Program-made: the position numbers and the translations under genes
Shown: one piece after another, positions 1 to 37,283 of the stretch
How positions within the stretch are numbered: position 1 is the first letter of the stretch
How the letters are laid out: each line of letters starts with the position of its first letter
The notes under the pieces: generated by a model
What the model was told of the DNA's origin: nothing
The model's input: the letters and a program-made list of their open reading frames with translations, nothing else
Databases searched by the model: none
Virus record (IMG/VR): IMGVR_UViG_3300025667_000002
Span: 1-37,283 of that record
Direction: 5' to 3' (one strand)
Source of the DNA: a virus
DNA length: 37,283 nucleotides

Positions 1-99
1 CAAGATACAGTTATAGTTAACTTTATCCAAAACAGTTCACCTGAAATTAGTAGACAAGGTAGAATCAATCTGTACTTCGGTATTGAGATATTCGTCACC
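1..99. repeat. Terminal redundancy, left copy (circular molecule)
   Basis: Bases 1-99 are identical to 37185-37283, at the two ends of the sequence. The repeat lies inside the capsid coding frame, which stays open through the join. It is best explained as assembly overlap of a circular or circularly permuted genome of 37,184 bp, not as a true terminal repeat. Confidence 0.95.
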
Positions 100-309
100 A
101 ACTCTATTAAAACAGACCTTAATAACGCAGCTAGAAATATCTGTTTCATGAAAGGTAAAGCATTTGGTCTAGCAGTAGGCAGAGATATCGAACTCGAATT
201 TGGCAAGAACATCGTAAGACAATCCGTTGACATTGTTGCAACACACAGAGTCAATGCAGTCGTCTTAGATGCAACAGCCTATGTAATTCTTTCAAGTAAA
301 AACGATTAG
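1..309 (+). CDS. Major capsid protein, C-terminal part (continues from the window end)
   Basis: This is the end of the capsid gene that starts at 35586. Reading frame 1 is open from base 1 to TAG at 307-309, and bases 1-99 encode the same 33 residues as the last 99 bases of the window. Joined across the circle the protein is 635 aa. This part contains the motifs NLYFGIEIFVT, FMKGKAFGLAVGRDIELEF and VDIVATHRVNAVVLDA, the typical end of HK97-fold coat proteins, where the P-domain and A-domain strands close the subunit. Virion coat role follows from this pattern and from its place after the portal and head genes. Confidence 0.85.
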   Translation, partial: QDTVIVNFIQNSSPEISRQGRINLYFGIEIFVTNSIKTDLNNAARNICFMKGKAFGLAVGRDIELEFGKNIVRQSVDIVATHRVNAVVLDATAYVILSSKND

Positions 310-348
310 GCTAATACTTAATCAAAACTCTTTTTTATCTCAGTAAAC

Positions 349-357
349 TTTAAATAG
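349..357 (+). promoter_or_regulatory. TATA box for the 379 gene
   Basis: TTTAAATAG; the TTAAATA core starts 29 nt before the ATG at 379, the spacing expected for an archaeal leaderless transcript. A T-rich stretch at 330-338, between the capsid stop and this box, may terminate the capsid transcript. Confidence 0.75.
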
Positions 358-378
358 GTGCCGCATTTATAGAATCAC

Positions 379-1374
379 ATGAATAATAAAATACTAGCAT
401 TAGTGGTCCTACTAACAGTAGGAACTACAACATACGCATACGCGGAAGAGTCAGTAGTACAGGTACCATTTCAATCACATGGTCAATCATGTACGTTTGA
501 CGAAATCGCAATAGAATATCAGTGTGTTTGGCAAGGCATTAGAGATGTATTCACCATTGAGGACTTGAAAGAATTCAAGGCTGTACTCTCAAACGAGATA
601 TATGATCAAGAACTTGCAAGACTTACGGAAGAAGCATTGGCCGAAATTGCAGTAGAACAGGAAAAACTCACACCACTAGAGTTAAAGATTCAAAAACTTG
701 GAGACAAACTCGACAGAGGTGTTGCAAACACAGATGATTCAGTATTATATCATTTACTCAAACAGTTAGACACTTGTACGCAAGGAATGGATAAGACTAC
801 AGCAGTTTTCCAAGCACCTCGCGAAATAACAATGTCTTCATTTGATAAATGGACATACAACCATATTGAATACAAAGGTGAAATAGGCTACATAGTTAAA
901 GCCATTGAAGAGTGCAGAGCACAAAACACATTGTTATCTGTAGTAGGTGCAGGTTATCAGAATATGTTAACTGGGGATGACGACTATCAATTCTCCCTAC
1001 AAGACAAGTTCACATCTGACATACAGGCAGTACCATTTGACAAGTACACAAGTACTACAATGGATATTAACAGATCAGCAATATGTGACAACAACCAATT
1101 TGCAGATACACAAAAAGCACAATTCGGTTGTGAAGTTCTGTATGATGGAAAAACTGTAGCAGAAATTGAACGTGAGAACCAGATAAGATTTGGTACTGAT
1201 GGTAAAATTAACTATCAAAACCAAGTGTTAGATGACTTTACGGATTTCAAAGAAACCTATGGTAACTACCATGCAACAGTAGAGGATAAAAAGGCAGAAG
1301 AGTTAATCGCTGAACCAATCGCAAATGCTTGGAAAGCAGACCACAACTTTTACCAAAATCACCTAGAGGACTAA
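379..1374 (+). CDS. Secreted or virion-associated protein of unknown function
   Basis: 331 aa. The N-terminus is a classical signal peptide: MNNK, a hydrophobic stretch of about 14 residues, then a small-residue site near TYAYAEE, so cleavage after about residue 22 is likely. The mature protein is acidic and mostly helical (residues 50-130 rich in E, K and L), with Cys pairs near residues 38/49, 133/179, 236 and 248 that could form disulfides outside the cell. No family is recognised. It stands alone with its own TATA promoter between the capsid gene and a cluster of membrane proteins, so a role in lysis, host-surface modification or the particle is possible but unproven. The ATG at 379 is supported by the TATA spacing. 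Confidence 0.6.
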   Translation: MNNKILALVVLLTVGTTTYAYAEESVVQVPFQSHGQSCTFDEIAIEYQCVWQGIRDVFTIEDLKEFKAVLSNEIYDQELARLTEEALAEIAVEQEKLTPLELKIQKLGDKLDRGVANTDDSVLYHLLKQLDTCTQGMDKTTAVFQAPREITMSSFDKWTYNHIEYKGEIGYIVKAIEECRAQNTLLSVVGAGYQNMLTGDDDYQFSLQDKFTSDIQAVPFDKYTSTTMDINRSAICDNNQFADTQKAQFGCEVLYDGKTVAEIERENQIRFGTDGKINYQNQVLDDFTDFKETYGNYHATVEDKKAEELIAEPIANAWKADHNFYQNHLED

Positions 1375-1403
1375 CCCTCCCTTTTTACTTTCTTTAGGTG
1401 ACA

Positions 1404-1417
1404 TTTATATTATATAC
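1404..1417 (+). promoter_or_regulatory. TATA-like region upstream of the 1421 gene (spacing unclear)
   Basis: TTTATATTATATAC contains overlapping TATA boxes starting at 1405 and 1410. Unlike other promoters here these lie only 11-16 nt before the ATG at 1421; transcription would be expected to begin near 1433-1439. Either the TATA used is the weak TTTAGG at 1394, or translation starts downstream (next ATG 1430, then 1466). Confidence 0.4.
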
Positions 1418-1420
1418 CAC

Positions 1421-1642
1421 ATGGAAGATATGCTGCTTCAACGTATTTTCGACAAACTTGACGTAATGGACATAAAAATATCAGATCTATGCAATAGAAT
1501 CACAAAACAGGAAGAATATCACAAGGTACAGCAAGAGTTTAGGGACAATACGTCTAATAAGAATAAATGGGGATGGGAGAGAACATTCAGTATTATAGCA
1601 TGCATAGGCATGATAATAGCCATCTATATATCTGTAGTTTAG
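1421..1642 (+). CDS. Small coiled-coil protein with C-terminal membrane anchor
   Basis: 73 aa. Residues 1-40 form amphipathic heptads (LLQRIFDKLDVMDIKISDL); residues 52-72 are a single hydrophobic span (FSIIACIGMIIAIYISVV) after a WGWER boundary. This is the layout of XhlA-like phage proteins, which have a cytoplasmic coiled coil plus one C-terminal membrane helix and act with holins. Similarity is in architecture only. The neighbour at 1676 has two membrane segments, so the two could form a membrane-permeabilising pair. The start is uncertain: the TATA spacing does not favour 1421 over 1430 or 1466, but the heptad pattern extends to the first residues. Confidence 0.6.
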   Translation: MEDMLLQRIFDKLDVMDIKISDLCNRITKQEEYHKVQQEFRDNTSNKNKWGWERTFSIIACIGMIIAIYISVV

Positions 1643-1645
1643 GTA

Positions 1646-1654
1646 CTTATATAC
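1646..1654 (+). promoter_or_regulatory. TATA box for the 1676 gene
   Basis: CTTATATAC; the TTATATAC core starts 29 nt before the ATG at 1676. It is followed by ACTACTT and a pyrimidine-rich tract (CTCTCTTTTTT) running directly into the start codon. Confidence 0.8.
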
Positions 1655-1675
1655 TACTTTATATCTCTCTTTTTT

Positions 1676-1909
1676 ATGATTCTGAAGATAGATGATAATA
1701 TGATTGGTAAAATCCAAGTCGTACTTATATCACTCCTGGTCTTTGGCGCAGTTGGATACGTAAGCATAGGTGCTATATCCTATGGATTCGATTCTACTGA
1801 GGGCAGGGCATTATGGAGTGATGTAAAACTAATAGTGATAGCAGGCGTATTAGCCTCATTCGCTGTATTAGGTCTAGGCAGAAGAGTAGTATCTAATAAA
1901 TCGGTTTAG
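1676..1909 (+). CDS. Small membrane protein with two transmembrane helices (holin candidate)
   Basis: 77 aa. Two hydrophobic spans are visible: about residues 11-34 (GKIQVVLISLLVFGAVGYVSIG) and about 50-66 (VKLIVIAGVLASFAVLGLG), separated by a short polar loop with D and E, and ending in a basic tail (GRRVVSNKS). Size and topology match class II holins and also small archaeal-virus membrane proteins of unknown role. No endolysin gene is recognisable in the genome, so lysis remains a guess. The TATA box places transcription at the ATG, making it leaderless; its promoter nearly abuts the stop codon of the 1421 gene. Confidence 0.6.
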   Translation: MILKIDDNMIGKIQVVLISLLVFGAVGYVSIGAISYGFDSTEGRALWSDVKLIVIAGVLASFAVLGLGRRVVSNKSV

Positions 1910-1915
1910 TACCTA

Positions 1916-1924
1916 CTTATATAC
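1916..1924 (+). promoter_or_regulatory. TATA box for the 1946 gene
   Basis: CTTATATAC; the TTATATAC core starts 29 nt before the ATG at 1946. TAGTA (1907-1911) and TACTA (1921-1925) flank it as short inverted arms. A CTTCTTTTTT tract precedes the ATG. Confidence 0.75.
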
Positions 1925-1945
1925 TAGATAACTCCCTTCTTTTTT

Positions 1946-2218
1946 ATGGTTCAACTAACTATAGCACAGATTAATGTGGAACTCAATTACCTAGAAGAGA
2001 ACTACCAACGATTGACAATCAAGACTATAGAGTATAATATCGAGAAAAAAAGACTTCTTGATATGAAAGCAAAACTACTCAAGTTAAATGATAAAGAACT
2101 GGCAGTCATTGAGACACAGAAAAAGAACTATAAAACATCCACATTGAAGAACAAATTCATAAAGTCAAATGGATCAGCAATTCAAGAGAGTGGAAGATTT
2201 ATGGTAGACGAGGATTAG
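1946..2218 (+). CDS. Small coiled-coil protein, unknown function
   Basis: 90 aa, highly charged, with heptads over residues 5-60 (for example VELNYLEENYQRLTIKTIEY and KKRLLDMKAKLLKLNDKEL) and a polar C-terminal tail ending VDED. No membrane segment or catalytic motif is seen. It has its own leaderless TATA promoter and is followed 14 nt later by the zincin-like gene at 2233, which lacks a promoter of its own and is therefore probably co-transcribed. Possible scaffold or assembly helper; not recognised. Confidence 0.55.
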   Translation: MVQLTIAQINVELNYLEENYQRLTIKTIEYNIEKKRLLDMKAKLLKLNDKELAVIETQKKNYKTSTLKNKFIKSNGSAIQESGRFMVDED

Positions 2219-2232
2219 CCTCTTTTTTAATT

Positions 2233-2844
2233 ATGGACATAAAATTCACCGGTTTTAAAAATATCGGTTTGTATGAAAGAATGAGATATACTAAGATCAT
2301 GTACAAGTGGTTGGAAGATCACATATCTCACATTGAGAACGAGTCAACCCGAGAATACACCTTGGCCAGGGTTATGAAATTCAGAGTAAGATTTTTTCCT
2401 ACGACCATGTATAGTAAAATGTACGGAGAATATAACTGGCGTACGGGAGACACAGGCAGTCTATCGGACCTCATACCTCATGAGAAGGTAGGCCAATTCG
2501 AGATAGATCTGTTTATTCTAGACAACAAAGACGACATGCGTATGGCTTCTAATCTGGCAATGATGTCACACGGATTAGGACACGTATTACTGTATTCATA
2601 TGACCATACCAGACGATCAGTGTTATCAGTCAATGATGCCTCTGGCAATCTTAAAGGCAAGGAACTAAACTGGCATACGGCAGCCGTACACAACAGAACC
2701 GAATCCATGGATAAAACAGTTCAGCGTTTGACAGACAAGGAAATAGACAACCAGATATACTATCTACGGACATGGAGAAGATTTGGTTTAAGATGGAGAA
2801 GAGTCATGTATCGTATGTATGATTTCAGAGACGATTTAAACTAA
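2233..2844 (+). CDS. Zincin-like protein with an altered HExxH motif
   Basis: 203 aa. The centre carries MMSHGLGHVLLYSYDH (about residues 110-125), which has the shape of a zinc-metalloprotease helix, HExxH, but with Gly114 where the catalytic Glu belongs (H113-G-L-G-H117); a further His lies at 125. The zinc ligands could be intact while the general base is missing, so either the enzyme is inactive or the Glu is supplied elsewhere. The C-terminus is rich in Arg, Tyr and Trp (LRTWRRFGLRWRRVMYRMY). It sits just before the head-tail connector gene, and its stop codon overlaps the late-type promoter of that gene. Function unknown; it could be a structural relic of a protease. Confidence 0.5.
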   Translation: MDIKFTGFKNIGLYERMRYTKIMYKWLEDHISHIENESTREYTLARVMKFRVRFFPTTMYSKMYGEYNWRTGDTGSLSDLIPHEKVGQFEIDLFILDNKDDMRMASNLAMMSHGLGHVLLYSYDHTRRSVLSVNDASGNLKGKELNWHTAAVHNRTESMDKTVQRLTDKEIDNQIYYLRTWRRFGLRWRRVMYRMYDFRDDLN

Positions 2845-2858
2845 TTACTTCTTGTAAT
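2844..2858 (+). promoter_or_regulatory. Late-type promoter element before the 2880 gene
   Basis: ATTACTTCTTGTAAT, the full 15-bp imperfect palindrome (ATTAC-5-GTAAT), begins exactly 36 nt before the ATG at 2880 and overlaps the upstream stop codon. Confidence 0.7.
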
Positions 2859-2879
2859 CGACCAATACATATATCTATC

Positions 2880-3212
2880 ATGGTTTATGGTACCGCTGCT
2901 ACAGTCGAGACGCTAGTTTATGGAACGGCAAAGGCAGTAACACCGACAGGCGTGACCAGCGCATTGCAGTCTGCAACAGATTTTATTAACTCTAAACTTA
3001 ATATCAGACTAGAACTTACAGGGGACGATAAACCCATAAAGTTTGAATCAATAGCCAATCAGTTAGCCGCAGGCATGCTACAGGAACAGAGGGATCCTAG
3101 GGCAGAGTCACAACGCACTATCATGGGCAAGCAGATGTTAGATGATTTCATGGATCAGACAACTTCAGTAAGAGGCGAATCTTATCACATTAGATTTGTA
3201 TCACAGGATTGA
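2880..3212 (+). CDS. Head-tail connector (adaptor) protein
   Basis: 110 aa. The pattern SALQSATDFINSKLNI followed by ESIANQLAAGMLQEQ is that of small helical phage adaptor proteins (HK97 gp6 / SPP1 gp15 type), which form a ring beneath the portal; these have an amphipathic helix that starts with residues defining local position, then a helix with conserved Ala and Gln. Length and position, directly before a tail-terminator-like gene and the tail tube, agree. The start is set by the late promoter 36 nt upstream. The stop overlaps the TTG start of the next gene. Assignment rests on pattern and synteny. Confidence 0.55.
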   Translation: MVYGTAATVETLVYGTAKAVTPTGVTSALQSATDFINSKLNIRLELTGDDKPIKFESIANQLAAGMLQEQRDPRAESQRTIMGKQMLDDFMDQTTSVRGESYHIRFVSQD

Positions 3213-3748
3213 CAGTAACTATCAGACACCTGGTTGGTTCAAGAGAGCCTATGGATGTAACCATAGCAGCACATATACAAGAGAACTGGACTGCTAGTAA
3301 TACATCATCAATAACACCTACCATAGAACCTTTAACTTACATACCTAGCATGGATGTAGAAGAAGACTTTATGACAAATCCCAATATTATCAAGACATCT
3401 ATTACAAATACCGAGAGAATGGTAGAGGACGAACCTAACGGTGATTTTTCACACTACTATAGAACAGAAATAGTGATAGATATTTGGGCTGAAACACCCA
3501 CCATATTGAACCTGTTTCAAGATGAGATAAACAGAATCATATGGGAAATAAGACCTAATGAGAATACAAGGTTAAAGAAATCTGATGGAGTGGATGGTGT
3601 TCTAAACGTAGGTACTCAAGATTGTGAGATAGAGTCATTCCAGGACACCGAATTAACATGGGAATACATAGGCACAGATGATGATTCAAATCTAAGAGTA
3701 ACTTCTCAGGGTATCTTAGAGTGTAATTGGTTTAAACTAAAGACCTAA
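3209..3748 (+). CDS. Tail terminator / tail completion-like protein
   Basis: 179 aa, starting with TTG that overlaps the upstream TGA (TTGA). The sequence mixes beta-strands and one helix: an early VTIAAHIQENW helix, then strands around YYRTEIVIDIWAET and a helix TILNLFQDEINRIIWEI, followed by strands ending LECNWFKLKT. This is the arrangement of phage tail terminator/neck proteins (lambda gpU or HK97 gp10-neighbour type), which cap the tail tube and join it to the head. Synteny (connector, this gene, tail tube) supports the call. No sequence motif proves it. Confidence 0.5.
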   Translation: MTVTIRHLVGSREPMDVTIAAHIQENWTASNTSSITPTIEPLTYIPSMDVEEDFMTNPNIIKTSITNTERMVEDEPNGDFSHYYRTEIVIDIWAETPTILNLFQDEINRIIWEIRPNENTRLKKSDGVDGVLNVGTQDCEIESFQDTELTWEYIGTDDDSNLRVTSQGILECNWFKLKT

Positions 3749-3749
3749 T

Positions 3750-3764
3750 AATACTTCTTTATAT
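3750..3764 (+). promoter_or_regulatory. Late-type promoter element before the tail tube gene
   Basis: AATACTTCTTTATAT starts 38 nt before the ATG at 3788; the left half matches the consensus and the right palindromic half is degenerate. Confidence 0.55.
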
Positions 3765-3787
3765 CACTTGTTAACTAAGTATTTACA

Positions 3788-4714
3788 ATGGCAACAGCAC
3801 ATAACATACAATCCAAACGCGATTTTGTTAAGGTCTTGCAATACATAGGAGAAGGAGATACCGTTACAACACCCGCCAATTACGGTGTAGTTAAAACAGG
3901 TACATTCACATTACTCCCAGTAGGCAAGGTTACAGACATAAATTTACAGCCGGATATTCAGCACTCTGATACAGACGTATTAGGTAACGAAGATGTTATA
4001 GATGCCGTTAAGACTATGGAGAACTATACGTTCAGTATTTCATTTGAAATGACTGATACAACATTAATTAACTACGCCTTTTCACCTTCCGGTGGCGGCA
4101 CAGGTTCTATTGATGAATCATTGAATATGATGTTTTCTGAATATCTTAATGGTGTTGAGAACTATACAGCAATGTATGGATGCAGACCTACCTCATGCAC
4201 CGTTAATTTGGACAGAGGAATTTGGACCGCAAACATGACATTTATGTGTAGAGAAATAACATTACCTACGACAGCCAGTCCATATGCATCAGCATCACCG
4301 ACCTACGCATCTGAGAAATCAGCAGCAACTATTACACACACAGGTAGTGGAGTTGATCCGTTTGACTGGAATTCAGCAGCATTCCCAGAAAGTAAATTTA
4401 GTTCTACTGTAACTAGAGGTATGTCAGTACAGGCAATTAACGGCACAGCCCAGATTGTTTATTGCAAAGCATCAACAAGAAGAATCGACTTTTCAGTAGA
4501 TTGTTTCGTCAAAGCAGTAACATTAGAAACTGATTACTTGGCAAAAACTGAAAGAGTGGCACAATACGTTATCTCTACATCACCAGATAAGGTATTAAAA
4601 TTTGTTGACTGTGTAATCACATCATACTCTAGACAAAAGACCGCTTCCAATGCAGACGGATTCAGAGAATCTATCACCGCAAGAGCAGGTTCAGTAACTA
4701 TCGCAGCCGCATAA
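3788..4714 (+). CDS. Major tail tube protein
   Basis: 308 aa, beta-rich with few charged helices. The N-terminal part includes a strand series (TFTLLPVGKVTDINLQP, then YTFSISFEMTD) resembling the tube fold of siphovirus tail proteins; the middle (about residues 175-215) is rich in S, T and A and may be an exposed loop or added domain; the C-terminus ends with strands RESITARAGSVTIAAA. It has a single-gene late promoter, as expected for an abundant virion protein, and lies just before the two frameshifted chaperone genes and the tape measure, which fixes the assignment by synteny. Confidence 0.65.
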   Translation: MATAHNIQSKRDFVKVLQYIGEGDTVTTPANYGVVKTGTFTLLPVGKVTDINLQPDIQHSDTDVLGNEDVIDAVKTMENYTFSISFEMTDTTLINYAFSPSGGGTGSIDESLNMMFSEYLNGVENYTAMYGCRPTSCTVNLDRGIWTANMTFMCREITLPTTASPYASASPTYASEKSAATITHTGSGVDPFDWNSAAFPESKFSSTVTRGMSVQAINGTAQIVYCKASTRRIDFSVDCFVKAVTLETDYLAKTERVAQYVISTSPDKVLKFVDCVITSYSRQKTASNADGFRESITARAGSVTIAAA

Positions 4715-4715
4715 T

Positions 4716-4737
4716 AGTAGGTGTTTATATACTACTT
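4716..4737 (+). promoter_or_regulatory. TATA box inside an inverted repeat, promoter of the tail chaperone gene
   Basis: TTTATATAC (TTATATAC core at 4725, 29 nt before the ATG at 4754) is flanked by arms AGTAG (4716-4720) and CTACT. The whole 22-bp stretch is identical to 19234-19255, so both promoters may bind the same regulator. Confidence 0.75.
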
Positions 4738-4753
4738 TTTCTTTTTTATTATC

Positions 4754-5149
4754 ATGATTGAAACAGATTACATTAATGGATCTCTGATAGTAAAGAGAGG
4801 CGATAAAATAATAAAGACTTTTATTTTCAAAGACTTTGTATCCGCAAAACAATTTAAACCGGTAAATGATTTACGAAATAAACTAGTAAGATTGGCAAAC
4901 GGTACGGATACAACTACAACTGATGTGGAAGCCGATAAAATCAATATAGATTTCTATACAAAAACAACTGCAATAGGACTAGAGAACCCAATGTCATTTG
5001 ATGATGCTTGCGATATTCTGACAGTAGCAGAAATATCTAAATTAAGTGAGGAAATACTCATTTTTTTAGTAAATTGGAGTTCGATCGAAGCGGTGAAGCA
5101 ATACGCTCAGCAATCGTTGGAGACTACAAAGAACGAAATAAAGCCTTAA
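4754..5149 (+). CDS. Tail assembly chaperone, short form (gpG-like)
   Basis: 131 aa. Mainly helical, acidic C-terminal half; sits between the tail tube and tape measure and ends inside a second frame, exactly like lambda gpG. The reading frame could be extended upstream to a GTG at 4721, but that would place the start on the TATA box; the ATG at 4754 lies 29 nt after the TATA core and gives a leaderless message, so it is preferred. The short form is made by normal translation to TAA at 5147-5149. In tailed phages this protein coats the tape measure during tail assembly and is absent from the virion. Confidence 0.75.
   Translation: MIETDYINGSLIVKRGDKIIKTFIFKDFVSAKQFKPVNDLRNKLVRLANGTDTTTTDVEADKINIDFYTKTTAIGLENPMSFDDACDILTVAEISKLSEEILIFLVNWSSIEAVKQYAQQSLETTKNEIKP
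5062..5068 (+). other. Slippery heptamer for programmed -1 frameshifting
   Basis: T-TTT-TTA is in the correct phase: the zero-frame codons are ATT TTT TTA, matching X-XXY-YYZ. Slipping back one base leads into the frame that is open to 5313. It occupies the same place as the lambda G/T frameshift site. Confidence 0.8.
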
Positions 5150-5313
5150 ATAACTTTCCCGAGATCACTGATTTATTACTTTTAAATAATTATGTGTCAG
5201 CAGGGTATGGTTCTATGGCTGATGGTATTAAATTACTAAAAGATAAAGGTCGTGACTATATCAATCAATTACTTCGTGTAAAGGTAATTCAACAAGAAGA
5301 AGCAGATGGCTAG
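5068..5313 (+). CDS. Tail assembly chaperone, frameshift extension (gpT-like part of gpGT)
   Basis: About 81 codons in the -1 frame relative to the gpG-like gene, joined after residue 105 by slippage at 5062-5068 to give a fusion of about 186 aa. The extension has the sequence DRSGEAIRSAIVGDYKERNK followed by a mixed helix rich in L, N and K, ending QQEEADG. In other phages the T domain recruits the tail tube subunit to the tape measure. Separate initiation at TTG 5074 is possible, but the in-phase heptamer just upstream makes frameshifting the simpler reading. It overlaps the next gene by 8 bp. Confidence 0.75.
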   Translation, partial: SKLEFDRSGEAIRSAIVGDYKERNKALNNFPEITDLLLLNNYVSAGYGSMADGIKLLKDKGRDYINQLLRVKVIQQEEADG

Positions 5314-5983
5314 TACTATAACATTTGATAGAAACTGGAAACAGATGATTAAGGACATGGAAATGTCAATTCGTAACAGTAATAACTATAAACGTGAATT
5401 TATTGATCTATTGGCCCAGGGATTACTAAAAATATGTAAAGATTTATCACCGGTAAAGGATGGACAATTACGAGATTCCTGGCAGATTACAGAGCAGTCA
5501 ATGAAACAGATTATAATAGAGACAGATATGGTAGATTCTTACGGTAGAATTACTCAAGGTATGCGACCACAAACCATAGTAGCAAAGAACGGTAAGGCAA
5601 TGCATTATTTTATAGGTAATAAGGAATTCTTTAGACAGAAGGTAGAAATATTAGGTACCCCAAAGAATGAGTTCTTACAAAAAATATTAGATAAAGCAGT
5701 TGATAAGGTTATTCACGATCTGGGTATAGCATTAATGGTTAAACATAAGCCATTTTTTAAGAAGAGTTTCTCGCCTACTAAGAGTGACAGAACTGGATCC
5801 AAGAGACATATTAACTCTAACTTGTCAAAGGCAGTAGGTTTAACAGGTACTAAACGTAACTCTAGAAGAGGTAGAGGTAGTGGTGTACAGAGAGCCAAGA
5901 CAGGGCGTAAGTCATTTAAGCGTACTCTGTCAAGACGTAGACGAACAGGTAAATTCATCACAACCAAAGAAGTCAAGATGTAA
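5306..5983 (+). CDS. HK97 gp10-like virion protein with a basic tail
   Basis: 225 aa. Residues 30-60 hold KICKDLSPVKDGQLRDSW, the signature of HK97 gp10-type proteins (LxPVdtGxLrdSw), which join head and tail. The last 75 residues are extremely basic, with runs of K and R (SRRGRGSGVQRAKTGRKSFK, then LSRRRRTGK), a feature not typical of the family and suggesting DNA or nucleic-acid contact. Its place between the tail chaperones and tape measure is unusual, since gp10 normally precedes the tail tube; the tail terminator role may thus be split between this gene and 3209. The stop codon overlaps the late promoter of the tape measure gene. Confidence 0.6.
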   Translation: MASTITFDRNWKQMIKDMEMSIRNSNNYKREFIDLLAQGLLKICKDLSPVKDGQLRDSWQITEQSMKQIIIETDMVDSYGRITQGMRPQTIVAKNGKAMHYFIGNKEFFRQKVEILGTPKNEFLQKILDKAVDKVIHDLGIALMVKHKPFFKKSFSPTKSDRTGSKRHINSNLSKAVGLTGTKRNSRRGRGSGVQRAKTGRKSFKRTLSRRRRTGKFITTKEVKM

Positions 5984-5997
5984 TTACTTCTAAAAGA
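5983..5997 (+). promoter_or_regulatory. Late-type promoter element before the tape measure gene
   Basis: ATTACTTCTAAAAGA begins exactly 36 nt before the ATG at 6019; left half of the consensus intact, right half degenerate. It overlaps the upstream stop codon. Confidence 0.6.
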
Positions 5998-6018
5998 CCT
6001 AGTGAGTTATATTATATC

Positions 6019-8907
6019 ATGACGATAAAGTCTAAGATTAGGGTTACAGTAGATATTACAGATGCTAACGGTAAGATTCGACAATTTAAATCTGATTTAA
6101 CTCAGGCCGGCATGGCAGGAGAGAAGGCAGGTCAGCAAGTACAGCGTGGAATGAGTCAGGCAAGTCAAGGTATTAATGCAGCTAGTAAATCAGCAACCGC
6201 AGCATCAGTTAACTTTCAGACTATGGGTATGGGAATGCTCAACTTGTCTACGGCAGGTGTACAAACGTTTACCTCATTATCCAACTTGGACAGAGTTCAG
6301 AACAGAGCAGCCGCATCAGCAGTAGGTTATGCAAGAGCACAGGATCTATTGGCACGTAAGACAGAACAGTTGACTAAACTAAAGGAAGCAGGCAACGGAG
6401 CCGGAAGAGATGCAGTTCTAATTACTAGAGAGATAGCAACAGCTGAAGCAGATTTAGCAGTAAAAGAAGATAAATTAAAGATAGAAAAAGCCGCAGTTAC
6501 GGATGTGTATATGTTATTTGCAGCAAACCTTATGAACGTAGGTGTATCTTCATTAATGATTTACAAGACCATGATGGATGGAACAACAATATCAACTGTG
6601 GCAAATAAAATATCAACTATTGCAAATACTGGAGCACTAAAAGTAAGAAATTTAGAATTAAAATTAAGTAATTACTCATTATTAAGTAATGCAGCAATGC
6701 ATAGAATTAATACAGCCGCTATGAATATAGGTATTAAAACAACATATTCAGCAGTAGTAGCAACTAAAGCATTACAGTTGGCACTTGGTCCAGTAGGATG
6801 GATCATATTAGGTATATCTACTGCATTACAAGCATATGAAACTAACTTTTATGGATTCAAAGATGGTATAAACGGATTCCTAGGTATTCAAGAAGACTTT
6901 AACGAAGGATTAGGAGAGAGTAAAGAGGGTATGGATGAGTTAGGTGAATCAACTTCTAATATGAGGGGAAAGTTTGACAAACTACCTGAGACATGGACAC
7001 AGGCTAGAACTGCTCTAAATAAATATAGAAATGATTTAATACAGGCTAAAAACGATCAAGATTTAATGTCTGATGCAACTGAAAGATTAAACAGTAATAT
7101 AGCAATATCTCTGTCGGGTTTTAACGGGGCGTCTGGCCCTAAAACTGAACAACAAAAGAATGGTTTATTTGGTATACTAGAAAGAATAAGTAAATTACAA
7201 CTTGTAGGTAATCAGGCTTATGCACAAGTACCAGAACCTAAGACATCTTTAGAGGTACAAAAAGAATTTGATCTTATACCTATTGCAAACTTTGTTAGGA
7301 CTTCATATGGAATACCTATAGTGACAGGAATTAGTAACGAGGAAACTGCAACATTATTTGAGGATGCAAGAATGAGATTAGAGGTAGGTGCATATAGAGG
7401 TAATGATAAATATAATGGTTTAAACGGAACTGATTCTATAATGTATCCTAAATATTCAGATGAATGGTATAAAGAAAAAGAAAATAAAGATAGAATAAAG
7501 AAATTAGCAGAGTTTGGGGTATATTCAATGATTGGTAGTAATATAGTATATGGTGGAACACCGGTAGATAATTTTGATACATTCAGAGGTGGCGAATATT
7601 TAATATCAAATAAAGAAGATAAAAAGTTCTCTGAAATATTAGGTAAAAGAATATCTATTTATGAAGCAAACAATATTTATAAACGAGCACAAGCAGGGGA
7701 TAAAACATTAACAAAGAAAGAGAGAGATGTAGCAAAGGCGTTCAGTTTGGATCTAGGTATAATAGATAAAGATCAAGGTAAAAGTGAATCATCAAGACTT
7801 ATGAAATTAGACAATCGTGAGTTTATAAAGCAGGCATTGTTTGTAGACATAGGTGCAGTTGCAAACGTCATACCTAGAACAGAGGCATTGAGGTTGGCAG
7901 TTATGCAAAAGACCATGACAAAACAGTTTACCAATACTACAGGCGGTAGGTCAGCAGGTGTCGCAAGAACTCTTGCAGAGAATGGTGGTATGTCACCGGG
8001 TACTATGAATTGGATTAACAATTTACCAACAAGACAAGCACAAGAGAAAGCATATAATATTGCATTAGGTAACGGTACAATATCCGCTACTGATGCATAT
8101 CAGATAGAAAGAAACGCAGACGGCTCAAGTCCTATAAGAGCATCAGATGCTTTATATGCCGCAAACAGAAAAGCAGATATGATGGCAAACACCGGACTGG
8201 GTAACAGAATTATATCAGCAGGCAACGTGTTTGGTATGACTCAACAACTGGGTATGGGATACAGTTCTGCCATACGTCCACCTCAACATTGGGAAACATA
8301 CGGCAGCATACAGTCATCCGCAAAGACATTCGGATCAGACGACATAGCAAACCAGCAAATGGCAGCCGCAAAACAAGAACTTGACACAAACCTTGCAAGT
8401 GGAAGACCGGGCGGAATTGAACATTTCATTAATCATTATTATGAACGTATGATGGACATAGCCGCAGGAAGCAACGCAAGAGCGGCAGCTACAATAGCAT
8501 CAATAGGAATTAATTTTAATCCTAATTCAAAGGCAGGAGAATGGAGAGTCGCATACAATCACAAGGGACAGTCTCTATGGGGTCCCGGACAGGACGGCAA
8601 GACATGGTTTTCAACACAAATATCTGTAGCAGAGCAAATACGATTGAATATAATGGCATCGTCTGGTATATCAATTCCGTCAGCGTCCAGACTGCGAGCA
8701 ATATCACAATCATTTGCTGTTAACGGAAATTTCAGTAACTTTAATAATACCGCGATAACTCAAGAGGCTATGGGTACTCTGGGAATGACAGAGCAAAAGG
8801 TGTTTGATATCAGATTCGAGTCAACCAGAGGTGACAGGGAACTTGAAAACAGAATGAGACACATAGAACAGCAGGCAGCGGCATCATCAGGGACGTCACC
8901 GCTATGA
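6019..8907 (+). CDS. Tape measure protein
   Basis: 962 aa, the longest gene of the tail module. The N-terminal 170 residues are Ala/Gln/Lys-rich helix (QQVQRGMSQASQGINAASKS), followed by coiled coil (LARKTEQLTKLKEAG) and a hydrophobic segment near residues 251-275 (ALQLALGPVGWIILGISTAL) typical of tape measures, which insert into the host membrane. At about 1.5 angstrom per residue the length predicts a tail near 145 nm. Residues about 380-590 are more AT-rich in their DNA and less helical, perhaps an inserted globular domain. The C-terminal 200 residues are Gly/Asn-rich and may form a soluble domain; no peptidase motif is visible. The stop overlaps the next start (ATGA). Confidence 0.8.
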   Translation: MTIKSKIRVTVDITDANGKIRQFKSDLTQAGMAGEKAGQQVQRGMSQASQGINAASKSATAASVNFQTMGMGMLNLSTAGVQTFTSLSNLDRVQNRAAASAVGYARAQDLLARKTEQLTKLKEAGNGAGRDAVLITREIATAEADLAVKEDKLKIEKAAVTDVYMLFAANLMNVGVSSLMIYKTMMDGTTISTVANKISTIANTGALKVRNLELKLSNYSLLSNAAMHRINTAAMNIGIKTTYSAVVATKALQLALGPVGWIILGISTALQAYETNFYGFKDGINGFLGIQEDFNEGLGESKEGMDELGESTSNMRGKFDKLPETWTQARTALNKYRNDLIQAKNDQDLMSDATERLNSNIAISLSGFNGASGPKTEQQKNGLFGILERISKLQLVGNQAYAQVPEPKTSLEVQKEFDLIPIANFVRTSYGIPIVTGISNEETATLFEDARMRLEVGAYRGNDKYNGLNGTDSIMYPKYSDEWYKEKENKDRIKKLAEFGVYSMIGSNIVYGGTPVDNFDTFRGGEYLISNKEDKKFSEILGKRISIYEANNIYKRAQAGDKTLTKKERDVAKAFSLDLGIIDKDQGKSESSRLMKLDNREFIKQALFVDIGAVANVIPRTEALRLAVMQKTMTKQFTNTTGGRSAGVARTLAENGGMSPGTMNWINNLPTRQAQEKAYNIALGNGTISATDAYQIERNADGSSPIRASDALYAANRKADMMANTGLGNRIISAGNVFGMTQQLGMGYSSAIRPPQHWETYGSIQSSAKTFGSDDIANQQMAAAKQELDTNLASGRPGGIEHFINHYYERMMDIAAGSNARAAATIASIGINFNPNSKAGEWRVAYNHKGQSLWGPGQDGKTWFSTQISVAEQIRLNIMASSGISIPSASRLRAISQSFAVNGNFSNFNNTAITQEAMGTLGMTEQKVFDIRFESTRGDRELENRMRHIEQQAAASSGTSPL

Positions 8908-10616
8908 CACTGACTCCCAGTTTTAATCCAACTGAATCCGCACCTGAGATATACATATATGACTATGACGGTAGCATTGCTTATACCTATACGACGTCCA
9001 AGACACAGTCATCCCCAGTACAAAACTTTAGACTGACTGATTTACAGTTTACAATACAGGCAAACGGATCTTACGGTCATGCCACTCTAATGTTGGAAGA
9101 TAATGCAGGCGTACTGTTAGATACATCAGCACGTAAGAAATGCTTGATCAAGAGAGAATATGACATACAGATATACTTAGGTAAGAATAACGCAGGTAGA
9201 GCCAGATGGTTCTATGGTAAAGTTAAATCAACTGTTATATTAAGACCGGGGACCGCATCACAAAGAATACAATTAAACTGTGTTGGCTGGGGTGAGGTAC
9301 TAAAAGCAAAGATTACTACTATCAAACGAAATCAGGCCAAGACATCAAACGGTATAGATCTAGATGCAACTGACACGTCAACCAAGGTATATGAGTTAAT
9401 TGATGACATGTTCTCTGACACAGATCACATGTTTGACAATAACATAACACCAATATCCACGTTCACACATACCACGGGTGCAGAGGGAATATGTACTGAA
9501 TGTACTGACATATCGTTAGCAAACATTAACGAGTTGGGCAATACCTATGCAGGTTTCATATCCAGAGTCGTAGGTACTGCCAACGCGGACTGGCACATAA
9601 ACGCAGACAGAAGAATAGTGGTAAGAGATCCGATCAATCACGATTCTGGTTTCCTGATAACCAATAACCTAGCAGGGATAGACGCACAGAACTGGGACTC
9701 TGGAAAGATAATGTATATCAAGGATTCACCTATAGCATGGGACGACTCGTCTTACGATACAATGTATTCATGGATTCACGCCTACGGACATTTCGCACCT
9801 TCTTTGGGAGTCAAGGAAGAATCTACACCTAACGCCTCTGACAACGTGGATGACGAGTACATATCCGTGCCGTTTACCCCCCTAGTAGACAACGTTTTCA
9901 AGCTGGCTTTCAGAATGACCAAGACCGGGACACCTGCTACAAACGCCACCATTGAGATCAGGGGAGATGACGGAACAGGTAAGCCTAACAACAACGATAT
10001 CAGACGTACCATAGTTATCACCAAGGAGATTCTGCAAGCCCTTGGAACCACCACACCTGCACCGTGGTTTGAAGTTCCCGTATCACCAAAACTAGAGGTT
10101 AAACCTGGAGACAAATTACATATAGTATTTCCTAAATATGGAACTGCCTCTCATACATATAACGTTAACTATAAATCTGGATCTGGTACTTATCACGTTT
10201 CATCAGACGGTATCACTTGGTCTGCTGCTACAGGACTACTCAACTTTAGAGTCTATGATGCCAAGAGATTGCATACGTCAGTAGAGAATACAAATTTATC
10301 TAAGATCCTTACAGAACAGCGTGAGAAATTACTACCGATCAGGGCAGATCTTGAGGAGCAGACAGTCAGACAGGCCTTACTCATAGCAGGCGAGACTCTG
10401 GGAAGAGAGAGAAGGGTATATGAGGATGTCATAGCAACCATGCCTGAGGACCGAATACCTCTATCATCATACATTAGATTACAAGATCTTCAAACTGGAT
10501 TGGATATTAAAGCCACAATCGTATCTTACTCAGTAGAAATGCACGCAGGTGACTCGGAGACTAACATAGGTGCCACCTCTATTAAACTTACTTTAGACGA
10601 CATACACGCAATATAG
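8904..10616 (+). CDS. Tail hub / baseplate protein (distal tail or Tal-like)
   Basis: 570 aa, beginning 4 bp inside the tape measure gene. Residues 45-135 form strands with YDIQIYLGK, RWFYGKVKSTVILRPG and IQLNCVGWGEVLKAK, the pattern of phage hub proteins of the gpD/gp27 type, where a first domain is followed by a domain split by insertions. Residues about 225-245 (WHINADRRIVVRDP) match the conserved region found in many tail-associated hub proteins. Residues 320-425 look like an inserted jelly-roll or carbohydrate-binding module. The C-terminus returns to the hub core (LIAGETLGRERRVYEDVI, then DLQTGLDIKATIVSYSVEM). Position after the tape measure supports the role at the tail tip. Confidence 0.65.
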   Translation: MTLTPSFNPTESAPEIYIYDYDGSIAYTYTTSKTQSSPVQNFRLTDLQFTIQANGSYGHATLMLEDNAGVLLDTSARKKCLIKREYDIQIYLGKNNAGRARWFYGKVKSTVILRPGTASQRIQLNCVGWGEVLKAKITTIKRNQAKTSNGIDLDATDTSTKVYELIDDMFSDTDHMFDNNITPISTFTHTTGAEGICTECTDISLANINELGNTYAGFISRVVGTANADWHINADRRIVVRDPINHDSGFLITNNLAGIDAQNWDSGKIMYIKDSPIAWDDSSYDTMYSWIHAYGHFAPSLGVKEESTPNASDNVDDEYISVPFTPLVDNVFKLAFRMTKTGTPATNATIEIRGDDGTGKPNNNDIRRTIVITKEILQALGTTTPAPWFEVPVSPKLEVKPGDKLHIVFPKYGTASHTYNVNYKSGSGTYHVSSDGITWSAATGLLNFRVYDAKRLHTSVENTNLSKILTEQREKLLPIRADLEEQTVRQALLIAGETLGRERRVYEDVIATMPEDRIPLSSYIRLQDLQTGLDIKATIVSYSVEMHAGDSETNIGATSIKLTLDDIHAI

Positions 10617-10630
10617 GTATCTGATTAAAC

Positions 10631-11419
10631 ATGTCATATCTAAACGATTACATAAAACCAACTGATTACGGAGCAGTACGTAAGGACATTAACCGTATTC
10701 TATCTCTCATACACGATATAACAGCACAGGAGCCAGAGGATGAGGGTTTACAAGAGCGTATATGTATTTCATCCAACGTCAAACTAAGAACAACATCTGT
10801 GGTATTCGGAGCCGCCAATCTATTAGGACTTACTTATAAAGATAGATTTTCTTCTGTATTCAGAAAAGTGATACCTAACAATGTTTATACGTATGATTTA
10901 ACTCACACTACCACAGGTTCTTTAACATTTACATCTAATGACACAAAGTTTGGTGGTGCAGGTACGTTTGACGGATCATCTTATATTACTATTACGGATC
11001 ATGCTAGAATGGATACCTCTTATGTCTCTCTAGGTGGATGGTTCTATCTGCCTGCTACGGATGCTGGTGACACATTAGCACAGAATCTTATTGGAAAAGG
11101 TACCTCATTTCAACTAACAGTAGATCCTCACGCAACTGCGGCTAATCAGATAAGAGCCATAGCATATGATCCTGCAGATTCCGATTTCTTAACTGAGGCA
11201 GGTATTACGGTGACAACAGAGGACTCAACTACATTAGAATTTTCAGCAGAATCAGGTGCTTCGGTAACAGGTACATTTATTCCGGATGCTTGGAATCACA
11301 TTATAATGACTAGAGGTGCTGTTAATCTCAAATTATATATAAATAACGTACTCGTATCTACAGATACTTCAATGGATGCTATTATGGCAACAAATAATAG
11401 TGATCTTATTATTGGTTGA
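10631..11419 (+). CDS. Tail fibre protein with a concanavalin/LamG-like domain, C-terminally short
   Basis: 262 aa. Residues 1-85 are an attachment region; residues about 90-262 show the LamG-like order of strands: FGGAGTFDGSSYITI, VSLGGWFYLP, LIGKGTSFQLTV, then AWNHIIMTRGAVNLKLYINN. Such domains bind sugars or proteins on host surfaces. The protein stops at NNSDLIIG, before the last strands (usually GxIDEVxIY) that close the sandwich, so the domain is shortened at the C-terminus, or the missing strands are supplied by a partner. Start ATG at 10631 lies 14 nt after the hub stop; it is probably translated from the tape measure transcript. Confidence 0.65.
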   Translation: MSYLNDYIKPTDYGAVRKDINRILSLIHDITAQEPEDEGLQERICISSNVKLRTTSVVFGAANLLGLTYKDRFSSVFRKVIPNNVYTYDLTHTTTGSLTFTSNDTKFGGAGTFDGSSYITITDHARMDTSYVSLGGWFYLPATDAGDTLAQNLIGKGTSFQLTVDPHATAANQIRAIAYDPADSDFLTEAGITVTTEDSTTLEFSAESGASVTGTFIPDAWNHIIMTRGAVNLKLYINNVLVSTDTSMDAIMATNNSDLIIG

Positions 11420-11432
11420 TTATTAACATTTA

Positions 11433-11447
11433 ATTACTTCTTGTAAT
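11433..11447 (+). promoter_or_regulatory. Late-type promoter element before the 11469 gene
   Basis: ATTACTTCTTGTAAT, a perfect copy of the 15-bp motif, starts exactly 36 nt before the ATG at 11469. Confidence 0.75.
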
Positions 11448-11468
11448 GTCATATGTCTCATATTTAAT

Positions 11469-12104
11469 ATGGTTAAGATAACTGCACTAACTGATTTACC
11501 TACTCCTGTAGCCGCAGATCTGGTGGCAATAGTAGATGACGTAGCAGTTACCGCTACAACTAAAAAGGCTACCCTAGATAATATATTAGCAGTTTATGAT
11601 ACTCAGACCGCAACTATGACTAATAAGACTTTAACTTCTCCTGTATTAACAACACCTAATTTAGGCACACCTTCCGCCCTAGTTCTAACTTCCGCAACTG
11701 GATTACCATTAGCAGGTATTTTACCAGCCGCTAAAACAGAATCAATATCAATCGCTTTAGGTGACGAGGAAACTGTATTGTCAGCCGCATCTACATCAGT
11801 CCCAGTTGCAACATTTCACATGCCTTACGCATTTACTCTAACTGATGTCAAAGTAGGTTGCACTGTAGCAGGTACAGGAGCCGCATTATTAACAGTAGAT
11901 GTTCACGAAGCAGGTACTACTGTATTATCTACCAAAGTAACTGTAGACGCAACAGAGAAAACATCTGGAACAGCCACAACTGCCGCAGTAATATCAGATT
12001 CCGCATTAGCAGTAGATTCACTAATTGAAATCTTTGTTGATGTAATAGATACAGATAATGTAGCCGCTGGTGTAAAGGTCTATTTAATAGGGTATCAAAC
12101 TTAG
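11469..12104 (+). CDS. Tail fibre protein with a shared beta-sandwich domain
   Basis: 211 aa. Residues 45-80 carry the phage fibre pattern ATMTNKTLTSPVLTTPNLGT, which forms a trimeric beta-helical shaft in tail fibres. Residues about 105-211 form a beta domain with the markers FHMPYAFTLTDVK, VDVHEAGTT and a final VYLIGYQT. The same domain ends the protein at 34541-35146 (FYMPYAMTLTDIK, VDVHDAGTT, IYMIGYQA), so two virion proteins from opposite sides of the genome share it. It is likely a receptor- or capsid-surface-exposed knob. Own late promoter 36 nt upstream. The following gene begins 10 nt after the stop. Confidence 0.65.
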   Translation: MVKITALTDLPTPVAADLVAIVDDVAVTATTKKATLDNILAVYDTQTATMTNKTLTSPVLTTPNLGTPSALVLTSATGLPLAGILPAAKTESISIALGDEETVLSAASTSVPVATFHMPYAFTLTDVKVGCTVAGTGAALLTVDVHEAGTTVLSTKVTVDATEKTSGTATTAAVISDSALAVDSLIEIFVDVIDTDNVAAGVKVYLIGYQT

Positions 12105-12114
12105 AGGTAATATT

Positions 12115-13002
12115 ATGGTTAACTTAAATAATCCAATAGGAATTAAATCATTAGAGCCTAGTAAGGCACCATTCATTATGAATCCGTTTAGATTTGGTAG
12201 TGCACCAATAGTGGCAGAAGGTGCAACATTCTCACAATCAGGTGGATATGATTATTATGCATGGACAAGTAGCGGAACTTTAGCAATTAATGATATAGCA
12301 ATAGAGGTTTTAATTGTTGGCGGTGGAGGTCTTGGTCGTCGTGCAGGTGGAGGTGGAGGTGGAGTGGTTTTTCTTAATTCACATACACCCCCAGTTGGAG
12401 TTAATAATGTAACCGTTGGTACTCAAGGAGTAAACAGTGTTTATAGATTAAGTACTGCTGGTTATGGTGGTAAAGGTGGTCTAAGTTATGGTGAAGCTGG
12501 ACAAGCAGGTGGTAGTACTGGAGGTGGAAATGGTGGAGGTGGTAGTAGTGAAAATAAAAATGCTGGCGGAGGTGGAAATGGTGGTGGAGATCTTGGAGGA
12601 TTATCGGGTACTGTATATGGTGGTTTTAATGGTGGAAATGGTTATAATAATGGACAGTATTCAGCAAGACAGTATTCAAATGGAGCAGGTGGCGGAGCAA
12701 CAGCCGCAGCGGCACACGCTAATCATACTTGTAACTATAGTTCATGTGGAGTTGCAAGAGATGGTGGAGCAGGAAAATATATATCACAATTCTCACAGTT
12801 TGGCGAAAATGGATATTTTGGTGGAGGCGGTGGAGGTAGATCAAGTGGTAGTGATGGTGTCGGAGGAATTGGAGGTGGAGGTGATGGTGACAGTAATATG
12901 AATGCTGTGGCAAATACTGGCGGTGGAGGCGGAGGCGGTGCAGATAATGGCGGTTCTGGTGGAACTGGAATTATAATAATAAGATTTCCAACACCTTCTT
13001 AA
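12115..13002 (+). CDS. Glycine-rich tail adhesin
   Basis: 295 aa, about a third glycine, in runs such as GGGGGG and GGGNGGGGSS alternating with short loops. It begins with a short attachment region and YDYYAWTSSGTL, then AIEVLIVGGGGLG, and ends GGTGIIIIRFP, the standard opening and closing strands of phage glycine-rich domains. The glycine runs are expected to pack as polyglycine-II bundles like T-even gp38 adhesins, leaving the interrupting loops to determine receptor specificity. A HTCNYSSCG loop near residues 204-212 has two Cys. The Shine-Dalgarno-like GAGGT at 12101-12105, 8 nt before the ATG, is one of the few clear ribosome sites here and fits an internal operon gene. Confidence 0.7.
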   Translation: MVNLNNPIGIKSLEPSKAPFIMNPFRFGSAPIVAEGATFSQSGGYDYYAWTSSGTLAINDIAIEVLIVGGGGLGRRAGGGGGGVVFLNSHTPPVGVNNVTVGTQGVNSVYRLSTAGYGGKGGLSYGEAGQAGGSTGGGNGGGGSSENKNAGGGGNGGGDLGGLSGTVYGGFNGGNGYNNGQYSARQYSNGAGGGATAAAAHANHTCNYSSCGVARDGGAGKYISQFSQFGENGYFGGGGGGRSSGSDGVGGIGGGGDGDSNMNAVANTGGGGGGGADNGGSGGTGIIIIRFPTPS

Positions 13003-13057
13003 TTAAATTTCAAATAAAAATAATATGTTTGGAAGAAAAATAGATGATAGTAATGAA

Positions 13058-13072
13058 TAAACTTCTATTAGA
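13058..13072 (+). promoter_or_regulatory. Degenerate late-type promoter before the 13095 gene
   Basis: TAAACTTCTATTAGA keeps ACTTCT at -34 relative to the ATG at 13095, one base off the consensus place; the right half is weak. The 92 bp between 13002 and 13095 hold nothing else. Confidence 0.4.
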
Positions 13073-13094
13073 TGTGAATGTATAATAAATTATA

Positions 13095-13373
13095 ATGTCT
13101 AGAGTAAAAGCAGGTACCCGCATGAGCCATATAACTGTGATATCAAGAGAGGTAGATACTGATTGGATTGATAACAATTTTAATGGTATTTTGATTACTA
13201 GAGATTTAAATGAATCAGATATACAGACTGAGGATACATTAGACTTACAAACTGAATTAAATACTACAATAACAACTGACGAGGCTCCAACTGACATAGA
13301 GATAACATCAATAGGATTTGTGGCTGACGAGTCTGAGAGTTCAAACTCTACTACAGGACAGTTCTTACCTTAG
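13095..13373 (+). CDS. Small virion-associated protein, unknown
   Basis: 92 aa, acidic and Thr-rich. The N-terminal 35 residues form strands (SHITVISREVDTDWIDNNFN); the middle contains EDTLDLQTELNTTITTDEAP, and the end is Ser-rich. The motif DLQTEL recurs as DLQTEF in the next gene (13421), at corresponding positions before a beta domain, suggesting that the two interact or derive from a common fibre segment. Function is not recognised; position in the fibre cluster and the late-type promoter suggest a virion part. Confidence 0.45.
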   Translation: MSRVKAGTRMSHITVISREVDTDWIDNNFNGILITRDLNESDIQTEDTLDLQTELNTTITTDEAPTDIEITSIGFVADESESSNSTTGQFLP

Positions 13374-13384
13374 TTATACATAAT

Positions 13385-13399
13385 ATTACTTCTTATTGT
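13385..13399 (+). promoter_or_regulatory. Late-type promoter element before the 13421 gene
   Basis: ATTACTTCTTATTGT begins exactly 36 nt before the ATG at 13421; this spacing favours 13421 over the upstream GTG at 13406. Confidence 0.65.
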
Positions 13400-13420
13400 T
13401 ATTATGTGAGATTATTTAAT

Positions 13421-14086
13421 ATGGAACAATCAGAATCCAACTTATTTGTAAACTTGTTAGACTATGTAGGTCAACGTAAAATTATACAAGATCAAGCAAA
13501 AGACTTGTCACATCATATTAAAATGTCTAAAGATTCGTGGTCATTCACATCATACCATGCCGGATCAATTACTTTTAACCCGTCCCATATAGTTGAGGAG
13601 AACGAAAAACTGATTGCTGAAAATCTTAACGATTTGGTCAACGGGTTAAATACTACTACTAGACCAAAGAAATTTGAGTCATTAAACAATGTCATATTAT
13701 TACAGGGAATCAAGGAATCCATAGACAGGGATATTGGTGCTGTATCAACATCACTTAATTGGAATTCTTTAGGTTCTTCATCAACCGCAGAAGCGGAATC
13801 ACAGACTGACTTACAAACAGAGTTCACAGATACCGCTTACGCAAGAAAAGTATTCTCAACTGCTGGTAGTAGAACTAGAACAAACCAGACTATGAAACTA
13901 GGTATGTTGTGGACATCCGCATCCTTTGATGCCGTACCTGTTACTATAAAAGAATCCGGAGTACACTGGCACTTGACAGATGCATCTAAATGTCACGCAA
14001 GAGTTGTATCAACTGACTTTGTACTAGACGCAGGTGATTTGTTTGTTGTACAGATAAACGAACTACAGGAGAATGGAACCCTGTGA
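13421..14086 (+). CDS. Virion (tail fibre-region) protein, unknown
   Basis: 221 aa from ATG 13421; a GTG at 13406 in the same frame would add 5 residues but fits the promoter spacing less well. The N-terminal 110 residues are mostly helical (FVNLLDYVGQRKIIQDQAK); after a Ser/Glu linker (GSSSTAEAESQTDLQTEF) comes a beta-rich domain of about 85 residues with strands MKLGMLWTSASF, VPVTIKESGVHWHL and ARVVSTDFVLDAGDLFVVQI. This two-part design, helical base plus beta knob, is usual for fibre or decoration proteins. It is the last gene of the plus-strand tail module; its stop overlaps the GTG of a 35-aa zinc protein. Confidence 0.5.
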   Translation: MEQSESNLFVNLLDYVGQRKIIQDQAKDLSHHIKMSKDSWSFTSYHAGSITFNPSHIVEENEKLIAENLNDLVNGLNTTTRPKKFESLNNVILLQGIKESIDRDIGAVSTSLNWNSLGSSSTAEAESQTDLQTEFTDTAYARKVFSTAGSRTRTNQTMKLGMLWTSASFDAVPVTIKESGVHWHLTDASKCHARVVSTDFVLDAGDLFVVQINELQENGTL

Positions 14087-14190
14087 CCGTTGGATTATGC
14101 AGTCAATGTTTTAAATCTAACACTGTCATAGAAATATGCTTTGAATGCGCTTTAACCGTATGCAAAGACTGTAAAACTCACTGCTGTTAG
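14083..14190 (+). CDS. 35-aa cysteine-rich zinc-binding protein
   Basis: Starts with GTG overlapping the previous stop (GTGA). The peptide has CSQC, CFEC and CKDC pairs and ends HCC, eight or so metal ligands in 35 residues, so it probably binds two zinc ions in a compact fold. It is too short for any enzymatic activity. Its end overlaps the end of the convergent gene 14187-14399 by 4 bp. The dense Cys-x2-Cys pairs are unlikely by chance, which is the main support; the product has not been shown. Confidence 0.5.
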   Translation: MTVGLCSQCFKSNTVIEICFECALTVCKDCKTHCC

Positions 14191-14399
14191 ACAGGTATCT
14201 TCTTGTGTCTTGACTTGGTTCGCAACCTGGAGGAACAGCACGGACACTTGTTAATTATCTTTAGATACCATATGTCGTCACCTATGTCAGAGCAGGTGGT
14301 ACAACGAGATGCTGACATGTAAGCGGTCGCTGGATTGAGGTGCTGCATGCCGCGTTTGACACAGTCTCGTCTGCACTGATCACGACATGAGAAGGTCAT
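14187..14399 (-). CDS. Small zinc-ribbon protein
   Basis: 70 aa with CRDQCRRDC near the N-terminus, CTTC in the middle (about residues 33-36) and CPCC (about 52-55) followed by a basic tail (SSRLRTKSRHKK). The arrangement suggests a zinc ribbon that contacts nucleic acid. It is the last gene of the minus-strand group and starts 4 bp inside the HNH gene (ATGA), so it is translationally coupled to it. The gene family is not named, but small proteins of this type are common in archaeal viruses. Confidence 0.6.
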   Translation of the reverse strand: MTFSCRDQCRRDCVKRGMQHLNPATAYMSASRCTTCSDIGDDIWYLKIINKCPCCSSRLRTKSRHKKIPV

Positions 14400-14761
14400 T
14401 GAGAATGGTCCAGGTTACATTTTTTACGATTGCCTTTGGAACCGTTGCATCCGGAACATAGAATTTGTAAATTTTCTAACGAGAGTGAACCGTTAAGTAA
14501 TTTTTTATAGTAAGTTGTAGCAGGCAATCGTTTCTGTTTGGTAGTACTTACAGGTATTATGTGATCAAAGTTCAGATTCCACCACTCCGTGACACCGCAG
14601 CACACGCACTTGCCGCCTAGCAGATTGACCAGAATGATCTTTCTCTCTGACAGTCTTTTCATGTCATACGCGGTCTTGCCTGTCTTGTATTTCTTGTTGG
14701 ATCTGTAGCGAGTATTGTATCTCTTCTGATATGCGGCTTTCTCTTCCTTAGTACGCGTCAT
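14396..14761 (-). CDS. HNH endonuclease
   Basis: 121 aa. The N-terminal 45 residues are basic (AYQKRYNTRYRSNKKYK), a common DNA-contact extension. The HNH core is clear: CVCC (52-55), LNFDHIIPVS with Asp66-His67, then LCSGCNGSKGNR (residues 101-112) with Cys102, Cys105, Asn106 and Asn111, together the zinc-supported ββα-metal site. The protein may nick or cut DNA during replication or packaging, or may be a free-standing homing enzyme; terminase-linked HNH proteins usually lie next to the terminase, which is not so here. It begins one base after the stop of the 48-aa gene 14761-14907 (TGATG). Confidence 0.8.
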   Translation of the reverse strand: MTRTKEEKAAYQKRYNTRYRSNKKYKTGKTAYDMKRLSERKIILVNLLGGKCVCCGVTEWWNLNFDHIIPVSTTKQKRLPATTYYKKLLNGSLSLENLQILCSGCNGSKGNRKKCNLDHSQ

Positions 14762-14907
14762 CAGTCCAACCTCGACATCTTATTGGACGCATAGTGCGGG
14801 TACAGGTCTGGTATCAAAGCATGCATAAACAAGGCCATGCTCATTAGCATTGCACGTTTAAAATGTCTGACGTATGATATGTCGTGTTCTCTAAGATGTT
14901 TAATCAC
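14761..14907 (-). CDS. 48-aa protein resembling the DUF6356 family
   Basis: Starts at GTG 14907, exactly 28 nt downstream of a TTAAATAC box on this strand, so the transcript would be leaderless and the start codon is well supported. Pattern: HLREHDISYVRHFKRAM, then a hydrophobic helix LMSMALFMHALIPDLYP and a final ASNKM. The order His-Leu-x-Glu, Ser-Tyr-x-x-His, His-Ala-x-x-Pro and Ala-Ser recalls DUF6356-type small proteins of phages and bacteria; this is recalled from pattern, not searched. It is probably a membrane-associated helical protein of unknown function. It shares one base with the HNH gene start. Confidence 0.6.
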   Translation of the reverse strand: MIKHLREHDISYVRHFKRAMLMSMALFMHALIPDLYPHYASNKMSRLD

Positions 14908-14927
14908 ACAGGAAAATAGTTTTAGTA

Positions 14928-14936
14928 GTATTTAAA
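14928..14936 (-). promoter_or_regulatory. TATA box for the 14907 gene
   Basis: Read on the minus strand, TTTAAATAC; the TTAAATAC core begins at 14935, 28 nt before the GTG at 14907. It lies over the stop codon of the Hjc-like gene, giving the HNH cluster its own promoter. Confidence 0.75.
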
Positions 14937-15330
14937 AGTTGCGGTCAAACCATACTCCGGAATCATCACACTGTCTGAACTGAATTCCCGGAAATTTATT
15001 GTAAGCGTGTATGACTGTGAACTGTTCTGGCAGTATTCTTAACACGGCCGAGTGATATTTCTTTTCCCACTGTATAAACTCATAGTCCTCGGTAGGTGCG
15101 ATGGCATACTCACACAGTTCCAGGTTCTCTTTTGGCGACAGGTATGCACGATTCTTGTTAGACTTTAGACACTTGGCCTGTATGCCCAGCTTGACGTCTC
15201 CCTTGTATGCAAGCAGATCAAACATTCCCTTGGAAGCGTAAGCACGCTTGACCAGCCATCCTCTGTCAGTCAGATAGTCTCTTACTTCGTATTCAAACTG
15301 TCTGCCTATGTTGTATCCTTTGCCTACCAT
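14932..15330 (-). CDS. Hjc-like Holliday junction resolvase / PD-(D/E)XK nuclease
   Basis: 132 aa. The N-terminal half matches archaeal Hjc: GRQFEYEVRDYL (Glu13), GWLVKRAYASKGMFDLLAY (Arg29, Ser33, Asp38), and GIQAKCLK with Gln51-Ala-Lys53 at the (D/E)xK position. The catalytic acidic residue of that motif is replaced by Gln, a variant known in some PD-(D/E)XK families, so activity is likely but not certain. Such enzymes cut four-way junctions to debranch replicating DNA before packaging. It begins 7 bp inside the HExxH gene upstream and ends near the TATA box of the next cluster. Confidence 0.75.
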   Translation of the reverse strand: MVGKGYNIGRQFEYEVRDYLTDRGWLVKRAYASKGMFDLLAYKGDVKLGIQAKCLKSNKNRAYLSPKENLELCEYAIAPTEDYEFIQWEKKYHSAVLRILPEQFTVIHAYNKFPGIQFRQCDDSGVWFDRNF

Positions 15331-15608
15331 AGCCAGTCTTGTGATGCCCAGTTAATGTATTTAATTATAGTATGTTCTCTGTCATCTGACATGTCCTCTC
15401 TTTTCATTGCAACGTGCAACGACTCGTGCACTATCGTGTCTATCAGGTCCGCTTCCGTGTCATGTGCGGACAGATTAACCCATGCGTCAGTAGTGTCTGA
15501 ATACATCTCGCCTTTGGTATGTTCTTGATAGTTGCGCATCCTGAACAGGACGGTATATTCCTCCTCTCTTCTGTTACAGTCAGAACAATTATGGAACAAC
15601 TTTGTCAT
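15324..15608 (-). CDS. Small HExxH metalloprotease-like protein
   Basis: 94 aa. Residues 54-68 read LIDTIVHESLHVAMK: the zincin motif H61-E62-S-L-H65, with a downstream EH at about 78-79 that could give the third ligand. Two Cys at 8 and 11 (CSDC) near the N-terminus suggest an extra metal or disulfide. The length is close to minimal zincins such as those of the SprT/WSS1-like or phage DUF groups. It may process virion or host proteins or protein-DNA adducts; its place between the coiled-coil protein and resolvase favours a DNA role, but this is inference. Confidence 0.55.
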   Translation of the reverse strand: MTKLFHNCSDCNRREEEYTVLFRMRNYQEHTKGEMYSDTTDAWVNLSAHDTEADLIDTIVHESLHVAMKREDMSDDREHTIIKYINWASQDWLW

Positions 15609-15613
15609 ATTAG

Positions 15614-15865
15614 TTATATTCCTTGCTTACCTTTAGTAAGTTTTAAGAATTCCGTGACTAGTTCGTCTCTTTTACGAACCATCGCCTTGACTATCTCGCC
15701 ACCTTTTTCATATTCCTTGAGAACATGATTGTATTTTTTTGCTGTTTTGGCCAACTTTGGTTCCAGACGCCTCATTTGTTTTTGAACTGACTTGATATCC
15801 TTTTCCAGTTTGTTGATATTACGAGCATGAATAAAGCCCACCGAAGAAGAGCCTGCCTTATCCAT
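15614..15865 (-). CDS. Small coiled-coil protein
   Basis: 83 aa. Heptad helices run from residue 17 (INKLEKDIKSVQKQMRRLEPK) to the end (RKRDELVTEFLKLTKG), with a basic overall charge. No enzymatic motif. It has a TATA promoter at the leaderless spacing and heads the run of genes 15865 to 14932. It may be a DNA-binding or architectural helper for the nearby nucleases; not recognised. Confidence 0.55.
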   Translation of the reverse strand: MDKAGSSSVGFIHARNINKLEKDIKSVQKQMRRLEPKLAKTAKKYNHVLKEYEKGGEIVKAMVRKRDELVTEFLKLTKGKQGI

Positions 15866-15885
15866 ACTCTTGTATCAAAGAAGTA

Positions 15886-15895
15886 ATATATAAAG
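15886..15895 (-). promoter_or_regulatory. TATA box for the 15865 gene
   Basis: Read on the minus strand, CTTTATATAT; the TTATATAT core starts at 15893, 28 nt before the ATG at 15865. Confidence 0.75.
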
Positions 15896-15911
15896 AGGTA
15901 GGTTGGATAAA

Positions 15912-16085
15912 CTACTCTCTTAACTTATCCATTGTGGAAGCGTCGACTACCTTGACATCCATCTTGTTAGTGATAAAGAATGTCCAGTCATCAGGGAAAT
16001 ATATCTCCGACAGCCTTTGCTTCAGACCGTCCTTCATCTCGTCATCCCATGATTTAGGTACCGAGATTATTATGTTCTCAGTCAT
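15912..16085 (-). CDS. Small protein coupled to the PrimPol-MCM gene
   Basis: 57 aa from ATG 16085, which overlaps the helicase stop codon (ATGA); upstream in-frame starts would run deep into the helicase gene and are not favoured. The sequence begins TENIIISVPKSWDDEMKDGL, a short strand then an amphipathic helix, followed by DDWTFFITNKMDVKVVD, consistent with a small alpha/beta fold. No family is recognised. Translational coupling suggests a replication accessory role or interaction with the helicase. Confidence 0.5.
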   Translation of the reverse strand: MTENIIISVPKSWDDEMKDGLKQRLSEIYFPDDWTFFITNKMDVKVVDASTMDKLRE

Positions 16086-18625
16086 TGAAGATCTCCCAGT
16101 CTCATAGTCTTTACCTCTTTGGCTTCCTTCTCTTTTGACGTGGCAAATCCGCATGACTTTAAGGACTTTGTGAATATGTCCAGGGCAATCTTTACGTGTT
16201 CACCTGTTATGATGTCAGTTCTGTGCATCCTGGCAACCGAGTAGGCTATCATGACGACATCGTTGCGGGCTCTGTTAGTTAGCGGGGATTCTTTTTCATC
16301 ACCGTTGTCTCTCTGCCACTCCTGCATTGCCCTGTACTGTTCCTTGAACACCTGAGTGCCTTCCGGTGACATTACGGGATCGTATCGCTGTGCATCTGCT
16401 ATCCATATTCTCATCTCCTGTTTGGTCAGCATGTTGTTGTCTTTTATGTAGTCGGCCAGTCCGTTTGGAGCATTGATCAGTCCTTCTGAATCCAGCATGG
16501 CCTCGTTCTCTTCCAGCGTATTGTTGGTTAGCACGAAGATTAGCCCGAATCTGTCCAGCATTGTCGGTGCCAGGTTGGTGTTATCCTGTAGGGATTTGCT
16601 GGGATTCCATATGGATTTGACTGGGTTGCATGCCGCTATCAGTCTGACTCTGCACGGGTATGGGGTGTTGAATCCGTTCTTGTCGTAACGTGCTATGCCG
16701 TCTGTAAGAGGAGTGTGCAGTATTTCAGAGTCTATCTGAGACATCTTTTCAAACTCATCCATGGTTATGAACGAATCGTTTGCCCTTACTATCGGTCCTA
16801 TTGTCAGCTCTTTCTTACCTGAACCGTTGTCCTGTTGACCCAGCAGCAGACCTGCCTTGGATGCGGATGGCGATGATATGGAATGTCCTGTGCGGCTCAA
16901 TGATATTGCGGAGTTAAGCATCTCAGACTTTCCGGTACCCGCGTTTCCTATCAGCAATGTGTGCAGTTCTCGTCTGCCTGACTCGTTTCTCTTGCCTGAC
17001 AGTATGCTTGACAGGATGGCAAACTTTTCATTGTACCTGAACAGTATCTTTGGTGCTATTGATTCCACTATCTTTTCAATGCCTATGCTCTGAAACTTTG
17101 CCTCCAGCTCCAGAGTTGGTGCAGGTATTATTTCTGACTCTAGTATCTGCATGTCTATTACCTCAAGTGAGAACTTCATTACCTTCTTCTCGTCTATGAC
17201 GGAACGAACTATGTAGGTCATCTTGTACTCCGAGCCCGGCTGAACTATGCAGATGTTGGGCGAGTACAGAATGGCCTCAAAGTCAATGGGCGTGTTTGAA
17301 TCCTCGGACGTGGCCTGCTGTATTCTAATGAACTGTACGTCAGCGTCCACGCTTACATCCTTGTCATGTATCAGTATGTTAAAGTCGTTGTCACAAGTAC
17401 AGGAGCCTGCCACCTTTGGTGCTCCCAACTCACGGTACTCGTCGGCCACATACGTAACAGGTTTTACATTGCATCCGGCCGCACACTCGTAGGTTCTTTG
17501 CAACTCGTAAGGTATATGGTTTGATATGCCCACCACTATGACGTTGGATTCCATTGTTCTGTGCACGTATCTAGCGTTGATTTGATTAAGTTTTATCTTC
17601 TCGCCTATCTTTGATCTTAGCTCACCGTTTCTTTTAATGTTATACACGTTTTGCGGATGATCCTTTCTGCACTCCACTATGCCTACCTTGTCATACGTGG
17701 CATTATGATGAGTACATCTGAAAAGATTCTTTTGATATGATTCCCCCGTTGCCGTATCTATCGTAACAGGTATGACAAACTCTGCCTCTTTCTCCGCGTC
17801 TTTGAGTTCGAAATATGTAGGCTCGTCATTCATACGTATTTTAAACTGTGACATTGCTATTGCCAATACGTCTGACTCTGACTTTCCTTCCGGAAACTTT
17901 GAGTTAAAAAACAAGGCCTTCATCTTATAGTCCTCTAATGTTATGGATGTCTGAGGTACGTGCGCAAAGTATCTCTGCAACTCCCTGATTAAGGAGCCGC
18001 CTCTGTTGGTCCCTACGCCCATCTCTTCCAAAGGTATGTCATCCAGGGAACTAAGACTGCTTGTCTTGCCCAATATCTTGTCAAGTGACTCTTCTATGTA
18101 TTGAGAATTTGGTATATACCCCACCTTGTCGGTACCAACTATGTCTATCATGGAGCCGTCCTTATGTATTCCACCGGAACAGTATAGAATGTTCTTACCC
18201 ATGGACTTTACCTCGATCAGTTCCTTGTTCTTTGGGTTGATGGCCCTGTTCTTAAGAGGCTTGTCGGTGTATGACAGTATGTGACACTTTTGCTTGTTAT
18301 CGTGCTGTTCTACCAAAGTTTTACTTGCGGTTATGTCTACGCTGGTAGAGCACATGGCATTGGTACCGTCCAGATTGTCACAGTCTATGGCGTTCAGCCA
18401 CTTACCTCGGTGTTCTTCATTGTGGAATACCTCACCGCATATTATGGCCATGCCGTCCTTGAACATACCTTTTTCAATCCATTCGTTGTGCAGTTCCAGA
18501 CTGATTGGCGCTGCCTGGAATTCTTTCCACGTAACTAGCGGTTTTTTATTTCTTGTATTGGCTGGTATAACGTTGACACCCACTTCTAGACGCCAAAAGT
18601 TAGCCCATTCATTAGAGTTCTTCAT
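16082..18625 (-). CDS. Primase-polymerase (PrimPol/AEP) fused to MCM helicase
   Basis: 847 aa. N-terminal domain, residues about 1-185: a PrimPol-type archaeo-eukaryotic primase with WKEFQ, AIDCDN (Asp81, Asp83) for metal binding, HILSYTDKP around residue 115, and IEVKSMGKNILY at 137-148. A middle region with Cys/His clusters (C304, H307, C319; C381, C385, C409, C411) and OB-like strands precedes the AAA+ module: Walker A GNAGTGKS (560-567), Walker B ITMDEFE (620-626), sensor-1 AACNP (665-669) and arginine finger LDRFG (690-694), which are specific to MCM. One polypeptide thus primes and unwinds DNA, forming the core replicase. No DNA polymerase of its own is recognised, so host polymerase is presumably used. 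TATA promoter at 18646-18654, 28 nt before the ATG. Confidence 0.9.
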   Translation of the reverse strand: MKNSNEWANFWRLEVGVNVIPANTRNKKPLVTWKEFQAAPISLELHNEWIEKGMFKDGMAIICGEVFHNEEHRGKWLNAIDCDNLDGTNAMCSTSVDITASKTLVEQHDNKQKCHILSYTDKPLKNRAINPKNKELIEVKSMGKNILYCSGGIHKDGSMIDIVGTDKVGYIPNSQYIEESLDKILGKTSSLSSLDDIPLEEMGVGTNRGGSLIRELQRYFAHVPQTSITLEDYKMKALFFNSKFPEGKSESDVLAIAMSQFKIRMNDEPTYFELKDAEKEAEFVIPVTIDTATGESYQKNLFRCTHHNATYDKVGIVECRKDHPQNVYNIKRNGELRSKIGEKIKLNQINARYVHRTMESNVIVVGISNHIPYELQRTYECAAGCNVKPVTYVADEYRELGAPKVAGSCTCDNDFNILIHDKDVSVDADVQFIRIQQATSEDSNTPIDFEAILYSPNICIVQPGSEYKMTYIVRSVIDEKKVMKFSLEVIDMQILESEIIPAPTLELEAKFQSIGIEKIVESIAPKILFRYNEKFAILSSILSGKRNESGRRELHTLLIGNAGTGKSEMLNSAISLSRTGHSISSPSASKAGLLLGQQDNGSGKKELTIGPIVRANDSFITMDEFEKMSQIDSEILHTPLTDGIARYDKNGFNTPYPCRVRLIAACNPVKSIWNPSKSLQDNTNLAPTMLDRFGLIFVLTNNTLEENEAMLDSEGLINAPNGLADYIKDNNMLTKQEMRIWIADAQRYDPVMSPEGTQVFKEQYRAMQEWQRDNGDEKESPLTNRARNDVVMIAYSVARMHRTDIITGEHVKIALDIFTKSLKSCGFATSKEKEAKEVKTMRLGDLQ

Positions 18626-18645
18626 GTGTTATATTATAATGACTT

Positions 18646-18654
18646 GTATTTAAA
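18646..18654 (-). promoter_or_regulatory. TATA box for the PrimPol-MCM gene
   Basis: Read on the minus strand, TTTAAATAC; the TTAAATAC core begins at 18653, 28 nt before the ATG at 18625. It faces the plus-strand promoter at 18769, so this 173-bp gap is a divergent promoter. Confidence 0.8.
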
Positions 18655-18694
18655 TGTTTAACTTGCAAAGTCGATAGCTGGTTTTTCTTTCCTG

Positions 18695-18737
18695 GGTTCC
18701 ACACTATCTTTATGACTGTAAAACTGTGTGTGGTACC
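18695..18737. promoter_or_regulatory. Inverted-repeat element in the divergent promoter (copy 1)
   Basis: GGTTCCACAC (18695-18704) and GTGTGGTACC (18728-18737) are near-complementary 10-bp arms (one mismatch) separated by exactly 23 bp. The same element, with the same spacing and the same flanks (CTG before, CCG then AGAG after), recurs at 26533-26575 ahead of another early gene. Probably a regulator-binding site about 30 bp upstream of the TATA box. Confidence 0.6.
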
Positions 18738-18768
18738 GAGAAGAGAATAAAATATTATGACAAAAAGA

Positions 18769-18777
18769 TTTAAATAC
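18769..18777 (+). promoter_or_regulatory. TATA box for the 18799 gene
   Basis: TTTAAATAC; the TTAAATAC core at 18770 is 29 nt before the ATG at 18799. Confidence 0.8.
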
Positions 18778-18798
18778 AGGATGCTACACTGACAATAC

Positions 18799-19221
18799 AT
18801 GATGAAATTTCCTAAAAAAGAAGAAGGACTTGAACATGTACACGTAGACGGCTCGATTTTAGTTTGTCGTCCTACAGGTAAAACATGGCAAGGAAAGCCT
18901 ACACTCGCATGGTATCACAAGTCAAACGGTGAACAGGCAATGCGTTCAGTCAACGGAGTAGTATCATACATTCCATCCACAGCACCGGCAGCAAACGTCG
19001 AGAAAGGAGCAACCGCCCTGTCAGACATAGAGTCCGTACAGGTATCATCCACATCGGCAAAAGAGTTTGAAGGTGCAGTAAAGTTAGAGGCAGAGGTATT
19101 TGAAATGGCCTGGGGTATAGCACAAAAACGTTACCCACAAATGAACGTACAACTAGATGTCTTTGGAATGATTGTCAACTCAATCGTTATGAGACTGTTC
19201 GAAGCACGAAGGATCAGATAG
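18799..19221 (+). CDS. Early protein of unknown function
   Basis: 140 aa. The N-terminal 60 residues are beta-rich with aromatic residues (VDGSILVCRPTGKTWQGKPT, then LAWYHKSNGE), followed by a Ser/Ala linker and a helical C-terminal half (EGAVKLEAEVFEMAWGIAQKR, ending FEARRIR). A beta domain with exposed Trp/Tyr plus a helical tail would suit a single-strand DNA- or protein-binding factor, but there is no firm match. It heads the rightward early region opposite PrimPol-MCM, and its promoter carries the inverted repeat shared with 26642. Start: the TATA spacing selects ATG 18799; ATG 18802 is next. Confidence 0.5.
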   Translation: MMKFPKKEEGLEHVHVDGSILVCRPTGKTWQGKPTLAWYHKSNGEQAMRSVNGVVSYIPSTAPAANVEKGATALSDIESVQVSSTSAKEFEGAVKLEAEVFEMAWGIAQKRYPQMNVQLDVFGMIVNSIVMRLFEARRIR

Positions 19222-19233
19222 GTATATTCACGC

Positions 19234-19255
19234 AGTAGGTGTTTATATACTACTT
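19234..19255 (+). promoter_or_regulatory. TATA box in an inverted repeat, promoter of the 19272 gene
   Basis: TTTATATAC with AGTAG and CTACT arms, identical over 22 bp to 4716-4737. The TTATATAC core at 19243 lies 29 nt before the ATG at 19272, which is therefore chosen over the GTG at 19239 that would start within the box. Confidence 0.75.
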
Positions 19256-19271
19256 CCTTTTATTCTTTATT

Positions 19272-20024
19272 ATGAGTCACGATTCGGATGAAATTGATTC
19301 CGATTCAATCAGTGACGCAAATCTATTTAAAATAACATCAGAATTACAGAAACGTATGAGGGCAATGGCCAACACGGGACCTGCAAAAGAAATACGTATT
19401 CGCAACGATCCCAACACGCTAAAGGACTCAAAGTGGGGATGCAGCATGGCAGCGGAGTTGTCAAAGTTGTCAATAAAACTGGAACAGGAACACGAGGAAT
19501 CACACAACCATGCATTTTGTGACAAGGCTACCAAGGCAATAAGAATGACACGTGACAGAAGATTTACCACCACATATTCAAGATACCAGGCCATAGTAAT
19601 ACAGGCAGAGTTTACCAGATCACTTGCATCACTGGCGGCAGACGAGGTAGAGGTGCTAAACAGATGGGCAGTGTATGACAACGAGAAACAATGCAGGGAA
19701 TGCATCGACATGATGTCATGCAGGGCAGAGAAATGCACGCACGGATGCCATCAGTTCAGAAAAGAGATGACAACCAAGGGAATAGGCTGGGCCCAAAGAG
19801 AGAACGAGGAACTGGCCGCTTTGACAAGACACCTGGCCGCATTGAACTCAGACACGGACAACCTGTGTGACTTTATCAAGGTAATCATATACAATCGGCA
19901 TCTCAAGATGAACCAGGCAGACAAGAAGAACATCATGGCCAAGCACATCAACATAGACAAGTGCGACTCCTGCATATACTATACCTCAGAGAATCCAAAG
20001 TGGTTTTCAGAACATCTAGAGTGA
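19272..20024 (+). CDS. Cysteine-containing protein, unknown function
   Basis: 250 aa. Acidic Ser/Asp-rich start (SHDSDEIDSDSISD), then long helices (residues 15-140) with KITSELQKRMRAM and RYQAIVIQAEFTRSLASLAA. A Cys/His cluster around residues 144-163 (CRECIDMMSC, then CTHGCHQF) should bind zinc, and another pair CDSC lies near the C-terminus. The protein is more GC-rich in its codons than the neighbouring island. No family is recognised; it could be a zinc-stabilised scaffold or regulator. Its promoter is a copy of the one ahead of the tail chaperone gene. Confidence 0.5.
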   Translation: MSHDSDEIDSDSISDANLFKITSELQKRMRAMANTGPAKEIRIRNDPNTLKDSKWGCSMAAELSKLSIKLEQEHEESHNHAFCDKATKAIRMTRDRRFTTTYSRYQAIVIQAEFTRSLASLAADEVEVLNRWAVYDNEKQCRECIDMMSCRAEKCTHGCHQFRKEMTTKGIGWAQRENEELAALTRHLAALNSDTDNLCDFIKVIIYNRHLKMNQADKKNIMAKHINIDKCDSCIYYTSENPKWFSEHLE

Positions 20025-20038
20025 ACAAGGAATAAATA

Positions 20039-20048
20039 TTTATATAAC
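20039..20048 (+). promoter_or_regulatory. TATA box for the 20068 gene
   Basis: TTTATATAAC; the TTATATAA core at 20040 lies 28 nt before the ATG at 20068. Confidence 0.75.
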
Positions 20049-20067
20049 AGTATCGATAACAGTTGTC

Positions 20068-20535
20068 ATGAAATCATATAAACCTGACACATCTCTACAC
20101 GCCATTAAAAAAAGCGGAGTAGTAGGTACTAAATTAAAAAGAAACATAGATACAGAGGAAGACAAAGAGAGAAGAGACTTTATCAATTCACGCAGACTAA
20201 AGCCGATGGACGGCAGATACAAGATAGGCATGTGCGCATACGGGTCATGCAGAGAGGAATTCTATCTGAAGGGAGACTCTGGCTGCGGGTCCCGAAAATA
20301 TTGCAGACCTCATTCCGAGACGGTAAATCTTGCAAGACAAAAAAAATACAGGGCCGAGAACAAGTGGCTCATAAAGGCAAGAAACAAGAAATGGAAGAGT
20401 CAAAGACCGGGCTATGCGGCAGAACGGTACCAGAAGAACAAGGAAGAGATAAAGGCAAAGGCAAAGACATACCGTGAGAACAACAGAGAACTGATAAGGG
20501 CACGCAGGATTGCCAAGGAGCAAAGCAATGGGTAA
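20068..20535 (+). CDS. Zinc-finger protein with basic repeats
   Basis: 155 aa, very basic. Residues about 55-80 hold CAYGSCREEF, CGSRKYCRPH: a C-x4-C...C-x5-C-x2-H zinc site of the kind found with HNH/recombinase-like DNA binders. The second half is a helical stretch of Lys/Arg/Tyr-rich repeats (KKYRAENKWLIKARNKKWK, KNKEEIKAKAKTYRENNREL) that looks like a DNA- or RNA-contact rod. No nuclease residues are seen. It is probably a nucleic-acid-binding protein; transcriptional or packaging roles are equally possible. Leaderless TATA promoter. Its stop overlaps the next start. Confidence 0.55.
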   Translation: MKSYKPDTSLHAIKKSGVVGTKLKRNIDTEEDKERRDFINSRRLKPMDGRYKIGMCAYGSCREEFYLKGDSGCGSRKYCRPHSETVNLARQKKYRAENKWLIKARNKKWKSQRPGYAAERYQKNKEEIKAKAKTYRENNRELIRARRIAKEQSNG

Positions 20536-20833
20536 GCTGGCTGATCTTTGGAAGCTATTAGGCAATACGAGGGACGAAGAGGCCAGGGAAGAGATACGCA
20601 ACAAGATAAACGGCATTGAAAAGTGGTGCATAGACAACAAGTTTGGCGGATTTACGGAGGTAACGGACTTTACCAGGCCGAAGAAGACAGCCAAACATGG
20701 ACCGTTCACATATTATACGGTGTGTGGAAACTTTATGATACCGTTGAGTCAGTTCTGTTCAAAATGTGGCCTTGATACCCAGGGTATTTTGATGACTAAT
20801 CACGGGTTGATTTATATAGAGGTCAAGTCTTAG
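20528..20833 (+). CDS. Small protein with C-terminal zinc ribbon half
   Basis: 101 aa from ATG 20528, which overlaps the end of the previous gene; AAGGAG at 20515-20520 is a good ribosome-binding site 7 nt upstream, which decides this start. N-terminal helices (ADLWKLLGNTRDEEAREEI) lead to a C-terminal part with YTVCGNFM...FCSKCGLD, giving CxxC and a further Cys for metal. Unknown function, co-transcribed with 20068. Confidence 0.55.
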   Translation: MGKLADLWKLLGNTRDEEAREEIRNKINGIEKWCIDNKFGGFTEVTDFTRPKKTAKHGPFTYYTVCGNFMIPLSQFCSKCGLDTQGILMTNHGLIYIEVKS

Positions 20834-20842
20834 GTAATCATA

Positions 20843-21019
20843 ATGAACATAGTAAAACAAAACGACAAACTAAACACGCTGCTAAGCACTGTATATGATT
20901 TGGCAGATAAAATGTGTGACATAGAAGACAACGACCTTAATAATTTAATTGGTGACGTTGTAGAGCAGACTGAAGGACTTGTAGACAACAATGATACAAT
21001 GTTGGGAGACTTGAAATAA
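20843..21019 (+). CDS. 58-aa acidic helical protein
   Basis: Starts at ATG 20843, 9 nt after the previous stop, and ends with TAA that overlaps the following ATG (TAATG at 21017-21021). The peptide is acidic and helical (QNDKLNTLLSTVYDLADKM, then DNDLNNLIGDVVEQTEGL). The tight spacing and overlap with its neighbours, and continued use of the same codons, support it as a gene. Function unknown. Confidence 0.5.
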   Translation: MNIVKQNDKLNTLLSTVYDLADKMCDIEDNDLNNLIGDVVEQTEGLVDNNDTMLGDLK

Positions 21020-21168
21020 TGTCTCTCATGTTAGGCGATCAAGAAAATGACATAATTGAATCATGCATCAGACAGTATGACGTGATAGTGGACCTGCTGG
21101 AGATGGAAGGACTGGCCTCTTTCCAGGAATCACTCTGCGTAATGGAGTACATAGTCGGAGATAAATAG
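21019..21168 (+). CDS. 49-aa acidic helical protein
   Basis: ATG 21019 overlaps the previous stop, and TAG at 21166-21168 is directly followed by the eight-G tract of regulatory block A. The peptide is a single acidic amphipathic helix (IIESCIRQYDVIVDLLEMEG, then LASFQESLCVMEYIV) with two Cys. Likely the last gene of the 20068 transcription unit; function unknown. Confidence 0.5.
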   Translation: MSLMLGDQENDIIESCIRQYDVIVDLLEMEGLASFQESLCVMEYIVGDK

Positions 21169-21169
21169 A

Positions 21170-21580
21170 GGGGGGGGTGTAGCCAGAATAACACTTTTTT
21201 TTGGCAATGACACAATGACATCGTGAGGGACCAAAATAAAAAAAAATTTCCACCTACGGGTACAGTATAGCGATTTTTCTCGGATTTTTTATGGTATATA
21301 AGGTTTACTCATACTTAAGTGTTTTTTAGTCAACTAAATTTAGCTCTATGGTCAAACTTTGTTCACTCTTTTTTCTCATAGTGCAGACTTAGGTTTTTTC
21401 AAGTAAAAATAATATGCAAAATTGGCATATTAGATATTTGATAAATTAACTTAACATTATCAACGGTTTTAGTGTAACTTAATTCACTCTACCATTGATA
21501 TTAAATCTTATACCACGTTTACCCGTATGTTTTGGGGGTAAATGGTCTTATAGTATATTGTTTTAATGATAATATGCAAA
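21170..21580 (+). repeat. Regulatory block A, first copy of a duplicated non-coding segment
   Basis: About 400 bp without a gene. In order it holds: eight G (21170-21177) then TGTAGCCAGAAT; an A9 tract (21238-21246) followed by TTT; TAGTCAACTAAATTTAGCTC (21327-21346); and the promoter segment 21518-21554 running into ATG 21574. The same landmarks appear in the same order in block B (24564-24935), with 1 mismatch in 20 and 2 in 37 in the best-kept parts, while the stretches between have drifted. AT-rich throughout. It must control the amidoligase operon and may also hold a small RNA or a replication signal. Confidence 0.7.
21518..21554 (+). promoter_or_regulatory. Operator and TATA-like promoter of the amidoligase gene
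   Basis: TTTACCC (21518-21524) and GGGTAAA (21536-21542) form a 7-bp inverted repeat with an 11-bp gap, followed by TTATAGT (21548-21554), whose start lies 26 nt before ATG 21574. Nearly identical to 24873-24909. Likely operator plus core promoter. Confidence 0.65.
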
Positions 21581-22884
21581 AAGCAATATCAAAACATACT
21601 AAAAATTATATTAAATATGTAGGTGTAGAACTAGAAGGATATTGGCATGACGGACATGACGATTTAAAACATGACGGAAGTGTGCATTTTGAAGATGTCT
21701 ATAATGAAGAATGTGACGGATGTTGCAGAGATAATTGCGAATGCTATTCATATTGCGAATGCTCGATTTGTCAAGCGTGTGAAATATGCGATAATATAAC
21801 CAATGAATGCAAGTGTGACGAATGCTTAATTTGTTCTGACTGTAATAATCATTTTGAATCATGTGAATGCACTATTGAATCTATATGTAAAAAAGAAACT
21901 TGTACGGATAATGATGTTTGTAATGAATGCATGGATAATTTCCAAGAATTACAAAACTTAGATTATAGTTGTGATGATTCAGGCACTAGTTATAATAATT
22001 GTGAGATGGATTGCTCATGTTCTTGCGAATGCGAATGCGAATGTGATAACAGCGTAGTAGGCGAAGTATCTAGCCACAAACTAAAAATAAATGAAGTTGA
22101 AAAATGGATTTTAGACAACTATCCTAATGATGTTAATAGTTCAACGGGTTTACATATTCACCTAAGTTTTAAAAATGACAAACAAGATTATAGCGTTATA
22201 GCCACTGAAGAATTTTATGAGCATTTTATCAATGAATTAAAACTATGGGCTAAAGAAAGAAATATCAATAAAGATTCACGATTTATTAAAAGGCTTAATG
22301 GCGTGGAATATGCCAAAAGATTATTTTTAGCTGAAGAACAAATTAACGGGAATAACGAAAGATATACCCAAATAAATTACTGTTATCATAAGTTTAACGG
22401 CACTGTTGAAATTAGAGTTGGAAATATGTTTAACGATAAAACTATTTCAGTAGAATATGTACAAAGGGTTATAAGAATATTTAACGAATATTTATCTAGA
22501 GTTAAACCAATAGTTTATAGATTAGATGAAGTTTTCGAATGCAGCAATAACAAAAAGTTTGACTTGAAACTTAGAATAAAACAGCAAAAAGACGGATTAA
22601 TGATATATGCAAAATCCGCACAATTCGAGAATAATTTTAAACATTATAATTCATTTACTAGATGTATTAATAGTGACGCATTATTAGAACTTGATGAATT
22701 AAATGACGGGGTTAAGCCTAATATCTCATTCTTACGCCTAAAGGGTTTACAACATGGCAGCAAACTATTTATCAAAGGGCTTTATACTAAAAACATGGTT
22801 TATAATTACCTTGACAGACTGCATGACACATTGACTTATGATGTGAGAATATTGGATAATGATTTAGGAGAGTTTAAAGAATAA
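21574..22884 (+). CDS. Predicted amidoligase (COOH-NH2 ligase, ATP-grasp-like) with a cysteine-rich insert
   Basis: 436 aa. Family marks of Amidoligase_2 proteins: GVELEGYW (17-24), KHDGSV (32-37), STGLHIHLSF (190-199), RYTQINY (263-269) and NGTVEIRVGNMF (275-286), with the essential-looking E, D, H and R residues kept. Between the DGSV strand and the GLHIH region lies an insert, residues 47-157, with 29 cysteines in CxC and CxxC steps (for instance CECYSYCECSIC and CSCSCECECEC), which should bind several metal ions or clusters. Such ligases join an amine to a carboxyl, often with ammonia from a GAT-II partner, and the next gene is one. The start at ATG 21574 follows the promoter; an upstream TTG (21532) lies in the operator and is rejected. 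Confidence 0.75.
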   Translation: MQKAISKHTKNYIKYVGVELEGYWHDGHDDLKHDGSVHFEDVYNEECDGCCRDNCECYSYCECSICQACEICDNITNECKCDECLICSDCNNHFESCECTIESICKKETCTDNDVCNECMDNFQELQNLDYSCDDSGTSYNNCEMDCSCSCECECECDNSVVGEVSSHKLKINEVEKWILDNYPNDVNSSTGLHIHLSFKNDKQDYSVIATEEFYEHFINELKLWAKERNINKDSRFIKRLNGVEYAKRLFLAEEQINGNNERYTQINYCYHKFNGTVEIRVGNMFNDKTISVEYVQRVIRIFNEYLSRVKPIVYRLDEVFECSNNKKFDLKLRIKQQKDGLMIYAKSAQFENNFKHYNSFTRCINSDALLELDELNDGVKPNISFLRLKGLQHGSKLFIKGLYTKNMVYNYLDRLHDTLTYDVRILDNDLGEFKE

Positions 22885-23717
22885 TGTGCGTTATATCCAT
22901 AATTGAGAATGAGAATCAAATCCCTAGTTACAAGATGTCTAAAAAGATGTTTACCCATAACCCTCATGGAAGCGGATTAATGGTATATGATGAATTGAAA
23001 AAACATATTTATGTGAAAAAAGGAATGGATTTAAAGCAAATTAACAAGATGACATTAAAACAAAAGGCTAAAGGTAATTTAAACATGATTCAGCATTATA
23101 GAATTGCTTCAGTAGGTTCACACGATAATAAACTGTTAAATCAAGGTTTTGCAATAGGCAATAACATTAAAAATAAATTAGAATTTACAACAAATAATGA
23201 CGTTTTGGCACATAATGGCACGATTGACATGGATATATTAAACGACATGGCAACAAACATAATGATTAAAAACCCTAATGCTGTTTATCCCAGTGGAGAA
23301 TTATCAGATACTTTGTTATTATCTTGGATTTTGTACTTTGTAGATTATTCCGTTTTGAATATGTTTACTAGTGATAACAGATTTACCATAATGAATGGAA
23401 AAACTGGAAAAATAACGAAATACGGTAATTGGAATAACGTAAAAGACAAAAAGCATAATCTGATAACGTCTAATAATTACTTTGATGATTCAATATTATA
23501 TGATAATGTTACTTATCTTGATGATTTTAATGATAGTTACATGGGTGACTACTTGACAAAAGATGAAGATAAAGAGTTAAAAAGACTTTATAAGAAATAT
23601 AACAATATGTTTGACAGTGAAAAAGACATTATAGAACAATACCTTAGCTACGGTATGTCTGTATATGACATTGAAGAACAAATAAAATCTGAAGATGTCT
23701 ATGGTGGTTATGTATAA
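22884..23717 (+). CDS. Class II glutamine amidotransferase (Ntn hydrolase)
   Basis: 277 aa, start ATG 22884 overlapping the amidoligase stop (TAATG). The second residue is Cys, the N-terminal nucleophile exposed after Met removal. Further family marks: NPHGSGLMVY (26-35), HYRIASVGSH (71-80), HNGTI (110-114), SDTLL (141-145). These are the glutaminase-site residues of the GAT-II fold that releases ammonia from glutamine. The C-terminal 100 residues are Asp/Lys-rich and lack the usual synthase domain, so the enzyme must hand ammonia to a separate partner, the overlapping amidoligase. Together they are predicted to amidate or modify a peptide, lipid or cell-wall acid of the host. Confidence 0.8.
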   Translation: MCVISIIENENQIPSYKMSKKMFTHNPHGSGLMVYDELKKHIYVKKGMDLKQINKMTLKQKAKGNLNMIQHYRIASVGSHDNKLLNQGFAIGNNIKNKLEFTTNNDVLAHNGTIDMDILNDMATNIMIKNPNAVYPSGELSDTLLLSWILYFVDYSVLNMFTSDNRFTIMNGKTGKITKYGNWNNVKDKKHNLITSNNYFDDSILYDNVTYLDDFNDSYMGDYLTKDEDKELKRLYKKYNNMFDSEKDIIEQYLSYGMSVYDIEEQIKSEDVYGGYV

Positions 23718-23718
23718 A

Positions 23719-23823
23719 ATGACACAAAAATGTAAAAAATGCGGGGGTATTATGTATATTAACCAAATAAGTGATGATGAATTTGAGGCGGAGTGTGATT
23801 CATGCGGGTATTTGATAAATTGA
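23719..23823 (+). CDS. 34-aa zinc ribbon protein
   Basis: ATG 23719 follows the amidotransferase stop by one base. Contains CKKCGGIM and, 20 residues on, CDSCGYL: two CxxC knuckles of a classic zinc ribbon. Its length is a minimal ribbon with no extra domain. It overlaps the start of the next gene, as do most genes of this island. Confidence 0.6.
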   Translation: MTQKCKKCGGIMYINQISDDEFEAECDSCGYLIN

Positions 23824-23918
23824 GTGAAATTAATTGTATTAATAAATGTGGCAATTTAACCCTATACGGTTATGATGTTTGTGAAGAATGTTTAAACGTG
23901 GAGTTAGATTCAAGATGA
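23802..23918 (+). CDS. 38-aa zinc finger protein
   Basis: ATG 23802 lies inside the previous gene. The peptide carries C-x3-C (CINKC) and C-x2-C (CEEC) separated by about 12 residues, consistent with a small zinc knuckle. It overlaps the following gene at 23915 (ATGA). Supported by metal-ligand pattern and by the chain of overlaps. Confidence 0.5.
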   Translation: MRVFDKLSEINCINKCGNLTLYGYDVCEECLNVELDSR

Positions 23919-24070
23919 TTATACATAAGATAATACTATCTAAAGAAGATGATGAAGGAAATATAACGTATTATACCACTAATTCAGATTATGACCATTC
24001 TTTATTATGTGATTTAATAGATGATGATGATTTAAATGAAATAAACACTAATGAGGTATTAGATAAATGA
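23915..24070 (+). CDS. 51-aa acidic protein
   Basis: From ATG 23915, overlapping the stop of the zinc finger gene; an upstream ATG at 23888 in the same frame is possible but would overlap more. Starts IIHKIILSKEDDEGN, strand then charged loop, and ends with an Asp/Glu-rich helix (DLIDDDDLNEI). Function unknown. Confidence 0.5.
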   Translation: MIIHKIILSKEDDEGNITYYTTNSDYDHSLLCDLIDDDDLNEINTNEVLDK

Positions 24071-24180
24071 ATAAACCAAATTACAAAAAAGCATATTTTA
24101 TTTTAACTGAATATTTTGATTCTATCCCAGATGAATTAAAAGCCCAAGTAGATAAAGAATTAAAGGAATGTGGATTATAA
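24067..24180 (+). CDS. 37-aa helical protein
   Basis: ATG 24067 overlaps the previous stop (ATGA) and TAA ends at 24180. Contains KKAYFILTEYFDSIPDELKA, two short amphipathic helices around a Pro. No family known; kept because it continues the overlapping series. Confidence 0.45.
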   Translation: MNKPNYKKAYFILTEYFDSIPDELKAQVDKELKECGL

Positions 24181-24181
24181 T

Positions 24182-24289
24182 ATGATTTGTAATAATTGTG
24201 ACAAATTCACGTTAAACCATAATCTAACATTTAGCATAAACGAAGGATTCTTATGTAGGATATGCGAAAATAAAAGAGGTAATAAATAA
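24182..24289 (+). CDS. 35-aa zinc finger protein
   Basis: Starts one base after the previous stop. Contains CNNC near the N-terminus and CRIC near the C-terminus about 20 residues apart, the ribbon spacing, and a Lys/Arg tail. Its stop overlaps the next ATG (TAATG). Confidence 0.55.
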   Translation: MICNNCDKFTLNHNLTFSINEGFLCRICENKRGNK

Positions 24290-24462
24290 TGTTAAGCGAT
24301 AAATATAAAGAAGAAATGGAACAATTAAGGCTAAAAATTGGAAATAGATTAACACCTAAACAAGTAAAAGAGTATAGAGATAATATCAAACAAACAAAAA
24401 AGAATAATAATGATTATAATAATATGATTGATTTAATAGAGAATGTGGATTATGATAATTAA
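24289..24462 (+). CDS. 57-aa charged helical protein
   Basis: ATG 24289 overlaps the previous stop. Sequence is Lys/Glu/Asn-rich helix (DKYKEEMEQLRLKIGN, then LTPKQVKEYRDNIKQTKKNN) with an acidic end. Looks like a short coiled coil; unknown role. Confidence 0.45.
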   Translation: MLSDKYKEEMEQLRLKIGNRLTPKQVKEYRDNIKQTKKNNNDYNNMIDLIENVDYDN

Positions 24463-24577
24463 CGCTTTAACTCATGGCATAATGCTAGTGTCCTTTAGTT
24501 GTGTCATATCATTAGGCATTGTATGCTTCATTGAAGAATTAAGACAAATCATCAAAGATAATAGGGGGGGGTATTAG
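24452..24577 (+). CDS. 41-aa single-span membrane protein
   Basis: ATG 24452 lies inside the previous gene. Residues 8-27 (HGIMLVSFSCVISLGIVCFI) are one membrane helix, followed by EELRQIIKD. The end of the gene is encoded by the eight-G tract (AGG GGG GGG) of block B, so any length change in that tract would alter the C-terminus. Confidence 0.45.
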   Translation: MIINALTHGIMLVSFSCVISLGIVCFIEELRQIIKDNRGGY

Positions 24578-24935
24578 CAGAATGATGACTTTAAACAATA
24601 ACTGTATTATGAGTTTATTAAAATCACGAAAAAAAAAAATTTTTGACATGGCAGTAAACAATAAAAATAATTTAAGAGATTTGACCAGCATTTCCAGTCC
24701 AGTCGTTTTATATACTAAATTCGCCTTTTATACCCCTTATGTGAAAATAGATTCACTAAGTAGTCAATTAAATTTAGCTCGATTGCATGGTATAGAGATT
24801 ACCCATAAACCCCCATAATTTTTAGCATTAAGTAATTTCAACATTGAAATATTGTTTAAGTCTTATCACCCTTTTACCCGTATGTTTTGTTGGTAAATGG
24901 TCTTATAGTGTAATGATATAGTGATAATATGCAAA
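24564..24935 (+). repeat. Regulatory block B, second copy of the duplicated segment
   Basis: Landmarks in the same order as block A: eight G (24564-24571) then TTAGCAGAAT; a long A11T5 tract (24629-24644); TAGTCAATTAAATTTAGCTC (24761-24780); the operator/promoter segment 24873-24909; and GATAATATGCAAAAA, where both copies also share the first codons (Met-Gln-Lys) of the gene that follows. The region 24578-24928 is taken as non-coding; a 78-codon frame exists but has no counterpart in block A. Confidence 0.7.
24873..24909 (+). promoter_or_regulatory. Operator and TATA-like promoter of the 24929 gene
   Basis: TTTACC (24873-24878) and GGTAAA (24892-24897) arms, then TTATAGT (24903-24909) starting 26 nt before ATG 24929. 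Two mismatches in 37 bp against 21518-21554. Confidence 0.65.
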
Positions 24936-25135
24936 AATTCGACAAGAACCTTAACTTGATTGCAAAATCAATGGTTCAAAATCAAAAGGCAATTAATGAG
25001 ATAAGAGCTGGGAATATTTTAAACGCTGAATCATTAATCATGCAATCACAAAGCATTTTAAAAATTGGAATGCTAGACATAGACGTAAATGCCAAAAAAG
25101 CAATATTAGATATTGTAATGGAAAAAAGACTATGA
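24929..25135 (+). CDS. 68-aa helical protein
   Basis: First gene after block B. Helical, with QKFDKNLNLIAKSMVQNQKA and AILDIVMEKRL. No metal or catalytic motif. Its first three codons match those of the amidoligase because the duplicated block reaches into both genes. Function unknown; probably under the same control as the amidoligase. Confidence 0.55.
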   Translation: MQKFDKNLNLIAKSMVQNQKAINEIRAGNILNAESLIMQSQSILKIGMLDIDVNAKKAILDIVMEKRL

Positions 25136-25290
25136 CAAAATACCATGCAATAGTAAAAGAATTGGACACAATGGAAATAGTAGAGGATATACCATGCCAA
25201 AACGAGAGAGAAGCTCACGAATGTAAAAGAGGCATGATGATAAACGGAAATACTCGTGGATTTGTGTTCTTAGTTGAGGCTAGAAATTGA
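25132..25290 (+). CDS. 52-aa protein, unknown
   Basis: ATG 25132 overlaps the previous stop (ATGA). Sequence begins KYHAIVKELDTMEIVEDIP with a strand-helix feel, has CQNEREAHEC (two Cys, His) and ends with a strand GFVFLVEARN. Compact alpha/beta domain; unknown role. Confidence 0.5.
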   Translation: MTKYHAIVKELDTMEIVEDIPCQNEREAHECKRGMMINGNTRGFVFLVEARN

Positions 25291-25493
25291 CAAGTCAACA
25301 AGATGATATATCACGAGCTGAATTAAATTATGCAAAAGGCTTAATGAATAATCTAATGATTGAATTGGGAGAATTAAGAGAGACAAACACAAACTTACAC
25401 CATGAGTTAATAGTTAATCAAAAACTCATAACACGAAAAACGAACGAATTGGAACATTTAGTGCATAATATCGGAGCTATACCTAATGAGTGA
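25287..25493 (+). CDS. 68-aa coiled-coil protein
   Basis: TTG 25287 overlaps the previous TGA. Helical throughout: AELNYAKGLMNNLMIELGEL and NQKLITRKTNELEHLVHNI form heptads. Unknown function; overlaps the next gene by 8 bp. Confidence 0.5.
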   Translation: MTSQQDDISRAELNYAKGLMNNLMIELGELRETNTNLHHELIVNQKLITRKTNELEHLVHNIGAIPNE

Positions 25494-25752
25494 CAAAGAA
25501 GCATATCAAGGTTCTGCCAATTATGATACTTGGAATGTATCTCTTTGGTTATGGAATGACGAACAACAATATAACCATTGTAGAGCATTAGTGAATATGC
25601 GTAAACCCGCACAAAAATTAAGGGAATACGTTAAAGATTTAATTCATGATGAATGTATTACGGATAAAATCAACATCAAAAACGTGCAATTCTTGGAAAT
25701 TGTAAAAGACTTTAGACAACATAACAAAGAATGTAGGGAAATAAAGGCATGA
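25486..25752 (+). CDS. Phage DUF7249-like protein
   Basis: 88 aa. Carries SANYDTWNVSLWLWNDEQQY, the conserved core of small phage proteins of the NYeTWnvaLW type (DUF7249), found in many tailed viruses with no known function. The rest is a charged helix (KLREYVKDLIHDE) and ends with a Lys/Arg tail. It supports viral ancestry for the island. Recognition is by the aromatic motif alone. Confidence 0.65.
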   Translation: MSDKEAYQGSANYDTWNVSLWLWNDEQQYNHCRALVNMRKPAQKLREYVKDLIHDECITDKINIKNVQFLEIVKDFRQHNKECREIKA

Positions 25753-25856
25753 ATAAACCATGCAAAAAATGCGGCAAGATGTCAAGTGATAAACATTATA
25801 CCTGTATTCATGATTGGTTAAGTGTTGAATTAGAGGGTAAATGGTCTAATGACTAA
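25749..25856 (+). CDS. 35-aa zinc-binding protein
   Basis: ATG 25749 overlaps the previous stop (ATGA). CKKCGKM and, later, YTCIHDW supply Cys/His ligands for one zinc. The last codons contain GGGTAAATGGTCT (25835-25847), a 13-base match to the promoter segment of blocks A and B, which may be a relic of a third copy. Confidence 0.5.
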   Translation: MNKPCKKCGKMSSDKHYTCIHDWLSVELEGKWSND

Positions 25857-25936
25857 CCTTTTTTTTAAATTAACTTCATTCATTTAGTCAAGCGTCATTA
25901 TACTAGATTATTAAACTATATTTAAACCTATTAAAG

Positions 25937-25951
25937 TTAAGTGTCACTTAA
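25937..25951. other. Perfect 15-bp palindrome
   Basis: TTAAGTG-T-CACTTAA in the AT-rich part of the 785-bp gap; two 7-bp arms about a single base. Protein-binding site candidate. Confidence 0.5.
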
Positions 25952-26070
25952 TCCCGTTATACCATTACTTAACTATATCATTAAACCATAATCTTATTAA
26001 CATATTGAACCATTCTTAATACTTCATAACACCGTTATAATTGAGCTCTTTAATTTGATCCCAGTAGTCC

Positions 26071-26340
26071 GCGATTCACCCCTATATAACCCTTTCGGAA
26101 CAGCGATACACTTATATACCAAGAGAATGGCCTGATTCTACCCTATATGAATGTTTCGATTCCGCAGCCACAGTATATAACCTTTTTGGTTTTCCGGTGG
26201 ACTTATATAGCTGGCTATTCCTCTATAAGGTGACGCATAAATTTTTTGCGGCCTCGGGGGCATGATGAACTAGGATTCGCTAAAAATGGCCTATATGAAT
26301 GTTTCTAAAAAAGAGCCTCCGCGATACCTTTATATACAAG
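26071..26340. repeat. Tandem array of TATA-like boxes at about 30-bp steps
   Basis: TATA cores start at 26083, 26113, 26144, 26174 and 26204 (steps 30, 31, 30, 30), weaken near 26236, and reappear at 26292 and 26331. Several units begin with GCGAT or similar 10-12 bp before the TATA (26071, 26103, 26321), and two share CCTATATGAATGTTTC (26142 and 26290). About three helical turns per unit would put the boxes on one face of the DNA. Confidence 0.65.
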
Positions 26341-26364
26341 TCTGCCCCCTACGTCTTCCATACT

Positions 26365-26382
26365 AAATTGTAAATCCTCAAA
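26365..26382 (+). repeat. 18-bp direct repeat, copy 1
   Basis: AAATTGTAAATCCTCAAA; identical to 26500-26517, 135 bp downstream. Copy 1 lies about 34 bp after the last TATA box of the array, near where a transcript from it would begin. Confidence 0.7.
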
Positions 26383-26499
26383 TTACGCCTGGTTGAATCC
26401 GTAGATTCGTAGGTGTCATTATACATGACTGGAGTGGAAACGGTGGTGCGGCTACACGATATTCTGATTTCACATCGAACTGGGCCCTCGGAATACCAG

Positions 26500-26517
26500 A
26501 AATTGTAAATCCTCAAA
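26500..26517 (+). repeat. 18-bp direct repeat, copy 2
   Basis: AAATTGTAAATCCTCAAA; identical to 26365-26382. No TATA box lies at the matching place upstream, so the repeat is not simply a transcription start. Confidence 0.7.
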
Positions 26518-26532
26518 CTTTATTCTCTGCTG

Positions 26533-26575
26533 GGTTCTACACATAGTATTGTAGGCGTAAGATTTGTGTGGAACC
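26533..26575. promoter_or_regulatory. Inverted-repeat element (copy 2) before the 26642 gene
   Basis: GGTTCTACAC (26533-26542) and GTGTGGAACC (26566-26575) with a 23-bp gap; the arms also pair one base further in, and the only imperfection is a T-G. Same arms, spacing and flanks as 18695-18737. Lies about 37 bp upstream of the TATA box. Confidence 0.65.
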
Positions 26576-26611
26576 GTATAGAGAAAAACTAAATATCGAC
26601 TTTGTAAAACA

Positions 26612-26620
26612 CTTAAATAC
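26612..26620 (+). promoter_or_regulatory. TATA box for the 26642 gene
   Basis: CTTAAATAC; the TTAAATAC core at 26613 lies 29 nt before ATG 26642, and only 14 nt before the earlier ATG at 26627, so 26642 is chosen. Confidence 0.75.
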
Positions 26621-26641
26621 AACTAGATGATAACCATAGTC

Positions 26642-27037
26642 ATGAATAACGAGAGGTACCGTAAGGTAGATGGTAAAACCAAGAAACGGATTTTATACCT
26701 TTTAGAGAGGTCGTGTATGGAGTGCGGTGAACACAGAACAAAGGCACTCCGAATCATGCCCAAATGCTATATCAATGATGTCCAGTGTTTAAACTGTATA
26801 AAATTTAGGACCAGGAAGCAACTAAAGGGGATAAGAACACCTACATGTGCATCCAACTCAGTCATATACAGATCTCTAAAGTTAGCAAACAGGTCCAGAA
26901 AGTGTACTTATTGTGACGAGCACAGGTTACATTGCGTCAGGTTCGAGAAAGGCAGGTCCAATCTAAAGTGTTATAACTGTTACGAGGTAGAGAAAGTCCG
27001 CAAGTATGACGCCTGGGTAAATACAAACTATCCTTAA
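26642..27037 (+). CDS. Zinc-finger protein, possible viral regulator
   Basis: 131 aa from ATG 26642. Two zinc modules: CMECGEHRTKAL...CLNC (residues about 25-55) and CTYCDEHRLHCVRF...CYNC (about 87-117), both of the CxxC-E-H...CxxC treble-clef kind seen in HNH-related DNA binders, but without the HN catalytic residues. Very basic, with RTRKQLKG and SRK stretches. It has the promoter that carries the inverted repeat shared with 18799, so it may be an early DNA-binding regulator. Function is inferred from fold only. Confidence 0.55.
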   Translation: MNNERYRKVDGKTKKRILYLLERSCMECGEHRTKALRIMPKCYINDVQCLNCIKFRTRKQLKGIRTPTCASNSVIYRSLKLANRSRKCTYCDEHRLHCVRFEKGRSNLKCYNCYEVEKVRKYDAWVNTNYP

Positions 27038-27048
27038 ACATAGATACA

Positions 27049-27057
27049 TTTATATAC
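27049..27057 (+). promoter_or_regulatory. TATA box for the 27078 gene
   Basis: TTTATATAC; the TTATATAC core at 27050 is 28 nt before the ATG at 27078. Confidence 0.8.
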
Positions 27058-27077
27058 TTCACCTTCCATACTATTAT

Positions 27078-27407
27078 ATGACCAAAATATCAACATTCGA
27101 AACATCCAGCAATTCAATCAGTCTAGCAAAGATTGGTGTGAAACCATTTACAATAGTAAGTGTGGAAAATTCAGACTACGAAGAAGGTACAGGTGACAAC
27201 AAGACTTCAACACCGGGAGTAAAAATCACAACCGCAGAAGAATTTGAAGGCGTTAACGTTCTACATACAACCAGAACGGCAATCGTATCAAAACTTACAG
27301 CAGCCGCAGTTCTAGAAGCCTTACAATCAGGCAGCATTGGCCCGGTAAAATGTGTCAAAGCAACCAGCGGAAACGGTAAAGATTACTTTAAACTCGTAGA
27401 TGCGTAG
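27078..27407 (+). CDS. Possible single-stranded DNA-binding protein
   Basis: 109 aa. Beta-rich: SLAKIGVKPFTIVSVENSDY, then GVKITTAEEFEGVNVLHTTR, then a helix and a final strand DYFKLVDA. The layout, an acidic loop after the first strand pair and TTR before a helix, is that of small phage proteins with an OB-like core thought to bind DNA. No aromatic signature of known SSBs is certain. It has its own strong leaderless TATA promoter, as an abundant early protein would. Confidence 0.4.
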   Translation: MTKISTFETSSNSISLAKIGVKPFTIVSVENSDYEEGTGDNKTSTPGVKITTAEEFEGVNVLHTTRTAIVSKLTAAAVLEALQSGSIGPVKCVKATSGNGKDYFKLVDA

Positions 27408-27441
27408 AGGAGTACCACCCTACATCTTTTCTTTTTATTTA

Positions 27442-27456
27442 ATTACTTCCTAAATA
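27442..27456 (+). promoter_or_regulatory. Late-type promoter element of the packaging operon
   Basis: ATTACTTCCTAAATA starts exactly 36 nt before the ATG at 27478, the first gene of a run of overlapping genes leading to the large terminase. Confidence 0.6.
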
Positions 27457-27477
27457 TATCAGTCGACTTATAATAGC

Positions 27478-27660
27478 ATGAGATGTCCTCTTTGCGATGT
27501 ATCAGTTCTAAACAATTCCGATTACTCGGTACATATGAATAAATTTCATAGAGGAGAGTCATTCCAGGAGTTGTCATCTTATGACACGAAAGACTTAAAT
27601 AGTAAAGGTTCCAATAGAAAGAATGACAAAACAAATGTACGTTCTAAAGTGGACCAATAG
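27478..27660 (+). CDS. C2H2 zinc-finger protein
   Basis: 60 aa. Residues 3-24 are one C2H2 finger: CPLCDVSVLN...HMNKFH. The rest is a Ser/Asn/Lys-rich tail. It heads the packaging operon and is expressed from the late-type promoter; it might switch between gene sets. It overlaps the next gene by 38 bp. Confidence 0.65.
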   Translation: MRCPLCDVSVLNNSDYSVHMNKFHRGESFQELSSYDTKDLNSKGSNRKNDKTNVRSKVDQ

Positions 27661-27769
27661 AAACGGTCTAGAGGTTAAACTTACTCATCAGTACGAATCA
27701 GACATATACAAGTTCGGAGAGGTGCTTATAAGTGAGGGAAAAGAGATATCAGTATGCCCAATGGAATGA
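27623..27769 (+). CDS. 48-aa protein, unknown
   Basis: ATG 27623 lies inside the zinc-finger gene and the TGA at 27767-27769 lies inside the Cas4-like gene, the layout of other coupled genes here. The peptide is beta-like (MYVLKWTNRNGLEVKL, YKFGEVLISEGKEI). Without it there would be a 93-bp gap. No family known. Confidence 0.45.
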   Translation: MTKQMYVLKWTNRNGLEVKLTHQYESDIYKFGEVLISEGKEISVCPME

Positions 27770-28458
27770 ACAGTTCTGACGTAGAGGACATTGTCGACGA
27801 TCTCTATGAGCAGTCTATTATTAACAAGTGTGCCTCTGATCCAACACGCAAGTCAATCCACGTATCTGATCTTACCTCTGACTGTATGAGAAAGGCATGG
27901 TACCGTTTAAACGATCACGCCATGGATTTGCGAGACTTTAAGAAATCATTGCCGCTGGTTCACGGAACCGCCTTGCACGAGGTATGCAATTTGGGCGGAC
28001 TGGAACACGAACTCTCAATGTTCTGCAACGTAAAGACCGGCAAAATCAAAACCGATAACGATTCACTGTTTGACTGTGTCAAGGGTTCAATGGATGACCT
28101 GGTCGAGATAGACGGGGAACTCTTCATATGTGACAAGAAAACCACAAAGAAATCCATACCTAGAGAGGCACCTGATACCTACAAGACACAGATGAACATC
28201 TATAAACTTCTTTACTACATCACTACGGGTGTAGAGATAGAGCGTGCATGTATTGTATATATTGATAAGTCAAGTGCTTGGGAGCGTCATAAGACACGCT
28301 GTTTTGATTTGTTACCCCTTGATGAGATACGCAAGTTCGTTGTGGACAAGTTGGTTCAATTAGATACAAAAGTTGCACCTGCTAAGGTGCCTACCTACCT
28401 GTGTCCTTGGTGTTCATACGTTACCGAATGTAATCCTCAGGGATATGGTAGATTTTGA
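27754..28458 (+). CDS. Cas4-like PD-(D/E)XK exonuclease
   Basis: 234 aa. Motifs in order: SDLTSDCMRKAWYR (first cluster Cys44), LVHGTALHE (His70), GSMDDLVEI (Asp114/115), FICDKKTTKK (Asp127-Lys-Lys129, the (D/E)xK motif), YKTQMNIYKLLY (Gln146) and CPWCSYVTEC (Cys217, 220, 226). Four Cys for an Fe-S cluster and the nuclease core match Cas4/AddB-type nucleases. No other cas gene or CRISPR array is present, so this is a virus nuclease for recombination, DNA end processing or packaging, as known for many archaeal viruses. In an operon with the terminase. Confidence 0.85.
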   Translation: MPNGMNSSDVEDIVDDLYEQSIINKCASDPTRKSIHVSDLTSDCMRKAWYRLNDHAMDLRDFKKSLPLVHGTALHEVCNLGGLEHELSMFCNVKTGKIKTDNDSLFDCVKGSMDDLVEIDGELFICDKKTTKKSIPREAPDTYKTQMNIYKLLYYITTGVEIERACIVYIDKSSAWERHKTRCFDLLPLDEIRKFVVDKLVQLDTKVAPAKVPTYLCPWCSYVTECNPQGYGRF

Positions 28459-29252
28459 AAGTACTTCATATCGGTGATCATGCCGGTTCTGCCGCCATCA
28501 CTGCCAACATGTGTACAAAGTTGGGACATCCTTCCGTAGTTACCGTTGTAAAAGACACAAGGGACGAATGGGACCACGGAGATTATTATCAAAACGTCGC
28601 TCAATGCAATACGGAGGACACCTTGGTAAAGGTGGTCGAGAACTTGGATGGCGATTACGATCACATAGTGTATCACGATTACTTTAAGCTGGCAGTTGAA
28701 CTGGATTACCTGAACATCCCGTCCAGTTACATGTTTCACGGTTCCCAGTTAAGAAGAAATCCGACTATCTTTAGAAAGGTAAACGAGTTGGAGAACATAC
28801 TCAATACCTTCGTAACCACTGAGGATCTGCTAAAGTATGCGCTTACTGCCACGCTGTTTGTCAGGCCTGTGGATATTGACCTGTTTCATCCGATGGATGT
28901 GGAACGCGAGGATGTGGGTCTGTGCATAACTCATGAGAGATTCATTGATGACTGTAGATCAATAATAAACTATGAGGATGACGACGTTACGGTAGTTGAC
29001 AGGGATGCTAACAATACTCGTTACCAGAATATGCCGGAACTGTTAAACGCTGTAAGGTCATATTATGACATAAAGTTTCAGTCAACTCACCCGACTTACA
29101 TGGTACCGGAGATGTCCACTACGGGTTTGCAGGCATTGGCATGTGGAACTCCTGTCTGGTCAAACCAGCAGTGGTTTAACTCTTTCCCGATGCAGCACAG
29201 TGATGAAATAGTATGTGCAAACTTCTTGAATATGCTGATGGGTGATGTATAG
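28455..29252 (+). CDS. GT-B glycosyltransferase (GT4-like)
   Basis: 265 aa, TTG start overlapping the previous stop. VLHIGDHAGSAA is the nucleotide-fold opening loop of GT-B enzymes, FHGSQLRR lies near residue 95, VDIDLFHP near 138-145 is the linker motif, and TTGLQALACGTPVW near 221-234 is the donor-binding motif of GT4 family enzymes. The enzyme is shorter than most (about 350-400 aa), with a compact C-terminal domain. It may decorate the virion or the host surface. Being inside the packaging operon suggests a virion substrate made late, but this is inference. Confidence 0.7.
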   Translation: MKVLHIGDHAGSAAITANMCTKLGHPSVVTVVKDTRDEWDHGDYYQNVAQCNTEDTLVKVVENLDGDYDHIVYHDYFKLAVELDYLNIPSSYMFHGSQLRRNPTIFRKVNELENILNTFVTTEDLLKYALTATLFVRPVDIDLFHPMDVEREDVGLCITHERFIDDCRSIINYEDDDVTVVDRDANNTRYQNMPELLNAVRSYYDIKFQSTHPTYMVPEMSTTGLQALACGTPVWSNQQWFNSFPMQHSDEIVCANFLNMLMGDV

Positions 29253-29254
29253 AA

Positions 29255-29818
29255 ATGGGCAAACAGGGAAACAAATCCAGGCCGACCAAGGACCTGTCAC
29301 AGATGAAAAACATACTAAGAACGATGTGGCTGTATCAGGGATTCTCCATCAGGAAGATGTCACAGGCATTCAACGCCAATCCGGAATATGTTGCCAAGTT
29401 TGGTACCGTATCTGTAAGTTCATGCACTGTCTACATCAAGGAGTTCAGAAGAGACGCTGAAGAATGGTATGACGAGGATGCAGTTGAGAAATATGCAGCG
29501 GAATTTGTACGTAAACAACACACAATGGATGAGCAGATAGACCGCTTGGATGAGGTCCAGAAACTCATAGACGTATTGGAGCCTAAAGAGAGAGAGTTGT
29601 TCCTCAAGTTTGAAATGGCAAAGCACGTAATTCACCAAGACCAGATCAAGATGATGTCTGAGATAGAACTAGTTTTACACATCAAGAAAATCAACAAGGA
29701 ACGCAGGGTTAGAAACGAGACATTGACAATGCTGCCTAGTGAGGATGGTCAGAGAGATGAAGAGGTGGCAAAGAAGAGGGGGTACTTAAATAGTACTAAT
29801 GTTGAGGAAGATATATGA
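29255..29818 (+). CDS. Terminase small subunit (probable)
   Basis: 187 aa. N-terminal helix-turn-helix-like part (KNILRTMWLYQGFSIRKMSQ, then VSVSSCTVYIKEFRRD) followed by long acidic coiled coil (EEWYDEDAVEKYAAEFVRK, DEVQKLIDVLEPKERELF). This is the shape of small terminases that recognise packaging sites and form rings. It lies upstream of the large subunit, with a few small zinc genes between. Assignment is by shape and position. Confidence 0.55.
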   Translation: MGKQGNKSRPTKDLSQMKNILRTMWLYQGFSIRKMSQAFNANPEYVAKFGTVSVSSCTVYIKEFRRDAEEWYDEDAVEKYAAEFVRKQHTMDEQIDRLDEVQKLIDVLEPKERELFLKFEMAKHVIHQDQIKMMSEIELVLHIKKINKERRVRNETLTMLPSEDGQRDEEVAKKRGYLNSTNVEEDI

Positions 29819-30003
29819 GTATTATAACCAACTTCATAAATGGTCTGCGCAAGTCATTTGATGGCAAAGATCATCTTAGAGAAATCAATCAGTGTGAAAA
29901 ATGCGACAGACCTGCATTTACTAACGTATGTGGCTACTGTCGTACGGAATCACATTATAAAATATCAGAGGAACAGGAGAGGAGAAATCAGAGAATTGAC
30001 TGA
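29815..30003 (+). CDS. 62-aa zinc-ribbon protein
   Basis: ATG 29815 overlaps the TerS stop (ATGA). Contains CEKCDRP and CGYC about 11 residues apart, a zinc site, then a His and a charged helix. Function unknown. Confidence 0.6.
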   Translation: MSIITNFINGLRKSFDGKDHLREINQCEKCDRPAFTNVCGYCRTESHYKISEEQERRNQRID

Positions 30004-30091
30004 CAAGGATTCACATCAGTGTATCGCTTGGACCAGTGACAACAATGGTGCATATTTATGCAAGGTGTGTAACAGGGAGTATGAAGAATAA
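29996..30091 (+). CDS. 31-aa zinc-binding protein
   Basis: TTG 29996 lies just inside the previous gene and the TAA at 30089-30091 overlaps the next ATG. GGAG-rich sequence upstream (29970-29985) could be its ribosome site. HQC and CKVC give four zinc ligands. Longer versions would need starts well inside the preceding gene. Confidence 0.45.
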   Translation: MTDKDSHQCIAWTSDNNGAYLCKVCNREYEE

Positions 30092-30204
30092 TGGGAATTG
30101 AGAGAGGAATAGAATGCACCGTATGTGGCAAGATGATTCCAGGCACTGTAAAAAGTATGAAGTATCATGTTAGAAGCAGACATTCAGGTAAGCAGGCTGA
30201 CTGA
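30091..30204 (+). CDS. 37-aa C2H2 zinc finger protein
   Basis: ATG 30091 overlaps the previous stop (TAATG). One classical finger: CTVCGKMI...HVRSRH, in the usual C-x2-C-x12-H-x4-H spacing, with basic residues. A minimal DNA- or RNA-binding unit. Confidence 0.6.
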   Translation: MGIERGIECTVCGKMIPGTVKSMKYHVRSRHSGKQAD

Positions 30205-30205
30205 C

Positions 30206-30307
30206 ATGCATAATTATAAATGTTCTGATTGTGATTGTTGGTTATTAAAACTTCGAGGTAAATGGGTATGTATGAAATGTACCGTAGATAAACTAGAGGA
30301 CGAATAA
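30206..30307 (+). CDS. 33-aa zinc-ribbon protein
   Basis: CSDCDCW and, about 13 residues on, CMKC: a compact zinc ribbon with a Trp between. TAA at 30305-30307 overlaps the terminase ATG (TAATG). Confidence 0.55.
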   Translation: MHNYKCSDCDCWLLKLRGKWVCMKCTVDKLEDE

Positions 30308-31752
30308 TGCCTAAAGGTTTTGTCTCGGAAGAGACTAAGCGTTTCATAAATACGGAAGGCAAGGTAGTCGAAAAGAAATCATACCCGGAGAAATTCTGGT
30401 GTTATAATCCGATGGCTGAGACACAGACATGCTGTTTCTGGCACTACATATTCTATCCAAATGGAGGTCCGGAACGTGACGGCATATTTCATCCTTGTTA
30501 TCTGTACGAACAGGAAATATTGGAACACCTGGACAAAGGCAGACTGGACTCTGCTTCAAAGATGGTTGCTGTCTACAAGGCAACGGGTCTGGGTTTGACA
30601 GAACTCATACTGATGTGGATTCTTCACAGAGCATGTACCGATCCGTTCTTTCAGGCAAACGAGGATGTCGTCATATTCACCGGTCCAAACATCGAGCTGG
30701 CAAAGAAACTCATCGAGAGAATCAAGCAATTCGCAAACGAAAGAGTAGACTATGAGGATCACGGCATGTACAAGATACAGATAGGAAAGTGTAACATACA
30801 GGTATATCCTTCAAACAACATCGATGCCGTCAGAGGTATTCCAAGGGTGTCATGCGTATTCGGAGACGAGGCAGCGTTCTTTACAGGTCTTAAAGATGAC
30901 AAGCCAATCAGAACGGTAGGTGAGAGATACAGGGGTAAATCAGACAGTTATGTTATATGGGTTTCAACGGCAGGTGACTTTGCACAGGGTTTCTTTTACG
31001 AGATATTACAGGAACCGGATGCGGTATGTCAATACAAACGATTTGAGATGTATGAGGACAGGGGACTGGAAAAAGATATGATCACGGGTACGTCCATCTT
31101 CTCGGATGATTACATTGAGGAAGCACGCAAACTACCGTCATTTCAACAGGAGTTTCAGGGAATCTGGGGAGCCAACGTGGGTGACATATACTCTACAGAG
31201 GCACTGGATGCCGTGACAGATATGGATTACGAGATAGAGTACGAACTAGGTGACAAGAACCGTCTAGGATTCTGTGATCCAGGATTCGGTACGTCACAGT
31301 TTGGCATATGTATAACAGAGATGAGAGATAACATACCTTACGTTATTTATTCAAAGTCATACGCCAGACAGTCTGCTACGTCAATGATCACCGAGTTAGG
31401 TAGGTTATCTGACCTGTTTACAGTAAGGAAGTGGGGATGTGACAAGGCAAACCCTGAGATCATAAAGGATATGCGTGAGACTCTGCATCTAAACGTTACA
31501 GGTATATCAAACAAGGAGTCAGGTCGTAAGATGACCGTACAGGCATCTGTCAAGGTAGCAAAACTCAAAGTCAGAATTCATCCTAAATTTTTAAACTTAA
31601 AAAAACAACTAATGACAATAGTGTTCGGAAAGAACGGTCAACCTGCTAAATCAAGAGATAATCCGTTTGATGAGGGTGATGCATTCCAGGGCAACCTGTA
31701 CCTACGGTTTAGTGGCTCTGGACATTTATCGATTCAGTATGACACAGAATAG
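30307..31752 (+). CDS. Terminase large subunit
   Basis: 481 aa. ATPase domain: KATGLGLTE (91-99) at the Walker A position, where the loop lacks the usual GKS/T and the basic residue lies at the front; Walker B VFGDEAAFF (184-192) with Asp187 and Glu188; coupling region around WVSTAGD (218-224). RNase H-like nuclease: Asp324 in FCDPGFGTS, Asp379 in GCDKANPEI, and Asp456 in FDEGDA, the three metal-binding acids. It packages DNA into the prohead and cuts it. Its end overlaps an opposing gene on the minus strand. Start overlaps a small zinc gene. Confidence 0.9.
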   Translation: MPKGFVSEETKRFINTEGKVVEKKSYPEKFWCYNPMAETQTCCFWHYIFYPNGGPERDGIFHPCYLYEQEILEHLDKGRLDSASKMVAVYKATGLGLTELILMWILHRACTDPFFQANEDVVIFTGPNIELAKKLIERIKQFANERVDYEDHGMYKIQIGKCNIQVYPSNNIDAVRGIPRVSCVFGDEAAFFTGLKDDKPIRTVGERYRGKSDSYVIWVSTAGDFAQGFFYEILQEPDAVCQYKRFEMYEDRGLEKDMITGTSIFSDDYIEEARKLPSFQQEFQGIWGANVGDIYSTEALDAVTDMDYEIEYELGDKNRLGFCDPGFGTSQFGICITEMRDNIPYVIYSKSYARQSATSMITELGRLSDLFTVRKWGCDKANPEIIKDMRETLHLNVTGISNKESGRKMTVQASVKVAKLKVRIHPKFLNLKKQLMTIVFGKNGQPAKSRDNPFDEGDAFQGNLYLRFSGSGHLSIQYDTE

Positions 31753-32008
31753 AAATATAGCAACCTACGTTAACTCTCATCAATTCGATTCCATTCTTAA
31801 CTAAATGAGACACCTGGTCGTTTGCCATCAACTCATAGGTTAATGCCTGATTGTCCAAGTGCATTGGCACTCTGCACACTTCGTAGATTCCATATTTTTC
31901 GTAATGATCCAAAGTAAGAGAAGGAGATACGTATTTAAATTGGAATTTCTTAGATTTAGGATTCCATTCCATATCCATCCCGCTTTGAGGAGTATGATAT
32001 GCTAGCAT
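31709..32008 (-). CDS. Small protein, unknown
   Basis: 99 aa from ATG 32008, which lies 29 nt after a minus-strand TATA box (core at 32037); a GTG at 32041 would start on the box and is rejected. The peptide is aromatic and beta-like (MEWNPKSKKFQFKYVSPSL, then YEVCRVPMHLDNQALTYEL) with two helices near the end. Its 3' end overlaps the terminase gene by 44 bp on the opposite strand. Not recognised. Confidence 0.5.
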   Translation of the reverse strand: MLAYHTPQSGMDMEWNPKSKKFQFKYVSPSLTLDHYEKYGIYEVCRVPMHLDNQALTYELMANDQVSHLVKNGIELMRVNVGCYISILCHTESINVQSH

Positions 32009-32029
32009 GTTTTTTTTAAACACACAGTA

Positions 32030-32038
32030 GTATATTAA
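32030..32038 (-). promoter_or_regulatory. TATA box for the 32008 gene
   Basis: Read on the minus strand, TTAATATAC; the TAATATAC core begins at 32037, 29 nt before the ATG. It overlaps the stop region of the next minus-strand gene. Confidence 0.7.
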
Positions 32039-32041
32039 CAC

Positions 32042-32353
32042 CTACTTCTTGAAACGAGTATCAACGCCTATGTTAGATTCCCGGGCATCGGCTAACATGG
32101 CGGCACACGAAAGTACATGATCTAAATGATTCAGTCCGGATTCCTCATCACACTCCTCTCCACCTATCCATGCATATAGATGTCTCATTAGAGCGTCATA
32201 GTATCTATTCCAGTCCAAACCCTTACCCTGTTTGTAGTTAAAGGAATCATACTTCAAGGCGCCATAAGTCATGGCTCTAGCCATTGCGAATATCGCATTA
32301 GGCGGACACAAGCCCATCTTAGGTTTACCATCGTCGTATTTGATTGATTCCAT
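32042..32353 (-). CDS. dATP/dGTP diphosphohydrolase-like protein (DUF5664 family)
   Basis: 103 aa. Family marks: KYDDGKPKMGLCPP, then AMTYGALKYDSFNY, GLDWNRYYDALMRHLYAW, GEECDEESGLNHLDHVL. The Glu/Asp and His residues match those used by all-alpha nucleotide pyrophosphohydrolases of the MazG kind. Members hydrolyse dNTPs to dNMP and pyrophosphate and alter the nucleotide pool in infected cells. Minus-strand TATA box at 28 nt. It lies between the terminase and portal genes against their direction, with a late-type plus-strand promoter overlapping its start. Confidence 0.8.
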   Translation of the reverse strand: MESIKYDDGKPKMGLCPPNAIFAMARAMTYGALKYDSFNYKQGKGLDWNRYYDALMRHLYAWIGGEECDEESGLNHLDHVLSCAAMLADARESNIGVDTRFKK

Positions 32354-32365
32354 ACTTCCTTTATT
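32351..32365 (+). promoter_or_regulatory. Late-type promoter element before the 32388 gene (weak)
   Basis: CATACTTCCTTTATT starts 37 nt before ATG 32388, with ACTTC at -34. It overlaps the start codon of the diphosphohydrolase gene on the other strand, so the two may not be read at the same time. Confidence 0.45.
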
Positions 32366-32373
32366 GTACAGTA

Positions 32374-32381
32374 GTATTTAA
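32374..32381 (-). promoter_or_regulatory. TATA box for the diphosphohydrolase gene
   Basis: Read on the minus strand, TTAAATAC beginning at 32381, 28 nt before the ATG at 32353. Confidence 0.75.
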
Positions 32382-32387
32382 GTGTAT

Positions 32388-32732
32388 ATGCTTATATTGA
32401 AACTTGGAACAGAAGAATGGATTTCAGAGGACTATACGTCTACTACAGGTAGTGGAATATCATTTACCATATACACTGAACCTAAAATGGTCAATGTGCA
32501 GAATCTGACTGGATATACGTTAAAAATAAGATTTAGAGATCAGGATAATATGTTATATGACGAATTTGACTGTGACATAGTATCAGCAGCAGCCGGTACG
32601 GGTGAATTTCTGCCACAAATAGGAGAACTTGATACAAACTACATAGGAGAGATAGAAATAGAATTAACTGGAACAAATGAGGTATTATCAGCTAGAGGAG
32701 TCAACGGATCCGGTAAATTACGTATAAGATAA
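32388..32732 (+). CDS. Virion protein of BppU-like beta fold (probable)
   Basis: 114 aa from ATG 32388; a GTG at 32382 is also in frame but less likely. SGISFTIYTEPKMVNVQNLTGYTLKIRFRD resembles the start of phage baseplate/upper-fibre domains (xFTLxx...vdLTGyTxxxxvRd). The remainder has strands GEIEIELTGTN and SGKLRIR. It could be a fibre, decoration or spike attached near the portal or neck. Single-gene promoter of the late type; lies 43 bp before the portal. Confidence 0.5.
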   Translation: MLILKLGTEEWISEDYTSTTGSGISFTIYTEPKMVNVQNLTGYTLKIRFRDQDNMLYDEFDCDIVSAAAGTGEFLPQIGELDTNYIGEIEIELTGTNEVLSARGVNGSGKLRIR

Positions 32733-32735
32733 TAT

Positions 32736-32750
32736 AATACTTCTTGTAAA
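32736..32750 (+). promoter_or_regulatory. Late-type promoter element before the portal gene
   Basis: AATACTTCTTGTAAA starts 40 nt before the TTG at 32776; motif well kept except the last base, spacing 4 nt longer than the rule. Confidence 0.6.
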
Positions 32751-32775
32751 TCAATAAATCATAATAAGTAGCATA

Positions 32776-34260
32776 TTGTTTGATAAAATCGAGTTTAATC
32801 CCATTAAATCAGAAGGTAACGCCTTTGTAGTAGAAGAAGGTATAAAAAGTGAAGTTAATTTCAATCAATGGGCCGAAGGAAGCAAGCCTGAAGTATCATT
32901 TGCCAAGATTTTCTACCTAAATGATCACGATTCTCGTCTTTATCTAGCATCAGACACGTATACTCAACTCATTTTGGGTAGTGGAATGGTAATTTCAGGT
33001 AAAAATCAGAAAGCAGTAGCAGCCTTGGAAAAGTGGATTGCAGACAATTATATTGAAGAAAAGGTCGAAGATGGGTGTCATTCTTATGTTATAGTAGGAA
33101 ATGTATGTTATGAATTAATTCGTAAAGGTAAAAAGGTAGTTGACATAGATGAGATAGACATAACAACAATGATAGGAGCACAAAGAGATAAATCAGGTCA
33201 AGTTATATCATATACACAACATGTTAACGATAAAGATATAGTTATAGATTCTAAAGATGTAGCACACTTACGTTTAACTAGTAGAAGACAAGAGATGTGG
33301 GGTAGAGCCTTAGCACAATCTATAGTAACCCCTAAACAGGTCAACGGTAAACAAATTGAGTCATCTGTTGAGGAAATGTGGTCCATAGAAGATAGCATGG
33401 TCAAGATATTCAAGTCTTACGCTTCTCCTATGATGATGATTCAGTTCGAAGACGTAGGTGAGGATTTCATTGAGGATAAACAACAAGAGTTCAAGAAGAT
33501 GGGTGCTGGTGCTAAAATCATTACAGATAAAGCCTTTAAAGCAGAGGTATTCGAAGTTAATCCCGCTTCAAAGTTCGATAAATACATAGAGCACATGGAA
33601 AAGGATGTCATAGAAGCAGGTACTCAATTCGCATCCCAGATATTAACTGCTGGATTCACCGCAAGAGCATCTTCCGAGTCCGCTAGTGATATTATTAAAT
33701 TAAAGATTAAAAGAATTCAACGTAGATTCGGATTAGGTCTAAAGAAGCAGGTATTCGATCTAGTTCTAGAAGGCATGGGTTTCAATCCTAAAATTGTAGA
33801 TATTAAAGTAGATTTCCAGTTTGATTCAGAATCCGTTCTCTCAATTCAAGATGTCACCGCATTATTTGAGAAAGGAACTATCAAGAGATCAGAAGTAAGA
33901 TCATACTTGGCAGAGAACACGGATGTCAAGATTAACATGGCTGATATGGAAGATACACTCCCTATCACATCAGTAACTCCTACGGATAAGATGGGTGGAC
34001 AGAATAAAGAGCCTGAACAGCCAAAACCAACTGAATCCATATTAAAAAATACTTCTTACAATGAAGAAAATAACAAGGTATTACAGGAGATATTAAATGA
34101 TGTTAAAATGACTAAAAAAGAAATGAGATTAAAGTTACAAGAACAATTAGATGTAAAAGAACAACGTGAGTTCACAAGGGTTAATGAAGAATCCGAATTG
34201 AGAATAAAGAAAATGAATATACTAGATAAATTAAGTGATTCTATGGGAGAAGGAAGTTGA
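32776..34260 (+). CDS. Portal protein
   Basis: 494 aa with TTG start, no nearer ATG fitting. Motifs of phage portals: SDTYTQLILGSGMVISGK, YVIVGNVCYELIRKGKKVVDI, the DIDITTM... and VAHLRLTSRRQEMWGRALAQS helix-strand region, and a long stem/crown helix RFGLGLKKQVFDLVLE. After about residue 390 there is a disordered acidic-proline linker (GGQNKEPEQPKPTESIL) and a final coiled coil (KKEMRLKLQEQLDVKEQREF). In the virion it forms the ring through which DNA enters. It follows the terminase region and precedes the capsid gene, as usual. Confidence 0.85.
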   Translation: MFDKIEFNPIKSEGNAFVVEEGIKSEVNFNQWAEGSKPEVSFAKIFYLNDHDSRLYLASDTYTQLILGSGMVISGKNQKAVAALEKWIADNYIEEKVEDGCHSYVIVGNVCYELIRKGKKVVDIDEIDITTMIGAQRDKSGQVISYTQHVNDKDIVIDSKDVAHLRLTSRRQEMWGRALAQSIVTPKQVNGKQIESSVEEMWSIEDSMVKIFKSYASPMMMIQFEDVGEDFIEDKQQEFKKMGAGAKIITDKAFKAEVFEVNPASKFDKYIEHMEKDVIEAGTQFASQILTAGFTARASSESASDIIKLKIKRIQRRFGLGLKKQVFDLVLEGMGFNPKIVDIKVDFQFDSESVLSIQDVTALFEKGTIKRSEVRSYLAENTDVKINMADMEDTLPITSVTPTDKMGGQNKEPEQPKPTESILKNTSYNEENNKVLQEILNDVKMTKKEMRLKLQEQLDVKEQREFTRVNEESELRIKKMNILDKLSDSMGEGS

Positions 34261-34541
34261 TTAGATTCTATAAAGAAGGTGAAGAGGTAGATTTACTTGA
34301 TCTAGGTATTACAGAACTCGGTTCAACTAATAGAATTGAATTAGTAATGAAAAATGACTTTGCAGATAAAGTAGAATTATTAGACGCTATTGTAGAAGAC
34401 AAAGGATTAAAAATAATAGAGTTCACTAGTAAACTAGGAATAAAAGAAGAAGGTAAAATAATATTAGAATTCTCCCCAAGTAAAGACCGTACTGAATCTC
34501 TTAAAGACTCTAAGATCAAATTCAGGGTGATTATTGGTTAA
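34257..34541 (+). CDS. Small virion-type beta protein, unknown
   Basis: 94 aa, TTG start overlapping the portal stop. Short beta strands (NRIELVMKNDFADKVELLD, GKIILEFSPSKD, SKIKFRVIIG) as in Ig-like or decoration domains. Located between portal and a fibre-like gene. Function not recognised; could be a decoration or portal-associated factor. Confidence 0.5.
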   Translation: MIRFYKEGEEVDLLDLGITELGSTNRIELVMKNDFADKVELLDAIVEDKGLKIIEFTSKLGIKEEGKIILEFSPSKDRTESLKDSKIKFRVIIG

Positions 34542-35146
34542 TGGCAATCACACACAGTACAGTAGCAACATCTGATGACGAAGACGGTGCAGAAGTTAAC
34601 AAAACAGAATGGAATGACGATCACGTCATAGATGATGGCACTCTAAGTATAGCAAAGACCACAGGATTACAAGCCGCTATAGATGGTAAACAAGCAACCA
34701 TAACAGATGGCGACCTAACTATCGCAAGAACTACAGGATTACAAGCCGCTATAGATGCCAAGGCAACTGTAACTGCATTAAACACTAGACCAGAAGCATT
34801 GATAGTTGCAGCCAGTGATAATGAAACAGATTTAGCAACAGGAACCGTATTCACATTTTACATGCCTTATGCCATGACACTTACTGATATTAAAGCATCT
34901 GTATTAACTGCTCCAACAGGTGCAGGTATAATAGTGGATGTACATGACGCAGGTACAACAATCATGGGAACTGATAAACTGGATATTGATGTGTCAGAAT
35001 TTCACACTAGCACAGCCGCCACTCAACCTGCATTAACAGATACCGCACTTGCAAATAACGCAAAGATTGAGATTATAATTGACCAAGTAGGTTCTACTAT
35101 AGCAGGAGCAGGTTTGGTTATTTATATGATAGGTTATCAAGCCTAA
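34541..35146 (+). CDS. Fibre-like virion protein with two repeats and a shared beta domain
   Basis: 201 aa, TAATG overlap with the previous gene. Residues about 30-80 hold two copies of a 20-25-residue repeat (LSIAKTTGLQAAIDGKQ and LTIARTTGLQAAIDAK) typical of phage fibre shafts. Residues about 95-201 are the beta domain also present at 11469-12104 (FYMPYAMTLTDIK, VDVHDAGTT, IYMIGYQA). It is probably a head fibre or neck appendage, as it sits among head genes. Confidence 0.65.
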   Translation: MAITHSTVATSDDEDGAEVNKTEWNDDHVIDDGTLSIAKTTGLQAAIDGKQATITDGDLTIARTTGLQAAIDAKATVTALNTRPEALIVAASDNETDLATGTVFTFYMPYAMTLTDIKASVLTAPTGAGIIVDVHDAGTTIMGTDKLDIDVSEFHTSTAATQPALTDTALANNAKIEIIIDQVGSTIAGAGLVIYMIGYQA

Positions 35147-35550
35147 TGGCAGTATTTAATTCGACTCTATTTAACAAAGCAATATTCAATACTAAATTCA
35201 TAGCATCTGGTGGAGTATCTAAAAGAAAATTCAGAAAACAACCTAAAGAATTACTTTGGTCACACGCAATATTAAAAGTAGAATCAAGAATAGATATACC
35301 TGTATCAATAAAAACTGAGGGTAAGATACTAACTGGCTTTAACTCAAAAGTGGGTTCTAAAATATCATACACTGATAATGTAATTACATCTTCTAAGATA
35401 TTGAGGGAGATATACAAACCTGTAAACTCAGTGGTATATACAGATATGGAAGTAGATGTAAATAGTACATTGGATAACATGGAGTTAAAATTAAACAAAA
35501 TATATAAATATAACACCATAAAGAGTGTCTTATCACTACTAGACATCTAA
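35146..35550 (+). CDS. Virion-type protein, unknown
   Basis: 134 aa, start overlapping the previous stop. The opening FNSTLFNKAIFNTKF is the repeated F-N-x pattern found at the start of some tail and head-fibre proteins. Then a basic stretch (SKRKFRKQPKEL) and beta strands (ILKVESRIDIPVSI, ILTGFNSKVGSKI). Likely a minor capsid or appendage part. The stop overlaps the capsid promoter. Confidence 0.5.
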   Translation: MAVFNSTLFNKAIFNTKFIASGGVSKRKFRKQPKELLWSHAILKVESRIDIPVSIKTEGKILTGFNSKVGSKISYTDNVITSSKILREIYKPVNSVVYTDMEVDVNSTLDNMELKLNKIYKYNTIKSVLSLLDI

Positions 35551-35564
35551 ATACTTCTTGTAAT
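35550..35564 (+). promoter_or_regulatory. Late-type promoter element of the capsid gene
   Basis: AATACTTCTTGTAAT starts exactly 36 nt before the ATG at 35586; 14 of 15 bases match the full palindrome. Confidence 0.75.
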
Positions 35565-35585
35565 GGTATAGAACACAATTAAATC

Positions 35586-37283
35586 ATGTTAAAAGTAAAT
35601 GGCACACTTGCAATGCCTCGTAAATCACTTAACGGTAATTTCTATTTCGCTTCTGAACTAGCCAAAGGACATAACAAGGTAGTTTCATTACGTTTAAACC
35701 ATGACAAGACTGAAATGGGAGTCATAGGCGAATCATTATTAATATGGGATGCAGAAAAAGAACATCTCAACTACGAAGCCACTATTACAAGTGCAATGGT
35801 AGAAACTCAGGTATCCGAACTAATATCATCAGGTGAGGAAGTTAAAGTATCTCTTGGATTATCCGCAAACGAAGAGGCTACTCTGTGCCACCCAGATGGA
35901 GGCGATTGTATGTCTACTCCGATTGATGTATCATTCAATGAGATGTCTATTCTATTAGGTGAGTCTCCAGGAATTCCCGAAGTCTCATTATCATTATCAG
36001 AATCAAAATGTGGTAAACATTCAGTTGAATTATTCTCCACTAAATGTAATATCGTGTCAACAGAGGGTGTAATTACTTCTATTAATACAGAAACCTTAGA
36101 TAATAAAGTAATGACTAGTGAAAAAAATGAACAAGAACTAAATGCAGAATTTGATGCAAAAGTAGATGCAGCCGTTTCAGCCCGACTCGATGCACACCTT
36201 AAAAAAGCAGAAGTAGATGCCGCTGAGAAATCAGTAGCAGCTAAAGAAGCCGAAGACTGTGCAGCAGACGATCTAAAATGTAAAGCAGATCAAAAAGCAA
36301 AAGATGAAGCAGCAGAACTTGAATCAAAAACATCACTTGAAAACTCTATCAAAGATATGGTAGAGAAAAGAGTAGCCGAGGAAACCGCTAAAATCCAAAC
36401 GGAATTAGTCAAAACCGAAGCAAAGAAATCCGAAGTCAGCGAAAGTGTATCTCCTAAACAATGGGAAGAAGCACAAGTAGATGAACAAGTCACATTATTA
36501 GAAAAAGTCCTCTCCGGAGAACAAGTATCTATTAAAATCGACAAAGAGGAATTCTTAGAAAAACACAGTGTATTCAAACCAAGTCAATTCTCAGAGGCCG
36601 TATCAACATCTGGTACAATTCCTGGAGTTGATGTAGGACAACAAATCGTTATCCTACCAGGTGGTATATTAGTAAAAACTATTAGACCGTGGGTACAAGT
36701 AAAAGTCATTCCGCAAGGATATGATACTGTAAGATTCTATACTCTCGACATCCCCGCATTCGGAACTATCACAGAGCATGTCTCAACAGATATCACTCCA
36801 GCAACCTCCACTTTGACCGCAACCGAAGTCTCCGCTAACACAGTTAGAGGCTTTAGACAAAACGTGCTCAAAGCAGAAGTTGAGAAATATCCAAAAGACT
36901 TACTCGAGAAGATCCGTGAAACAGCTAGAACACGAGCCTTTGAAGATGAAGTAACTATTGTTTTATCAACAATCGCAGCCAGTACCTCAGTAGACTTTGG
37001 TGCAAACCATTTAGGTGCTACTACAGGTGCAGCAGTCGCAGACAACGCAGCAGAAGACGCCCTAGGTGTCATGAAAGCAGCCGGAATTGAAGCAGCAAAA
37101 GTAAGACTCCAATCCCAAGGTCACGACCCAGAAAACGGTTCAGCAGTTATTGCAATGACACCAAAAGCACAAAAAGAACTCATACAAGATACAGTTATAG
37201 TTAACTTTATCCAAAACAGTTCACCTGAAATTAGTAGACAAGGTAGAATCAATCTGTACTTCGGTATTGAGATATTCGTCACC
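35586..37283 (+). CDS. Fused prohead protease-like, scaffold and major capsid protein (5' part; continues at base 100)
   Basis: 566 codons here, 635 aa after joining across the circle. Residues 1-150: alpha/beta domain with LRLNHDKTEMGVIGES (His39, Asp40) and VKVSLGLSANEE (Ser89), placed like the His and Ser of HK97-type prohead proteases. Residues 150-290: Ala/Glu/Lys-rich coiled coil with AAVSARLDAHLKKAEVDAAE, a scaffold. From about residue 300 onward: HK97-fold coat, with QIVILPGGILVKTIRP, RFYTLDIP, an E-loop-like STDITPATSTLTATEV and the helix NVLKAEVEKYPKDLLEK. Protease-scaffold-capsid fusion in one reading frame is unusual; cleavage near residue 290-340 is expected. The start at 35586 is fixed by its promoter. 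Confidence 0.8.
   Translation, partial: MLKVNGTLAMPRKSLNGNFYFASELAKGHNKVVSLRLNHDKTEMGVIGESLLIWDAEKEHLNYEATITSAMVETQVSELISSGEEVKVSLGLSANEEATLCHPDGGDCMSTPIDVSFNEMSILLGESPGIPEVSLSLSESKCGKHSVELFSTKCNIVSTEGVITSINTETLDNKVMTSEKNEQELNAEFDAKVDAAVSARLDAHLKKAEVDAAEKSVAAKEAEDCAADDLKCKADQKAKDEAAELESKTSLENSIKDMVEKRVAEETAKIQTELVKTEAKKSEVSESVSPKQWEEAQVDEQVTLLEKVLSGEQVSIKIDKEEFLEKHSVFKPSQFSEAVSTSGTIPGVDVGQQIVILPGGILVKTIRPWVQVKVIPQGYDTVRFYTLDIPAFGTITEHVSTDITPATSTLTATEVSANTVRGFRQNVLKAEVEKYPKDLLEKIRETARTRAFEDEVTIVLSTIAASTSVDFGANHLGATTGAAVADNAAEDALGVMKAAGIEAAKVRLQSQGHDPENGSAVIAMTPKAQKELIQDTVIVNFIQNSSPEISRQGRINLYFGIEIFVT
37185..37283. repeat. Terminal redundancy, right copy (circular molecule)
   Basis: Identical to bases 1-99; see the left copy. 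Marks the join of the circular genome. Confidence 0.95.

Follow-up and report, generated by a model that had tools for sequence, protein, structure and literature searches.

Paired inverted repeats in a duplicated promoter module of an archaeal-type tailed virus: a putative virus-specific operator at the mcm helicase and zinc-finger genes

Two inverted repeats with common arms stand at distant promoters of one viral genome, one beside its replication genes and the other ahead of a small zinc-finger gene, which raises the question of what a paired symmetric element does there and what may act on both copies. The window, meaning the whole 37,283-nucleotide stretch analysed here, comes from a small archaeal-type tailed virus and is probably complete, because it carries a 99-bp direct terminal repeat (1-99 = 37185-37283). 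The sole annotated match of its large terminase is the terminase of the Nitrososphaera provirus Pro-Nvie1, at 34% identity; this match, together with archaeal MCM, Hjc and TATA boxes, points to an archaeal host group. Terminase scans separate about 20 contigs of a first clade (75-100% identity) from a second clade (45-50%), and both the mcm and the zinc-finger regions are available for three first-clade viruses (the window, G019 and G020). A genome scan with the TerL alignment gave one contig, placed in a Marinimicrobiota bin, and a scan with a single MCM sequence gave no matches. On gene control in this virus group, whose nearest annotated relative is the Nitrososphaera provirus, a literature search yielded almost nothing.

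The repeats are exact and have the 10-23-10 architecture given in the initial annotation, with arms GGTTCCACAC and GTGTGGTACC at site 1 and GGTTCTACAC and GTGTGGAACC at site 2 (Table 1). The spaced motif has no further occurrence in the 37,283-base record, with 0.02 matches expected by chance at up to 3 mismatches (dinucleotide shuffles); the observed number was reached by no shuffle, and the two repeats are not due to chance. Symmetry is wider than the 10-nt arms, comprising imperfect arms of about 23 nt at both sites, including TTATTCTCT/AGAGAAAAA. The gap sequences had been described as different, and as read they do match at 7 of 23 positions, but with site 1 reverse-complemented the match rises to 13 of 23 (p ~0.005). 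The arms lie 32-41 bp upstream of a TATA-type box at the window sites, and TTAAATAC indeed starts, as annotated, 29 nt before the ATG of both gene 18799 and gene 26642.

Table 1. Coordinates of the paired elements, their promoters and the adjoining genes in the window
Feature	Position	Strand	Remarks
Virus genome record	37,283 nt		IMGVR_UViG_3300025667_000002, positions 1 to 37,283; called G000 in comparisons
Promoter module copy 1 (mcm promoter)	18644..18751	-	74% over 108 columns against 26519-26622, inverted; BLAST E 5e-12
Promoter module copy 2 (zinc-finger gene promoter)	26519..26622	+	Module alignment with copy 1
Inverted repeat site 1	18695..18737	-	Arms 18695-18704 and 18728-18737; imperfect symmetry out to 18682-18750
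Inverted repeat site 2	26533..26575	+	Arms 26533-26542 and 26566-26575; imperfect symmetry out to 26520-26588
TATCGACTTTG block, copy 1	18666..18676	-	Common to mcm and 26642 promoters
TATCGACTTTG block, copy 2	26594..26604	+	
TTAAATAC TATA-type box of mcm	18646..18653	-	28 nt before ATG
TTAAATAC TATA-type box of zinc-finger gene	26613..26620	+	29 nt before ATG at 26642
TTAAATAC of divergent gene 18799	18770..18777	+	29 nt before ATG
mcm	16082..18625	-	847 aa; N-terminal Prim-Pol and MCM helicase; Pfam MCM 4e-32, MCM_lid 8e-10, Prim-Pol 3e-05
Gene 18799	18799..19221	+	Far side of site 1; homologs in G019, L037 and G020
Zinc-finger gene 26642	26642..27037	+	First gene after site 2; two CxxC...CxNC units; candidate regulator

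The likeness of the two sites extends well past the repeats. By alignment, sites 1 and 2 derive from one module of about 108 bp, of which they are diverged copies facing opposite ways; the local alignment scores 111, whereas the highest score among 2000 dinucleotide shuffles is 39. The alignment spans the repeat, AGAGAAAAAC, TATCGACTTTG and TTAAATAC and runs up to CATGAA, the start of both mcm and 26642; conservation is strongest in the arms, the outer AGAGAA and the promoter blocks and lower in the gap. Since the homologous promoters are those of mcm and 26642, site 1 belongs mainly to mcm and not to gene 18799. The targets named in the initial annotation thus need partial revision: the 26642 gene holds, and the other homologous promoter is that of mcm on the minus strand, not that of 18799. 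The latter gene, for which a family match was sought and none found, flanks site 1 on its other side and could, but need not, be under site-1 control.

The initial annotation staked its reading in part on recurrence of the element in relatives, and recurrence was found in two forms. The exact spaced motif is present in the near-identical contig L003 in a scan of viral contigs, and a scan with TATCGACTTTG...TTAAATAC likewise gave L003 as its only relevant match. The pairing itself also recurs, in different letters: the region upstream of mcm and that upstream of the 26642 homolog are joined in G019 by its strongest internal repeat (53 bp, 91%), and in G020 an 80-bp, 84% repeat joins the corresponding two regions, being among the strongest in that genome and level with one structural-gene repeat once the end repeat is set aside. 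The paired elements differ in sequence among the window, G019 and G020 and are alike inside each virus. Local scores of the mcm side against its own zinc-finger side are 109 (window), 119 (G019) and 111 (G020), as opposed to best scores of 43, 48 and 43 against the zinc-finger sides of other viruses, leaving aside G008, whose zinc-finger side is nearly identical to that of G019. All three own-virus scores exceed the respective shuffle maxima of 54, 79 and 72. L037, represented by its mcm side only, scores 77 against the G019 and G008 region, a value inside its shuffle range. Within the second terminase clade (G040, G056 and G023, at 45-50% identity) a non-coding repeat linked to mcm was looked for and not found, so that the first clade alone seems to have the pairing.

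Symmetry likewise persists while the letters change. A long inverted repeat lies upstream of the 26642 homolog in six of seven other viruses (G004, G005, G008, G010, G011 and G019; p 0.003-0.007 each), corresponding to five independent cases since G008 and G019 are nearly identical at that region; in G009 the zinc-finger gene is present and the upstream inverted repeat is not significant (p 0.56). Judged by length alone, significance is not reached by the repeats at window site 2, at G019 mcm or at L037 mcm (p 0.08-0.14), and the p value of the window mcm region in this test stems from two divergent TATA boxes, not from the repeat. The window case rests on the exact arms common to both sites. 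Between viruses the outer arm letters turn over fully, with both arms changing in step, and arm identity averages 44% between related viruses versus 79-80% inside one virus. The core gap, in a common register, also varies, measuring 25 in G004, 27 at both window sites, 46 in G010, 134 in G005 and 101 in G011, in G019 at both promoters and at L037 mcm. The distance from arm to TATA box varies among viruses as well, the arm abutting or overlapping the box in G005, G011 and G019.

Taken together, the repeat is best read as a virus-specific operator whose regulator, symmetric and probably dimeric, co-controls mcm and the zinc-finger operon beginning at 26642, a reading to which a probability of roughly 0.62 may be given. 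A dimeric regulator acting at two promoters, as first proposed, remains the best-supported interpretation given that the pairing recurs, with mcm in place of 18799 as the replication-side gene. The operator would sit in a duplicated, presumably early, promoter module driving mcm on the minus strand and 26642 with the genes behind it. A protein bound to the two arms could change recruitment of host TBP, TFB and RNA polymerase, up or down, at both promoters together, and in relatives where an arm abuts or overlaps the box the bound protein might occlude it. The helicase gene and the zinc-finger operon would thereby have their output set jointly by one virus-specific protein. Control is more likely to be repressive, or to work by negative feedback, because most known archaeal-virus regulators are repressors and many are autoregulated (PMC5569661). 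The regulator itself is probably virus-encoded, since the arms differ between viruses and yet sites inside one virus stay alike. A helicase and zinc-finger switch with changing letters but stable symmetry and pairing offers a concrete place in which to seek the first regulator of such a virus, and the sites in relatives form a natural series for the joint change of a DNA-binding protein and its sites.

The nearest known parallel is offered by the virus-specific early-promoter sequences of Sulfolobales viruses, found at early and anti-defence genes and exemplified by SIRV2 with Aca8 and by SMV2, with inverted repeats over the BRE; these repeats have been read as repressor sites, and a viral repressor has been inferred (PMC11065993). 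As in those viruses, one sequence stands upstream of at least two promoters per genome, here as the module, around a promoter core of TATA type close to the start codon, and it differs between viruses while agreeing within each. Differences from those viruses are the targets, here a replicative helicase plus a zinc-finger operon, the tailed virus, the number of only two copies per genome, and the arms, which are separated by as much as 134 bp and stand, in the window, well upstream of the box. As summarised in PMC5569661, F55 of SSV1 is similarly one small viral regulator for several early promoters plus its own, but it is a ribbon-helix-helix protein on tandem repeats over the BRE/TSS, whereas the present sites are inverted repeats and the candidate is a treble-clef-like zinc protein. 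Stf76 of pSSVx, a viral/plasmid protein on two sites in its own promoter and thought to be autoregulatory, is also comparable, although its fold is winged-helix and a second, replication-gene target is not mentioned in the abstract of PMC4027180.

Among possible regulators, for which the initial annotation pointed to the products of 26642 and 20068, the 26642 zinc-finger protein, acting by autoregulation, is the leading candidate, a tentative choice with odds somewhat against it. Its family has two CxxCxExRxKAL...CxNC units with eight invariant Cys across seven relatives, and the structure model predicts two treble-clef-like units, each a beta pair plus helix (mean pLDDT 78). No Pfam family was matched by the protein, and Foldseek with the model gave no structural match at E < 0.3; family members are found only in viruses sharing this gene order. 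The protein is fast-evolving, with 36% mean identity versus 83% and 91% for two other genes. Arm identity correlates with zinc-finger-protein identity at r 0.43 (p 0.06), barely above the 0.31 and 0.34 of two control proteins, so that covariation of protein and sites is suggestive. G020 has no 26642 homolog yet carries a paired element of other sequence, and therefore another regulator would act in G020.

The proximity to mcm could alternatively mark a replication origin, that is, initiator-binding sites arranged as inverted boxes around an AT-rich stretch, with a second copy elsewhere, promoters overlapping origins and a viral or host protein loading the helicase; this is unlikely but is the most serious of the competing explanations. 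Archaeal origins do have AT-rich unwinding regions between inverted boxes beside an initiator gene, as with ORB pairs beside orc1/cdc6, and the present elements resemble them in having inverted boxes near a replication gene, with a lineage-specific box sequence and, at the G019 and L037 mcm sites, AT-rich DNA between the boxes (PMC4010727). In G019, G020 and L037, where upstream regions were looked at, mcm has a copy at its start or immediately ahead of it. The mcm arms of G019 and L037 enclose highly AT-rich DNA, and their core gap is exactly 101 bp, the same as at the G019 and G011 zinc-finger sites. Against this, the window gap is only 23 bp, two copies are present, and the homology takes in promoter blocks up to the start codon. 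Unlike at archaeal origins, moreover, no Orc1/Cdc6 gene is found in the window record (no PF09079 match), and the general origin-box core occurs at neither site and is not in excess, with six scattered near-matches versus 3.7 expected. GC skew shows no sharp switch at either site, which is weak evidence because skew here tracks gene direction.

Next in plausibility, and likewise unlikely, is neutral or recent duplication of one promoter, leaving a repeat with no function of its own. The copies are clearly homologous, and duplication alone yields common sequence, but this would leave the better conservation of arms than gap to be accounted for; one neutral event also fails to explain the same pairing in three divergent viruses with different sequences, or a symmetry that persists through sequence turnover.

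Quite improbable, and a variant of the operator reading with an origin added, is an element that would be operator and replication-initiation site in one, with the fast-evolving two-treble-clef zinc protein binding both copies, coupling helicase expression to origin choice and driving concerted evolution of the sites in each lineage.

A hairpin in an RNA leader or small RNA is very improbable. Transcription of the site-2 repeat is conceivable, since eight viruses have, about 250 bp upstream of 26642, a conserved block that includes a TATA-type box, and some arms show G-U-type changes. However, the TATA boxes follow both repeats, and a transcript covering the mcm-side repeat would have to begin in the divergent gene; G-U versus A-C departures number 13 to 7 over nine sites, with no clear excess, there is no Rfam match, and the upstream block has no covarying stem. 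In a scan with that block, CATACYAAATTGTAAATC, the new contigs among the matches listed were all unrelated and lacked the element. Equally improbable is binding by a host regulator in place of a viral one, for although host factors such as Sta1 act on viral promoters (PMC5569661) and the arm core GGTTC/GAACC is loosely common to several viruses, the low arm identity between viruses and high identity inside each fit a co-evolving viral protein better.

Two candidate observations were set aside. An exact-motif match in L004, from the scan of viral contigs, was rejected as a chance match inside GGACC-rich repeats, and helical phasing of the arm spacings (p 0.02 in the first register) was dropped, being not significant in a consistent register by hand estimate. 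It is striking that different viruses have the same core gap, 101, at their mcm and zinc-finger sites.

The minus strand of the window carries, in the region 14187-18625, the gene mcm, whose product joins Prim-Pol and MCM in one protein. This protein shares only about 28% identity with the shorter MCM of three related contigs (G019, L037 and G020), and the early genes surrounding mcm are rearranged. Together, the low identity and the rearrangement suggest that the replication module of the window has been replaced.

At loci L014, L023, L027 and L037 of the related contigs G011, G019 and L037, the arms of the inverted repeat are exactly 101 bp apart. This core gap is common to mcm-side and zinc-finger-side sites in different viruses, and ATCRTAAAAGNATTTTTTT adjoins the distal arm at the 101-bp-gap sites. 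About 250 bp upstream of the zinc-finger gene 26642, a non-coding block is kept in eight viruses (see table). No covarying stem was found in this block; possibly it represents a small RNA or a second promoter.

The palindrome AGTAGGTGTTTATATACTACT surrounds the TATA box of three promoters in the window, directly upstream of leaderless starts. A TAATTACTTCTTGTAAT-type motif, without TATA, occurs approximately 35 nt upstream of the start in several structural genes and is probably a late promoter; comparable positions in relatives carry ACTTCTRTTTAT.

With an exact direct repeat at both ends, the record probably represents the whole genome. An 82-nt repeat lies within and upstream of small genes, with an incomplete third copy near 25830.

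Coordinates of repeats and non-coding elements in the window
Feature	Position	Strand	Remark
82-nt repeat, two copies	21501-21582, 24856-24937	+	85% identity
Direct terminal repeat, 99 bp	1-99, 37185-37283		exact
AGTAGGTGTTTATATACTACT promoters	1638-1679, 4716-4757, 19234-19275	+	palindrome at TATA box
TAATTACTTCTTGTAAT-type motif	2846, 3752, 5985, 11435, 13060, 13387, 35552	+	before structural genes
Non-coding block CGATACCTTTATATA...CATACCAAATTGTAAATC	26316-26385	+	own TATA-type box

Follow-up and report, generated by a model that had tools for sequence, protein, structure and literature searches.

A cluster of promoter-like TATA boxes, probably facing both directions, in a control region of an uncultivated archaeal virus

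Background

To our knowledge, how viruses of ammonia-oxidising archaea control their transcription is essentially unmapped. In the viral record studied here (the window, 37,283 bp, hereafter W), seven TATA boxes are crowded into a stretch devoid of genes, and five of them follow one another at nearly constant distance. The question raised by this locus is what such an array does, and whether its regularity matters.

Results

The virus, its host and its relatives

The 99-bp ends of the W record are identical, pointing to a circular assembly of 37,184 bp. W is a tailed archaeal virus: it possesses both the terminase large subunit (gene at 30307; PHROG terminase match, 1e-20) and the tail proteins that characterise Caudoviricetes, among them a tail tube protein (PF18906). 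The sole match among annotated phages, and the nearest annotated virus, is the Nitrososphaera provirus Pro-Nvie1 (FR725450), with 34% for the terminase and 25% for a baseplate protein. Ammonia-oxidising archaea are most likely the hosts; as neither the terminase nor the conserved element D described below had any match in 84,980 cellular genomes, this assignment is based on protein similarity only.

Concerning the control region itself, no DNA match was found in phage records or the phage collection, Rfam gave no match and no tRNA was found. Twenty-three IMG/VR loci with related terminases were retrieved, including the close sister of W (L004/G001), while an IMG/VR query with the PrimPol-MCM helicase (gene at 16082-18625, minus strand) returned nothing, and scanning the viral records again with the conserved 109-aa product of gene 27078 gave no additional contigs. 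Seven distinct lineages span the region: W and its sister, L007/G002, L008/G003, L011/G004 with G012, L013/G006, L014/G007, and L015/G008 with G009 and G013.

A dense TATA array in a gene-free region

The control region (Table 1), described as gene-free in the first-pass annotation, indeed lacks any ORF of at least 60 aa. It is made up, from left to right, of an AT-rich part (25860-26050), the promoter cluster, a conserved promoter, an inverted repeat and the promoter of the next gene. TATATA cores are present at 26083, 26113, 26174, 26204 and 26331, and TATATG cores at 26144 and 26292, all where they had been reported. The first five (26083, 26113, 26144, 26174 and 26204) are separated by 30, 31, 30 and 30 bp, and are followed by a weak TATAAG at 26224 and by the cores at 26292 (+68) and 26331 (+39).

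Both the density and the spacing are real features of the sequence. TATAT[AG] occurs 7 times within 26051-26350 vs. 0.78 expected, and a five-box chain with 30/31 gaps was found in none of 2000 local and 300 whole-genome dinucleotide-preserving shuffles. With 8 sites randomly placed in 270 bp, the P-value of a five-box chain is ~1e-5 at 30/31 bp and ~4e-4 when every period between 8 and 65 is allowed, both values being post hoc and somewhat generous. The array is also found in the independent assembly L004, which rules out an assembly artefact. As for the repeat units, the 16-base sequence said to be common to two of them, CCTATATGAATGTTTC, is exact at both 26142 and 26290; of the five phased units, only two have the GCGAT start ascribed to many units, as does the last box.

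RNA folding was not better than that of shuffled sequences, either for the array (z 0.22) or for the whole leader of W (z -0.57). A 30-bp four-box pattern was found in 45 other viral contigs of IMG/VR, nearly all AT-rich and of low complexity or made of perfect tandem repeats, and none like the W array; literature searches returned nothing on phased archaeal TATA arrays.

Table 1. Features of the W control region, of its second inverted-repeat module and of related sites (W coordinates unless indicated; box scores from the leave-out matrix where marked LO)
Feature	Position	Strand	Basis or remark
Gene-free control region	25753..26626	none	no ORF of at least 60 aa; composition
Promoter-like box TTTAAATA	25919..25926	-	score 12.9
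Box 1 GTTATATA, pair I left	26083..26090	-	13.7 (LO); first matrix 10.8 minus vs. 2.9 plus
Box 2 CTTATATA, pair I right	26111..26118	+	11.2 plus (LO); first matrix -8.2 minus; expected start near 26141
Box 3 TTCATATA	26144..26151	-	12.1 (LO)
Box 4 GTTATATA, pair II left	26174..26181	-	10.7 (LO)
Box 5 CTTATATA, pair II right	26202..26209	+	11.3 (LO)
TATAAG, not promoter-like on either strand	26224..26229	none	scores -0.1, -17.5
Box 7 TTCATATA, pair III left	26292..26299	-	11.8 (LO)
Element D: A-tract, CGCGATACC-TTTATATA, downstream CTGCCCCCTACGTCTTCCATACTAAATTGTAAATCCTCAAA	26304..26383	+	conserved in relatives
Box 8, TATA of element D, pair III right	26329..26336	+	scores 11.5-13.1
Inverted repeat, arms 26533-26543/26565-26575, outer 26523-26529/26579-26585	26523..26585	+	z -3.1, sub-region
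Own promoter CTTAAATA of gene 26627	26612..26619	+	matrix score
Gene of 136-aa protein, CxxC zinc-ribbon-like motifs, fast evolving	26627..27037	+	sequence; homologues at 29-45%
Second inverted-repeat/promoter module, upstream of PrimPol-MCM gene	18644..18751	-	74% over 108 bp
Module pair, W	26519-26622 and 18644-18751 (minus)
Module pair, G012	326-500 and 25396-25590		91% over 53 bp
Module pair, G013	21692-21841 and 35250-35409		84% over 80 bp
AATTACTTCTTGTAA sites	W 2843, 5267, 11432, 32735, 35549 and similar; G010 1684, 10866, 16026; G012 23140

Direction of the boxes

TATATA is its own reverse complement, so that direction must be set by the flanks; a simple count of TATA cores was uninformative for the region, and only a longer, oriented matrix was informative. 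To build this matrix, W and ten relatives were searched for ORFs preceded by a TATA box at leaderless distance (28-32 from core to ATG), the distance in gene promoters being mostly 29-31; its consensus, AaAAAgg-TTTATATA, derives from predicted boxes picked by core pattern, not from mapped starts. With a leave-out matrix of 64 boxes, from which W and L004 were excluded, the array reads 26083(-), 26113(+), 26144(-), 26174(-), 26204(+), 26292(-) and 26331(+), with scores of 10.7-13.7, i.e. four boxes facing the minus and three the plus direction. They form three back-to-back pairs, 26083/26113, 26174/26204 and 26292/26331, with 26144 as an extra minus box. The score gap between orientations is clear for each box, the smallest being that of 26292 (5.2 plus vs. 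9.9 minus, first matrix).

Seven sites scoring at least 7 are found in 305 bp of W vs. 0.41 expected (P 2.7e-7), such site-density P-values being post hoc and treating as independent boxes that arose partly by duplication. Any 300-bp window elsewhere in W holds at most three such sites, making the array its densest promoter-like stretch. All seven boxes combine the 8-bp core and A-rich upstream element of archaeal TATA/BRE sequences, as in the gene promoters of the same viruses. The promoter hub suggested in the first-pass annotation is consequently retained in part: the boxes are probably real and lie in a gene-free regulatory region, but not as a chain running in one direction.

Several genes, which have no TATA box at the usual place, carry a second promoter-like motif, AATTACTTCTTGTAA (dyad ATTAC-N5-GTAAT), ~36-39 nt ahead of their ATG. 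It is a candidate late-promoter class.

Origin and conservation of the 30-bp phase

Boxes 1-2 resemble boxes 4-5, which lie 91 bp away (72% over 36 nt), and box 3 is linked to box 7 by the exact 16-mer. Judged by these resemblances, the array looks, at least in part, like a duplicated 91-bp three-box cassette, so that its four gaps should not be counted as independent of one another. Around the array, the sister L004 is almost the same as W except that 61 bp (two units) are missing, and it has retained the 30/30 spacing exactly; around its middle box, which is box 4 of W, some 10 flanking bases differ between the two while TATATAA is unchanged.

In more distant relatives, the 30-bp phase, proposed earlier as functional, is absent, an outcome named beforehand as speaking against it; only the sister has kept it. 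The last two boxes are separated by 39 bp in W, as in G002, and by 47-49 bp in the other lineages, and boxes further upstream are mostly 46-97 bp apart in the relatives. A weak exception is the AT-rich part of G013, with loose TATA-like words at -364, -335, -305 and -276 (29-30 bp apart), a single one of which scores above the promoter threshold. The regularity in W is best read as partly packing and partly cassette duplication, unneeded for function.

Promoter layout in the relatives

The G013 array does not align with that of W, and yet it also contains 7 sites (P 3.9e-7). Its minus/plus pairs are located at -271/-242, -179/-157 and -53/-13 from a landmark shared with W, where the pairs are found at -252/-231, -161/-140 and -43/-13. 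The last pair, -53(-)/-13(+), is present in G003, G007, G012 and G013; sites are fewer in G003, G006 and G012, and in G002 the box at -50 is below threshold. Across lineages, the last promoter is conserved in all and its minus-facing partner in most.

G004 and G013 carry their left-hand genes on the minus strand, beyond a gene-free stretch of 1-2 kb, an arrangement for which a bidirectional control region makes sense. The left-hand genes of W are on the plus strand, within a low-GC island, leaving the minus-facing boxes without obvious target; this island may be a later acquisition. The island (21.5-25.9 kb) was also seen to carry an 82-bp direct repeat (21501-21582 and 24856-24937, 85%), as well as amidoligase-like and class-II glutamine amidotransferase-like genes, recognised by eye and without family matches.

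In six relatives (G002, G003, G007, G008, G009 and G012), the left end of the contig falls within the promoter cluster, 110-230 bp ahead of the conserved element, and two separate assemblies start at the same base. These starts likely mark a strain-variable or recombination boundary.

Element D and the inverted repeats

The strongest conservation in the region is that of element D, not of the array. Present in all seven lineages as one copy per genome, element D shows 77-87% identity to W, with flanks that do not align, and 48 of 157 alignment columns are invariant. Its form across lineages is an A-tract followed by CGGCGATACC-TTTATATA (CGCGATACC in W), then ~40 bp that extend beyond the predicted start into the transcript; in W, this start falls at ~26358-26360. 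The sequence AAATTGTAAATCCTCAAA occurs twice in W, just after this predicted start (26365-26382) and before the inverted repeat (26500-26517). Hairpin 1, behind element D, was not significant.

An inverted repeat lies between the predicted D start and the next gene in each lineage, its stem being significant in six of the seven (z -2.9 to -8.7), L015 being the exception. The sequence of the arms varies by lineage and their complementarity is retained: in the inner part, G007 and G012 are 83% identical over 97 bp, and their arms have nothing in common. In several lineages, one arm touches or overlaps the next gene's promoter. This gene encodes a CxxC, zinc-ribbon-like protein in W, G002, G003, G006 and G007; from its sequence, this neighbour is a candidate regulator. 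The repeat would fit an operator read by a virus protein, the alternative being an RNA stem.

In W, G012 and G013, the three genomes that allowed the check, a second copy of the module precedes either the helicase gene or a small gene immediately upstream. The copies resemble each other within a genome (Table 1), where they have their arm sequences in common, and no module-to-module match was found when the three genomes were compared with one another.

Discussion

The array probably consists of ordinary archaeal promoters (TBP/TFB type), clustered and pointing in both directions, mainly as back-to-back pairs, in the main control region of the virus. Host TBP and TFB would bind the boxes; the plus boxes 26113, 26204 and above all 26331 would start RNAs toward the genes from 26627 on, and the minus boxes leftward RNAs, in the direction where relatives carry divergently oriented genes. 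The cores of a pair begin as little as ~21 bp apart, which may be about the closest back-to-back fit of two initiation complexes. Beyond promoter-like and partly conserved boxes, this mechanism is what we infer from few lineages.

The inverted repeats, here and before the helicase gene, would most likely be an operator pair coupling the region to replication, and these paired modules are possibly more interesting than the TATA array. A wider scheme, tentative and on balance doubtful, is a two-site viral switch: a cluster of divergent promoter pairs, together with a lineage-specific inverted repeat present at both places and read by a virus regulator (perhaps the CxxC protein), would coordinate early transcription with replication and set incompatibility between related viruses, the arms being exchanged as a unit in evolution with their complementarity kept.

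Could promoter D (26331) alone be at work, perhaps with its divergent partner, the upstream boxes being leftovers of duplication and drift in weakly constrained TATA-like DNA? Element D alone is conserved across all lineages, the number and spacing of array boxes vary by lineage, cassette duplication is visible and the minus boxes of W face no target gene. We nevertheless find this unlikely, since the TATATAA core was retained between W and L004 while its flanks changed, G013 independently has three pairs at similar distances, and the density of the array is far above that of any other W region.

A replication origin is a still poorer candidate and quite improbable, although the gene-free setting, the AT-rich flank (25860-26050), the iteron-like phased boxes and an inverted repeat whose module recurs at the MCM gene would suit one. 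Cumulative skew, proposed earlier as a check, has no extreme at the array in W, G013 or G012; the boxes carry promoter flanks in both orientations, their spacing is not conserved, and the sole ORB-like word noted, AGTGGAAAC near 26431, was not seen in the compared regions of relatives other than the sister. Beyond anatomy, the origin reading has no support. Among the regions compared, the ORB-like word at 26419-26440, GGAGTGGAAACGG, was present in W and its sister only.

The first-pass annotation had placed each box where the transcript of the previous one would begin, as in same-direction tandem promoters yielding very short RNAs; the 30-31-bp distances agree with this, but boxes 1, 3, 4 and 7 score as facing the minus direction (plus scores 2.9, -0.1, -6.9 and 5.2), which contradicts it and makes it highly improbable. 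Hardly credible is a TBP-binding decoy drawing off host factors, or a scaffold of bent DNA made up of phased TBP sites: the distance between boxes in W and L004 is close to three helical turns, but ~8 sites per genome would be too few to titrate a general factor, and the phase is missing in more distant relatives.

The promoter-cluster reading locates what is likely the main control region in a group of uncultivated viruses. Its dense arrangement of divergent promoters is found again in a distant relative, and a shared, fast-evolving inverted repeat ties the region to the helicase gene; these sites are concrete and open to test.

Comparison with known systems

As summarised in PMC4983044 (citing Dennis 1985), the rRNA operon of Halobacterium cutirubrum has multiple promoters; as in W, several archaeal promoters crowd together ahead of a single transcription unit. 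As presented in that summary they serve one operon, whereas those of W are viral, face both directions and form back-to-back pairs. Viral regulators act at intergenic promoters in SSV1 (F55 at T5, T6 and Tind) and in AFV6, where AvtR, acting between gp29 and gp30, protects ~100 nt between two promoters (PMC5569661). Like these regions, that of W is a control region with a repeated operator-like sequence at or near TATA/BRE elements. It differs from them in that no ribbon-helix-helix gene was identified beside the W region, the neighbour encoding a CxxC protein, and in that the arms in the W group are lineage-specific inverted repeats.
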